64,000 bases of DNA from Primulina eburnea. Lineage: Eukaryota; Streptophyta; Magnoliopsida; Lamiales; Gesneriaceae. The stretch covers positions 43,470,051 to 43,534,050 of the forward strand of contig NC_133108.1 in assembly GCF_022965805.1 (NCBI RefSeq). Reading direction: 5' to 3'. Both the position numbers and the translations under genes were made by a program. Below are positions 1-64,000 of the stretch, piece after piece (the stretch's first letter is position 1; each line of letters opens with the position of its first letter). Below the pieces are notes generated by a model. It ran no database searches. It had not been told where the DNA came from and saw only the letters and a program-made list of their open reading frames with translations.

Positions 1-73
1 TTATCAAGTTTTTTAGCTTCACATATTGTTTAGTGTCCCTTTGCACGACTGGCGTGTTTATACAATTGTAAAA

Positions 74-354
74 TGACAAAAATTTGTGTGAGATGGTCTC
101 ACGGATCGTATTTGTGAGACGGATCTCTTATTTGGGTCACCCATGAAAAAGAAAAAAATATTATGACAAAAACTTGTGTGAGACGGTCTCAGAGGTCGTA
201 TTTGTGAGACGGATCTCTTATTTGGGTCACCCATACAAAAGTATTACTTTTTATGCTAAGAGTATTACTTTTTATTGCGAATATGGGTAGGGTTGACCCG
301 TCCGTGAGACGGTCTCACGGATTAAGATCCGTGAGACGGTCTCACATGAGACTT
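74..354 (+). mobile_element. MITE cluster, GTGAGACGGTCTCAC family
   Basis: Short non-coding repeat with palindromic ends. The 5' part (GTGTGAGA.GGTCTCA, then a GTGAGACGGATCTC segment) occurs twice, at about 74-150 and 163-235. It is followed by one internal region (TATGCTAAGAGTATTAC...) and a 3' end with GTGAGACGGTCTCAC written twice around GGATTAAGATCC. It looks like one element with a partial tandem copy of its left end. The same family recurs at 11414, 14457, 15063, 16602 and 17616. No coding capacity; the superfamily was not determined. Confidence 0.75.
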
Positions 355-635
355 ACTCTGATTTTTATTATTTTCAAATTGATTATTTTTCTTTAAATAT
401 AGATAAAGCTATGATTAAGTTTTTGTTTAAAAAAAATATTTTAGGAAATATAATTTAATTCATATATAGTGAATTTTTATATGAAACGTGATTATTTTAG
501 AGTAATTCTTTTCGTTCAATGTTTATGTTGGATTTCTTATTTTGTTACATTTTGTTTTTTTGAAAATAATAATAATATTACATAAAACAAATTAAATATC
601 CTGGAAAAGAAAATTCGTTACGATTTTGAAGACCA
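355..635. other. AT-rich intergenic DNA
   Basis: AT-rich sequence with no convincing ORF, RNA gene or repeat that I recognise. It ends at the 9-bp target duplication of the next element. Confidence 0.6.
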
Positions 636-644
636 AAGATTTAA
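636..644. repeat. Target-site duplication, left copy (AAGATTTAA)
   Basis: AAGATTTAA sits directly outside the left inverted repeat. An identical 9-mer lies directly outside the right inverted repeat at 8862-8870. A perfect 9-bp duplication at both ends is what Mutator-like transposition leaves. Confidence 0.8.
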
Positions 645-779
645 GGGGAAATTGCTCCTAAATCCCTAAACCCAAACTTAACTTGTTCCTAACTCCCTAG
701 CCATCAAAAACTCTCTTTTAACTCCCTAAACCTATAGAATTGACAAAACTACCCTTATTCTCTATTTTCTTTAATTGAT
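645..779 (+). repeat. Left terminal inverted repeat
   Basis: Starts GGGGAAATTG and contains repeated ACTCCCTA motifs, then TACCCTTATTC and AATTGAT at its inner end. It aligns along its whole length with the reverse complement of 8727-8861. Identity is roughly two thirds by eye, and about 9 of the 10 outermost bases match. Nothing viral is visible in it. Confidence 0.75.
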
Positions 780-797
780 CCTCCGCGCTTCACAAAA

Positions 798-809
798 TGG
801 TATCAGAGC
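798..809 (+). promoter_or_regulatory. Primer-binding site for initiator tRNA-Met
   Basis: TGGTATCAGAGC matches the 3' end complement of plant initiator methionine tRNA, the minus-strand primer used by all Caulimoviridae. It lies about 50 nt upstream of the first viral ORF, as expected. Only 18 bp separate it from the left inverted repeat, so the circular genome seems to have been opened at this minus-strand discontinuity. Confidence 0.9.
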
Positions 810-858
810 ATGGTTAATTTATTTCAAACACGAAAATTTTATTATTACTAGTAATTAA

Positions 859-1104
859 ATGTATGAGAAGGAGAATTTCGAAAAAATTATGAATCCGAAC
901 TTTAGTTCGAGGAGAATAATTTACAAGAACTATTCCAATATTTTGGAATATACACAAGTTTATCTAACTATTGTTAGATATCAGAAACAGGAGAACAAAG
1001 GAAATTTATCTCCTGATGAAAGACAGCAGTGTTTGCAAAACCTTGCATACACAAAAGGTAGACTCTTACAGGCCGAAAAGACCAGATCTTCAATGATCTG
1101 TTAA
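859..1104 (+). CDS. Viral ORF 1, 81 aa, unknown function
   Basis: First ORF after the primer-binding site, 81 codons, basic and rich in Asn and Tyr in its first half. No domain recognised. Its stop (TAAATATG) is followed two bases later by the next start, so the ORFs are arranged for coupled or reinitiating translation from one long RNA, as in other caulimovirids. Several genera (badna-, tungro-, solendoviruses) have a poorly conserved small protein at this position; whether this is equivalent cannot be told from sequence alone. Confidence 0.6.
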   Translation: MYEKENFEKIMNPNFSSRRIIYKNYSNILEYTQVYLTIVRYQKQENKGNLSPDERQQCLQNLAYTKGRLLQAEKTRSSMIC

Positions 1105-1106
1105 AT

Positions 1107-1304
1107 ATGCCAGGGACTACCATCCAGCTCGAAATTGAACTTATTTCCCTAGAAATAATTCAATTAGAACAAGAATTACAGCGAAGTACATGCTTCACTG
1201 AACTCAGAACGAAAGGTATGCGTTTACAAGGTTTAAAGAACCGTAAAAACATACTTCAAAATCTACTCAGAAGAAATTCTTCAGAGAACAATGGATCTGT
1301 ATAA
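1107..1304 (+). CDS. Viral ORF 2, 65 aa, helical small protein
   Basis: A 65-codon ORF starting two bases after the ORF 1 stop. Residues about 7-30 are rich in Leu, Ile and Glu with hydrophobic spacing typical of an amphipathic helix; the rest is basic. No family recognised. Near its end a further 24-codon reading frame opens (ATG at 1291, stop 1363-1365), which in turn overlaps the start of ORF 3 at 1352. This chain of minimal overlaps supports all these short frames being viral rather than chance. Confidence 0.5.
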   Translation: MPGTTIQLEIELISLEIIQLEQELQRSTCFTELRTKGMRLQGLKNRKNILQNLLRRNSSENNGSV

Positions 1305-1351
1305 ACAGAAGATCTACGAAGGGAAGCAACAGCACCCTCAGGTAAAAATTT

Positions 1352-1723
1352 ATGATTCAGAATAATAAATTTCTGGAGATAGTACCAGACTCCTCTAAGC
1401 TCTCTCTGGATCTTAGAGAAATACAGAAAACGGTACAAAATTATGGCAATATGCTATATTATGTACCTCAAAGGATTGAAAAGGTCCTAGAGAAACAAGA
1501 AGAAATTCTTGAGATCTTAAAGGATATTCAAACAAGAATACAGAAACTAGAACAACAACCAAGTTCTAGTAGAAGAACTTCAGGAGGCTGGTTACCACCA
1601 TCCTTTGGTACCGAACCTTTGTTACATCAACAAGGGAAGGCCAGAGTGGTGTCAAAACCTTTAACTGAAGAAGAAAAGATGATCAATCTAATCAAATCTG
1701 TCTCAGAAAAGAAATTGATCTGA
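1352..1723 (+). CDS. Virion-associated-protein-like coiled-coil protein, 123 aa
   Basis: A 123-aa protein. Residues about 45-72 form a strong heptad-type coiled coil (Leu, Ile and Val at a/d positions between Lys, Glu and Gln). A short Pro/Ser/Gly linker and a basic C-terminal tail follow. Size, coiled coil and position just before the capsid gene match the virion-associated or DNA-binding small proteins of Caulimoviridae (CaMV ORF III, badnavirus ORF 2). The stop overlaps the capsid start in the pentamer TGATG, a standard reinitiation arrangement. The assignment rests on architecture, not on residue-level similarity. Confidence 0.6.
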   Translation: MIQNNKFLEIVPDSSKLSLDLREIQKTVQNYGNMLYYVPQRIEKVLEKQEEILEILKDIQTRIQKLEQQPSSSRRTSGGWLPPSFGTEPLLHQQGKARVVSKPLTEEEKMINLIKSVSEKKLI

Positions 1724-3165
1724 TGACAACTTTAGAAAGGATTGGTTTGGAGGATCTACAAGAGCTTGCGGAATCTTTCGCAAATCTCAAAGTAGTAGAT
1801 CTAAAGATGAATACAGCAGTAGGTGAAACACCACCTGCAATAACCTGGTCATCTTCCCAGGAACCACCAAGGGAAAGTATGGGATCTCATAATATAAATA
1901 TGAGAGAATCTCAGACTGATTTCCATACTGGTGGAGGATCACACCCAGCGGGAACAAGGGCAAGGAGAACTCAAATCCCTTTGCACCAAACACCCTATGG
2001 GAAAACTGTTTTAGATCCTATACATCCTTACGGGGTTATGCTTAACCTTGATGTATTGGACTTCAAAAACAGAGAAGATCTCATAGACGATTGGACATCT
2101 GCTATGAGAATTGCAGCAGGAACACTTGATCTCAACAAAGAAGGATTCATTAAACTTTTGGAAATGAGTCTTATGGGATCAGTAAAAATTGCTTGGGACA
2201 TGACTTCAGCAGACATGAAAGAGTCAGTCCTAGTTGGAGAATCTCTTAGTGAGATCGCTGGAAAGATGGCTACCCTATTCAAAGCACACTTTATAGGGGT
2301 AGACTATTTCAACAGTCAAAATACAGAGAAGAAGAAAAAATATACTCAAGCTCTGCATAGTCTTGAATTACATGATATATGTTTGGTAGATGAATACATT
2401 ATGTTATTCACCAAATATAGATGGAATTCAGGAGTCGAAGAAGATATAGCTATGCAGCTTTTCTTCGCAAAAATGCCAAGCCCGTGGAGAGAAATGCTCA
2501 TAGGGGAATACGTACCTGGTAATCCAGATACATTGGCAAGAAGAGCCTCTTTCCTTAAAGGGAAATTAGCAGAATGGTGTCACATGGCAGCATTACAAAA
2601 GAATTACAAACGACTAAGGAGTATCAACAAAAGAACTCCTTTGTGTTGTAAGGAAAATGATCTTCCAACAATTATTGGAAGTAAACCACAGAAACATAAA
2701 AGGAAAAGTTTTAGGACTCATCCTTATGCACGAAGTGGAAGAAGTTCTTGGAAACCAAGAACCGTATGGTCTAGACAGAAAGCCAGATCTTATAAATCTG
2801 GACAAAGAAGCGGACCATCGAGAAGTAGGATATCATCCCAGGCATCAAGTTCATCTCGAAGCACAGGAAGAACACCTACAAAGAAAACTTTCAGAAGAGC
2901 TCATACTAGAGCCAATGAAAGTTTCAAGGATTGTAATTGCTGGACATGTGGAGCAAGAGGTCATATCTCGACCAATTGTCCAGAAAATGAGAAAAGAGGT
3001 ATTAAACGTTTTGATCCTACTCCGGATATTGAAGAAGCAGTTTATTACCAAGATCTCATTCAAGTATACCAATTTGAGGACATTGCCTCAGATGAGAGTA
3101 TATATGAAGAAGAGGAAGTCTTAAGTCAGGAAGAATCTGATGGAACAGAATCGGAATCTGACTGA
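1723..3165 (+). CDS. Pararetrovirus capsid (coat) protein with zinc knuckle, 480 aa
   Basis: Coat protein of the endogenous caulimovirid. The N-terminal ~100 residues are Ser/Pro-rich and low in complexity. A capsid core follows (about 100-285, with conserved Trp and Phe clusters), then a very basic Arg/Ser/Lys-rich stretch (about 310-400). A CCHC zinc knuckle, CX2CX4HX4C (CWTCGARGHISTNC), lies near residues 406-419, and the C-terminal tail is acidic (Glu/Asp/Ser). Basic region, knuckle and acidic tail are the signature order of caulimovirid capsids. The frame is complete. It overlaps the preceding ORF by 1 nt and the movement protein by 26 nt. Confidence 0.85.
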   Translation: MTTLERIGLEDLQELAESFANLKVVDLKMNTAVGETPPAITWSSSQEPPRESMGSHNINMRESQTDFHTGGGSHPAGTRARRTQIPLHQTPYGKTVLDPIHPYGVMLNLDVLDFKNREDLIDDWTSAMRIAAGTLDLNKEGFIKLLEMSLMGSVKIAWDMTSADMKESVLVGESLSEIAGKMATLFKAHFIGVDYFNSQNTEKKKKYTQALHSLELHDICLVDEYIMLFTKYRWNSGVEEDIAMQLFFAKMPSPWREMLIGEYVPGNPDTLARRASFLKGKLAEWCHMAALQKNYKRLRSINKRTPLCCKENDLPTIIGSKPQKHKRKSFRTHPYARSGRSSWKPRTVWSRQKARSYKSGQRSGPSRSRISSQASSSSRSTGRTPTKKTFRRAHTRANESFKDCNCWTCGARGHISTNCPENEKRGIKRFDPTPDIEEAVYYQDLIQVYQFEDIASDESIYEEEEVLSQEESDGTESESD

Positions 3166-4375
3166 AGACGAGGTGTTTCGACACGAAACACATGAAGATT
3201 TGTCTGGGTTTTTTAGCCAGACAACAATATCTCATAACATGGTTCAAAGAATCATGAGAGAAAATCCGAGTCTACAGAGATATCAAGGTTTCTCTGCAGG
3301 ACAGGTAGAAAAGTTCTTAGGAAGTCTTGGCCTAAGAAACAGAAAGCATCATCTAATCTATAAAGTTTCTAGAAGGGAAATGGCAATCCCAATGGAACTT
3401 ACAGGAAATAGAATGGAGATGCAGTTAATTCCTTCCGAAGAAATAAAGGAGGAATTACAAAAACTCAAGATAGAAGTAGCAAGGACTATGTCCTGGATTC
3501 ATATAGGAGCAATCCAGATTATGATAAAGGCTACTTTCAAAGAAGGGATAGATTCACCAATTGATATCGCCATATGCGATAAAAGAATGGGGAATCTACA
3601 AGATTCAGTACTAGGAACAATCTCAGGAAACCTCTGTGCAGGAAAAATTGTAGGAGTAATCTATCCAAGGATAGCCTACAACCTGGCAGATCGAGATTTC
3701 AGCCGAGCCTTGACATTACATCAGAACTTCAAGGAAAAAAGGTTGATGAAGGAAGGCAATAGACCATATTCTATTACCTATCAGATTTCATATGCTCTAT
3801 CTAATACACATCATTCTGAATTGTTTATTAGAAACGAGTTTATTGAAATACCTGAGATATTTGGAAAAGTTGCGCAGGCAATTTATCCAGAAAGAATTGA
3901 GTTTCCTTTAATACAGGAAACAAATATCCAGATCCAAGACAAACCGATTCTACAGAGAAATCAAAGTCTTAGACTGGAACCAAGAAGACTATCTTTTCAA
4001 GGAGATAGAATTACAAGTTACAGATGGGATAAAAAGCCTGTCATAGAAACCCAACAGGAGTTGAAAAGTTTTTCTACAATAGGAAAGCTCAGATGCCCAG
4101 AAGGTTGGAAGGAAGTAGAAATAGTATTTGATATTACAAAACAAAGGAATCAATTTCCTTGTAATTTAATATACTATTTGGAACAACCGATGATAGGAAC
4201 TTACCAAGGACTGATTAATATCGGAGAATTGGAGGTTCATATTCAAGGAATTCCAGGAAAAGAATCAGAACGATTGATTCTTGGGCTAGAGTTTCTCGAG
4301 GAACATAAACCTTGGAAACGTCTAGAGTATGGAATGGAGTTTATGGCAGAAGATAAAATGTGGAAAATCCAATGA
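3140..4375 (+). CDS. Movement protein, 30K superfamily, 411 aa
   Basis: Cell-to-cell movement protein. The central region (about residues 110-205) has the 30K-superfamily hallmark: a hydrophobic strand with IGAIQIMIKATF, then the conserved GIDSPIDIAICD segment (the invariant Asp of the family), then further beta strands containing GNLCAGK. Flanks are basic and poorly conserved. In Solendovirus and Cavemovirus this domain is fused behind the capsid protein; here it is a separate ORF overlapping the capsid frame by 26 nt and the polymerase frame by 16 nt. No stop codons interrupt it. The family call is firm; the genus is not. Confidence 0.82.
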   Translation: MEQNRNLTEDEVFRHETHEDLSGFFSQTTISHNMVQRIMRENPSLQRYQGFSAGQVEKFLGSLGLRNRKHHLIYKVSRREMAIPMELTGNRMEMQLIPSEEIKEELQKLKIEVARTMSWIHIGAIQIMIKATFKEGIDSPIDIAICDKRMGNLQDSVLGTISGNLCAGKIVGVIYPRIAYNLADRDFSRALTLHQNFKEKRLMKEGNRPYSITYQISYALSNTHHSELFIRNEFIEIPEIFGKVAQAIYPERIEFPLIQETNIQIQDKPILQRNQSLRLEPRRLSFQGDRITSYRWDKKPVIETQQELKSFSTIGKLRCPEGWKEVEIVFDITKQRNQFPCNLIYYLEQPMIGTYQGLINIGELEVHIQGIPGKESERLILGLEFLEEHKPWKRLEYGMEFMAEDKMWKIQ

Positions 4376-6396
4376 CCACAAGTCCATTCTCCATATACAT
4401 TCCAGTAGGAATGTTGTATGAACAATATAAGGCAGAATACTTTGCTGCATATATTGATTCAGGTGCTGGAATATGTACAGCAAAACGAGGAGTTTTTCCA
4501 AATAATTTGGAAGAAGAGTTACCCAAGATTGCTGGAAGAGATTTTTCCAGAAGAATCTTAATCTTATGTAAAGGGATTAAGATGACTGAAATCATGATTG
4601 GCGGTGCTGGACAAACACCTTGGTACAAGGTAAAGACACCACCAATTTATTTTCATGATACAGGAGCTGACATATTGTTAGGAAATAATTTCCTACAAAT
4701 GTTCAAGTCCTATACACAAGAAAATGAGACTAGAAGATTAGTGTTCACAACACCATGTGCCCACAAAATCATAGTCCAGAGACTTAGGGAGGCATTTTAC
4801 AGAAAATTGCCAATCCAGTTTCGCAGCAAGCGTGGTGATTCAGGAAAACTTCTGAACCCAAAAATGAAGGATTCAAGACGGTTTGGAGAAACAATGCTCC
4901 AGTTAAGAGCAGATAAGGAACTCCAACCAGAAGATATAGAATGCCTTAAGATAACTCTACACACAAATGAAGTAGAGTTTGAATCTAAGGTATCACTGGA
5001 AGATGTCAAGAAGAGGATCAAAGAAAATTATAACGAAGATCCCTTGGCATGGTGGGACAGAAATCAACTCAGGGCTTGCCTTAAGATCAAGGAAGGCAAA
5101 GAGTATGAATTTGTCCGTTGTAAACCCATCCCAATGAACATCATTGATCAGAGGGATATGCAGATTATAATCAAGGAACATTTGGACCTTGGATTAATCA
5201 AAGCAGGTATGTCACCATATAGCAGTCTAGGTTTTCTGGTAAGAAACCATGGTGAAATTAAACGAGGAAAACCCAGATTGGTTATTAATTATCAAGAAAT
5301 TAATAAGATTCTGGAGTTTGATGGGTATTTTATACCTAGTAGAGAACACTTGATTAGTTGCATTCGCAATGCCAAGATATTCTCTAAATTTGATTGCAAG
5401 TCTGGATTCTATCAGATTCGGATGCAGGAAGAAAGCAAGAAATTCACAGCTTTCTCCACACCTCAAGGACATTATATTTGGGAAGTATTACCAATGGGAT
5501 TGGCTAACTCACCCCAAATATTTCAAAGAAAGATGGATAATCTTTTCAAAGATTATTTCAAGTTTATGTTTGTTTACATCGACGATGTTCTAATAGCATC
5601 CAAAGATATGAATGAACATGTTAAACATTTGGAGATTTTCTCTAATGTTTGCAAGAAAGAAGGACTGGTTTTATCTGAAAAGAAAGCAGTCATTGCTACA
5701 AGAAAGATTGAATTCCTCGGAATTGAAATCGATGAATCAGGAATAATTCTGCAAGAACACATAGTAGAAAAGGTGCAGAATTTTCCAGAGAATCTCAAAG
5801 ACAAGAAACAACTTCAAAGTTTTTTAGGGGTTGTTAATTTTGCTGGGATGTTTATTAAAAACCTAGCAAAACACAGGAAGGTGTTCAGTCCATTATTGAA
5901 AAAGGATGCTAGATTTATATGGACAGACGAACACACAAAGGGACTTATCCATTTAAAGAAGGTTTGCAAAAATCTTCCAAAGATGGCTATTCCTCAAGAC
6001 GAGGATGATCTGGTATTATATACCGATGCCAGTGATCATTGGTGGGCTGCAGTATTAACAAAGCTCACACCAGATGGAGAACAACCATGCAGATATTGTA
6101 GTGGGTTATTCTCAGACGCAGAAGCCATAAGATGGCATATCAACGAAAAGGAATTTTATGCAGTAAAAAGGGCTTTTGAAAAATGGCCGTTATTTTTACT
6201 TGCAAAGAAATTCACTTTGAAAGTTGATAACACTCAAGTTAAAGCCTTTTTGAGGAATAGAATTGAGTCTAAACCGGAGAAGGCTAGATTATTACGATGG
6301 CAAGCTTTATGTCAAAATTATATTTTTGATATTATGATAATAAAATCTCATGAAAATATTCTTGCAGATTTTTTAACAAGAGATGGACAGCATTGA
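4360..6396 (+). CDS. Aspartic protease, reverse transcriptase and RNase H polyprotein, 678 aa
   Basis: Replication polyprotein, complete and uninterrupted. A retroviral-type aspartic protease motif IDSGAG lies near residue 32, with a later HDTGADILLGN flap-type segment near 100. The reverse transcriptase has FDCKSGFYQIRM near residue 343 and the catalytic YIDDVLIAS near 406. RNase H carries LYTDASDHWW near 551 and ends in NILADFLTRD, typical of caulimovirid C termini. There is no integrase domain, which separates it from Ty3/gypsy retrotransposons, its nearest relatives. All catalytic acidic residues I can recognise are present. It overlaps the next ORF by 14 nt. Confidence 0.92.
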   Translation: MENPMTTSPFSIYIPVGMLYEQYKAEYFAAYIDSGAGICTAKRGVFPNNLEEELPKIAGRDFSRRILILCKGIKMTEIMIGGAGQTPWYKVKTPPIYFHDTGADILLGNNFLQMFKSYTQENETRRLVFTTPCAHKIIVQRLREAFYRKLPIQFRSKRGDSGKLLNPKMKDSRRFGETMLQLRADKELQPEDIECLKITLHTNEVEFESKVSLEDVKKRIKENYNEDPLAWWDRNQLRACLKIKEGKEYEFVRCKPIPMNIIDQRDMQIIIKEHLDLGLIKAGMSPYSSLGFLVRNHGEIKRGKPRLVINYQEINKILEFDGYFIPSREHLISCIRNAKIFSKFDCKSGFYQIRMQEESKKFTAFSTPQGHYIWEVLPMGLANSPQIFQRKMDNLFKDYFKFMFVYIDDVLIASKDMNEHVKHLEIFSNVCKKEGLVLSEKKAVIATRKIEFLGIEIDESGIILQEHIVEKVQNFPENLKDKKQLQSFLGVVNFAGMFIKNLAKHRKVFSPLLKKDARFIWTDEHTKGLIHLKKVCKNLPKMAIPQDEDDLVLYTDASDHWWAAVLTKLTPDGEQPCRYCSGLFSDAEAIRWHINEKEFYAVKRAFEKWPLFLLAKKFTLKVDNTQVKAFLRNRIESKPEKARLLRWQALCQNYIFDIMIIKSHENILADFLTRDGQH

Positions 6397-7729
6397 CATT
6401 GATGCTATTATCAAGATGCAGAGGCATTTGAGGGAACACCTTGAAATGCTTCAAACCGAGTTCAACAAGTTAGCTGTTAACGCAGAAGTTGCGGGAAGGC
6501 TACAACAAGCTGATAAGAGAATTGTCTCTGATCGAATTACAGGATGTTTACAGGCATATACTCAGTTATGGTCTGTAACGCAAAGGCCTATCCTCCAGGG
6601 CATTGAGAGACCACTGGTTTCTCAAATGGAGAGTTTTCGAGTACATGACTCTATACCTGTAGCGGGGGATTCAAATACCCCTTGCACAAGTGTTAAGTCG
6701 GGATCATCACGAGATGAGTCGGCTGAAACAAAAATTGAGACTCCTGATCCTTATCTTGAGTCCTCAAGTCAACCCTTCACCTCGGGGATTGAAGAGGGAG
6801 AGATCAACCTTAGGCCTCGTATTGACAAAGGCAAAGCTAAGGTTGGTACTAATGAAGGTGTAATTTCTCCATTCCAGGTTTATCAGCAGAATTGGGAGAA
6901 ATTAAAAACACGTATTGGCATTAACCCAGCTACAAATAGGGTTGATGTTTCAGGAAAATATCCAAGGGTATGGATGAAACCTAATTCATATCCCAAGGAG
7001 GTTAAAGCTTGGTATGAATTTGGGGCTCTTGCCTCAGTTTATACTACATCACCCAGCTTTCCGGAAATCTCAGGTTTACCAAAGTGGATCCAGGAAGCTG
7101 TTCACGAGACTTGGGCAAACAATGATTATTTGTCCAGAGGAGATGTTTTGGAGCTATACTTCTTTAGTGCAGCACCAGAACCAGCAGGGAAAGGTTCTCA
7201 CGAAGCCTTTCATTTCATCAAGCTAAGGAGGCCAGATTCAAATATCCAGAAATTTATCAAGGACCCTCCGACAGAAGAAACACCCCTAGTGTCTTCAATG
7301 ACTGAAGATGACATTTCTACCAGAAGAGCTTGGGGTATTTGGGTCTGTCTCACTGAGATGGACAAAGTCAAGTTTCCGTTCAAATTCTACAATCATTCAG
7401 GGAACGGATCATTCCTGTTAAATACCATGACAGGAAAAACAACAAGTTTTGCAGAAGATCTATTTGAAAAGAAAAGAAATCTTTTGTGGAATAGCAAGCT
7501 GCCGGCAAGTAAAGAAACTCGTCGGAAATTCTGTAATATGGCACATGTAGGAAGATGGTCTGAAAACATCTGTCCAGAATGCCAAAACCAGAAGGAACCG
7601 GAATTTGGTAAAGGATTCAAGCCGAGATCTGATCGGAAACACTTTACCGATACCAGTACAAGTGGGGATGGACCACATTCACGATTTCCTCGAGGAAGCC
7701 GAAAGCCAAAGATTCCTCGACAAAATTAA
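6383..7729 (+). CDS. Transactivator / inclusion-body-type protein, 448 aa
   Basis: Occupies the place of the translational transactivator (CaMV ORF VI) after the polymerase. It has an N-terminal helical segment (1-75), a variable Ser/Pro/Glu linker (about 95-165), a conserved core (about 170-345) with WIQEAVHETW and LYFFSAAP segments, and a Cys/His group near residues 390-405 (CNMAH, ICPEC) that could bind zinc. The tail is basic. Family members let ribosomes reinitiate on polycistronic viral RNA and form inclusion bodies, which fits the tightly overlapping ORFs upstream. The assignment rests mainly on position and the core; zinc binding is inferred. Confidence 0.7.
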   Translation: MDSIDIDAIIKMQRHLREHLEMLQTEFNKLAVNAEVAGRLQQADKRIVSDRITGCLQAYTQLWSVTQRPILQGIERPLVSQMESFRVHDSIPVAGDSNTPCTSVKSGSSRDESAETKIETPDPYLESSSQPFTSGIEEGEINLRPRIDKGKAKVGTNEGVISPFQVYQQNWEKLKTRIGINPATNRVDVSGKYPRVWMKPNSYPKEVKAWYEFGALASVYTTSPSFPEISGLPKWIQEAVHETWANNDYLSRGDVLELYFFSAAPEPAGKGSHEAFHFIKLRRPDSNIQKFIKDPPTEETPLVSSMTEDDISTRRAWGIWVCLTEMDKVKFPFKFYNHSGNGSFLLNTMTGKTTSFAEDLFEKKRNLLWNSKLPASKETRRKFCNMAHVGRWSENICPECQNQKEPEFGKGFKPRSDRKHFTDTSTSGDGPHSRFPRGSRKPKIPRQN

Positions 7730-7920
7730 AAGGGACATGTGACCCTCCACTACAAAAGCAGGACCACTACCATGTGAGTGGAAGAAACAAGACAACCACT
7801 AATTAGTGGTAAAGGACAAATAGACCATCAATAACAAATGGTGGATGACTCAGCAAGCATTGGACACCAATCTAAAAGGAATCCAATGAATAAAAGTAAA
7901 TTAACTGGTCCCGAAAATTC

Positions 7921-7976
7921 ATCCATAAATAAGGACAGAAAGGAAACCAGTTAACACACCAGAACCAAAACTTAAA
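7921..7976 (+). promoter_or_regulatory. Possible second viral TATA element
   Basis: CCATAAATAAGGACAGAAAGG starts near 7922. It closely resembles the stretch around the main TATA box (CTATAAATAAGGCAGAAAGAAGG, 8270) and lies about 50 bp before a small ORF. It may be a duplicated or secondary promoter. Function is inferred from resemblance only. Confidence 0.4.
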
Positions 7977-8177
7977 ATGTATCGTGTATATTTGAAAGTT
8001 TTGAAAAGAAGAATAACATACAAGAGGAAAGAGGCAGAAGCTCTTAAATGGTTAGTAAATCATTTCAAAGAGTATAAAAAAGATGAAATTACTGCCGATA
8101 TCCTGGAAACTCATCGTCAATGGTATCTAAAAGAGATAAAGGAGGATGAGAAGTTGATGTCAAGATTAATAATCTAG
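7977..8177 (+). CDS. Small basic viral ORF, 66 aa, unknown
   Basis: A 66-codon ORF between the transactivator gene and the main promoter, placed between two similar TATA-type sequences. The product is rich in Lys, Arg and Glu and predicted mostly helical. No family recognised. In caulimoviruses a small dispensable ORF VII lies after the main promoter; this one precedes it, so homology is unlikely. It may be a real short protein made from the upstream TATA element, or a chance frame. Confidence 0.35.
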   Translation: MYRVYLKVLKRRITYKRKEAEALKWLVNHFKEYKKDEITADILETHRQWYLKEIKEDEKLMSRLII

Positions 8178-8270
8178 ACAGGGACCCCTCAACCACCAAA
8201 TGGTCCCCAATGCAAGCTGTAAAGGCTTATGAAGATTTGAAATCCGAAGTTCAAATCCGAAGGAGCCTTC

Positions 8271-8278
8271 TATAAATA
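8271..8278 (+). promoter_or_regulatory. 35S-like TATA box of the pararetrovirus
   Basis: TATAAATA in the context CCTTCTATAAATAAGG, followed by a purine-rich leader start. Transcription would begin near 8300. Poly(A) signals lie at 8433 and 8455, so the RNA would be terminally redundant by about 150-180 nt on a circular genome, as in all Caulimoviridae. Confidence 0.75.
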
Positions 8279-8432
8279 AGGCAGAAAGAAGGAAGTGAAG
8301 ATCATCAAATATTTTCTCCATTTCTTTCATACAAGGTTGTAATATTTTCTTTCAAGTTTTATGTGTGTTAAGAGTTCAGCTACGATAAGTAGCTAAAACA
8401 AGTTTCTCCTCCTCTACAGGAGGTTACTATGT

Positions 8433-8460
8433 AATAAATAAATGTTTGTGTTTTAATAAA
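8433..8460 (+). terminator. Poly(A) signals of the pararetrovirus
   Basis: AATAAA at 8433-8438 and again at 8455-8460, about 160 bp downstream of the TATA box. The sequence beyond, to about 8726, has no ORF and corresponds to the remaining RNA leader before the primer-binding site on a circular genome. Confidence 0.6.
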
Positions 8461-8726
8461 AGAGATCTTTGCTCTTAGCCCCTATCATGTATTATTTTCA
8501 AAAATTGATCTTTTGCTGTACGCTCTAAGGTAGGAAACGAATTAGAGCTGTGCTAAGTATTGCTGAAGGAATCTGCTTAGTAACCATCGGTTGCGATCGT
8601 GTGGTTGGACTGTGAGGAGCAGTTCGTAAAAAACGGTGGATATAACCCGGTGGTACTCTAGTCAAAAAGGTAAAAGATTCAATTTATTTTACGGAAGCAT
8701 GATGGGCCTTTTACTACAAAAAAGAA

Positions 8727-8861
8727 ATCAATTATTTAAAATAAATATATAAGGGCAAACTTGGAAATTTGAGGGATATGGGGAGTTGAAACAAAGTTTT
8801 AATGGGGTAGGGAGTAAAGAGGAGGTTGAGAATGGAAATAGGGAGTTTTTGACAATTTTCC
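8727..8861 (-). repeat. Right terminal inverted repeat
   Basis: Reverse complement begins GGGAAAATTG, contains ACTCCCTA twice, GCCCTTATATAT and AATTGAT. It matches the left repeat in order and spacing over 135 bp with few gaps. The two copies differ at about one third of positions. Confidence 0.75.
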
Positions 8862-8870
8862 CAAGATTTA
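8862..8870. repeat. Target-site duplication, right copy (AAGATTTAA)
   Basis: Identical to 636-644, directly abutting the right inverted repeat. Confidence 0.8.
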
Positions 8871-10385
8871 ACTTAAAATATACTGGTATCGATCTTTATA
8901 ATATAATATAAATAAATTGATTTTTTTTATGGACGATAATTGTCGGTGGATATTCGAATTAATCAATTACTAATAAACCAATAAAATTAAAGCTATTTCA
9001 ACTAGCTAAGACATGCATGATCATGCACGTTGCTCCTTAAAGCATAAGCTAAATTTCCACTTATTATATAATTGAATCGACTTGGATTTAACTTATTTTA
9101 AAATGAAAATTTTATTACATTGAGTGCAAACATATTTAAATGTAAAAATTTAAAATGGAAATTATTTCAATTATATGATTATCTGTAATATATGAGACAA
9201 CATTCTATATTGAAAATGAAAATTTGGAATGGGAGATTAAACAACAAAAACAAAGTGTTTATGGTTATCGACAATGAAACTTTTAATAAATTATTATTAG
9301 TTATTTTGAAGCTCAAGATTTTAATAATCGATTTATCGTTGTATGATAATTCCAGTAAAAATTGATTTTGTTTAAAAAAGATCTAAGATCCGAGTCTTTC
9401 GAATATTTATTTCAAAACGATACAAAGTTAATTGATTTTAAATGAAGGTATTTTCTGGGAACAAACATAGTGTATCATTGATCTTTTGGGGGTCTTTTGA
9501 ATTAAAAATAGTAGTAGAATTATCTTTTAGATTTTCCAATGATAAAATATTTTAGGGAGTCATGCAGTAATTTCTCCTTGAATGTTAAATCGTGGCCTTT
9601 TCAAGTTAAAGCCAAAAAATAAAAATAAAAAATAAAAAATTAACGGCATATACTTGACTTTATTATATATCATCATCATTATTATTATTAAAAATAAATA
9701 AGTTCACTATTTTGTAAAGAGAATCCCTATTCTTTGATGTGAAAATTGGCATAGGTCCATATAAAAAAGGTTGACTAATAATTTTGTCGTGTCCAAAATT
9801 TGTTATAACATAAGATTAGAATAATGCGCTAATGTTTGCTCTTTATGACGAAATATATATTATTTAGTATGATTTTAACGTAGATTCTCAATTTTATTTT
9901 TTTCATATATTAGTCGAAATAATAATTCCATCTGTTTATATTTGTCCAATCCACAAAATTTACGGCTCGCATTGCGACAAACAAATTCTCCCAACTTAGT
10001 TCATTTAGGTGAGAATGGTTTTTTTAATCCCAAAAAACCATCTTTCTTTTTTTTAGCCCCCTATTTCAATTTTTTCCATAAATAATCAACTTTATTTTTT
10101 AAAAAAGACCTAATGAAAACAAGAAAATTTTTTGTTTTAATTTAAATTAATTTTTTTCAAAAAGTAATTATAAAAATAATCGATTGGATATGAACGCAAT
10201 GTTTGTATACAAAAGTATACAATAAATGTGAAGAATTTCCTGAGTAAACTACCTACATTGTTCACATAAGTGATATTTGAATCCAAAAATTGTTTATACT
10301 ATCCAAACTAGCTACCACGTTTTTCATGATGCATACCAAAGAGTACATATAAGTAAAAATTTAAAAAATAATAGCCTTGCCTTAG

Positions 10386-10386
<1 letters not shown>

Positions 10387-10462
<76 letters not shown>
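10387..10462. repeat. Compound (CA)n(TA)n microsatellite
   Basis: About 37 bp of CA repeats run directly into about 38 bp of TA repeats. Likely polymorphic in length; no coding role. Confidence 0.95.
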
Positions 10463-10467
<5 letters not shown>

Positions 10468-11413
10468 AGGACTGACCCACAAAGTAAATTTTGTAATCTG
10501 ACCGATGAAATGTTATTTTTATCTATAAAATATTATTTTTCTTTACAGAAATATCATTTTTTGTTAGTTACATTTTGAAAAAATATTGTGTAGTATATGC
10601 TAATTTGAATGAAAATATTATTTTTCATGTCAAATTATACATGGTAATATATTGATTTGAGTAAAAAATATTTTTTTATGATATAAACTAATTTCGACTC
10701 ATCTCATAAATATAGATCCGTACACATGATACATACTATATATATATATATACACACACACGCGCACAAAACATTAATTATTGCATTTGTAAATGGTAAG
10801 TATTCATGCATCCATATCATATTACCAAAAGAACGGCGGAAAATCATTCAACTTTTGTTCAATTATGTAAAACTTCATAAAGGAAACATCTTTCTAAGTT
10901 TGCAAAATTGTAATAACATTAATAAGATAAAAGTACGTTGACCAGATATATTATCATGATCACGAACGACAACATTATTGTTGTTTTTTCTTCTTATTAT
11001 TATTAAAATATTATTATTTTATTATTAATCAATTCCAAAAGATATAAAGTTCTCGAGAAGGGAATCTCTTTTGATTCAAAAGTAAGCATAATCGTATTTT
11101 TAAATTCTTCACTCATATTTCTAATTCACTTACACACATACATGTGTGTGTGTGGTAAACACTCAGTCAAAGGAATGACATTCATAAGCACTTGATAAAC
11201 GATTCATGAGATCCGTCGACTTTGTAAATATCTTCGCTTTCTAGGTTGTCATGAGATATGACACCTTACTAATTAAATTATTACTACAAATAATCAATTA
11301 TTATCATTACTAGGATCCATTCATTTTTTTAATGGAGGGTATCATTTTTATTTTTATTTTTTTTTCTCCTTTTTTTTTGGAACAATAGCCTAGCCACTTA
11401 ATTAAATGAGTAT

Positions 11414-11588
11414 GTCTCATGTGAGACCGTCTCACGGATCCTAATCTGTGAGACGAGTCAACCCTACCCATATTCACAATATAAAATAATACTCTTAGCA
11501 TAAAAAATAATACTTTTCCATGGATAACCCAAAAAAGAGATCCGTCTCACAAATACGACCCGTGAGACCGTCTCACACAAGTTTTTGC
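11414..11588 (-). mobile_element. MITE, GTGAGACGGTCTCAC family
   Basis: Complete copy in reverse orientation, about 175 bp. It reads GTGAGACCGTCTCAC, GTCAACCCTACCCATATTCAC, ACTCTTAGCATAAAAA, GAGATCCGTCTCAC and ends GTGAGACCGTCTCACAC. Both ends carry the near-palindrome, so a single strand could fold back. Confidence 0.8.
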
Positions 11589-12280
11589 CTAATTAAATAA
11601 TCAATATTTTTTTTATTTTTTAAAAAAAAACCATTTACAAAATTGCGAGTTATCTTTTTTTTAGCTATCAAATCATTGTGTCTTGCAAAATCATTGAAAA
11701 ATTTGAGATCATGGCAGGAAAAAAAAAAGAACATTTATTGATAAATTTAATGAATTAAATATTGATTATTACAAGCATTGAGCGAGTGGTAGGGTATATA
11801 TATATCATGAATTGAACAAGCTCCTAGTGGTGCGAATCATTTGGATCAATTCTTGTCATGTTACTGCAGGCATTATTGAAGAACTTTGATTATCTTGCAA
11901 AATTTTACATTTCACTATAAATTATATATCACCGCTAATAAAAAAAGATTATCTTTTTTCCCGTTTCAAACTTAGGATCTTTGCAAGTACTCGTGGGCAT
12001 ATTATCTTTGTTACACAAGTAATGGGGTCTTGGAGCCTTACCCTTGCTGTTAGACTAAGGGATTCTTGACGAGTAAGGAGGGTTCTTGCAAGTCATCAAT
12101 CTTCTTCACTAAAAATTATGATCTGTTGTTAGCATTGGAAATTCGTTTGAGGTCGGTAAGCTAGAACGGGAATGGGGGCAAACGAGCCACTTGATATTAA
12201 TACAGATGATGGATCCAAATTCAAAGTCTGAATCAGTGAATCGCCCAATAAAATAATTGGATACACATATACATATATGA

Positions 12281-13876
12281 TTAAATGCTGAAGCTGCTGC
12301 ATTTAAATTTGTCATCACATAGCGTCAGCTTCTCAGCTTTCAACACAGCATCAAGAGACAAAGGACAGAAACTCCGTGATGGACCGTAGAAATGAGGAAA
12401 CCGAATATTTGACTCATCGTCCACGGCTTCATAAATCAAGCCGCTCCCAAGCTGCATCCGCCGATTTAAATTTGTTTATATGCCAAAATATGCAGAAAAA
12501 ATCTAATGAGATGTATCCATACATATAAAGCATCTCGTGCATTGGAAAATCTCTGCAAGACTGCCACAAAACTACAAAGCATCTCGTGCATTGGAAAATC
12601 TTCAGATGATATAGTAAGCACAAATGCTCATGATAGTAAAATTATTCGTGTGTTTATAGTAATGCTACCTTCTTTACATCAATCTGAAGTAGGTACAGAT
12701 CCTCCTTCACGTTCGAGAAAAAGTTCTGTAAAGTCGATTGCACCTGCAAGTCAAAGTTGTAATATGCTTTGAAGCTTTCAAAGGACTCCGACTGAAACCC
12801 AGATATAGCTACAAAGGCACACAAGTGACCAGCCAGATAACCTAAACTACATAATAGAGCATGAAGGAAAGGCCAATTTCCACATTGTTAATGATATTCC
12901 CAAAATCACACACCAGAGAGCAGAAAAGATAGGGATATATTATACTAAATTAATTGTTTGATAACCAAAAGATCATGAAGCAACCCGAGTACAGAAACTT
13001 TGCCACAAGAATGCTTTTTCTCTTAAGGTGCGTTTGTCAAATCAATCCAACTTGTTTGGCCATTTTGAATCCATGGAATTGAAATCTCTCGCTTTATATT
13101 TTTAACTGGTTCATTAGCTAGCGTAATGGATTTCAAAAGTTTCTTCATTCCATTCGAGAGAATGTCCTGGCACTCCGCACTAGATCCCCTCAAGCATTAT
13201 AAAACTAAAATCTTTGATGCCCAAAGGGATGTAAACCGTATAGATTTAAAGATTAGTCATTTATTCGGAAATTAAATACTTTCAGAAAAAGAACATTACG
13301 GAATAAGAAATTTTTAAGACAATTTCATTTAGATAAAACCATAACAATGGCGAAATATCATTTTTATTTCCAAATGAAAGGATAAAATCCCAATGACACG
13401 CCACAAACACAAAATTCTCCTTCATATACACAATCAAATCACTTAAGTTCAATTGATCAGCATTTTATAAATTTATGCAAACTTCAAACCGAGGATAGCA
13501 TATGCCTCATTCAATCAAGACTATGCTTCAGTATGACACGAGTGTTGGAAACCGAATCAAATCCCTAACTAGGCACAATCGAACCCACCCCCCCCCCCCC
13601 CCCCCCCCCCTGTTTTCAGAAATCGGAATTTGGTCAGGTGGGTATTTCCATTTTATCTTGATCAACACGTTGCCTAACTTATTCATGTAGGGAAGGTGAA
13701 AATGAAGAAACCTGATGGAGCATGCTCAGGTGAAAACAAGCAGTTGATTTGTCTACATTTCCGCCGTAGGTGCAACCAGTTCTCCGGAGCTCCTCCCACT
13801 CCTCGGCGGTGCTGATTCTGTACACAAATTCCTCCTCATTTCCAATTCCCTCTTTACCTGTAGAATTGGCAGCCAT
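12281..13876 (-). CDS. DUF952-family protein, 136 aa, three exons
   Basis: Spliced minus-strand gene. Exon 1 is 13712-13876 (ATG to CAG|GTTTCT), exon 2 is 12669-12743 (after TTGCAG, ending AAG|GTAGCA), exon 3 is 12281-12451 (after GATGCAG, ending TAA). Lengths 165, 75 and 171 keep the frame and give 136 aa. The protein has FVYRISTAEEWEEL, DKSTACFHLS, a central KEDLYLLQID segment and HFYGPSRSF, the hallmarks of the DUF952 (Pfam PF06108) family shared by bacteria and plants. The biochemical function of that family is not established. The full domain is present, so the gene looks intact. Intron 1 carries a 23-C homopolymer. Confidence 0.85.
13588..13610. repeat. 23-bp poly(C) tract in intron 1 of the DUF952 gene
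   Basis: An uninterrupted run of 23 C on the plus strand (G-run in the transcript), about 100 bp inside the intron donor. Long C tracts are rare in such AT-rich DNA, and the exact length may be an assembly artefact. Confidence 0.9.
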
Positions 13877-14456
13877 TGTCGTGGAGTCCCAATCTCAGAA
13901 CATAAATGAATGTTGTTTTTCAATTGGGATTGTAATTTGGGCCTCTTAAACAGCCCATTGGGCCTGTTTTGTCATATATCTAGTAATAACCTAAAAAATT
14001 ATTTTTAAAATACATTAAATACATAGATGATTATGGTAAAAATATAAATAAAACACTGGGATGATTAATACAAAAACCCCTATGGAAATTAGAATTATAG
14101 TTTTATAGGTTGATATAATTTGTTTTTAGTCCTCCAATTTTATAAAATATGTCATTTTCTAATAATTTTAATATGTTTTCTGTCATATCTAACGTAACGT
14201 CAGATATTTTTATCTTACTGATAATTGTTATTATTACATTAGGCATCTAGACGTTACATCTGCATTATAATTAAAAAACTAAAATTACAAAATAAGTAAA
14301 ATTACTAGAAGATGTTTATGCTACTAAACTATGAGAGACGGTGATGTTACATATATTTGCTTTAACTTTTTTTGTACATTTAAGCTGTGAATGCGTTCAT
14401 TTGGCTATGTATCTATATTTTTTATGTACTTGTTTTATGTGTCATTTGAATTCAGA

Positions 14457-14620
14457 GTAGGTCTCTTATGAGACAATTCACATGTCTATATCTGTGACAG
14501 ACCGACTCAATCCATACTTACCGTAGTTTTGATAAAAAAAAAAGTAATATTTTTTCATGATTGAGTTGGTTTGGAGATCTGTTTTATAAAATTGATTCAT
14601 GAGACGGTCTCACAATAGTT
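14457..14620 (-). mobile_element. Degenerate MITE copy, same family
   Basis: Recognisable by GTCTCTTATGAGACAATTC at one end and GAGACGGTCTCAC at the other, with an eroded internal region. The oldest-looking copy of the family here. Confidence 0.5.
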
Positions 14621-15062
14621 TATGTTTTGAATTTGATGAGTGGAGACTAATAGATAACTAGATTCAAAAAAAAAAAAAAATTATCAAGCAATTGGAATAT
14701 TATTGATCCAATCATATTAATCATTAGGTGGAATAATATAGGTTTACGTACTTACATGCATGTTAATTATCTTAATTTGAAGATTACACACTGTATAAGG
14801 TGCTCTTGCTATTTATTACGTGCAAAAATTTGAATAACTAGGTTTTTACTTAAAACATGTATTTTCACAAAAATAATACTAAAATGATATCTATTTTATA
14901 TAATAAATAATAATTATTACGATTTAATATAAATCTCTTGAATTTTAGATTTATTTTATGATAAGCTACTGAATATTAGAAAATTTAAAATAGCCACTCT
15001 AAAATTTACAATACAGTATATATTACTCATTTGCTTGATTAATATAACTCTTCACGTATAGT

Positions 15063-15247
15063 TGACAAAAACTTATGTTAGACGGTCTCATGGATCGTAT
15101 TTTGTGAGACAGATCTCTTATTTGGGTCATCCATAAAAAAATATTACTTTTTATGCTAAGAGTATTATTTTTTATTGTGAATATCGACAGGTTTAACTCG
15201 TCTCACATATAAAATTTCGTGAGACCATCTCACAAGAGACCTACTCC
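15063..15247 (+). mobile_element. MITE, GTGAGACGGTCTCAC family
   Basis: Near-complete copy: GACAAAAACTTATG, AGACGGTCTCATGG, CTTATTTGGGTCATCCAT, TATGCTAAGAGTATTA and a CACAAGAGAC end, with scattered substitutions. Confidence 0.78.
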
Positions 15248-16601
15248 GTATAGTTTATGTACACGTACATGATGCAAAATGCATGCATGTCATTGTTCTA
15301 TATCTTTATTTCCTCGGAGGCATATTTAGCAGAGAGAATTCAGAAATATAATTTTTTACAAAGTAAAAATACACTCATCAAAATAAGAATTCACTACTTC
15401 TAGAACAATAAAAAAAACAAATTATACAGTTGGCTGACTTCCAACTTTTTCTTGATGACAAGTACATTATATCTCCCCGAGCCCAAGCACGACATGTTTC
15501 ATGTAAATTGGTCTACACAAGTTAGTTTTTGGTTCTCGAGTTGGTCAAAATTGAAGTCTTTAGAATGATAAATCGTGACAACATTTTGATTTTCTCCTAC
15601 AGTACTGTTATATATACACAGAAAAGGAAAAAATAATTTTAAGAAAATTGTAATATCGTAGGGCTCTAGCGACAATTCTCTTCCGATCCACTTGCTAGCA
15701 TTTACTCCATTCACCCACTTAATGACATTTTTTTTTTGCAAATTGATGGCGATTGATTGATGATTCACAAACAGTTACCTGCAAGAATTGGATAGAGCCT
15801 GTGTGGACAATGTGACCAACCTCGATTTTCACCTATTTCAGTCGGACTAGTCCATGAAATCGGCAATTTTCAATGTAGATCGGACCTTCGATTCGCGTCG
15901 ACCAATTAAGTCAACCCAAAAACAATTTCTCCTAGACTTTATAAATTCAAGAAAAATAATATCAATCTCTATGCTTTTTTTGTAGTTTACTGAACTTTTT
16001 ATGATGCATGTGTCAGGGATTGGTTTAGGGTTGCGGTTGGTTGAGGGTAGCTGCTACATTTAAAACAACCGGTGGAAAAGTATTTGAAGGTGGAAAAGTA
16101 TTTCAAGGATGTCATTAATATACATATATATACACTTCTAATTTATCTAATTTTACCAAGTATAACAAAGTACATCTCAATTTTCTAGATATATATGAAC
16201 TGGATCGATTCGTTACACAAATGTAAATTCGTGAAACTGTCTCATAAAAGACCTATTTCGATTGAAAGCATAAGAAAAGATAACTTATCAAGACCCTTAA
16301 ATGATAGATATACACTGTTTTTTCATATATGTTTAATTCAAATGACGACGTTATTTTAATCATACAAGCAAAACTTTAATATACTTTATCACTATTAATT
16401 GAAACTTTAATTTGTTTTTACTATTAAAATGATGATAGGAGTCGTAGGACTTTAATTAAGTTAGCTTTGGAAATCATTGATGGTAGGATGAAAGCTATCG
16501 TGAAACGAAATCAAGGGATGCCATTAAACATAGGTCGTCGAAACAAAATAATACATCTATTAGTGAGAGAGAATAAATGAAATCTACCTTTCTTTCACAC
16601 A

Positions 16602-16780
16602 TAAAAACTTGTGTGAGACGATCTCACGAGTCATATTTGTGAGACATATATCTTATTTTGGTTATCCATTGAAAAATATTATTTTTCATGCTAAAAGTAT
16701 TACTTTTTATTATGAATATGAGTAAGATTGACCCGTCTCACATATTAAGCTCCGTGAGATGGTCTCATATGAGACCCACT
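16602..16780 (+). mobile_element. MITE, GTGAGACGGTCTCAC family
   Basis: Complete copy with GTGTGAGACGATCTCACG, an internal TATTACTTTTTATTATGAATATG segment, TTGACCCGTCTCAC and CATATGAGACCC end motifs. Confidence 0.8.
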
Positions 16781-17615
16781 CTCTTTCATAATAATAAGTT
16801 ATTTTCAAAATATATTATATCTTCTACTAAATTATTAAATATTTTTTATTCCGACTTGGTGATAACTTGACTCTATCATTTGCAGAATCACATCAGCAGA
16901 AGTAGTATAAAAATATATAGTTAAGACTAAAATTTGAGAATATAGTGGATCAAAATCGCAATGAAATAAATTGATAAGAAAAAGTATCTCGTAATTAATT
17001 TTTAAAAAAGGTGAACTTGTTCAGTGGTCGACTACCGAAATAATAATAATAATAATAAAGTTCGTTTAATTGGAATAATGAGATTTAATAAAATTATTGT
17101 AGCCACACAACAAAACGTACCAACTCCTTGTGTGATGCCACGGGAATGTTTTTCAACTAAAGTAAACAATTTCATTAAAAATCGACTGTTCCATGAAATA
17201 TATTTTATTTATTTTTTATCGTTTAATACAATTGAAAAAAAAATACAAAAATATATAATTAAATGTTGGCAGGTCGCATGTATGGTAAATACAAGATGGT
17301 TGGGCGTTGACGGTGGGCTCTGCATTGATTAATTACTCGACTTTTCATAAGTTTAGTTTCAACTTCCATTCCTAGTAGTAATAACACTGGTATTTCAACG
17401 ACCCACATTAATATTTACCACCAAACCAATTAAATATATATATATATATATTTATAATTTTGATATGTTCCATTAACGAAGTATCACTCATATATTATAT
17501 ATACAATTTGAATATATTTCATTATATTCAATAAATGAGCGTCACTTATTGATGATTATAAAGATGAGTTCGGTGGATAAATATTATATCAAAACTATAT
17601 ATATATATAAACACG

Positions 17616-17779
17616 AGTGGGTCTCATGTGAGAAACCGTCTCACGGATCATAATCTGTGAGACGGGTCAACCCTATCTATATTCACAATAAAAAGTAACA
17701 CTTTTAGCATAAAAAATAATATTTTTTCATACACAACACAAATACGACCCATGAAACCGTTTCTGACAAATTTTTGACT
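17616..17779 (-). mobile_element. MITE, GTGAGACGGTCTCAC family
   Basis: Reverse-oriented copy: GTCTCATGTGAGAAACCG, CTGTGAGACGGGTCAACC, ACTTTTAGCATAAAAA. The GAGATCCGTCTCAC segment near the other end is lost. Confidence 0.75.
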
Positions 17780-18311
17780 ATAAACACACGTACTCCGTCT
17801 CAATTAATTATGTTTCTCTTCATGATTATAAAATTTAGGTGGTATCTATTTCCATTTCCCAATTGGCACGTATTATATTACCTTGCACATTCAACCGTTT
17901 ATTAAAGGATACATTGCCAATTGCCACTCTTCCGTCGTAGTCATCTTCATCTTCTTTATCTAAGTACTCCTCATCTGCTACACTTGCATATATAATAGTA
18001 TCTAAGCCGACATCCATTGCATTTTTCTCGATCGTAGACTGAATTCATTGGCCATTCTTTTGCAGTTCAGTAAGTCGTTGTATAATTCTTTATGCTCTTT
18101 TTGAACTGTATATTTTAAATGAAATTCAGAGAGAACTGGTCATATATACATATATCCACATCTGTAGTGGTGGGTCGATCGTGACTTTTTCTTTCCTACA
18201 TTGAATAATACTTTATGGCTGCATGACTTTTGAGTCTTGTTTTGATCGATTAGTAGACCCTTTTTAGCGTTTCTTGTTCTTTCTTAGGATTCTGCTGATT
18301 TCAGCGGAGGA

Positions 18312-21300
18312 ATGGAGAAGTTCGGTGTCAAGGTGGAAGAAGGAAGGGAAGGCCGAGATGGAAAGCCATCCGTTGGTCCCGTGTATCGTAATCTACTCGC
18401 GGAGCATGCGTTTCCGTCGATTCATCCTGAGTTATCTACCGCTTGGCAAATTTTCAGGTTACCTGCGATATACGAAAAATGCGCCTATTATGTGTTATTT
18501 GTTTAAAGCGAAGTCTTGCGAGTGTGTCGACTGACGAGTCAAATGTTTTTTATGCGCAGAACTTCCTTTGAAAAGTACCCTGACAATAGAATGCTGGGAT
18601 GGCGTGAGTTGGTCGACGGAAAGGTGCCACGCTTTTTACTGCTGTTATCCTATGTGTGATGGATCACGTTCTTGCTTTTGCATGTCAGAGTTGTGAGTAA
18701 ATCTGGTGTTGAAAAGTGTTTGCTTTCTGATTATATTTTATTGGATTTCATATTCTTCAGTGGGGCCCTTACAAGTGGAAGACATACAAGGAAGCGTACC
18801 TGGAAACTCTGCTTGTTGGTTCGGCATTGCGAGCGCATGGCATTGAACCTGTAAGAGACTGCATTCCCTTCACTCTTGCATGCAAGCATTTTGGTTTTTT
18901 GTATTGCTATTCATCAAAACATCATTAGCCATCCATCCTACAAGCTTTAATGGAATTCGCTACCCATTTTCATCGAATTTGGTTGTCCCAAAATCTCGAG
19001 TTCAGGAGAGATTTATGCTAGAATATGGCCACACCCAACATATATGCGTAAGTCGGAGGTCGAGAAATATGTGTCCAGCTAGTATCCGATAATGAAATGT
19101 GATACATTAATCATTAGACAACAAAAACCAGCTTGATAGATGCGCTTTTAATCTGTAGGTGTTTTGAACCTTTGACAATCATGCTCTATACGATGTCGAA
19201 ACCGGTTGTCGCAAGAACTCGAACTCATAGAAGACGCCTCGATCAATAGGCTTAAACTTTAACAATTTACTCTGTCACAGGGAGCTCGAGTTGGAATTTA
19301 TGGCGCAAATTGTCCTCAGTGGATTGTGGCAATGGAGGTCAGTTCATTAGACCTGTTTATCTCAATCTTGTTCCCCTTTAATTCGTGTTCTTAAACTTGG
19401 GTTGTGTTCTCTTGTTCAGGCCTGCAATGCTCACAGTTTAATTTGTGTTCCTCTCTACGACACCCTTGGTACGATATTCGTCAGCCTTAGTCTATTATTG
19501 ACACTGTCTATATCTAGGATAGTTGGCTGCAAATTGTTTCTCGATTGTAATCTGATGTGTGGATTTTCATAGCTAGAAAAAGAAAAACAGTATTCGGGAG
19601 TATGATTTGGTTCTTGTTAACATATGCGGGCGAGTTTACGACGTTTGAGGCTTCAATAATGTCAATTTCCATTGTGCAGGGGCTAGAGCTGTGAACTACA
19701 TAATAGATCATGCTGAGCTTGATATCGTTTTCGTTCAAGATAAGAAAGTGAAACAAGTGAGCCTAGCAAAACTCTATATTGGTTTATGGATTTGGTTGAA
19801 CCTTAGGATTAATCAATCCACTTGATTGTTTTGATGAATTAAACAATTCCCTAATATTGCAGCTAATGAGCCCTGAATGCACCAGTGCTCAAAGGATAGA
19901 ATGTAAGCATGAAAATCAATATGAATTAATCAGTCAGTAGTTTCCAAAAAGATCTTTGATGTAAAAAATTCTTTTGGTTGCAGTTATTGTGTGCTTCTCT
20001 TCATTGACAGAGGAACAGCGGGACGAAGCAGCCGCTATTGGCATCAAACCTTACTCTTGGACCGAATTTCTTGCTGTGGTATGAAAAACCAGTCCAGTGT
20101 TCCTTTTACGTTTTTGGATTGCAGAGAGTTCACCCTTTTTTACCCGTTCTTTCATGTTTTTGAGTTATGTGCATTTCGTATCAGGGAAGAGAAAAGCCAT
20201 CGGAAATTTTTGCACCAAAGCCATCTGATACGTGCACGATTATGTATACAAGCGGAACCAGCGGCGATCCAAAAGGTGTAATTTTGACCCATGAAAACAT
20301 TATAACATGCATTAGCGGGGTCGAAAAATTCATGGAGCAATTCGAAGACAAGGTAACCGTGCTTTTCCATCTATTTGCCGCCTTTTAGTTCGGGCCAATC
20401 ATATTTTTTCTGGTTGGTCCTTGTTTAGTATTTCTATTTTTTTCACATGTTTATGATTTGGGAGCGTCAATAGATGACAGTGGACGATGTGTACATATCT
20501 TTCCTACCCCTTGCTCACATTCTCGATCGCATGATTGAAGAATTCTTTTTCTACAAGGGTGCTTCGGTCGGATACTATCATGGGGTAAGCTGCTAGAATG
20601 TTTGTTTTTTGTGTCTTTTCTGAACTTTAGAGGTCACTCAGATGAGGATATGTTGTTCATTTATATATCATATTTGATAATCTTATTTCCATTGAGTGTA
20701 CTGAAGGAAATCAACGAAATAAGGGACGATTTGGTGGAGTTGAAACCAACATTTTTGGCAGGAGTACCTCGAGTTTTTGAAAGAGTGCATGAAGGCATGA
20801 AAATTTTGATGTTTTTTTTTATCATATTTGCTAGCGCCAATTCGCTGTCATTTTTTACACTGTCATTTGGTTTATCTTCCTTCAGGGGTCCTCAAAGCTG
20901 TTGAAGAACTCAACCCTAGGAGGAGGAAGATTTTCAGCTGGCTTTACAAATAGTAAAAACCTGTCCATTCGTTAGCCTTTTGTCTTCAAAATAGTTTCTT
21001 TGATAATATATGCTTACTACTCGTATTGAAGCAAAAACTGATGCTAAAAATGAATCTTTTCCTATACAGCAAACTTTTTTGGATGAATCGCGGGTACAAA
21101 CAAAAAGATGCATCACCACTGGCTGATCTACTTGCTTTTGGAAAGGTCTTCTTACTTCTCCAGTTTTATGTTAAGCTTCAATGTCTATCTTGATCATATC
21201 TGCTATCCCATTTTCCACTATCATTGGTGTGTCTGATCGCTTTGGATACGATCTAGAGTTTCTCAGATTTTACACTCACGCAGAGTCCGAGAAGTAAAGA

Positions 21301-22640
21301 GAGAAAAAGTGACTTGTTTTCTTTCTCATTTGTAGGTCAAAAACAGGTTAGGTGGAAGGATCCGTCTCATAGTGTCCGGGGGTGCGCCATTGAGCACTGA
21401 GATAGAAGAATTCCTACGGGTCACATCCTGTGCTTTTGTGGTACAAGGATATGGTAAATAAATATATTTATCTTAGTCAAACTAAGAACAAAAATAGAGT
21501 GTATAGAATCTCAAAGTTGTACGTGGTCTGTTAATTTCGGTGGGCAGGGTTGACTGAGAGTTGTGGATTGGCAACGCTGGGTTTTCCAGATGAGATGTGC
21601 ATGATTGGAACAGTTGGCTCTTCTTTCATGTATACTGAAATCCGTCTGGAGGAAGTTCCAGAGATGGGCTATGATCCACTTGCGGATCCTTCTCGTGGTG
21701 AAATATGCATCAAAGGGAAATCAGCGTTTGCAGGATACTACAAGAACCCAGAGTTGACTCAGGAAGTAGTCCAAGACGGATGGTTCCATACTGGTTCGTT
21801 TTTGAGTCATCATTTCCCATATCCATTAGGTCATTGCTTCTTGACTAAATTGTTGCATGAATCTGCCCTCAGGTGACATTGGAGAGATGTTACCAAATGG
21901 AATCATTAGAATTATCGACAGGAAAAAGAACCTAATCAAGCTCTCTCAGGGAGAGTATGTTGCAGTTGAATATCTTGAAAAAGTTTATGGTATCACCCCT
22001 ATTGTGGAAGATGTAAGCAAGCAAGCATCATTCAACTTAATCTCTCTTTTTTTTTTCTTTTCTTTTTTTCAAATAACTAGATTATAATCTTCAGTTCCAA
22101 CTGTGTATTTTAGATATGGGTGTACGGCGATAGCTTCAAGTCGAAGCTAGTCGCAGTCGTCGTTCCCAACGAAGACAACACCATGAAATGGGGAAAGCAG
22201 AATGGCCATAAAGAATCCACCTTCCTGGAGCTATGCTCTTTAAACCAGCTCAAAGATCACATCATCCTTGAGCTCAAATCTACAGCCGACAGAAATAAGG
22301 TCACTTTCTTCACATTCTTTAAAAGCAAACTAAGGCAGAGCACTGAACAATATCATTTAATGGGATTGTTTCAAATTTGCTTGGACAGCTGAGAGGTTTC
22401 GAGTACATCAAAGATATAATCGTGGAACCTGAGCTATTTGAATTGTCTGAAAAAGAATTGGTGACAGCAACATTGAAGAAGAGACGAGACAGAATGCTCA
22501 AGAATTACAAGGTAAATAACATGATGCAATTTTAACTTGCTGTGTTATGACTTATGAGTTAACGACTTCATTATTCAACCATTGATGGCACGCAGGAGGA
22601 AATTGATGGGCTCTATCGAGTGCTGAACAAAGCGAAGTAG
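18312..22640 (+). CDS. LACS1: Long-chain acyl-CoA synthetase, LACS1-like, 661 aa, 19 exons
   Basis: Activates long and very-long-chain fatty acids to acyl-CoA using ATP; LACS1 relatives work at the ER in wax and cutin synthesis. Exons: 18312-18457, 18560-18623, 18761-18850, 19281-19337, 19420-19468, 19680-19756, 19863-19902, 19984-20078, 20185-20352, 20474-20584, 20707-20794, 20886-20952, 21070-21145, 21336-21453, 21548-21793, 21873-22012, 22114-22299, 22389-22511, 22596-22640. They sum to 1986 bp in one frame. Visible motifs: the AMP-binding signature [48 protein letters not shown] and [16 protein letters not shown]. Length matches the family (~660 aa). The intron after 20794 uses a GC donor (AAG|GCATGA). 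No peroxisomal signal is seen. The LACS1 subgroup is inferred from motifs recalled for that clade; LACS2 or LACS4-type is the alternative. Confidence 0.92.
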
Positions 22641-23070
22641 TAGGTAAGGATTTGCATCTGCACAGTATGGCATTTCCCTGACCAGCACGGTATATCCAGT
22701 CTTCTTGGATGCTTGCTGCATTATTCTCTCTTAATGTGTTCCATATATACGATGCTGTCAGTGGGAATTCAGAACAATTCCCTCAGTCAAAAATATATCT
22801 TGTTACAATTCAGACAGTTGTTTGCCCCTTGGCTGCTCGAATATCAACCAACTTGAGTTTGAAATTATCAAATTTGAAACAAACTTGAATATGTTCAAAC
22901 ACACTTTTGAATTTAATTCCACACGAATAATTTTGCTTGATAACTTGCAAGATCTAGCATAGATTTTGTGTCATCGCTCTTAATGTAATTTTTCTTGATA
23001 TCTATTTATTCGCAAACCTATATTTAAAGTATGCGAAAAATTGTAGAAAAATTATTAAAACAATTCTAAA
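22641..23070 (+). other. 3' flank of the LACS gene, partly duplicated elsewhere
   Basis: Probable 3'UTR and downstream sequence. Bases 22684-23070 reappear in the same orientation at 35066-35442 with high similarity, marking one edge of a large tandem duplication. Confidence 0.7.
22684..23070 (+). repeat. Duplicated LACS 3' flank, parent copy
   Basis: Starts AGCACGGTATATCCAGTC and ends ACAATTCTAAA. The second copy at 35066 has small indels (for example the segment around ATACGATGCTG is shortened). Confidence 0.85.
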
Positions 23071-23071
23071 A

Positions 23072-26000
23072 TCTATATCTATATATCTATATTATCTATA
23101 AAAACGTGGATACTTGAAATGTTATTCCAATTGTGAAGACGTTTTATATTTTTACTTATTTCAATTATGAAGTAACATGTATTGTAATTTAACACTTAAT
23201 CTATTAATTAATAATTAATACTAATTAACCACGTTTTATGATTATGATTTTGTGTTTTTGAATTTTTCTCATCTTTTTTTCATTATAATATTTAATTATA
23301 TCATATTTCATTTTTAAAACAAAATTATTTCATTTTATATACATATAAATATGTGGATGTGTTTACTTAATCAAGTGACATACGTGGTAATTTCATACTT
23401 AGTCTATTAATTAATAATTAAATATTAATGAACCACATTTTATGGTTATAATTTTATGTTTTTAACTTTTTTCCCTTATATATTTCTCATTATAATTTTT
23501 AGTTATGTCATATTTCATTCTATTTCATTTAAAAAAAAAATCATTTTATATACATACAAATGTGTGGATGATAGAAAAATTTTCTAATTGTAAACGAGGT
23601 TGAGAGAAATAAAGTTGAGTTATATCATAATGAAATGTTATTTTCTATTATAAAATTAATATATGACACAATCCTTATAATAAATGTAAATTATAATGAT
23701 CATTGATTAACATCTGTCAAAGTATTAGGGCTTTTACATATGATATATTAACATATTTATTTATTTTAAAATCGAACTAACTAATTCAATAAATACTAAA
23801 ATTACATTTTTTTTTATCAAATTTATGTATTTGGTTATGTTTTTATTTTATTTTTTATGTGAAAATCATACCGATAATTTAAAATTTATATTTAATAATT
23901 ATTTTAGGAGTTTATTAAATTTTATTTGATTTTTATCAATCTTTTATAAATGTGTATTTCATTACATATATTGATTTATTTTTTATTTTAAAATTATATT
24001 TAACAAGAAATTAATAAACATCGATGTAATTTATAAAAGATAGATTCTGATATAAAATTGATTACGTATGACATAAAATTCTAAAGACAAAAGGTTAAAA
24101 AATTATTTAGGTGTTTAAATATTAATTTAATAATATTATGAGTTATATTTTACTATTAATATTATTATTTCATTAGTTTTGATATTGTTTTGATGAGTTA
24201 GTCACGATATTTTAATTAATGTAAATTATGATTATGCGTTGATAAAGTCTATAATTTTATTGATTTTTAGTTCATTATGCCTTATACGTGGTGTTTGAAT
24301 ATATATTTCTAAAATTTTATTGTTCATTTGGTTCTATATATTGTGTTAATTATAATTTATTACATAACATAAAATTAACAAATTGAATTTTAATTTGACA
24401 AAAAAGTCGAAAGTAAATTATATTCGTCTAATATAACAAGAGATTAAACTCAAATTAATAACAATAATATTCAAGTTTTTCAATTGTGAACGGACTTAAT
24501 TATCCTTCACATATTTACTTATTTCAATTTTAACATATTTGCTAATTTCACATTTAGTCTATTAATTAATAATTAATATCAATTAACCACATTTTATGGT
24601 TATGATTTTGTGCTTTTGACTTTTGCCCTTCTCTTTTTTCATTATAATATTTAATTATGTCATATTTCATTCTATTTCATTTTTTAAAAAAAATGATTTT
24701 CATTCTATATACATATATGTTTACTTATTTCAATTTCAAATAACATATGTTGCTTTTGGCCCTTATCTAATTTTTGTTATAATATTTAATTATGTTATAT
24801 TTCATTTTTTTAAAAAATTATTTCATTCTATATACATATAAATGTGTGGATGATAGAAAAATTTTCCAATTGTAAACAAACGTGAAAGAAATAAAGTTGA
24901 ATTATATTCATAATGAAATGACCCGTAATAAAGTATATATATTTTAAATTTATACATTCAATAAACAACATTTGACAGTATTTGAAACATCTGCTAAGAA
25001 TGTTTAATATTTAGGTAACAAGGGTCTAAAGGTAAACTCGACCATGGTTTTCAAAAACACTGAAACCAAAATCAGAACTAACATTTTTCTTGACTTCAGT
25101 TCCAAAATCAACTCTCGTATATATAAATTTAAGGCATAACTGTTGAACAATTAGTTTCACCGTCTCATATATTGTATAATTATTTTATTTATATTTAAAA
25201 ATTAATACTAATAGCAATTTTTAAAAATTTATATATCAGACAAGTTTATAAATTCGATACACAAATTTTTTTGTAAGCTCTCTTTTGATATATAATTTTT
25301 AATTTATATATATTTTTAATTATTTATGAAATTTTAAGAAAATAAAAAAATCTACATGCAAGCATACAATTTGACTTATATACAACTTTAAAACTTAAAA
25401 ACAAATGATATCAAATGTTAAATATTACAACTTATTTCATATTAAAAAATAAATCATAAAAAAACAAATAGTTTCAAATTCTGTAGGAGATCATAAAAAA
25501 CAAATAATTTCAAATTCTGTAGGAGGTTAAATATTCTTAAATTAAATATTATGAGTTATAGTTTATTTATTTTGAAATCAAACTAACTAATTCAACAAAT
25601 ACAAAAAATAACATTTTTCATGCAAGTTTATTTCTTTGATTATATTTAAATTTTTATGAGAAAATCATAACGGTAGTTTAAATTTATATTTAATAATTAT
25701 TGTATTTCATTACTTATGTTGATTTATTTATTATTTTAAAATTGTATTTAACAAAAAATTAATAATCATTGATGTAGTTTATAAATATCAATTCTGATAT
25801 AAAATTAATTATATATGATATAAAATTCTAAAACAAAAGGTAAAAAATTATGTAGGTGTTTAAATATTATTTAAATGAAATATTATTAGTTATATTTTAC
25901 TGTCAATATTATTATTTCATTAGTTTTGATATTGTTTTGATGAGTTAGCCATTATATTTTAAATTGATAATTATTTATCGTTGGTGTGCTTAATTTATGT

Positions 26001-26322
26001 AAATCATGATTTATGCATTGATAAATTTCATAATTTGTATTTTTAGTTTATTATGCATTATACATGGTGTTTAGATATATATTTTTTAACAATTCGTTTC
26101 ATTCATTTGGTTCTGTATATTGTGCTAATTAAAATTTATTATATAACATACAAATTCGAAATTAAATTATATAAGTTCTTAATTAATTTATTTGTCTAAT
26201 ATAACAACAGATTAAACTCAAATAAATAACAAAATATTTCAAATTATTTTTTTTAGAAACTCAAAATTTTAATTTTCGTAATATAATTGGTATTTACGTG
26301 CATCACACGTGCTTCATGCTAA
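23072..26322 (+). mobile_element. Helitron-like AT-rich element (one or more nested copies)
   Basis: Begins TCTATATCTATATATC after an A and ends with a short GC hairpin (ACGTGCATCACACGTGC), then TTCATGCTAA before a T. A TC start, a subterminal hairpin, a CTRR end and an A/T insertion context are the hallmarks of plant Helitrons. The interior is non-coding and internally repetitive: CTATTAATTAATAATTAA occurs near 23200, 23405 and 24558, and TTTGATATTGTTTTGATGAG near 24180 and 25925. At least two related copies are therefore nested or in tandem. No Rep/helicase is encoded, so it is non-autonomous. Confidence 0.5.
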
Positions 26323-28085
26323 TTTATATAAAGTATATATAAAGGCCATTGTTTTCCAATTGTGCAATGACAAAATTAACCTTCTATACATCTCTTCAAA
26401 AATAGAATGTAACTCCTATATTAATGTTATCAAATAACTCATCTTTATACTACATTTAAATGTTTTATCCTTTTAATTTTCTTTCCACATTTTTTTCCCA
26501 ATGATTTTATGGTAATTTTGTAATTTATATAAAGTGTGGATAAAGTTCATTGTTTTTCAATTGTGCAATGACAAAATTAACCTTCTACACACACTTCATG
26601 AATAGAATGTGACTTATATATTAATTTTATCAAATAATTCATTTTTATACTACATTTACATGTTTTATCCTTTTAATTTTCTCTCTATATTATTTTTTTC
26701 CAATGATTTTATTGTAATTTGTATTATATAAAGTGTGAATAAATGTCATTGTTTTCCAATTGTGCAATAACAAAATGACTTTCTATATTGTGTAACTCCT
26801 ATATTAATTTGATCAAATAACTCATCTTTATATTACATTTAAATGTTTTATCTCTTTAATTTTCTCTATATATATATTTTTTCAAATGATTTTATTGTAA
26901 TTTTATAATTATATTTTTAGTGAAATTTCTAATTAAGTAATAAATTATAGTATAAAAAAAATATATGAAAAATTTATAACTATATGTGCAATAGTAGAAT
27001 AAATAACATATTTTATGGGGTTTTTAACAAAGAATTGAAAGTAAAGAGTTTATTTTTTTTTAAATGAATGTACGATTTCAAAAAAATATGAAAAAAAATC
27101 ATCTATAATGAATATATATGTTATAATTATTTTATTAAATTGTATAACTAAAAAATTATGTATATTATTTGTCAAATCAATCATCAATCAAAATTTGAAT
27201 ATATAATTAATGAAAGAGATTTAATGAGCAATAAAAAGACTCTAAGTTATTTTCTTCTGTAAAAACAATATATGATATAATTCTTATAATAAATATAATT
27301 ATAATGATCATTGGTTAGGATTTGTCAAGTATAAGAATTTTTACATATTATATTTAATATCTTTATTTAATTATTTTGAAATCAAACTAATTATTCAATA
27401 GACACAAAAATAACATTTTTTTATGAAGTTTATTTATTTTGTTATAATTCATATTTAATGGTGAAAATCATATTAATAGTTTAAAATCTATATTTAATAA
27501 TTATTAAACGAGTTTATTTGATATTTACCATATAATCTTATTTAAATGTGCATTTCTTTACACATGTTGATTTACTTATTATTTTAAAATATTTAACAAG
27601 AAATTAATAGTCATCGATATTAGTCTACGAAAGATCGATATATAGAATTGTAAAAAAAAAAAAAATATTGTTTTTTAGAATGTTAAATTAAATATTATGA
27701 GTTATATTTTACTATCAATATTACTATTTCATTTGTTTTAATATTAAGTTAGTCATAATGATTTTAAATTGATAATTATTTTTATCTTTAGTATGCTTCT
27801 CTTTTATAGATTATGGTTTATATATTGTTAAAATCCATAATTTGGTTGATTTTTGGATTATTATGTTTTATACGTAGTGTTTGAATATATAAATTTTGTT
27901 TCAGTTCATTTTGTTCTATATATTATGTTCATAACAATTTATTATATAACATAAAGAAATAATTTTGAAAGTAAGTTATATAAGCTCTTATAAATCGTCT
28001 AATATTATAATAAATTAAGCTCAGATAAATAAAAAAAAAAGAATCAAATTGTTTTTTAGAAAATCAAATTTTTTTAATGTCATTA
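26323..28085 (+). repeat. AT-rich tandem repeats and degenerate Helitron-like copy
   Basis: Three consecutive copies of a ~200-bp unit (about 26323, 26524, 26722), each with ATAAAG, CATTGTTTT.CAATTGTGCAAT, a conserved AATAACTCAT segment and TTTTATC. A degenerate third copy of the 23-26 kb repeat follows (TTATATTTTACTATCAATATTACTATTTC at 27700 is also seen at 24140 and 25885). No genes. Confidence 0.55.
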
Positions 28086-28379
28086 AATTTTTAATAACTG
28101 ATCCACATCCCAAACACATGCTATTGATTTCCATGACAACCAAATAACTGATTATGCATATAGGACAAACCTCCCTGTCTTAATATTCCAGAAGTTTATA
28201 ACACAGTAACCTGTTGGCTTAGAATGGGTAGTCCTTAATAGTCATAGTGAATTGTTATTCTGGTACCACAATAAAATCCGAAGGCTATGAATATAGCAAA
28301 TCTACGAACTTTCCTCACAGAAAATTATAATATAAAAGGGTTCTAAAGCATATGAAATCACCACCTATGACCTAAACGA

Positions 28380-29645
28380 CGGTGCAACAAAGAGAATAAA
28401 ACAACAAATCAAGCAACGGAGAAAACACATGCCCAAACAAAGCAGTAAGACATGATAATGCAAAAAATAAAAGAGAAAAAAGAACCTCGAAAGATTTCGG
28501 AATACACGGTAACAAACCAAAGATTAAGGAGATAATAACACTGTTGAAGGAGAATGCGAAGAGAAGAGATGAAATTCGGATACCTGCAAGGTGCCACAGA
28601 TTCCTATCTCTGGATTCCTTTCTCACTGGAACAGTGACATTATGCCTTGCAGCATATTCGATTGCATCTTCTGTTCCCTTTATTTCCCATTCCCTCCAAG
28701 GAGCAATAACACTTAGTTCGGGATTCAGAGCAAAGAAAGTGAGCTCAAACCGGACCTGTAACACAGAAGAGCAAACAAGACGTGAAGGGAGAAACTTCAA
28801 TAGGAATCAAACCGTTCAAAGAAATCCTAAAGCATGCCTGGTCATTTCCTTCTCCAGTAAATCCATGAGAAACATCATCAGCTCCTACTTCTTTCGCCAC
28901 ATCAACCATGGCCTGCATTTTCAATGTATTAATACATACAAGTAGAAAATAAAACAACACAATACTAACGAAGCCCAAAGATAAATCTTTTTTCATGAAA
29001 ATAGTGACCTAAGAAGAGGCATTAGCAAACAGATGTTAAAATATTAAGCGCTAATCACATTTCGTCCAGTTAATAACCATGCAAAAGGAAATGAGGAAGC
29101 TTGAACTCAAGGATATAACTTTATCCAATAAAAAAAAGGAGATGGACACTTTCTAAATGAAAGAAACGAAAACCGATAAAAAAAAAGACAGCGATGTTTT
29201 TCCTTACATTTAATTTTTATAAGGTACCTTCGCAGTAACAGGTCGTGCCATTGAAGTCCCCAGCAATTATTTTTATGAATTGATAACATTATGCTGACTT
29301 GAGTTCATGTACTGGGCCAACATCAGCGATGAAGCAAACAAATTATAATTTTCCCTGCGTTGCCTAAGCAACAAATTAAGAAACATGTGTTGTATCTTTC
29401 TCGCATCTAGTCATTCTCAACTGAATTGAGGTATATGTACACAGTAACCAGCCTACAGTTAACTACTGAGAATAACATACCTAAACCACCACTATATGCC
29501 AGGGCCATTTTTTTTAACTTTTTAGGCAAGGTTTTTCCATCCATACCACTAGCAATCATTGTCTCTTTATAAAGTTTAAAAGTCACTGATCCAATACTAG
29601 TTTTTGTGATTTCCTTCCTGAAAGCATCAAATGACTCACTTAATG
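28380..29645 (-). pseudogene. Argininosuccinate synthase fragment, copy A-III
   Basis: 3'-most copy in block A. On the minus strand it has a chimeric first exon (about 29480-29575: KETMIASGMDGKTLPKKLKK and ALAYSGGL), AMVDVAKEVGADDVSHGFTG (about 28855-28915), and [14 protein letters not shown]...REWEIKG...NLWHL (about 28590-28755). These segments belong to argininosuccinate synthase, the ATP-dependent step joining citrulline and aspartate in arginine synthesis. The ATP-loop SGGLDTS is cut after GGL, exons for the middle and C terminus are missing, and a T-rich segment of unknown origin (28383-28580, also at 35935-36150) follows instead. Cannot encode an enzyme. Confidence 0.8.
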
Positions 29646-31745
29646 AATCAAACCGCCTATGGCATATACTAACTTGCCGTGCTTCAAGGCGAGAAAATAC
29701 TCCTTCGTCTGCATGGTCTCACGATCAAGTGTCAAAGACTCAAGTTCTCTCACAATTGTGAAGAGGATTGTCCCACCTGGAGTTTCATACACCCCACAAC
29801 TCTTCATTACCACCAGACGATTTTCAACCATCTCTATGCGACCACTCCCAAGCTTCCGACCAAAGCTCTGAGAGAAGAGATGCAGGAGAGCGTCCAGTCC
29901 ATTTATTGAAACAGGGAGACCCTCAACTATACCAATATTCGGATATATGCAAGTATGACACTAAAGGATAAGTAACCAATAATTATTAATGTATATGCAC
30001 AAAATAATACAAAAAAATATTAAATGCACGTGATAAATAATTCTAAAATGAAAATAAAAGAAGTTAGAGCAACTAACTCAGGTTGATCCGGTGCCTCTTT
30101 TGGGTTAAGAGTGATCATGTACATGTCCTCCATAGGCCCCATTTGCTGGATCTTCCAAGATATCCCCCTTGAATGTTTATATATCAAAATGAATGTCAAT
30201 ATTTGGACAAGAGGAGCCACATGTGAAGGGCATTTTCACAGTACATGATCCCAGTCATTAAAAATTTTAAATAAAGATCCACATTCAAAACACATTCTGT
30301 TGATTTTAATGAGAACCAAATAACTGATTATGCAAATAATATGACAATTCTTCCTATCTTAAATATTCCAGAAGTTCATAACACGATAACATGTTGGCTT
30401 AGAATGGGCAGTCTCATTAGTCATAGTGAATTGTTATTCTGGTGCCACAATAAAATCCGAAGGTATGAATATAGCAAATCTAAGAACTTTCCTCACAGAA
30501 AGTCATAACATAAAGGATTCTAAAGCACACGAAATCACCACCTATCTCATGACTGAGGTGCCACAGATTCCTATCTCTGCTGTAGATGGATTTCTTTATC
30601 ACTGGAACAGGGACATTATGTCTTACAACATATTCAATTGCATCTTCTCTTCCCTTTATTTGTGAAGAGAGAAACTAAAATAGGAATCAAATTGTCTACA
30701 TAAATTCTAAAGTAGGTCGGGTCATTTCCTTTTCCGGTACATCAATGAGAAACATCATCAGCTCCAACTTCTTTGGCCACATCAACCATGGCCTGCATTT
30801 TCAATTCATTAACAAATACAAGTAGAAAATAAAACAACAGAATACTGAAAAACCCCAAAGATAAATCATTTTTCATGAAAAGTGTGTACGTGAGAAGAGG
30901 CATTAGCAAACAAATGTTAAAATACTAAGCGTTGATCACATTTCGTCCAGTTAATAACCATGCAAAAGAAAAGGAGGACGTTTGAACTCAAGGATATAAC
31001 TTTATCCAATAACGAAAAGAGAAGGACACTTTCTAAATAAAAGAAACGAAAAATAATAAAGTTGTTTTATCTAAAAAGACAGTGAAAGCACGTTTTTCCT
31101 TACATATTTAATTGTTATAAGGTGCCTTAGCAGTAACAGGTCGAGCCATTGAAGTCCCCAGCAAGTATTTTCTCTCATAGATGGCACCAGCTCGTTCCTC
31201 TTTCAAATCCTTCACCACTAGTCGACACGCTCCACTAGCCTTGGCATTTTGTTCTAGAGCTTCTAATTCTTGTATGCCCTAAATTTATGGATTTGGATCA
31301 TGCATAAGAAAGTAAACAAGAGTAACATAGCAAGCTATGCCTTTTTTTTTATGAATTGATAACATTATGCTGACTTGAGTTCACGTGCTTGGCCAACGTT
31401 AGCGATGAAGCAAACAACTTTGCAGCCATAATTTTATCTGCATTGCCAAAGCAGCAAATTAAGAAACACGTTTTCTAGTATTTCTCTCATCTAGTCATTC
31501 TCGATTTCATATGTTTACAAACTTGAGAAATCTTCTGAATTGAGGTATATGTACACACAGTTAACCATCCTACAGTTAACTACTGAGAATAACTTACCTA
31601 AACAACCACTATATGCCAGGACCACTTTGTTTAACTTTTTAGGCAAGGTTTTTCCATCCATATCACTAGCCATCATTGTCTCTTTGTCACTAGCCAAAAC
31701 TGCTCGGACAGCTGCTGCATCAAACAAATTTATTAGTGGTCGGTG
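29640..31745 (-). pseudogene. Argininosuccinate synthase pseudogene, copy A-II
   Basis: Minus-strand exon remnants in order: LFDAAAVRAVLASDKE... to VVLAYSGC (31600-31745), [17 protein letters not shown]...[13 protein letters not shown] (31135-31275), AMVDVAKEVGADDVSH (about 30740-30790), [16 protein letters not shown] (30560-30655), EDMYMITLNPKEAPDQPE (30080-30140) and MVENRLVVMKSCGVYETPGG...ELESLTLDRE (29640-29935). The DTSVIVPWL segment is lost by a 28-bp deletion between CTAA repeats, an FVRDFIFPCL-type segment is missing, and several exons are shortened. Its last exon is fused to the first exon of copy A-III. Confidence 0.82.
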
Positions 31746-32256
31746 ATTCAAGTATTTTAAGTGTTTAAATTTTGAAATGTTAATAAAATTTTGTATGGGT
31801 GGGGGGATTTGAAAGCTTTTTCATGTACAATTACAGAATTCCAATATCCTAAAGAAAAAAATGAGAAATGGAAGCAGCCTTGAAAAATTAATTCAATCTC
31901 CCTCAGAAAGATTATAACTTGTTATCTATTACAAAAAAAAAAAACTCTATCCCAACGGATAACATTCAAAATACAAGAAACGAGTGACATCTAAAAAATT
32001 TAAAGGATGGTAGAGAAACCTGGTTTGCCTAGCTAACAGCCAAAACCAATCATAGAACCCAAAATTGTAGCACAAAAAATAGTCACCCAGATATAGACAA
32101 TAACATAGTGACTTTGATAGGCAAATCATCAAACAAGTATCCGGCACCCATAGTCCAGAATCTGGACAAGGCAAAAGCAGGAGGAAGTCAAGGTGCACTT
32201 ACAACCTTGAATTTGGGAAAATCAGAATGGCCCAGTCAATATATCAGAGGTTTTTG

Positions 32257-34645
32257 TCAAACATAGAGCGGACACTCGTTGGCAATCCATATGAAGCTAG
32301 CAGCATTGGCTTGATTGTAGGTTTCCCCACTCTCGAACGAGAAGATGTATGGTCTGTAGAGACTGTTGGGATTTTCCCTGCCTGTTACACATACAAATCC
32401 TTTATAAAGTTTAAGAGTCACTGATCCAATACTAGTTTTTGTGATTTCCTTCATGAAAGCATCAATTGACTCGCGAAGTGGATCAAACCACCTATGGTAT
32501 ATACTAACTTGGGGTGCTTCAAGGCGAGAAAATCCTCCTTCGTCTGCATGGTTTCATGATCAAGTGTCAGAGACTCGAGTTCTCTCACAACTGTGAAGTG
32601 GATTGTCCCACCAGGAGTTTCATACAACCCACAACTGTTCATTACCACTAGACGATTTTCAACCATATCTGTGAGACCAATCCCAAGCTTCCGACCAATG
32701 TCATTCAGCTCTGAGAGAAGAGATGCAAGAGAGAGTCCAAGTCCAATATTTGGAAAATAAGGGCCAAATATGAAGGGCATTTCCACAGTACATGATCCCA
32801 GTCATTAAAAATTTAAATAAAGATCTACATCCCAAACACATGCTCTGTTGATTTTAATGACAAACAGATAACTGATTATACAAATATGACAGCCCTTCCT
32901 ATCTTAAATATTCCAGAAGTTCATAACACGATAATATGTTGGCTTAGAATGGGCAGTCCTCTCATTAGTCATAGTGAATTGTTATTCTGGTGCCACAATA
33001 AAATCCATACTATTGAATGCCATGACTCGAGTACACTAGCAATTTTCTTGTTACCCAAAAATAAGTCAATGATCCCAAATAATTTACTTCACATCAAACA
33101 ATAAGGGTATGAATAAGCAAATTTACAAACTTTCCTCACAGAAAATCATAATATAAAAGGGATCTAAAGCACATGTAATCACCACCTACCTCATGACTGA
33201 GGTTTGTCACTGGAACAGGGATATTATGCCTTACAACATATTCGATTGAATCTTCTCTTCCCTTTATTTGAAAGGAGAAAACTTCAATAGGAATCAAACT
33301 GTCTACAGAAATAAAGTATGTCGAGTCATTTCCCTTTCCAGTACATCCATGAGAAACAGCATCAGCTCCAACTTCTTTGGCCACATCAACCATGGCCTGC
33401 ATTTTCAATGCATCAATAAAAACAAGTAGAAAATAAAACAAACAATACTAACAAAGCCCAAAGATAAATCTTTTTTCATGAAAATAGTGTGCCTAAGAAG
33501 AGGCATTAGCAAACAAATGTTAAAATATTAAGCGTTCATCACATTTCGTCAAGTTAATAACCATGCAAAAGGAAAAACTCAAGGATATAACTTTATCCAC
33601 TAAAAAAGAGATGGAATAAAAGAAACGAAACCGTGAAGTTATTTTTTCAAAAAAAGACAATGAAATCCCGTTTTTCCTTGCATTTAATTTTATAAGGTAC
33701 CTTAGCAATATCAGGTCGTGTCATTGAAGTCCCCAGCAAGCTTTTTCTCTGATAGATAGCACCAGCTTGCAAGCAAGGAAATACGAAATCTCTCACAAAT
33801 TCCTATTTCAAATTCTTCACTACTAGTTGACATGCTCCGCTAGTCTTGGCCAGTTGGCCTTTTGTTCCAGACCTTCTAATTCATGTATGCCCTAAATTTA
33901 TGGATTTGGATCATGCATAAGACAGTAAACAAGAGTAACATAGCAAGCTATGCCTACCTTGCCATCCTTCACATTTATGTTCAGTGTCGAGTAAATAATT
34001 AACGTCAGTCAGGACCCTGTTGCCTTTCAACTGTAATTTAGTACAAAATATTCAATTTTTTTATGAATTGATAACATTATGCTGACTTGAGTTCACGTGC
34101 TTGGCCAACGTCAGCGATGAAGCAAACAACTTCGCAGACATAAATTTACCCTGCATTGCCGAAGCAGCAAATTAAGAAACAAGTGTTGTTATCTTTCTCT
34201 CATCTAGTCGTTCTCGATTTCAAATGTTCACAAACTTGAGAAATCTTCTGAATTGAGGTGTATGTACACAGTAACCAGCCCAGTTAACTACTGAGAATAA
34301 TAATTACGATTGTTCAACAAAACCAAAAGTCTCATAAAAAGTTGGAGACCCTACCCTCGATTTCAAATGTTTTGACTTCCTGAAGTTAAGTGTAAGCTTA
34401 ATTATTGACTAGCCATCTCAAATTAATCAACAATAGAATTTATCAAATTTCAAAAGATAAACCAATTAACATACCTAAGCCACAGTACAATTACAGAGGT
34501 ATCTAAACCACCACTATATGCCAATACCACTTTGTTTAATTTTTAAGACCAAGTTTTTTCCATCCATACCACTAGCAATCATTGTCTCTTTGTCACTAGC
34601 CAAAACTGGCGCCGAACAGTCGCTGCATCAAACAAATTCATTAGG
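32257..34645 (-). pseudogene. Argininosuccinate synthase pseudogene, copy A-I
   Basis: Most complete copy in block A. It keeps the ATP-loop exon including [10 protein letters not shown] (34475-34645, damaged upstream by an indel), GIHELEGLEQ...[11 protein letters not shown] (33700-33890), AMVDVAKEVGADAVSHGCTG (33335-33400), a shortened [16 protein letters not shown] exon (33190-33265), ENRLVVMNSCGLYETPGG (32470-32740) and the C-terminal exon ITKTSIGSVTLKLYKG...NPNSLYRP (32257-32454). An 8-bp insertion after EQKAN shifts the frame, a TAG interrupts before the GTSMTRP exon, and the EAPDQPE exon is gone. Confidence 0.82.
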
Positions 34646-35065
34646 GTCAGTGCTACAAGTACTTTAATTGTTTAAATTTTGAAGCGTTGACAAATTTTTG
34701 TATGGGTGGGGGAATTTGAAAGCATTTCCACCATGTAACCGCACAAAAAGGAGCACCCTTTTTCCAACCAGTTTTGTTTTTTTTTTTTTTTTGCCTGCGT
34801 AGGCACTTATGGTCCTGGATATAACATGGGTAGGTAAAAGGAAAAGCAAAGCTGCTGCAGCAAAGCCACCCCAGTTTGTGGGATCTTAGTGCCATTTAAA
34901 AAAAGAACACCATCAGCCACCAAATAAACAACAAAATGAGATGTGACAGACATGGAATCATGCTGTGTGGAGCAATGAAACTTTAACCATCCATACTACA
35001 CCTGAAACCAGAGTCAGATCCGGCTTGGACAACTGCATCACCATTAAATTCAGTCAATCTCACCC

Positions 35066-35442
35066 TAGCACAGTATATCCAGTCTTCTTGGATGCTTGCT
35101 GCATTATTCTCTCTTAATGTTTCAATATATACGATGCTGAACAATTCCCTCAGTAAAAGATATATCTTGTTACCATTCAGACAGTTGTTTGCCCCCTGGC
35201 TGCTCGAATATCAACCAACTTGAGTTTGAAATTATCAAATTTGAAACAAACTTGAATACGTTCAAACATACCTTTGAATTTAATTCCACACGTATAATTT
35301 TGCTTGATAACTTGCAAGATCTAGAATAGATTTTGCGCCATCGCTCTTAATGATGTTAATTTTTCTTGATATCTATTTCTTCGCAAACCTATATTTAAAG
35401 TATGCAAAAAATATGTAAAAAAATTATTAAAACATTTCTAAA
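35066..35442 (+). repeat. Duplicated LACS 3' flank at the duplication junction
   Basis: Same orientation and content as 22684-23070. It directly follows CAATCTCACCCT, a sequence that in block B (43140) continues quite differently. This makes 35060-35066 the breakpoint joining two tandem copies of a LACS-flank-plus-ASS-array unit. Confidence 0.85.
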
Positions 35443-35869
35443 CTGAGAATAAAAGAAGTGATAGCTCTTTCGGGTCAACATGTACTTGTTCTCCATGTTC
35501 TCCATAGGCCATTTGCCGGATCTTCCTCTTGAACATTTATATATCAATATTTAGACAAATGTGAAGGGCATTTTCACAATAAATTATCCCAATCATTAAA
35601 AATTTTAAATATAGATCCACATCCCAAACACATGCTATTGATTTCAATGACAACCAAATAACTGATTATGCAAATAGGACGAACCTTCCTATCTTAATAT
35701 TCCAGAAGTTATGTTGGTTTAGAATGGAAAATCCTCATTAGTCATAGTGAATTGTTATTCTGGTGCCACAATAAAATCCGAAGGATATGAATATAGAAAA
35801 TCTACGAATTTTCCTCACAGAAAATTATAATATAAAAGTGTTCTAAAGCATATGAAATCACCACCTATG

Positions 35870-37620
35870 ACCTACCTCATGACAGTTGCAGCAGATTTCT
35901 ATCTCTGCTGTAGAACAGAGACATTATTATACGTCGAAACGACAGTGCAACAAAGAGAATAAAACAACAAATCAAGCAACGGAGAAAAAACATGCCCAAA
36001 CAAAGCAGTAAGACATGATAATGCAAAAAATAAAAGAGAAAAAAGAAACTCGAAAGATTTCGGATTACACAGTAACAAATCAAAGATTAAGGAGATAATA
36101 ACACTGTTGAATGAGAATGCGAAGAGAAGAGATGAAATTCGGATACCTGCAAGTATGAGACTATAAGGATAAGTAACCAATAAAGAGATGAAATTGGGAT
36201 ACCTGCAAGTATGAGACTATAAGGATAAGTAACCAATAATTATTAATACATATGCACAAAATAATGCAAAAAAATATTAAATGCACAGGATAGATAATTC
36301 TAAAATGAAAATAAAAGAAGTTATAGCAATTAACACAGGTTGATCCAGTGGCATTGCCACACTACATGATCCCAATCATTAATAATTTCAAATAAAGATC
36401 CACATACCAAACACATGCTGTTGATTTTAATGAGAACCAGATAACTGATTATGCATATAGGACAACCCTTCCTAACTTAAATATTCCGGAAATCCATTAC
36501 ATGATATTATGTTGGCTTGGAACGGGCAGTCCTCATTAGTCACAATGAGTTGTTATCCTGGTGCCACAAATAAAATCCAAGGGTATGAACATAGCAAATC
36601 TACGAACTTTCCTCACACAAAATCGTAATGTCAATGGGTTCTAAAGCACATGGAATCACCACCTACCTCATGACTGAGGTGCCACAGATTCCTATATCTG
36701 CTGTAGATGGATTCCTTTGTCACTGGAACAGGGACATTATGCCTTACAGCATATTCGATTGCATCTTCTGTTCCCTTTATTTCCCATTCCCTCCGAGGAG
36801 CAATAACACTTAGTTCGGGATTCAGAGCAAAGAAAGTGAGCTCAAACCGGACCTGTAACACAGAAGAGCAAACAAGACGTGAAGGGAGAAACTTCAATAG
36901 GAATCAAACCGTTCAAAGAAATCCTAAAGCATGCCTGGTCATTTCCTTCTCCAGTAAATCCATGAGAAACATCATCAGCTCCTACTTCTTTCGCCACATC
37001 AACCATGGCCTGCATTTTCAATGTATTAATACATACAAGTAGAAAATAAAACAACACAATACTAACGAAGCCCAAAGATAAATCTTTTTTCATGAAAATA
37101 GTGACCTAAGAAGAGGCATTAGCAAACAGATGTTAAAATATTAAGCGCTAATCACATTTCGTCCAGTTAATAACCATGCAAAAGGAAATGAGGAAGCTTG
37201 AACTCAAGGATATAACTTTATCCAATAAAAAAAAGAGATGGACACTTTCTAAATGAAAGAAACGAAAAACGATAAAAAAAAAAAGACAGTGATGTGCCAT
37301 TGAAGTCCCCAACAAGTATTTTTATGAATTGATAACATTATGCTGACTTGAGTTCATGTACTTGGCAAACATCATTGATGAAGCAAACAAATTATAATTT
37401 TCCCTGCATTGCCGAAGCAGCAAATTAAGAAACATGTGTTGTATCATTCTCTCATCTAGTCATTCTCAACTGAATTGAGGTATATGTACACAGTAACCAG
37501 TGTACAGTTAACTACTGAGAATAACATACCTAAACCACCACTATATGCCAGGGCAATTTTTTTTAACTTTTTAGGCAAGGTTTTTCCATCCATACCACTA
37601 GCAATCATTGTCTCTTTATA
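35870..37620 (-). pseudogene. Argininosuccinate synthase fragment, copy B-III
   Basis: Counterpart of A-III. The chimeric first exon (37530-37620), AMVDVAKEVGADDVSHGFTG (36955-37010) and the [14 protein letters not shown] to HLSHEVGG exon (36665-36855) are present. The last of these is better kept than in A-III, including [18 protein letters not shown]. It then breaks off and the shared T-rich segment (35935-36150) follows. The same GGL-end truncation of the ATP loop is present, so the lesion predates the block duplication. Confidence 0.8.
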
Positions 37621-39540
37621 AAGTTTAATAGTCATTGATCCATTACTAGTTTTTGTGATTTCCTTCATGAAAGCATCAACTGACTTGCTAAATGAATCAA
37701 ACCTCCTATGGCATATACTAACTTGCCGTGCTTCAAGGCGAGAAAATACTCCTTCGTCTGCATGGTTTCACGATCAAGTGTCAGAGACTCAAGTTCTCTC
37801 ACAACTCTGAAGAGGATTGTCCCACCAGGAGTTTCATACACCCCACAACTCTTCATTACCACCAGACGAATGCGACCAATCCCAAGCTTCCGACCAAAGC
37901 TCTGAGAGAAGAGATGCGGGAGAGCGTCCAGACCATTTATTGAAACAGGGAGACCCTCAACTATACCAATATTCGGATATCTGCAAGTATGACACTATAA
38001 GGATAAGTAACCAATAATTATTAATTCATATGCACAAAATAATGCAAAAAAATATTAAATGCACGGGATAAATAAATCTAAAATAAAATAAAAGAAAACT
38101 AACTCAGGTTGATCCGGTGCCTCTTTTGGGTCAACAGTGATCATGTACATGTCCTCCATAGGCTCCATTTGCTGGATCTTCCAAGATATCCCCCTTGTTT
38201 GTTTATATATCAAAATGAATGTCAAGATCCCAGTTATTAAAAAATTTAAATAAAGATCCATATCCAAAACACATTGTATTGATTTTAATGACAACCAAAT
38301 AACTGATTATGTAAATATGACAATCCTTCCTATCTTAAATATTCCAGAAGTTCATAACACGAAAACATGTTGGCTTAGAATGGACAGTCCTCTCATACTG
38401 GTATGAATATAGCAAATCTAAGAACTTTCCTCACAGAAAGTCATAATATAAAGGATTCTAAAGCACACGAAATCAGCACCTATCTCATGACTGAGGTGCC
38501 AGATTCCTATCTCTGCTGTAGATGGATTTCTTTATCACGGGAACAGGGACATTATGTCTTACAACATATTCAATTGCATCTTCACTTCCCTTTATTTGTG
38601 AAGGGAGAAACTAAAATAGGAATCAAATTGTCTACATAAATTCTAAAGTAGGTCACATCAACCATGGCCTGCATCCATGAGAAACAGCATCAGCTCCAAC
38701 TTCTTTGGACACATCAACCATGGCCTGCATTTTCAATGCATTAACAAATACAAGTAGAAAATAAAACAGAATACTGAAAAAGCCCAAAGATAAATCATTT
38801 TTCATGAAAAGTGTGTACTTAAATTATTAAGCATTGATCACATTTCGTCCAGTTAATAACCATGCAAAAGGAAATGAGGACGTTTGAACTCAAGGATATA
38901 ACTTTATCCAATAACAAAAAGAGAAGGACACTTTCTAAATAAAAGAAACGAAAAATAATAAACTTGCTTTATCTAAAAAGATAGTGAAATCACGTTTTTC
39001 CTTACATATTTAATTGTTCTAAGGTACCTTAGCAGTAACAGGTCGAGCCATTGAAGTCCCCGGCAAGTATTTTCTCTCATAGATGGCACCAGCTCGTTCC
39101 TCTTTCAAATCCTTCACCACTAGTCGACACGCTCCACTAGCCTTGGCATTTTGTTCCAGAGCTTCTAATTCTTGTGTGCCCTAAATTATGGATTTGGATC
39201 ATGCATAAGAAAGTAAACAAGAGTAACATAGCAAGCTATCCCAACCTTGCCATCCTTCACATTTATGTTCAGTGTCGAGTAGATAATTAACTTTAGTCAG
39301 GCTCGATTTCAAATGTTTACAAACTTGAGAAATCTTCTGAATTGAGGTATATGTACACAGTTAACCATCCTACAGTTAAGAATAACTTACCTACACCACC
39401 ACTATATGCCAGGACCACTTTGTTTAACTTTTTAGGCAAGGTTTTTCCATCCATATCACTAGCCATCATTGTCTCATTGTCACTAGCCAAAACTGCTCGG
39501 ATAGCTGCTGCATCAAATTAATTTATTAGGGGTCGGTGAT
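37620..39540 (-). pseudogene. Argininosuccinate synthase pseudogene, copy B-II
   Basis: Counterpart of A-II. Remnants: LFDAAAIRAVLASDNE to AYSGGV (39390-39535), [17 protein letters not shown] to [13 protein letters not shown] (39030-39185), AMVDVSKEVGADAVSHG (38690-38735) with an inserted second copy of part of itself, [16 protein letters not shown] (38490-38600), a frameshifted EDMYMITVDPKEAPDQPE exon (38095-38190) and KSCGVYETPGG to LESLTLDRE (37690-37990), in which the ENRLV segment is partly deleted. The last exon (37640-37680, ITKTSNGSMTIKLYK) is fused to the first exon of B-III. Confidence 0.82.
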
Positions 39541-40050
39541 ACAAGTATTTTAAGTGTTTAAATTCTGAAATGTTAATAAAATGTTGTATGGGTGGGGGAA
39601 TTCGAAAGCTTTTTCATGTACAACTTACAGAATTCCAATATCCTAAAGAAAAAATTGAGAAATGGAAGCAGCCTTGAAAAATTAATTCAATCTCCCTTAG
39701 AAAGATTATAACTTGTTATCTATTCAATAAAAAAACCTCTATCCCAACGGATAACATTCAAAATACAAAAAACATGTGACATCTAAAAAAATTTAAAGGA
39801 TGGTAGAGAAACCTGGTTTGCCTAGCTAGCAGCCAAAACCAATCATAGAACCCAAAATTGTAGCACAAAAAATAGTCACCCAGATATAGACAATAGCAGA
39901 GTGACTTTGATAGGCAAATCATCAAACAAGTATCCGGTACCCATAGTCCAGAATCTGGACAAGGCAAAAGCAGGAGGAAGTCAAGGTGCACTTACAACCT
40001 TGAATTTGGGAAAATCAGAATGGCCCCATTCAATATATAAGAGGTTTTTA

Positions 40051-42735
40051 TCAAACATAGAGCGGACACTCGTTGGCAATCCATATGAAGCTAGCAGCAT
40101 TGGCTTGATTGAAAATTTCCCCACTCTCGAACGAGAAGATGTATGGTCTGTAGAGACTATTGGGATTTTCCCTGCCTGTTACACATACAAATCCTTTATA
40201 AAGTTTAAGAGTCACCGATCCAATACTAGTTTTTGTGATTTCCTTCATGAAAGCATCAATTGACTCGCGAAGTGAATCAAACCACCTATGGTATATACTA
40301 ACTTGGGGTGCTTCAAGGCGAGAAAATCCTCCTTCGTCTGCATGGTTTCCCGATCAAGTGTCAGAGACTCGAGTTCTCTCACAACTGTGAAGAGGATTGT
40401 CCCACTAGGAGTTTCATACACCCCACAACTGTTCATTAACACTGGACGATTTTCAACCATATTTGTGCGACCAATCCCAAGCTTCCGACCAATGTCATTC
40501 AGCTCTGAGAGAAGAGATGCAAGAGAGAGTCCAAGTCCATTTATTGAAACAGGGAGACCCTCATCTATACGAATATTCAGATACCTGCAAGTATGAGACT
40601 ATAAGGATAAATAACCAAAAATTATTAATACATATGCACAAAATAATGCAAAAAAATTTTTAATTGCACGAGATAAATAATTCTAAAATGAGAATAAAAG
40701 CAATTAACTCGGGTTGATCTGGTGCCTCTTCCGGGTCAACATGTCCATGTTCTTCATAGGCTCATTTGTTGGATCTTCCAATATATTCCCCTTGAACGTT
40801 TATATATAAAATAAAATGTAAATATTTGGAAAATAAGGGCCAAATGTGAAGGGCATTTCCACAGTACATGATCTCAGTCATTAAAAATTTAAATAAAGAT
40901 CAACATCCCAAACACATGCCGTTGATTTTAATGACAAACAGATAACTTATTATGCAAATATGACAGCCCTTCCAATCTTAAATATTCCAGAAGTTCATAA
41001 CACGATAATATGTTGGCTTAGAATGGGCATTCCTCTCATTAGTCATAGTAAATTATTATTCTGGTGCCACCATAAAATCCATACTATTGAATGCCATGAC
41101 TCGAGTACACTAGCATTTTTCTAGTTACCCAAAAATAAGTCAATGATCCCAAATAATTTACTTCACATCAAACAATAAGGGTATGAATATAGCAAATTTA
41201 CAAACTTTCCTCACAGAAAATCATAATATAAAAGGGATCTAAAGCACATGTAATCACCACCTACCTCATGACTGAGGTTTGTCACTGGAACAGGGACATT
41301 ATGCCTTACAACACATTCGATTGCATCTTCTCTACCCTTTATTTGAAGGGAGAAACTTCAATAGGAATCAAACTGTCTACAGAAATTCTAAAGTATGTCG
41401 AGTCATTTCCCTTTCCAGTACATCCATGAGAAACAGCATCAGCTCCAACTTCTTTGGCAACATCAACCATGGCCTGCATTTTCAATGCATCAATACAAAC
41501 AAGTAGAAAATAAAACAAACAATACTAACGAAGCCCAAAGATAAATCTTTTTTCATGAAAATAGTGTACCTGAGAAGAGGCATTAGCAAACAAATGTTAA
41601 AATATTAAGTGTTCATCACATTTCGTCAAGTTAATAACCATGCAAAAGGAAATGAGGATGTTTGAACTCAAGTATAACTTTATCCAATAACAAAAAGAGA
41701 TGGAATAAAAGAAACGAAACCGTAAAGTTATTTTTTCAAAAAAAGACAGTGAAATCCGTTGTTCCTTACATTTAATTTTATAAGGTACCTTAGCAATATC
41801 AGGTCGTGTCATTGAAGTCCCCAGCAAGCTTTTTCTCTGATAGATAGCACCAGCTTGCAAGCAAGGAAATACAAAATCTCTCACAAATTCCTATTTCAAA
41901 TTCTTCACTACTAGTTGACATGCTCCGCTAGTCTTGGCCAGTTGGCGTTTTGTTCCAGACCTTCTAATTCATGTATGCCCTAAATTTATGGATTTGGATC
42001 ATGCATAAGACAGTAAACAAGAGTAACATAGCAAGCTATGCCTACCTTGCCATCCTTCAAATTTATGTTCAATGTCGAGTAAATAATCAACGTCAGTCCT
42101 TGTTGCCTTTTCAACTGTAATTTAGTACAAAATATTCTATTTTTTTATGAATTGATAACATTATGCTGACTTGAGTTCACGTGCTTGGCCAACGTCAGTG
42201 ATGAAGCAAACAACTTCGCAGACATAAATTTACCCTGCATTGCAGAAGCAGCAAATTAAGAAACAAGTGTTGTAATTTTTCTCTCAACTAGTCGTTCTCG
42301 ATTTCAAATGTTTACAAACTTGAGAAATCTTCTGAATTGAGGTATACGTACACAGTTAACCAGCCCAGTTAACTACTGAGAATAATAATTACGATTGTTA
42401 AACAAAACCAAAAGTCTCAGAAAAAGTTGGACCCTACCCTCAAAATAAAAACGGAATGTTTTGACTTCCTGAAATTAAGTGTAAGCTTAATTATTGACTA
42501 GTCATCTCATATTAATCAACAATAGAATTTATCAAATTTCAAAAGATAAACCAATTAACATACCTAAGCCACGGTACGATTACAGAGGTATCTAAACCAC
42601 CACTATATGCCAGTACCACTTTTTTTAATTTTTAAGACCAAGTTTTTCCATCCATACCACTAGCAATCATTGTCTCTTTGTCACTAGCCAAAACTGGCCG
42701 GACAGCCGCTGCATCAAACAAATTCATTAGGGGTC
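40051..42735 (-). pseudogene. Argininosuccinate synthase pseudogene, copy B-I
   Basis: Best-preserved copy. Exon remnants: the ATP loop [16 protein letters not shown] with a proper GTATGT donor (42564-42732), GIHELEGLEQ with the 8-bp insertion and then [19 protein letters not shown] (41770-41975), AMVDVAKEVGADAVSHGCTGKGND (about 41410-41480), a shortened [22 protein letters not shown] exon (41268-41345), DPEEAPDQPE (40700-40745), the INGLGLSLASLLSELNDIG to LESLTLDRE exon (40260-40590) and the C-terminal exon (40051-40250). Frameshift, TAG and the internal deletion of the exon that binds citrulline/aspartate rule out a working enzyme. Confidence 0.83.
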
Positions 42736-43140
42736 AGTGCTACAAGTAATTTAATTGTTTAAATTTTGAAGCGTAGACAAATTTTTGTATAGGTGAGGAA
42801 TTTGAAAGCATTTCCATGTAACCGCACAAAAAGGAGCACCTTTTTTCCAACCAGTTTTGTTTTTTTTTTTTGCCTGCGTAGGCACTTATAGTCCTGGATA
42901 TAACACGGGTAGTAAAAGGAAAAGCAAAGCTGCTGCAGCAAAGCCACCCCAGTTCGTGGGATCTTAGTGCCATTCAAAAAAAGAACACCATCAGCCACCA
43001 ATTAAACAACAAATGAGACGTGACAGACATGGAATCATGCAGTGTGGAGCAATGAAACTTTAACCATCCATACTACACCTGAAACCAGAATCAGATCCGG
43101 CTTGGACAACTGCATCACCATTAAATTCAGTCAATCTCAC

Positions 43141-44050
43141 CCTTACCTAGTAATGTTGAAAGGGTCCAAAGAAAACTCCTGAAGGATGCCACGTGGCTTA
43201 TCATGATAAAAATGGTGCATTTTAAAAAGCAATGTAAAAACTACATTTTGTTCCAAAGCCATCTTTCCTGGCTATAGAACAATATCGTACCTGCGAGCTA
43301 ATTCATATTGGGAAGAAATTACTTAAAAATCACGTCTACAGCCATACAGGAGTAAACCACGTTGTTATTCTTCCAAACGAAAAAACTCCCACAAATTGTA
43401 TGCTACAAAACACCTCTTTTAGAACCACGGAAAAGGAAATTAGTAGACATAAAGAAATCCCAAGAAACTGAGCCATCCTTTCATGTTTGATGAAGTGAGC
43501 AACGCACAATTTTCAGAGGTTCAAAAATGTAAGATATAACACACATTCATAAGAATGCGTTAAAAGAACGTACGTATATTAAGTAAACTAAAAAAGCAAA
43601 ACAACAACGCACGGAGATGCACACAAAAAGCTCAACAATCCAGGGAAAACAATAACGCCGATCAAGAAATCTACTGAATATGAAAGGGAAAATAATATAA
43701 AAGTAAAAAATAAAAATAAAAGCAAAGTAAAAAACGAAGACCAAAAAGAAGTTAAAATGTAAAATATAAACACATGATAAAAAATTCAGAAAAAAACGAA
43801 TATTCAAGTTACCGGGAGCGCTCGGCGGGGATTCTCCGGTGACTAAATCGAGCAGAACCTGAAATATGCAAATATTAATCGAAAATCAAATGAATCCATT
43901 GAAGGGGAAGAAACCAGAGACGGAGATCAGAGGAGTAGAGCGGTATTGTGGTAACGGCCTAGCGGGTGGCCTTTGCTCTGCTTCTGCGATTTGTTTTTAT
44001 AATTTATTTCAAGATGGCCCACAAAGGCCGCTCCCGTATCCGTTACACCA
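43141..44050 (-). other. Sequence upstream of the ASS array, possible ancestral 5' leader
   Basis: Not duplicated. It contains splice-like borders on the minus strand: a CTAG|GTAAGG donor near 43150, and a 48-bp GC-rich segment (43811-43858) between TTTCAG and GGTAAC. A relatively GC-rich patch (43910-44040) looks like a promoter or 5'UTR. It may be the first exons of the original argininosuccinate synthase gene, but I recognise no transit peptide or conserved residues. Confidence 0.3.
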
Positions 44051-44403
44051 ATTATAGTAAGACGCGTGTCACTTTTCCTAATTGATTACTATTTTTCGGC
44101 CGTTAGACAGAATTCTATTTTTGGAAACTATCAGATGGAAACATTTAGTTTCCATATTTCTCATTTTTTGTTGGAGGATAAAATAAGATTATATGTTAAA
44201 TTAATATTAAATTAATTTTTATTTGATAATGTGAAAATAGTTTTTTAGAAATTTAAAATTTATTAAAATATATTAAAAACTTATATTTTTATTAAATATA
44301 ATGCAACATATTCAACATATTTTTAAAATATTTTAAAAAATTTCCGTAATCGACGGTTTCATTTATTCCATCTTCCAGAAACATTTCTTTATTATTTTAT
44401 GTA

Positions 44404-44493
<90 letters not shown>

Positions 44494-44956
44494 ATATTTC
44501 CATCCCGCAACAAAATTCCTTTATAATTTTATAAAAATTAATTTTATTCCAATACTTTTGACCCTCTGACAAAATTTTATATCAATAAAATGAGAACGAA
44601 TATTTTATAGTCCCTAAAGTTCAGAAAATATTTGAAAGGTCCAAGAATTAACAGAGATTAGTGTGGGATTTGTAGCAGAAGATCCTCTCGATGCAATTCA
44701 ATTTATTTTGAAAGAAAAATCACTTTTTTAAAAAAACTCGTTCAAAAGATGACATTTTTTTTAGATCAATGGACAACTTAATAGGTTGTCCTATAATGGA
44801 GGTGAGAAATTTTGACAATGTATAACAGTCATAAAATGAGGGAAAAATTGTAATAGTTTAAGTGTGGATACATACACATAGAACATGGCGCATTCCCTTT
44901 CCAATTTCTGCATCAACAACATACTACTTATACGCGACATATTTCTTTTTGTTGTA
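44051..44956. other. AT-rich intergenic DNA
   Basis: No supportable gene. It holds a long (AT)n tract at 44406-44490. Frames reading through the AT tract are artefacts. Confidence 0.6.
44406..44490. repeat. (AT)n microsatellite, about 85 bp
   Basis: Uninterrupted AT dinucleotide tract; length is probably polymorphic and uncertain in assembly. Confidence 0.95.
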
Positions 44957-44961
44957 CTGAT
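44957..44961. repeat. Target-site duplication CTGAT (left)
   Basis: CTGAT before the 5' LTR; identical CTGAT at 51327-51331 after the 3' LTR. Confidence 0.9.
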
Positions 44962-45884
44962 TGTTGGACTTTGAGGCTTATTGGGCTTATCTTTGAATGA
45001 GAAATTGGATAAGCAAGCAAGGCCTAGTTCATGGCAAGTGGGAAATGTCCCACATAGAAAAATAGACAAAGCATTGGTGAGCTTATATTGAGTTGCACTT
45101 TGTAGAGGTGTAACAATGATTGGTCAAGAGGCTCTCTCTCGCGCGCACAAGCGCAGGGGGGTGCAAATCATGGGCCCGATTTGCAGTGGAAAAAGGCTTG
45201 ACTTGTGTGCAGGCGTACGTGCGCAACCTGGGCGCGTCGAATGTCGGACCGATCAAGGCAAAATTTCCCACCGAGGTTCACCTGGCTTTTGCTATTTTTA
45301 TTTTCGAAAATGGACCAAGACCTTTGGTATTTCAGATGACCCTTGGTGTTGTAACTGAAATGGCCTTTGGTGCTTAAGCTACTGACTTTTGGTGCTCCGA
45401 CTGCTGGCCTTTGGCCTTTCGGATGACCAACGGTTACAGCAGTAACTGTCCATATGAGTGCCTATTAATAGAGGCAGCCTCAAGTCTTTCAAAGAGATCC
45501 AACACACTCTCCTACATTCTGATATTTCGAATCTTTGCTTGCTCTGCTGTGTCTCGGCTGCTGCTCTTCCGCCGGCTGCCGCTCCTTTTCTCGCTTCTCT
45601 GCATCGTGATAAAGTTCAGGTACTTTTTCAGTTCGCCGTGGTGGTGCCTTGTGCTACGGTGCTACTGGTTTTCCGTTGTATCCTGGGAAACAGACGTCCA
45701 CGTTCATCCTCGCTGCACACACCGGAGGGGACGAATCTGTTTTAAGGACACTGTATTTCATACAGGTCTCGGTTTGCTTTATTTTTGCATTGTCCTACTG
45801 TTTTCTTTATTGCAATACAAGTTCTTTTTTTTACGTGTACCTTTCTGTTTGTGCGTATACATTTGTATACATTTTGGATTAACA
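44962..45884 (+). repeat. 5' LTR of the copia element
   Basis: Starts TGTTGGACTTTG, ends TGGATTAACA. It holds a CT-rich transcribed part; CAG|GTACTT near 45620 could be a donor spliced to TTTCAG just before gag. Reading frames inside the LTR are not genes. Confidence 0.95.
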
Positions 45885-45924
45885 ATCTTAAAACAGATTA
45901 CTTATTACGAGTTTTGTTTCAGAT

Positions 45925-46869
45925 ATGGATACTGAAACTAACGTGCAAGTTGTCCCTCCTCAAGTTGTTTCTCATGGTACCCCACGTGCTGCTGCGGTTG
46001 CCGTTCCGGCCAGCCACGGTGAAAAACCTGAGAAGTTCACTGGTGTGGACTTCAAAAGGTGGCAGCAGAAGATGCTGTTCTACTTGACTATGCTGAACTT
46101 GGCCAGATTCCTTACCGAGGATGCTCCTAAACTCAACGAGGGTGAGGGAGATGTTGAATCTGTTAGTGCGGTTGAGGCATGGAATCTTTCTGATTTCTTA
46201 TGCCGAAACTATGTACTAAATGGATTGGTCGATTCGCTCTACAACGTGTTTTGCGAAAAGAAAACAGCTAAAGAACTATGGGAATCCCTTGACAGAAAGT
46301 ATAAAACCGAGGATGCCGGGGCCAAGAAGTTTCTTGTTGGTCGCTTTCTGGACTTTAAAATGGTGGATTCAAAGCCGGTTATCAGCCAAGTTCAAGAACT
46401 CCAAGTGATTCTTCACGAGATTCACGGTGAGGGGATGACTTTGAGTGAATCATTCCAAGTGGCTGCTATTGTAGAGAAGCTACCACCAGCTTGGAAGGAT
46501 TTCAAGAACTACTTGAAGCACAAGCGAAAGGAGATGAATGTGGAAGAGCTCATTGTTCGACTTCGCATCGAGGAAGACAACAAGGGTTCGGAAAGGCAAT
46601 TATTTTCTCCTGTTGCCGCTAAGGCAAATGTTGTCGAGCATGGTCAAAGCTCGAAAAAGAGAACCTTCTCCTCCTCCAACAGAAAGTTGAACATGGGACC
46701 CAAAGGAGGCGTTTCAAAGAAGAAGTTCTCGGGAAAATGCTACAACTGTGATGGCATGGGTCACAAGGCATCGGAATGTAAGAAGCCAAGGAGAAACCGA
46801 GAGGCAAATGTGGTAGAGAACATTTCTCAGGAGGTTTCAAACATGAATCTCTGTGCTGTAATATCATAG
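45925..46869 (+). CDS. copia gag, 314 aa
   Basis: Capsid/nucleocapsid protein of the retrotransposon. The central part (about residues 30-220) is the UBN2-type gag region ([10 protein letters not shown]..., [11 protein letters not shown]). A CCHC zinc knuckle [14 protein letters not shown] sits near residue 271, followed by a basic stretch. The frame ends in a TAG (46867-46869). The protease continues in the same frame, so this stop either splits an original gag-pol polyprotein by mutation or is read through. Confidence 0.88.
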
Positions 46870-49800
46870 GTTAATCTGGTGGGTTCGAATCCAAAAGAGT
46901 GGTGGATCGACACGGGTGCCACTCGCCATGTTTGCTCGGATAAGGAGATGTTTGCAACTCTTGAGGAATCTGAGAATGGGGAAAAGATGTTCATGGGAAA
47001 TTCCGCCACTTCTGAAATCAAGGGTCAAGGAAAAGTTGTCCTAAAGATGACATCGGGAAAAGAACTGACGTTGAACAATGTGTTGTATGTGCCTGACATC
47101 CGCAAGAACTTGGTGTCCGGGTCGCTTCTTAACATGCATGGTTTCCGTATTGTCTTCGAGTCAGATAAGGTTGTTTTGTTTAAGAGTGGAATGTTTGTTG
47201 GCAAAAGTTATGTTTGTAATGGTTTGTTCAAACTAAATGTAATGGCTATTAAGCCCGTGATCAATAAAGTTAATACTTTTGCTTACTTGCTTGAGTCTTC
47301 TTGTTTATGGCATGGTAGACTTGGACACGTTAATTACGATACAATTCGTAGATTAATTAACATGAAAAGCATTCCTGCATTCCAAATTGATAAACAACAC
47401 AAATGTGAAATTTGTGTTGAGGCAAAACTAACGAGATCATCTTTTCGAACTATTGAAAGAAATAGTGAACCACTTGATATAATTCACAGTGATGTATGTG
47501 ATTTAAAAGGTGTACAAACTCGTGGTGGAAATAAATACTTCATTACTTTTGTTGACGATAGCACAAAATTTTGTTATGTGTATCTCCTCAAAAGTAAGGA
47601 TGAAGCTATTGATAAATTTGTCCAATATAAGAGTGAAGTTGAAAATCAACTTAGCAAGAAAATTAAGGTGCTAAGAAGTGATCGTGGAGGTGAATATGAA
47701 TCACCATTTGCTGAGTTTTGTGCTCAACATGGTATCAAACACGAAAGAACTGCACCTTATTCTCCTCAGCAAAATGGCATTGCAGAGAGAAAGAATCGCA
47801 CTTTGAAAGAAATGATGAATGCGTTGCTATTAAGTTCTGGTTTACCACAGAACATGTGGGGGGAAGCTGTTCTAACAGCAAATTACCTTTTAAATAAGGT
47901 GCCCGAAAGAAGCAAGATAAAAATCCATATGAGTTATGGAAAGGTAGAAGTCCTTCCTACCAATACTTGCGAGTGTGGGGGTGTCTTGCCAAGGTAGCAG
48001 TACCCACTCCAAAGAAAGTAAAGATAGGACCAAAAACTGTGGATTGCATTTTCATTGGATATGCTCAAAACAGTAGTGCGTATCGTTTTCTTGTCCATGA
48101 ATCTCAAATACCTGATATTCACAAGAATACGATAATGGAATCAAGAAATGCTTCGTTCTTTGAACACATGTTTCCATGTAAATCTAAGGAAGAACCAAGT
48201 TCATCCAAAAGATTGTATGAAACAATTGATGAAGAACAAGAGCTTGATCAAGACATTGAACCTAGACGTAGCAAGAGAGCTAGGACTGAGAAATCCTTTG
48301 GTCCGGATTTCATCACTTTCATGATGGAAAGTGAACCTCAAAGCTTCAAGGAAGCAATTAGTTCATCTGAGGGACCTCTATGGAAAGAGGCTATCAATTC
48401 TGAAATGGAATCAATTTTACAAAACCATACGTGAGAATTAGTAAATCTTCCTCCGGGAAGTAAACCACTAGGCTGTAAATGGGTTTTCAAAAGGAAAATG
48501 AAATCAGATGGAACCATAGATAAGTATAAAGCCAGATTGGTAATTAAAGGTTACCATCAACGTGAAGGGCTTGATTACTTTGACACATATTCTCCTGTAT
48601 CGAGAATAACCTCTATTCGTGTGATACTTGCGATTGCCGCATTGCGGAATCTTGAAGTACACCAAATGGACGTAAGGACTGCTTTTCTAAATGGGGATTT
48701 AGAAGAGGAAATTTACATGGAACAACCTGAGGGATTTTCTGCGGCTGGGCAAGAAAATAAGGTATGTAAACTGGTGAAGTCTCTGTATGGCTTAAAACAA
48801 GCACCAAAGCAATGACACGAAAAATTTGATAAAGCCATGATGGAAAGTGGATTTAAATTCAGTGAATGTGACAAATGTGTATACATAAATAACACTGAAT
48901 TTGGATATGTCATTTTATGTCTTTACGTAGATGACATACTTATCATTGGTAGTAATGATAAGATGATCAAATCCACTAAGAAGTTATTGAACTCAAGATT
49001 TGACATGAAAGATTTAGGCTTAGCCGATGTGATCCTTGGAATTAAAATACATAGAACATCAGAAGGGATAGTCCTAAGTCAATCACATTATGTTGACAAA
49101 ATACTTGAGAAATTCAATAATGATGACTCTGCATTGGCTAGAACCCCGATTGACACTAGTCAGCATCTATCAAAGAATCGAGGTGAGAGTATGTCTCAAT
49201 TAGAATACTCTCGAGTCATTGGAAGTCTGATGTACTTAATGAGTTGTACAAGACCAGACATAGCCTATGCAGTGAGCAAATTGAGTAGATTCACGAGTAA
49301 TCCAGGAGTTGAACACTGGAAAGCAATTATCAGATTGCTAAGATACTTAAGGTACACTCGTGATCATGGGCTGCACTATACCAGATATCCTGCTGTTATC
49401 GAAGGATACAGTGATGCAAATTGGATATCTGATATGAAAGACTCAAAATCTACAAGTGGATTTGTATTCACTTTAGGAGGTGCAAGCAATTGCGTGGAAA
49501 TCTTCTAAACAAACTGTAATAGCCAGATCCACGATGGAATCTGAGTTTATAGCTCTTGACAAGTGTGGTGAAGAGGCTGAATGGCTACGTCACTTTTTAG
49601 AAGATGTTCCAGGATGGGAAAAACCAGTGCCGGCTATATGCATACATTGTGATAGCCAATCTGCAATTAGAAGGGCACAAAATACAATGTATAATGGTAA
49701 GTCTAGGCATATACGTCGTAGACATAATACCATTAGACAACTACTCTCAACTGAAGTTATCTCTGTTGACTATGTAAAGTCAAAGGATAATATAGCGGAT

Positions 49801-49875
49801 CCGCTAACCAAAGGGTCAAACAGAGAGCTAGTTGCGAAAATGTCAAGGGGAATGGGGCTCAAGCCTATAGAATAA
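46870..49875 (+). pseudogene. copia pol (protease, integrase, RT, RNase H), disrupted
   Basis: Domains in order: protease WWIDTGATRHVCS (46902), GAG-pre-integrase with HGRLGHVNYDTI and CEICVEAKL zinc-binding His and Cys (47310-47430), integrase core with HSDVCD, RSDRGGEYE and NGIAERKNR (47485-47800), RT with DVRTAFLNGDLEEEIYM and YVDDILI (48490-49100), and RNase H with [10 protein letters not shown] and a TMESEFIAL segment (49400-49600). Lesions: a 1-bp frameshift near 47915-47925, TGA at 48432-48434 and 48813-48815 (both where the family has Trp), and a frameshift near 49480. Together with the TAG before it, pol is dead. Confidence 0.92.
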
Positions 49876-50401
49876 ATTGGTGTGAAGGAAAACCCAACCT
49901 ACGCTGACTGGAGATCCCAAGAACTAGGTTCAATGGGACAACCTAATCGCACTAATTTGGAGAATCACTGTGGGGGTTATCCCTAATCCATTCCTATCAT
50001 GAAACAGTGAATTTTGAGGATAAGCTTACGGCTTTTAATGATTCTGATGAGAAGCTATATAGAATCACCTATGTGAGAGAGAAGTGGGGCCGCTTCAAAA
50101 GAATTGCAAGGCTCAATTCTAGACCCTCTTGCAGAACCAGGCGTGTGTTCATGGCCAAAACGAACACAATCATGAGAACTGAATAGTATTAGGAAGAGTC
50201 TTGTGTGAAGTATATATTAACTCACACAAACGGCTGTACAGTTCAAAGACATCATGTCTACTGTCAACCAGTGAATTATTATGCTTTCACAAGGGGAGGT
50301 TCAAAGGGTAATACCTACCCTATCCTATGCAAGATTCAACTGTTGAACTTTATCACGGAAAATCGTTGAATATCTTTTTAATTTCCATTCATGTGGGGGA
50401 T
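49876..50401 (+). other. copia 3' untranslated internal region and polypurine tract
   Basis: Non-coding segment between pol and the 3' LTR. It ends in ATGTGGGGGAT (about 50391-50401), the plus-strand primer site. Confidence 0.75.
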
Positions 50402-51326
50402 TGTTGGACTTTGAGGCTTATTGGGCTTATCTTTGAATGGGAAATTGGATAAGCAAGCAAGGCCTAGTTCATGGCAAGTGGGAAATGTCCCACATAGGAA
50501 AATAGACATAACATTGGTGAGCTTATATTGAGTTGCACTTTGTAGAGGTGTAACAATGATTGGTCAAGAGGCTCTCTCTCGCGCGCACAGGCGCATGGGG
50601 GTGCAAATCATGGGCCCGATTTGCAGTGGAAAAAGGCTTGAATTGTGTGCAGGCGTACGTGCGCGACCTGGGCACGTCGAATGTCGGACTGATCAAGGCA
50701 AAATTTCCCACCGAGGTTCACCTGACTTTTGCTATTTTTATTTTCGAAAATGGACCAAGACCTTTGGTATTTCAGATGACCCTTGGTGTTGTAACTGAAA
50801 TGGTCTTTGGTGCTTAAGCTACTGACTTTTGGTAATCCGGCTGCTGGCCTTTGGCCTTTCGGATGACCAACGGTTACAGCAGTAACTGTCCATATGAGTG
50901 CCTATAATAGAGGCAGCCTCAAGTCTTTCAAAGAGATCCAACACACTCTCCTACATTCTGATATTTCGAAGCTTTGCTTGCTCTGCTGTGTCTCGGCTGC
51001 TGCTCTTCCGCCGGCTGCCGCTCCTTTTCTCGTTTCTCTGCATCGTGATAAAGTTCAGGTACTTTTTCAGTTCGTCGTGGTGGTGCCTTGTGCTACGGTG
51101 CTACTGGTTTTCCGTTGTATCCTGGGAAACAGACGTCCACGTTCATCCTCGCTGCACACACCGGAGGGGACGAATCTGTTTTAAGGACACTGTATTTCAT
51201 ACAGGCCTCGGTTTGTTTTATTTTTGCATTGTCCTACTGTTTTCTTTATTGCAATACAAGTTCTTTTTTTTTTTACTTGTACCTTTCTGTTTGTGCGTAT
51301 ACATTTGTATACATTTTGGATTAACA
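50402..51326 (+). repeat. 3' LTR of the copia element
   Basis: Same ends and length (925 bp) as the 5' LTR, with about 20 substitutions and two small indels by eye. Confidence 0.95.
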
Positions 51327-51673
51327 CTGATGATGATAAGAGACACAACCTCTAAAAAAATTGATTTTTCACTTTCACTTGAACAAATCAATTTTTTCGT
51401 GTTTCTTAACCTCAAATTCTGGTTCTACTCAATTTAATTCTTCAGGTTAATTCTAATTTTTTAAAGTGATTATGGAATCTTGGTAAATAAAGAAAAAAAA
51501 ATTGGACATTGATACTCTCAATATTTTTGTTTAATCCAAAATTATCTTTTACATTGTTCAGAATACACTATCAAACTATATATATAGCAAACACTCTCGA
51601 TGAAAATATTTTTGGTGTTTTATTAAAAGTTAGCGTTATAATGGCTTATTTAACAAAAACACTACGTAAAAAT

Positions 51674-51925
51674 TTAAGCGAGGATTATAAAAACACTATC
51701 GAGTGCATTGTCGTAATCTGGATAGATTATAGAAATGAGAGGATGCAGCTCTTTTACGTGATTCAGTTCCTTCCGCAGCAACTCGTTGTGGTACCTAGAA
51801 AACTCATTCAAACAGTTAACACAACCATCTTTGGAATCATAGGAAATTTGTTGTCTGACATGGACATTGTAAGAAACCCGGGGAAGCAACCAAATTGGGA
51901 AGTTTCCAGGGACTAAAATCGTCCT
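51674..51925 (-). pseudogene. GDSL esterase/lipase fragment
   Basis: Minus-strand remnant of a GDSL-type lipase. An LVPGNFPI segment (about 51890-51915) lies in a different frame from the downstream GCVNCLNEFSRYHNELLRKE and SIIYPDYDNA segments (51680-51830), so there is a frameshift between them. These are the conserved block III region and the stretch leading towards the catalytic Asp-His block in plant GDSL lipases. The N-terminal GDS nucleophile block and the C-terminal DxxH block are absent. Confidence 0.65.
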
Positions 51926-52420
51926 GTGAAAAACATTTGCATTTGAAAGCAGGCTGACTTATGTATATGCTACACGGCCAATCGGAGATATTTGCTTATG
52001 AGTAGATAAAATCATGTCACGCGATTTTTTGCGTACTTGAAGAGTTGATTCGATGTATTTAACGACTGTTGAAGCAAGCGATCGAACTACATCGGTGCTC
52101 ATTCCGGAACTGATCAGTGGGATATGAGTTTTCAACAAATCTTTTTCCATCATGAGGTATGAACTTTTTCACAAATCTTTTTAGCATACATTGTTGTTAA
52201 ATCTTGAACCTTGCGTACCAATGAAATCGATGACAAGATGGTCGTTGGAGATGCAGTCAGGAATTCCCAGACAATAGATGTGTTGTCTTTAATTTCTAGG
52301 CAGCTAGTCAGGCGTTGGGCACCTTTGTTGGTCACATAGCGCTCCAGCTATTGTAGGAGCATTTGCCTAGACGCCTGAAAAGTGACACCTAGTCGTCAAA
52401 GTTTCTGTTTCATGAAAAGG
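51926..52420 (-). pseudogene. Unidentified coding-like fragment
   Basis: Two adjoining minus-strand frames (52150-52335 and 51959-52153) with protein-like composition (TNKGAQRLTSCLEIKDNTS; SSGMSTDVVRSLASTVVKYI). They look like one gene split by a frameshift near 52150. I do not recognise the family. It may be the end of another degraded gene next to the GDSL remnant. Confidence 0.3.
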
Positions 52421-52676
52421 GTGTGATCTTTTTCGAGTTTTCTACAGCCATATCAATCCATTTGTGTCTTTTGATGATTTACATCACTTTCAACAAAGAG
52501 ACGCCCCCCATACAAACATCATTTAAAAAAAAAACTTTTTCAGATTCTCAAATTCATATTCATAATAACAACGGAATCATAAACAGCACACAAAAACTAG
52601 AATCCTGCTACTTCATATTGGCTGACAAGCACTTTTATTAGTACATGCATCATCATATATTTGATCACAATCACAT

Positions 52677-55549
52677 TCAGAATACTAAACATACATTAGA
52701 AATGCCACCACATTCTTCATTCCAAGAAATGTGCACTCCCAGCTTGCCATTTTCCGACCACTCGTATCCAACCTCGATTCCGTTCACGTACACTTTCTCG
52801 GGAGAAACATTCGAGTAGGCCAAGAAATCGCCACCGCCCTTGACTTCAATCTTAGCTATCACTCCATCATACAGCAGGCCTAGAATGGTCCCTCCGCTGT
52901 TAAACATGCTGGTCAGTCCTATAGGTGCAAACTTAGCGCCCTGACCAAGTTTCTTGATCGGCACGAAGCTGAATATCTCGAACGTCGAGGGCTGAAGGGT
53001 GATTGGAATTGCGTCAGAATCGCGGCTTTCTAAGAATAGTTTCTCTGCCTCGCAAAGATAGACTGCATATTCATCGGCTTTCGCCATTTCAGTAGTTTCG
53101 GCATTTTGATCCCATTCGATGTCTGTTACGCAGACTGAACCAGAAACTGGCTTGTAACATTGAGGGTATCCTTTGATCCTCTGTTCCTTGGGGTGCCATC
53201 CAGCACCTTGGCAGTTGAAAGCACCAATCACCCCTCCATACTGTCAAATTACACCAATCGAATATTTTAAAATTTCTAAACTTGTAATAAGAATGAGAAT
53301 TGTTGCAATAGGTAAATTAAAGTTCTCGATCACCTTGTTAAGGTTCCATATTTTGAGAACGGATTTGCTGTCAAAAAGAGGGTTCTTGAAGAGGCAGTCT
53401 CTTGTTGGTAGTGCAAAATGGATGCACTTAGGAATAGTGCCGTCGGGGAATACGAGTTTATTGAGCAGCTTGAAATTATGACCACCCAAAGAATCACTAA
53501 CATAAACAGGCCCGCCACAAATAGCCCTTGAGCCAGCATGAAATTTTGCACAAACATGGTCGGATTGAAACATGTCCCAGTCTGGTTGTATAAATTGACC
53601 CATCCACATGCTGTTGAAGGCACAGTGGATCATATGAACTCCTTGTAGCCAAAACACTCCATTAGGATCACCATTAGGATCTTCAAACCAAAAGTCATCC
53701 CCTATCAAAACACAGAGTATGTCGCACAGAAAATCAGTGTCTCTGATCAATTCTTTATTGGGTAATAGAAATTCTTTTGTTTTGTTTACCAACTCTTCCT
53801 ATTGATATCTGTTCGGTCCCGAGGAAAAAGAAGTCGTTGCAATGCTGCATGCTGGAAATGAGTCCAGTCCCATTGAAGTTCTTTGCGAGTGATTTTGACA
53901 GTCCCTTGTAATAAGCCTTGGCAATCTCAACTCTTCCTCCGTATTCTTCAGATACATATTCTAGACACTATTTCAAAAAAGTGTGTTAGTTTAACAGTTG
54001 ACGTGCCTAAAAATACATGTACGTACAAGTACGAGTGATAATTTTAGCAATACTACAATTTGCTTACATGTATGACATCCACTTTCACTCCTGTGATTCC
54101 AACTTTTGAAAGGTAAGAATGCATGGAATCATAGAAATCATAGGCTTGATTAGGATGCACAAGCCCAAGAGAGCCCTCGATAATTTTCACCACTGCGAGG
54201 TCAGACATGGTTCCATCGAGCCCTGGAGACAGTTTACAAGACGCGACCTTGGAGTTCAGATGAGTTGCCCCTGGCCTCACCCCACCCCAGGCGCCGCACA
54301 GTGCATGCCAAACATATATATCATCCAATCCTTTGAATTTTGTTCTCAAATCTCTAGTAAATGCTTTCATTCCGATATTTTCAGACTTGCAGGAGCAACT
54401 TGAACTGTTTTTACTCAAATCCTTGCCTCCTTCATCTCCCCCTATAATCATTTTGTCCAATTCTTTCTTTAGTTTATCAATCTCAACTTCAAATTGAGAT
54501 AGATCAGTTACTCCTGATTGAGCGGCTTTCTTCTGGGATTTTTCAACCACTTCTATCTCAATAGCCTTAGCGATCAGCTTCTTCGGTTTCATAGGATCAA
54601 ATGAAGTACCATTAAGCCCCAAGAGTGAACCACCCTTATACCTCCTGAATTTTTCACATTCATCAAGCCTGTGAAGCCTGGCAGTCATTTGAGTTCCCAA
54701 AAGCACGAAACTTTTCGCGTCCTCATGCACATCGTCTGTATCATCATTGATGCTTTGCCAGCCATCATCAATAATCAAGAACCTCGGGGTTAGCCCACCC
54801 TCTGCGAATTCGTTGACTCCGTACCAAACTCCAGCAGGCTCCACTGTCAAGTAAAATGCATCCCAGGTACACCAACCAAATTTATTCACAAGGGGTGGTG
54901 GTGATTTCTCTTCAATAAGCTTGAACGTGTTAAGGTGAACTCTAATGACAGTGTAGGCCTCTTTCATTAAATTGTAAGGGTTTTCAGACACGTGAATATA
55001 GGCGATCGCATGGAAAGACAACGACTTCGCAGTAGTGGAACCACTCTCCGCACAGATCATCACATGGCCATCAGTTCCAGGAAAAAAGGCCGACCTGAAT
55101 TTCCCTTCAATTATTGGAATCACAACGGCGTAAGATTTTATTTCCGGGACGTCTAGCATGATCCATTGTGTTTCCATTTGTACGTCGGAACCCGATTTTC
55201 CAACCCACTGAGTGGACCACCAAGTCTTGAACCTGAAAATGCTAACGAAGTCCCTGTCTGTGAATCTCCCAAAGGAATTCATCACACGATCCGTGGGTTC
55301 ATCGAGACTGAATCCCAGGAATCCACCCTTGTGATAAAAGGATTCGGCCCGGTGGATGAGTTTAAGGGGAGCATCCGAGGATCGGCACACTGAAGGGAAA
55401 GACTTGAAAGTAACATTGCCTGGAACCTGAGTGAGTAATGGAACATTTCTGACCGATAGCTTCCCATCATGGAGTTCAAAGTAGTTGTCTTGTTTGTTGG
55501 AATTAAGGACTTCGCAATTCGAGTTGGCTGTATCATTTGGCGGCGCCAT
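52677..55549 (-). CDS. STS: Stachyose synthase, 863 aa, four exons
   Basis: Transfers galactose from galactinol to raffinose to make stachyose, a transport and storage sugar; glycoside hydrolase family 36 type. Exons: 54068-55549, 53790-53967, 53334-53701, 52677-53240 (1482, 178, 368, 564 bp; total 2592, one frame). Motifs: KFGWCTWDAFYLTV, FLIIDDGWQSI, WHALCGAWGGVRPG, GVKVDVIH with the likely nucleophile Asp, SMQHCNDFFFLGT and a C-terminal VHISWNEECGG. Residues about 300-380 form a Lys/Glu-rich insert that sets stachyose synthases apart from raffinose synthases; this is why I prefer STS. Family length (~860 aa) fits. A TATATATA box lies about 180 bp upstream (near 55730). Intact. Confidence 0.9.
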
Positions 55550-55726
55550 TGAAGCAAAAGTGAGCAGAGGAGGAACAAAGATAATGAATTGGACAAGAAA
55601 ATTACAGAGAAATTATGAAGCGTAGAGTTGAAGTAGAAAAAACTTATACATGAACGATGGCTTCAGAGCTAAGCAATTAAGAGGAATGGCTGCTTGACAA
55701 GTTGCACCTGGGGAATACGAGGTTGA

Positions 55727-55735
55727 GTCGTATAT
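55727..55735 (-). promoter_or_regulatory. Probable TATA box of the stachyose synthase gene
   Basis: CTATATATACG on the minus strand about 180 bp upstream of the start codon, inside otherwise ordinary promoter sequence. Confidence 0.5.
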
Positions 55736-55984
55736 ATAGAGGGAGGGGATAATAATAGTCAAAAGAGTAAAATAAAAGAAAATGTAGAATCGAGTGGCAG
55801 TCCTTATCAAAAGGTACAGTCACTGACAAATCAAACAATCAGATTTTCGATATATTTGTTTACAGCGAAAGGTGAGAACTGAGAAATAAACGATAATTTA
55901 GAAGATAACAGAATCAAACAAAACGCCGCAAACATGAGAGGCTTTGGTGATTGGTGTGGAGTGTGTTGAAGCTTGGGCATAAGT

Positions 55985-56588
55985 TGTTATACAAAATGTA
56001 TGGAATAAACAGAAAGGTATACTAAAACCAACGAACTAGTAGTATGAACAAGAACAAAACAGTAGCACAATGCTTAAAATAAATCAAACCGAGGTCTGTA
56101 TGAAAATACAGTGTCCTTAAAACAGATTCGTCCCCTGCGAGATGTGCTTCGAGGATAAACTTGGACGTCTGTTTCCCAGGATACAACGGAACAACCAGCA
56201 GCGACTTAGCACGAGACACTACTACGACGAACTGAAAGCGTACCTTTACTTTATCACCGAGATTTAACGGAGGCCAAAAGAAAAGCTAACAATATGAAAT
56301 GCAAGAGAATACTTGAGAGAAAAGATTTTCATGCACTTTGAAATGGAGAAATGAGCACACTATTTATAAGCCCCCAAAAAACATACCAAGAGTCATGCAA
56401 GATTAATTAACTCAATTAATCTTCCCTTTAACTCAAGAATATGAAGAGCCACAAGTTTTCAAGTAACTCAAGAATGTGGAAAGTCAAAAGACACTCCACA
56501 ATAATGAGTCACAACCAACTCAAGAATGTGGAGAACCAAAAGACACTCCCACATTCAAGACATGTAATTTTTATTCAAATTTCCAACA
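55985..56588 (-). mobile_element. Solo LTR, copia-type, 604 bp
   Basis: Plus-strand ends TGTTATAC...TTCCAACA are flanked by a perfect 5-bp duplication TAAGT (55980-55984 and 56589-56593). Read on the minus strand, its 3' half resembles the LTR of the 45-51 kb copia element (CCTGGGAAACAGACGTCC, GGGGACGAATCTGTTTTAAG, GACACTGTATTTTCATACAG and a TACATTTTGTATAACA end), while the 5' half differs. No internal domain remains, so it arose by LTR-LTR recombination. It lies about 440 bp upstream of the stachyose synthase start, in the same orientation as that gene. Confidence 0.9.
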
Positions 56589-56593
56589 TAAGT

Positions 56594-57880
56594 TGAGAGG
56601 TGTGGTGCTGCCACTTTATGCTCTCTTCTCTTTGTTATTGCTTTACATATGCTAGCTACTCCAATATCCAAAACAATTGATTAGTGGACGTCCATGGAAA
56701 ATGAGTCCGAAAGAATTTGTGTTAAATCTCCCCCAGCCCAGTTTTTGCTGATTACTAAATTATAAATATGCAGATTTTATAGTTATACCAGAAGGTAATG
56801 CAATTTTGCTAACTTGAGAATTTTGTTTATTTTTGTTAGTGTGCATGTTGTGCTTTCAATCTTTTTCTTGGTCGACGTGTAAATATTGTAAAAGCCATGA
56901 AATCTAATTCAATTCTAACCCAAAAAGAATCAAAGAAAAGAAAAAGGTAAGGGTCATGGATGAGTATTTTAAATGTTATATATGATCATGTGTGCCAAAA
57001 ATCGGATGAAAGTTGCTATCAATTTTTGAAGATATGTCACTATCATCCAAGAATTTTTGTGGATTTTTGCTATCTTAAATATCGAGGATTCTATTTTTTT
57101 TTTTTTTTTTACCGGAGGTATTGTTTAGCTATAAACGAAAGAATTGTGAAATTAATAAATATATGCAATTAATTTACTTAAACCACTACAATTCTTCACG
57201 ACTTGAACGTTGGAAAGTCTTCATTTTAAGACGGAAATCAACCTCGTGTTTTTCTGCTCTTGAACCGGTTTATGCCCGGTTCAGTTTATCTGGTGGATCA
57301 ATTCCTACAATCACTGTTCTAGATTTCAGAAGTTCATTTTTCGCAACATGAAGATAGGTGAATAAATTTGAGAGAATATACATGCATGCAAGTATACTTT
57401 TTGACTTTGGAAAGAAGAATAAGAGATATAGCCTTTACATTATGGATAACATGAGTATATACCGAGGGAGTGGGATGTAGAATAAGGATCCCTCCAATCA
57501 TATGGTAGAGATTATCCCAATGCCCAATAGGAGAAGAGATTTGCCATTAGAATATGATACCCCTAAAAGCCACTATACTTTTCTCAGGGGTGCACGGGGA
57601 AAACAAAGTGTATAGTGACATCCTCTTTTCCGGCTATAACCCAACATTTTTAATATTTTCAGTTCAGATATCCTAGCTACAATTGAAAAGGAATAGGGAA
57701 AAAAGAAGTAATATTTAAGAAAATCATCTCATTTTTTGGAACAACAAATTAATGCGAAATAATTATTGATGTTATATCAACACATAAAATTACATTAATA
57801 ATATATGCATGCATAATAGCTTCAATACGCTTAAAATCTTGGCATGTTGTATTTCGATAAAACATAGCATAACAAGGTCA
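56594..57880. other. Intergenic DNA, no gene seen
   Basis: AT-rich sequence with a T22 tract near 57090. Short open frames have no recognisable product. Confidence 0.55.
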
Positions 57881-58485
57881 TTAATTTCCACCACCGGAAC
57901 CTCCGCCGCCGCCGCACCCCATGCCACCGCCACCACCTATCCTCCTCCAACTCCACAACCCACGCCGCCGCCGCCAAACCCTCCTCCGACCCCACATCCA
58001 CTACCACCTGACCCTCCACCTACATGAACTCCTTTGCCACAGCCGAACCCTCACCTACACCACCCCCATCCTCTTTCCTATTCCTCTGCCACAGCCTTTA
58101 ACACCACCAAATCCTCCTCCAGTAGTCCAGTACCAACACCTCCTTTGCCACTGCCAAAACCTCCACCAGCGCTACCCCTAGACCACCTACCAAGCCTCCA
58201 CCTTTGCCGCCACCACCTAATCTTCCACCAGCTCCACGCCTGCTCCTCCCATGCCTCCACCAACACTACCTCCAAAACGGCCGATGCCTCCTACTTTCCC
58301 ACCAAATCTGCCACCTCCAACTCCTCCAATACCTCCACCTATCCAGCACCAACCAAAACCTCCTCCAGCACCACCTCCACTAATCATTTCTTTCTCAATC
58401 GTTCGCCCAAGAGTAATTGTGCCAAGAGAAAACTAACAAACAAAATCATAACAAACGGCCAGACATTTTTGAAAGTCTGCCCCAT
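57881..58485 (-). pseudogene. Secreted glycine-rich protein gene, frameshifted
   Basis: Minus-strand ATG at 58485 begins a hydrophobic signal-peptide-like segment (about residues 8-27: VWPFVMILFVSFLLAQLLLG), then hits a stop near 58385. Shifting frame gives long Gly-rich runs (GGGIGGVGGG, GGSVGGGMGGAG) that are again interrupted, and the sequence finishes as GMGCGGGGGSGGGN and TAA at 57881. Signal peptide plus Gly-rich body is the plan of cell-wall glycine-rich proteins. At least two or three frameshifts are needed, so it is a decayed gene. Proline-rich frames on the plus strand are its antisense. Confidence 0.65.
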
Positions 58486-59948
58486 CTTTTACTCTGAATG
58501 TGGCACGACAATCAAATTTTAGTGATTTTATCCTACCGTGTATCAATTGCTTCTAAACATTATATACAGAAAATATGGAAGAGAAGAGTTCATAAATGCA
58601 TGCAGCTGAAACATTAGTTTTCTTCTTAAGCACGCGGTTTGGCAAAATTATGTTGTTCTTGCAAATTATTTTCAACATGACACGATCCCAAGTTCTATTG
58701 TGTTATTTCCTTACAACTCTCAACAGCTTTAATTTCACCTGTACCACAGTCTAATTTTGCTCAAAATAAGGACAGATACCATCTTCATTTCAGTCTATAT
58801 GACTTTGTGTGTGCTTATCTAATGCTAGGTCTCTGCCACATGTGTTCATACTTGATTCATTATGACAGACTCCATCCACCCACTTGTATATGTATTGTCC
58901 TAACAGAGCAATTCTAATTTGAAACCAAAAAACTACTATGTAGTAATTGAGTACATGAACCGATCAAATACAAAAGTCAGTTATGTTATGGGCCACATCA
59001 TGTTCAAAAATAGAGAAAAATGATAAATTAGCGCTCTCTTTTCAGCAGTAATCGACCTTTCATTGTAAATCAATGATTGATTAAAATTAATGGTTTTAGT
59101 CTTTTGGAGAATCTTTTCATGTCATTTATTTTAAGCCTTTATTTTCAATCAGTCTTTATTTCAATTATTGTTATTATTCAAGATGGATATCAATAATCAT
59201 TTACAGGTTCAACTATTTTCTGATTATATGTTTACTTCAGCCAACAAACTATACCACATGCAAATATTGGCATCCTGTTTTTCCTTTAATCGCACCATTG
59301 ACACCTTCTGCTCAAACCCCTGCCACCCTACCAAAATGACAAATAAACACACACACACGTGCATAAATGTGAATTTCGGAGAAGTGTATTAAACCATCCA
59401 ATAAACAATACACGTAAACCACCAAGTTCCAGGTAAAAGGATCTCTGATCATTCGTATTCTTTTTATGAAGGGAGGGTTGCATAGAAAAGTTCCATCATT
59501 GAATAGAATGAAGACTTGTAAATTCGATCCTGTTATTGTATCTATACTTTCAAAAATAAACATGTAATTTTCCATGTATCAATTTGATTGCATGCAAAAT
59601 AAACATAGGGGTTGCGACAATAATATACGGGCAAAAGTCAATAAATAACACAAAAATAGTGAAATACAGCACAAGAGTCTAGCATTGAAACAGGATGTGT
59701 CAAACACAGTAGTACCAAACAATGCAAATGAACAACAGCTTCTAGATCGTGAAAACAGTCAACACTTGTGCCACGTCAAGGACTGAACCAACACAAACAG
59801 GTGCATGCAACATATATACAGAGACAAAAAGAGAGAAGGAGAGATACAGAAAACCCATTTAAGAAAATCTATTTCTTTAACACTAAATTACATTCATTAC
59901 ATGATAATCACCATGCCATTATCATCAATGATACATACCCAATAAAAA
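58486..59948. other. Intergenic DNA, no gene seen
   Basis: About 1.5 kb without a supportable gene; includes a short CA repeat near 59350. Its right part should hold the 3'UTR and poly(A) site of the GUN1-type gene. Confidence 0.55.
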
Positions 59949-62900
59949 CTACAACAGGAGGGGTTGTAAATTTGGAATCAGGCCGAACCTCGTGCTTTCT
60001 GGGTGAGTTCTGTCATCCTGAAGAACTAGCACCTTAAAAGTTCCTGAATCTCTCAACCAGGCAGCCACCACAGCTCCACTCGATATAAACCTTCCAATAT
60101 TACACTTGGCGACACTAAATGGTGCACCTATGCTAATGAGAAGAGCTTCAACCGTTCGCTTCAGCGTACCATCACCAACAACTTTGCTATGCTTGCCCCA
60201 ACCAGTTAAGATGCTGCAAAAATGAAAGTTATGTCATCATCAATTAAAAGTACGAGTGAAAACTCACAAACATCTGATCTTATTGACAAAAATACCACCT
60301 TAAAAGGCTCGGTAACTCATGGCCGTCGTAAACAATAGAGCGAATGTTCAGCAACCATGCATGAACCATCGCTCTGGCAGCACCACACGACATCAAGTGT
60401 AAATCTAAGCAAGACTCAGACCAAGTATTTTCCCATACATCTCGACGTTTCCCTTCAAGTACAACAAATTGGGCACCTCGCTTCTACGAAACAAAAAATG
60501 AAAGATAATAATTAAAATCACATATCCATTGTAAGGACACTTGCAGCTCCAAGGTTAAATATCGCATGTGAGAAAAGAGAATAACATCTAGTGTACCAAG
60601 AAAACAATTACCAAAATGAACTGCAGGAAAACTCTTTGTCAATTTCTCTCATGGCAAGAGCAGTCATAAACTCATGGAAGAAAATAATGACTAGAAGTAA
60701 ATGAAATGATAAAAGCAGTCACAGCTTTAACAAAAGGAAACTAGTATTGATTTAAGCTAATGAAATGGCATGCCAGAATGTGGCACACACGAAGGATTCT
60801 TCCGCTGTTACCAATTTTCAGGAGGATACAGAGGCAGAGCAAGAGGGAGGCAATCATCCCCACTTCAATGTTAAGCATTTTTATAAACCCATACATACTT
60901 ATTAAATAGACATGAAAATAGAAATTTTGCTCCCCTAAATTCTTGAACCTTGGCTTCCATACAAAAATCCTGGCTACAACACCACTAGGAGGATATCAAC
61001 AAATGGTGACACATATGAGATTAGGAATGTCTTTCTAAAGGAAGCACAAGAAGGATATGCAAGAATCTTAACCAACCAACCTCTATGAAGTTTTTGCTGA
61101 TTCACTTGTTACTAAGAGCAATCAATGACCAATGGTTCTCTCACTAGCTCATCAATTACCACGTAAAAAGCTGAAAATTGGCTCTGGTATTATTACATAC
61201 TTTCTTTTCCAAAAGTCTTATACATATTTTGTGATTTTTTCATTGTGGCTCTCAAATGTGGCTGACTAGATGCAGAAAACCCAAAACCTAAGGACTAATT
61301 TTATTATGGAAATCGGAATAGAAGTCACCTTATTTCATCAAAAAAATCACTCGAGCCCATAGTTAATATGATATATTTCCATCAAACAGCAGCCTAAAAG
61401 CCACATTCCCATATAGATATTATTATCATGTATCATCATCTGACCTTAACAAGATTGTACTCTGTAAGTTACCTGATTAAAGTGCCATAGCATGTCAGTC
61501 AGAGCATTATAAAAAGCAGATGCAGTTGAAGAGTCCATCCGGTTCACCTCATCGAAAAGCAATAATGCTTGCCTCCAAGTACTCTCATTAAGACCCATGA
61601 GAAGTCCATGTGCCACTCCATAAACTTGGTCATCAAAAAGTCGTAATTCTTCTAATAACAATGACGCTTCTTCAAAAGAATTACAGTGGCTACAACCACA
61701 AAAGTATGGAGCCAACATCACTAATCAATTAAGCCTGAGTAACACGAGAATTCCACGTTCACGCTATGAAGCCAAAAGCATGTGAAATTCCACCAAAAAT
61801 AATAATAGTAATAATTAGTAGTAAAAACTGCAATATAGGGAAGAGGTTTAATATCTGCGATACAAGATACCTGCAAGCGTTAAGAATTTCTGAAAATGTA
61901 ACAACATTAGGCTTTATTTCCATTTCATGCATCTTCCGGAAAACACCCAATATGCAGCTTAAGTCATTCCTTTCCCTCTGGTTTTGCCTACTATCACCTG
62001 ATTTTCCACAAGCCAACTGCTTAAAAACCCCTATGATTTTGTCATCTGCTTCATCTTCAACCTCACTATCAGAAACATTCTGAAGAATCATTAACTTTGA
62101 TGGTTCTAACTCAGACTCTAGATGATCAGCACTAGCCAATCGACCAAAGGCATTAATGATTGAGTTGTACGTGACAACATTAGGTTGAATCCCTTCCCCC
62201 ATCATCTCATCGAGCAACAATATTGACAATTCCACCAGCCCCTTCTTGCACAAGGCATCAATTAGTTTGCTGTAGAAAACAACATCGGCTTTCAAGCCTT
62301 GTCGTTTGAATCCTCTATATACTTCCCTTGCGTCTCTAAATAAGCCTCCTTTACAATATACACTGATCAATGTTGAGTAAGTTAATAGATTCGGACAGAG
62401 ATGTTCTTTTGTCATCTCTAAAAACAGTTCTTTAACCTTATCATACATTCCCTGTTTACCAAATCCATCTATCAGAGCATTGTAAGTAACCACATCCTTC
62501 TTGAGACCTATACTCTCCATCTCCATGCTAATACTGAGAGCCTCCTCAAACCTACCTAGGCTGGCATAAATAGAGAGCAATGTATTATAGGAGACTCTGT
62601 CCAATTTAATACCAGCAAATTTCATCTCATTGAACAAACTCAGTGCCTTTTCCAGTCTCCCGGCCTTGGCACATCCCCGAATCATAGTGCTGTAAGTTAC
62701 CTCATTAGGCAAGATATTTTTGGAGGGCATCTCCAACATAATCTCAAAAGCCACGTCAATGTGTCCACCGCTGCAGGCAGCATCTAAAAGTGTGTTATAA
62801 GTGTAAATGTCTTGATCAATGCCCCGGAAAACCATCTCATTAAACAAACTTCTTGCCCTCTCCCACAGCCCTGCAACACTACAAACAGCAAGAAGGGAAT

Positions 62901-63777
62901 TGTATGTGATCCTGTCAGGTCGCACCCCATTTTGCAACATTTCAATCAAAATATCCGAAGCCCTCTTGAAATCCCCACCTCCTTTCCCACAAGCATCAAT
63001 TAAGGCGTTGTAAGTCACTAAATTCGGCTTCAAGCCAGAATCTTTCATACTCTTGAACACCCTCATGGCTTCATCAAAGTGTCCACTCTTTGCATACGCA
63101 CTAATCAAAGCAGAATAAGCATAAACAGTATTGCCATACCCCTCATTGACAGCATCGTCAAACACTCTCTTGGCTAAATCCACTTTGCCTAGCCTTCCCA
63201 GAGTGCTAATCATGGATGTGGTCAATTTCCCCAATTCATTCCTTCTCTTTTCACGACTGACCGCAAATTGGAAACACCGCATTGCCTTCGACCAATCTCC
63301 CCTATTCCCCAGCTCCCGGAGCAAGAAAGTATAGTCATCAGAAGCGCAAAGCTTCGGTTGGAAACTGACTAAAATATCGTCCATACATTCTACCCCGCCG
63401 CCACCCCTAATAGCACAGCGGAGAGCTTCCTCAGCGGCAGAAGAGTGGCGGCTTGAGGAATTCAACCTGGGCCGGCCAAAGTGCAACTTGGAAACAAAAC
63501 GAGTGGATCGACGGCCGGAGAAATCAGAGGCAGAAAGACAAGGGAATGCAGAAGTATCACCGGCAGCTGCAGCCGCGGCGGCGGATGGTGGGGGAGGCTT
63601 GGGGGCAGATGCATGAGAAGGTTGGTGCTTGTTTAAAGAGACCTTTTGCGAGGTCCATTGGTGGGGGGAATTGCGATGGTGGTTGTTCTGGTGGCTTTGA
63701 AGATGGTGGAAATGGTGGTTCTGGTAGGGTTTGGCGGTGGTTAGCGTAGAATGCGGTGGAGGAGTCGAAGAAGCCAT
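59949..63777 (-). CDS. GUN1: GUN1-type PPR-SMR protein, 857 aa, four exons
   Basis: Plastid pentatricopeptide-repeat protein of the GENOMES UNCOUPLED 1 type, a node of chloroplast-to-nucleus signalling. Exons: 61871-63777, 61473-61689, 60299-60483, 59949-60213 (1907, 217, 185, 265 bp; total 2574, one frame). The N terminus (about 1-90) is Ser/Pro/His/Ala-rich with few acidic residues, typical of a plastid transit region. Some ten 35-residue PPR motifs ([30 protein letters not shown] and others) follow at about 180-560. The C terminus is an SMR domain ([30 protein letters not shown]). The spliced exons 2-4 restore the SMR domain exactly. Slightly shorter than the ~918-aa Arabidopsis protein. 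A TATATAA element lies about 45 bp upstream (near 63820). Confidence 0.93.
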
Positions 63778-64000
63778 TGCTGAATAAAAGAAGAAGATAA
63801 GAAAAAGCTGAGCTAAGTTTATATAGTTGGACTGTTTAGTGAGAGAGAGTGGAAAGTTTTATCAAATAAAAAACGGTATATTTTATCTAATTTTTAATAG
63901 AGAAAAGATTATAGAGTTCATTTTATAATTAAAAAGTAAGTACAATGAAATATATATATATATATATATATATATAATAAAAACTAATAGAATATCAACC
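63778..64000. other. Promoter region of the GUN1-type gene
   Basis: AT-rich upstream sequence with a TATATAA element on the minus strand near 63818-63826 and a (TA)n tract at 63950-63976. Confidence 0.5.

What the first reader, a model, noticed from the sequence alone, without database searches (positions are those of the whole stretch)
636..8870. A complete pararetrovirus carried between transposon-like inverted repeats with a 9-bp target duplication
Seen: AAGATTTAA at both outer edges, and ~135-bp inverted repeats (GGGGAAATTG / CAATTTTCCC ends) immediately inside. The whole space between is a full caulimovirid genome with open ORFs. Known: endogenous caulimovirids normally lack terminal repeats of this kind and integrate by host end joining; 9-bp duplications with long inverted repeats are typical of Mutator-like elements. 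Inference: either the virus genome landed inside a pre-existing MULE-type MITE, or the viral genome has become cargo of a DNA transposon and may move as one unit. The second would be a new way for a pararetrovirus to spread through a genome.
Basis: partly seen in the sequence, partly recalled or inferred. Interest (0 to 1): 0.88.

Follow-up and report, generated by a model that had tools for sequence, protein, structure and literature searches.

The report
Plant virus integrating as DNA transposon
In this plant genome a complete pararetrovirus lies between transposon-type end repeats at dozens of sites, each with its own 9-base target duplication, and its genes look selected as those of a working virus, which suggests a reverse-transcribing virus that enters chromosomes the way a DNA transposon does.

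Summary
The element is window 645-8862 (8,218 bp): terminal inverted repeats (TIRs, ~135 bp, 68.6% alike) round a five-ORF caulimovirid, flanked by AAGATTTAA at 636-644 and 8863-8871. The host genome (812 Mb; probably Primulina eburnea) holds about 100 such units: the outer TIR core occurs 120 times, 101 of them at a fixed distance before the viral primer-binding site. Of 54 copies with both ends read, 53 have a 9-bp duplication (two with one mismatch). The 40 best polymerase matches all have a TIR on at least one side. No transposase domain was found in the unit.

It is probably not mere cargo. In 20 further copies, changes shared by two or more are mostly silent (movement protein 5 amino-acid-changing to 24 silent, polymerase 7:32), private ones near neutral (42:20, 71:33); no stop or indel in those genes is shared. 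So insertions descend from an intact, selected lineage, most simply a virus carrying the TIRs, inserted by a transposase acting in trans (Mutator-like is likeliest). Not shown: episome, transposase, TIR-TIR joint, empty site.

The parts
636..644 (.). left 9-bp target-site duplication AAGATTTAA
   Evidence: other copies mostly have other 9-mers, one other copy has the same
645..780 (+). left terminal inverted repeat, outer end GGGGAAATTG
798..809 (+). primer-binding site TGGTATCAGAGC (Met-tRNA type, label recalled)
   Evidence: fixed distance from the TIR core at 101 genome sites
1352..1723 (+). ORF1, 123 aa, perhaps a virion-associated protein (inference from size and place)
1723..3165 (+). 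ORF2, coat protein (PF22909); zinc-knuckle match below cut-off
3140..4375 (+). ORF3, movement protein (PF01107), shared changes purified
4360..6396 (+). ORF4, protease-reverse transcriptase-RNase H, shared changes purified
6383..7729 (+). ORF5, viroplasmin/transactivator-like by position and relatives (inference); shared changes in its 3' part purified
8270..8277 (+). TATA-like box of a 35S-type promoter (prediction)
8433..8460 (+). AATAAA polyadenylation-like signals
8300..8726 (+). first part of the predicted pregenomic leader; few shared changes
   Evidence: 21 shared changes per kb against 100 per kb in 7740-8250
8727..8862 (-). right terminal inverted repeat, outer end CAATTTTCCC in this copy
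8863..8871 (.). right 9-bp target-site duplication AAGATTTAA

Best explanation
A caulimovirid lineage carries long transposon-type inverted repeats in its leader region, between its promoter and its primer-binding site, and enters chromosomes as a class II transposon. SHOWN: about 100 loci, exact ends, 9-bp duplications, no transposase domain found in the unit, TIR variants inherited with the viral genes, shared changes purified while private ones look near neutral in movement protein and polymerase. INFERRED: between insertions the lineage replicates as a virus (transcription, reverse transcription, cell-to-cell movement); in its circular form the two TIRs meet head to head, as a long leader hairpin just before the primer-binding site; a transposase supplied in trans, most likely Mutator-like, recognises these ends and inserts the DNA with a 9-bp stagger; inserted copies then mostly decay. 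A single linear insert has its promoter at the right end and its genes to the left of it, so genome-length RNA would need circularisation, for instance after excision.
For: Copies: 105 left termini with at most 3 mismatches in 29 bases (control 0); 120 exact cores AAATTGCTCNTAAATC (control 1), 101 of them at fixed distance before the primer-binding site (control 0). TSDs: 53 of 54 two-ended copies: the window, 36 of 37 others from the left-TIR list (35 of 36, one more), 9 of 9, 7 of 7. Pairing left and right flanks of different copies gives at most one mismatch in 33 of 1260. RT-led sample: of the 40 scored RT hits (851 candidates), 22 lie at loci of the TIR lists (matched by eye from coordinates); the ends of the other 18 were fetched and each shows a TIR on at least one side. 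Selection, 20 copies and the window: shared N:S MP 5:24, RT 7:32 (0.10 of neutral); private 42:20, 71:33 (0.84 and 0.75); ORF5 7364-7726 in 38 copies shared 15:34, private 20:12; pairwise dN/dS between the two groups 0.12. Ten stop positions and up to 7 indels in those genes, none shared. TIR and RT distances correlate (Mantel r 0.44 left, 0.62 right). Mosaics: copies at least 99% alike in RT whose right leader and TIR are only 86-90% alike, and one with a TIR pair not detectably related yet an exact 9-bp TSD.
Against: The exact joint CAATTTCCCC-(0-30)-GGGGAAATTGCTC is absent from the genome, and a shorter form from viral contigs; other end variants were not tried. No episome seen, no autonomous partner found. 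In a 13-copy ORF5 subset private changes too were below neutral (22:23, 0.39 of expectation, p 0.0025). dN/dS within the youngest group is 0.31. The TIRs vary about as much as other non-coding sequence in shared changes (91-96 per kb), so they show no special sequence conservation. The shared class rests on 29 and 39 changes. The 20 copies (of 39) were picked for near-standard length, and all copies were found by likeness to the window, so old or broken ones are under-sampled. Coat protein was not tested.
Confidence: 0.78

Rival explanations
1. Pack-MULE-like cargo: a Mutator-type non-autonomous transposon trapped a viral genome once and copies it purely as DNA; the viral genes are passengers.
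For: TIRs, 9-bp TSDs, no transposase domain in the unit, no TIR-TIR joint found. Private changes in MP and RT look near neutral.
Against: Shared changes are strongly purified in MP, RT and ORF5, and no stop or indel in MP or RT is shared among 20 copies; passengers copied from decaying copies should share some. Right-end modules differ against a near-constant RT.
Confidence: 0.13
2. Both modes work (compatible with the best explanation): new insertions come mainly from replicating virus, and some inserted copies are later excised or moved again as DNA, which also releases circles.
For: The same ends would serve both; a linear insert has promoter and genes in an order that needs circularisation for full-length RNA (anatomy).
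Against: No inherited defect in MP or RT among the 20 copies examined. No excision site was looked for.
Confidence: 0.4
3. Chance nested insertion of a virus in a short pre-existing MITE, or an assembly join.
For: A two-armed palindromic frame of MITE size round the virus; a review proposes that (TA)n palindromes break and take up caulimovirid DNA as filler (PMC10377300, section 3.1 read).
Against: About 100 left ends with the same spacing to the viral primer-binding site, different TSDs at most loci, and all 10 new right ends fetched continue into virus.
Confidence: 0.01
4. The ends are a viral leader hairpin that only resembles transposon ends, and integration uses some other staggered-cut machinery with a 9-bp gap.
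For: The arms pair well as RNA (-95.9 kcal/mol against -46.2 +- 5.1 for 200 mononucleotide shuffles) and lie just before the primer-binding site, where caulimovirid leaders fold (recalled). The TIR core occurs mostly with the virus.
Against: Exact termini with a constant 9-bp TSD are the usual mark of a DDE transposase; plant LTR integrases leave 4-6 bp (recalled). A TIR pair not detectably related has the same kind of TSD in one copy, so it is the transposon-like function that is kept.
Confidence: 0.15

Closest known systems
Endogenous caulimovirids (EPRVs, Caulimoviridae)
   Same: Coat, movement protein, protease-RT-RNase H, Met-tRNA-type primer-binding site. Nearest polymerases: 61% over 96% of the query in Sesamum radiatum (P0001), and an unnamed protein 80% over 69% (P0002).
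   Different: The review holds that EPRVs enter by break repair or through retrotransposons, often beside (TA)n and as tandem or rearranged copies (PMC10377300 section 3.1). Here: exact ends, TIRs, 9-bp TSDs, no tandem TIR joint found.
Mutator-like elements and Pack-MULEs
   Same: Long TIRs, TSDs in the 7-12 bp range, foreign DNA inside (PMC10741241, passage).
   Different: [quoted passage not shown] here a whole viral genome whose genes are purified in the spreading lineage.
Teratorn of medaka
   Same: A composite unit with a piggyBac-like DNA transposon (PMC10175614, start of abstract in listing); its herpesvirus part is recalled.
   Different: Large dsDNA virus in an animal, with an encoded transposase (recalled); here a small reverse-transcribing plant virus with ends only.
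Petunia vein clearing virus (Petuvirus)
   Same: Pararetrovirus named as an exception that has an integrase domain (PMC10741241, passage).
   Different: Retroviral-type motif, no TIRs (recalled); here no integrase domain was found and the ends are of DNA-transposon type.

Membership tests
Caulimoviridae | RT-RNase H with retroviral-type aspartic protease, no integrase | tested here: met
   RVT_1, RNase H and Peptidase_A3 in ORF4; no integrase domain among the five ORFs
Caulimoviridae | 30K movement protein and caulimovirid coat protein | tested here: met
   PF01107 E 2.5e-31; PF22909 29.1 bits over cut-off 27
Caulimoviridae | primer-binding site and terminally redundant pregenomic RNA | tested here: inconclusive
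   primer-binding site at 798, promoter-like and polyA-like motifs; RNA not testable
Caulimoviridae | encapsidated circular dsDNA | not testable with these tools
   no reads or virions; the exact TIR-TIR joint tried is absent from the assembly
Mutator-like elements (MULE) | TSD of about 9 bp | tested here: met
   53 of 54 two-ended copies
Mutator-like elements (MULE) | long terminal inverted repeats | tested here: met
   ~135 bp, 68.6%
Mutator-like elements (MULE) | MULE transposase in the element | tested here: not met
   no transposase domain in the five ORFs; at most a non-autonomous member
Mutator-like elements (MULE) | autonomous partner with the same ends | not tested
   no search for transposase genes was run; nine unlinked TIR termini could not be fetched
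Pack-MULE | cargo copied as DNA without selection on it | tested here: not met
   shared changes purified, no shared stop or indel in MP and RT of 20 copies
LTR retrotransposon | LTRs and 4-6 bp TSD | tested here: not met
   no direct repeat of the two ends reported in 1-10500, 9-bp TSD

The most novel reading that the evidence does not exclude
A reverse-transcribing virus that has gained class II transposon ends as a working part of its genome: it replicates through RNA and moves from cell to cell as a pararetrovirus, and a host transposase acting on the head-to-head TIRs of its circular DNA puts it into chromosomes, including the germ line. The TIR pair doubles as the leader hairpin, and whole TIR modules are exchanged by recombination (one copy has a pair not detectably related).
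Probability: 0.5. Interest if true: 0.97.

Novelty: categorically new. Interest (0 to 1): 0.93.

Why it matters
Pararetroviruses are held to have no integration step of their own; how their DNA enters plant chromosomes is called speculative in a 2023 review (PMC10377300, section 3.1). Here one lineage shows precise, repeated, enzyme-like integration with class II hallmarks. If right, it joins two modes of mobility, copying through RNA and insertion by a DNA transposase, in one agent, and shows how a virus can enter a germ line again and again (the 20 dated copies all fall within about a million years at an assumed rate). It also makes the integration question testable with a TIR-only reporter and a host transposase.

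Tried and rejected
Viral-contig scans with the polymerase and with a 9-sequence alignment found no relative, and a TIR-TIR pattern found none there. Papers: searches listed nothing that, by title and start of abstract, describes a pararetrovirus between TIRs (at most the best 20 of each hit list were shown; one search was on the host). I read section 12 of PMC10377300 and found passages of it, and found passages of PMC526188, PMC10741241 and PMC9794742; the rest I saw as listings. Most subscription papers and all bioRxiv preprints are outside that library. Segmental duplication was rejected: apart from a short dispersed repeat and two other local matches, the 600-bp flanks of different copies do not align. 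A 'virus in a MITE family' was rejected because no virus-free copy was seen.

Not done or not achieved: an empty-site search; a search for transposase genes; the origin of the second TIR type (not completed); selection on the coat protein. Rows dropped: of the 39 non-window loci, one ran off a contig end (C981) and one right end was not reached (C11:37700669). One two-ended copy (C13:31281247) lacks a full TSD; by eye a 4-base loss at its right end would explain it. Of the 10 and the 8 further RT loci, one each had its left end outside the fetched piece. One counted TSD (C3:16824396) is a run of A and is weak. In one search the script misplaced the right end of L129; that TSD was read by eye; the C17 and C2:4845708 TSDs were read by eye; the TSD of L130/L131 was first seen by eye. 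Boundaries were allowed to shift by a few bases; without shifts 29 of 35 have at most one mismatch, and 16 of 18. The control uses the shifted boundaries without a new search. One MP/RT indel lies in both genes' lists and may be counted twice among the 7.
Full report
WHAT IS THERE. AAGATTTAA flanks 645-8862 on both sides. The inner edges are inverted repeats of about 135 bp, 68.6% alike, far above shuffles. Inside are five plus-strand ORFs: a small protein, coat, movement protein, protease-RT-RNase H, and a 448-aa protein, several of whose Sesamum relatives are annotated as one protein with RNase H domains. A primer-binding site lies at 798, about 18 bases inside the left TIR; CTATAA at 8270 and AATAAA at 8433-8455 lie near the right end. 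No transposase or integrase domain was found in the ORFs.

HOST. A GUN1-like gene in the window is 90% identical to that of Henckelia pumila, so the plant is a gesneriad. Contig C5 of the held assembly has exactly the length (41,820,699) given for a contig of Primulina eburnea (protein P0327; contig length), which makes that species probable; lineage. This rests on one number.

MOBILITY. The left TIR matched 40 scored places (of 160 candidates) at 96-100% on many chromosomes. The eight loci returned, the window among them, run from the TIR straight into the virus through the same junction at 99-100% identity (one has an internal deletion, one ends with its contig), and their flanks are alike only in a short dispersed repeat. 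With right ends fetched, 35 of 36 two-ended copies show a 9-bp duplication with at most one mismatch (two have one), against 33 of 1260 when flanks of different copies are paired; a 37th was completed later and fits. A second sample was led by RT rather than TIR (40 scored of 851 candidates, all shown as 99 or 100% over 701 bases). Twenty-two of the 40 lie at loci already on the TIR lists (matched by eye); the ends of the other 18 were fetched. Each of the 18 has a TIR on at least one side, and all 16 with both ends read have 9-bp duplications. In sum 53 of 54 two-ended copies, the window included. Target sites are AT-rich with weak symmetry, about TTAWWTWAA (36 sites).

NUMBER, AND NO MITE FAMILY SEEN. 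The 29-base left terminus with up to 3 mismatches occurs 105 times (control 0). The core AAATTGCTCNTAAATC occurs 120 times (control 1), and 101 of these have the viral primer-binding site at the fixed distance (control 0). Of the 100 termini listed, at least 86 are linked by the exact pattern, 100 of whose 101 places were compared. All 10 new right ends continue into the virus. So in this genome these ends are nearly a private mark of the virus.

HOW IT SPREADS. Changes found in one copy only look near neutral (MP 42 amino-acid-changing to 20 silent, RT 71:33; 0.84 and 0.75 of expectation, p 0.57 and 0.18). Changes found in two or more are strongly purified (MP 5:24, RT 7:32; 0.10 of expectation; Fisher shared against private 1e-5 and 6e-8). 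The 3' part of ORF5 over 38 copies agrees (shared 15:34, private 20:12), though in a 13-copy subset private changes too were below neutral (22:23). Pairwise dN/dS is 0.12 between the two main groups, 0.14 within the older and 0.31 within the younger. Ten stop positions and up to seven indels were seen in MP and RT, none shared; half of the 20 copies have a stop or frameshift there. A passenger copied as DNA from decaying copies should inherit such defects. The simplest reading is that the source of insertions is a replicating virus and the inserts are mostly dead ends. Selection on the movement protein is notable, since that protein serves cell-to-cell spread, not transposition.

THE ENDS TRAVEL WITH THE VIRUS. 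TIR distances follow RT distances among 21 copies (Mantel r 0.44 left, p 0.006; 0.62 right, p 0.0005), and the common TIR type shares one junction across subfamilies, so these TIRs probably predate the split of the subfamilies and the purified changes. Yet ends and polymerase also come in mosaics: copies with RT at least 99% identical to the window have a right leader and TIR only 86-90% alike, ending CAAGTTGCCC. One copy (C8:10917869) has a different TIR pair in the same place, with its own exact duplication TAGTTTTAT: its arms align at 30.9 against 4.3 +- 3.4 shuffled (maximum 15.8), while all four comparisons with the window TIRs stay below the shuffle maximum, one only just (12.9 against 13.2). 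Such mosaics fit template switching, which I did not prove.

MECHANISM. Shown: exact ends, constant 9-bp duplication, no transposase domain in the unit. Long TIRs with duplications of 7-12 bp are given for plant Mutator elements (PMC10741241, passage); that other plant superfamilies fit less well is recalled. Inferred: a host Mutator-like transposase acts in trans. In a circular genome the arms would meet outer end to outer end within the predicted leader, just before the primer-binding site, and they pair strongly as RNA (-95.9 kcal/mol against -46.2 +- 5.1), so they could serve as the leader hairpin of the family (recalled). The leader stretch 8300-8726 has few shared changes (21 per kb against 100 per kb in 7740-8250), but the TIRs themselves do not stand out (91-96 per kb). 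Against: the exact TIR-TIR joint tried is absent from the genome and from viral contigs; episome and enzyme unseen.

AGE. Private substitutions range from 0 to 6.75 per kb (median 2.5) in 21 copies; at an assumed 7e-9 per site and year (recalled plant rate) the median is about 350,000 years, the range 0 to 965,000, and one copy has none in the stretch. These are rough.

VERDICT. The first part is close to certain; the viral replication step is likely; the enzyme and the circular joint are hypotheses.

Noticed in passing
L122 (C3:1876232-1876932), near its primer-binding site: A ~195-bp insert between two copies of AGAAATGGTATCAGAGC, the primer-binding site; the insert holds GCTCTGATAC, the site's reverse complement. 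It may be a reverse-transcription artefact or a switch to another template with the same primer site.
   Followed up: partly
window 73-358, 11408-11593, 15066-15246, 16603-16775: A ~90-200 bp dispersed repeat (GTGAGACGGTCTCAC motif) that also occurs within 600 bp of many of the insertions compared; perhaps a shared target preference.
   Followed up: no
window 44959-51326: A copia LTR retrotransposon, LTRs ~929 bp and 97.3% alike, with gag, integrase and RT pieces.
   Followed up: no
window 28080-43143: A block of long, nested repeats, mostly 80-98% alike, origin not determined.
   Followed up: no
window 24001-28000: Very AT-rich stretch (18-19% GC) with a ~183-bp tandem repeat at 26320-26903 and a ~204-bp one just outside at 23184-23570.
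   Followed up: no
L140/L141 (C7:8122258): A copy at 99% in RT whose left and right end stretches are only 88% and 84% alike to the window, with ends GGGTAAATTG / AAATTTTCCC and a 9-bp duplication; another end variant.
   Followed up: partly
Sesamum proteins: Many Sesamum proteins belong to the same virus group; whether their genomic copies too have TIRs could not be seen from proteins.
   Followed up: no
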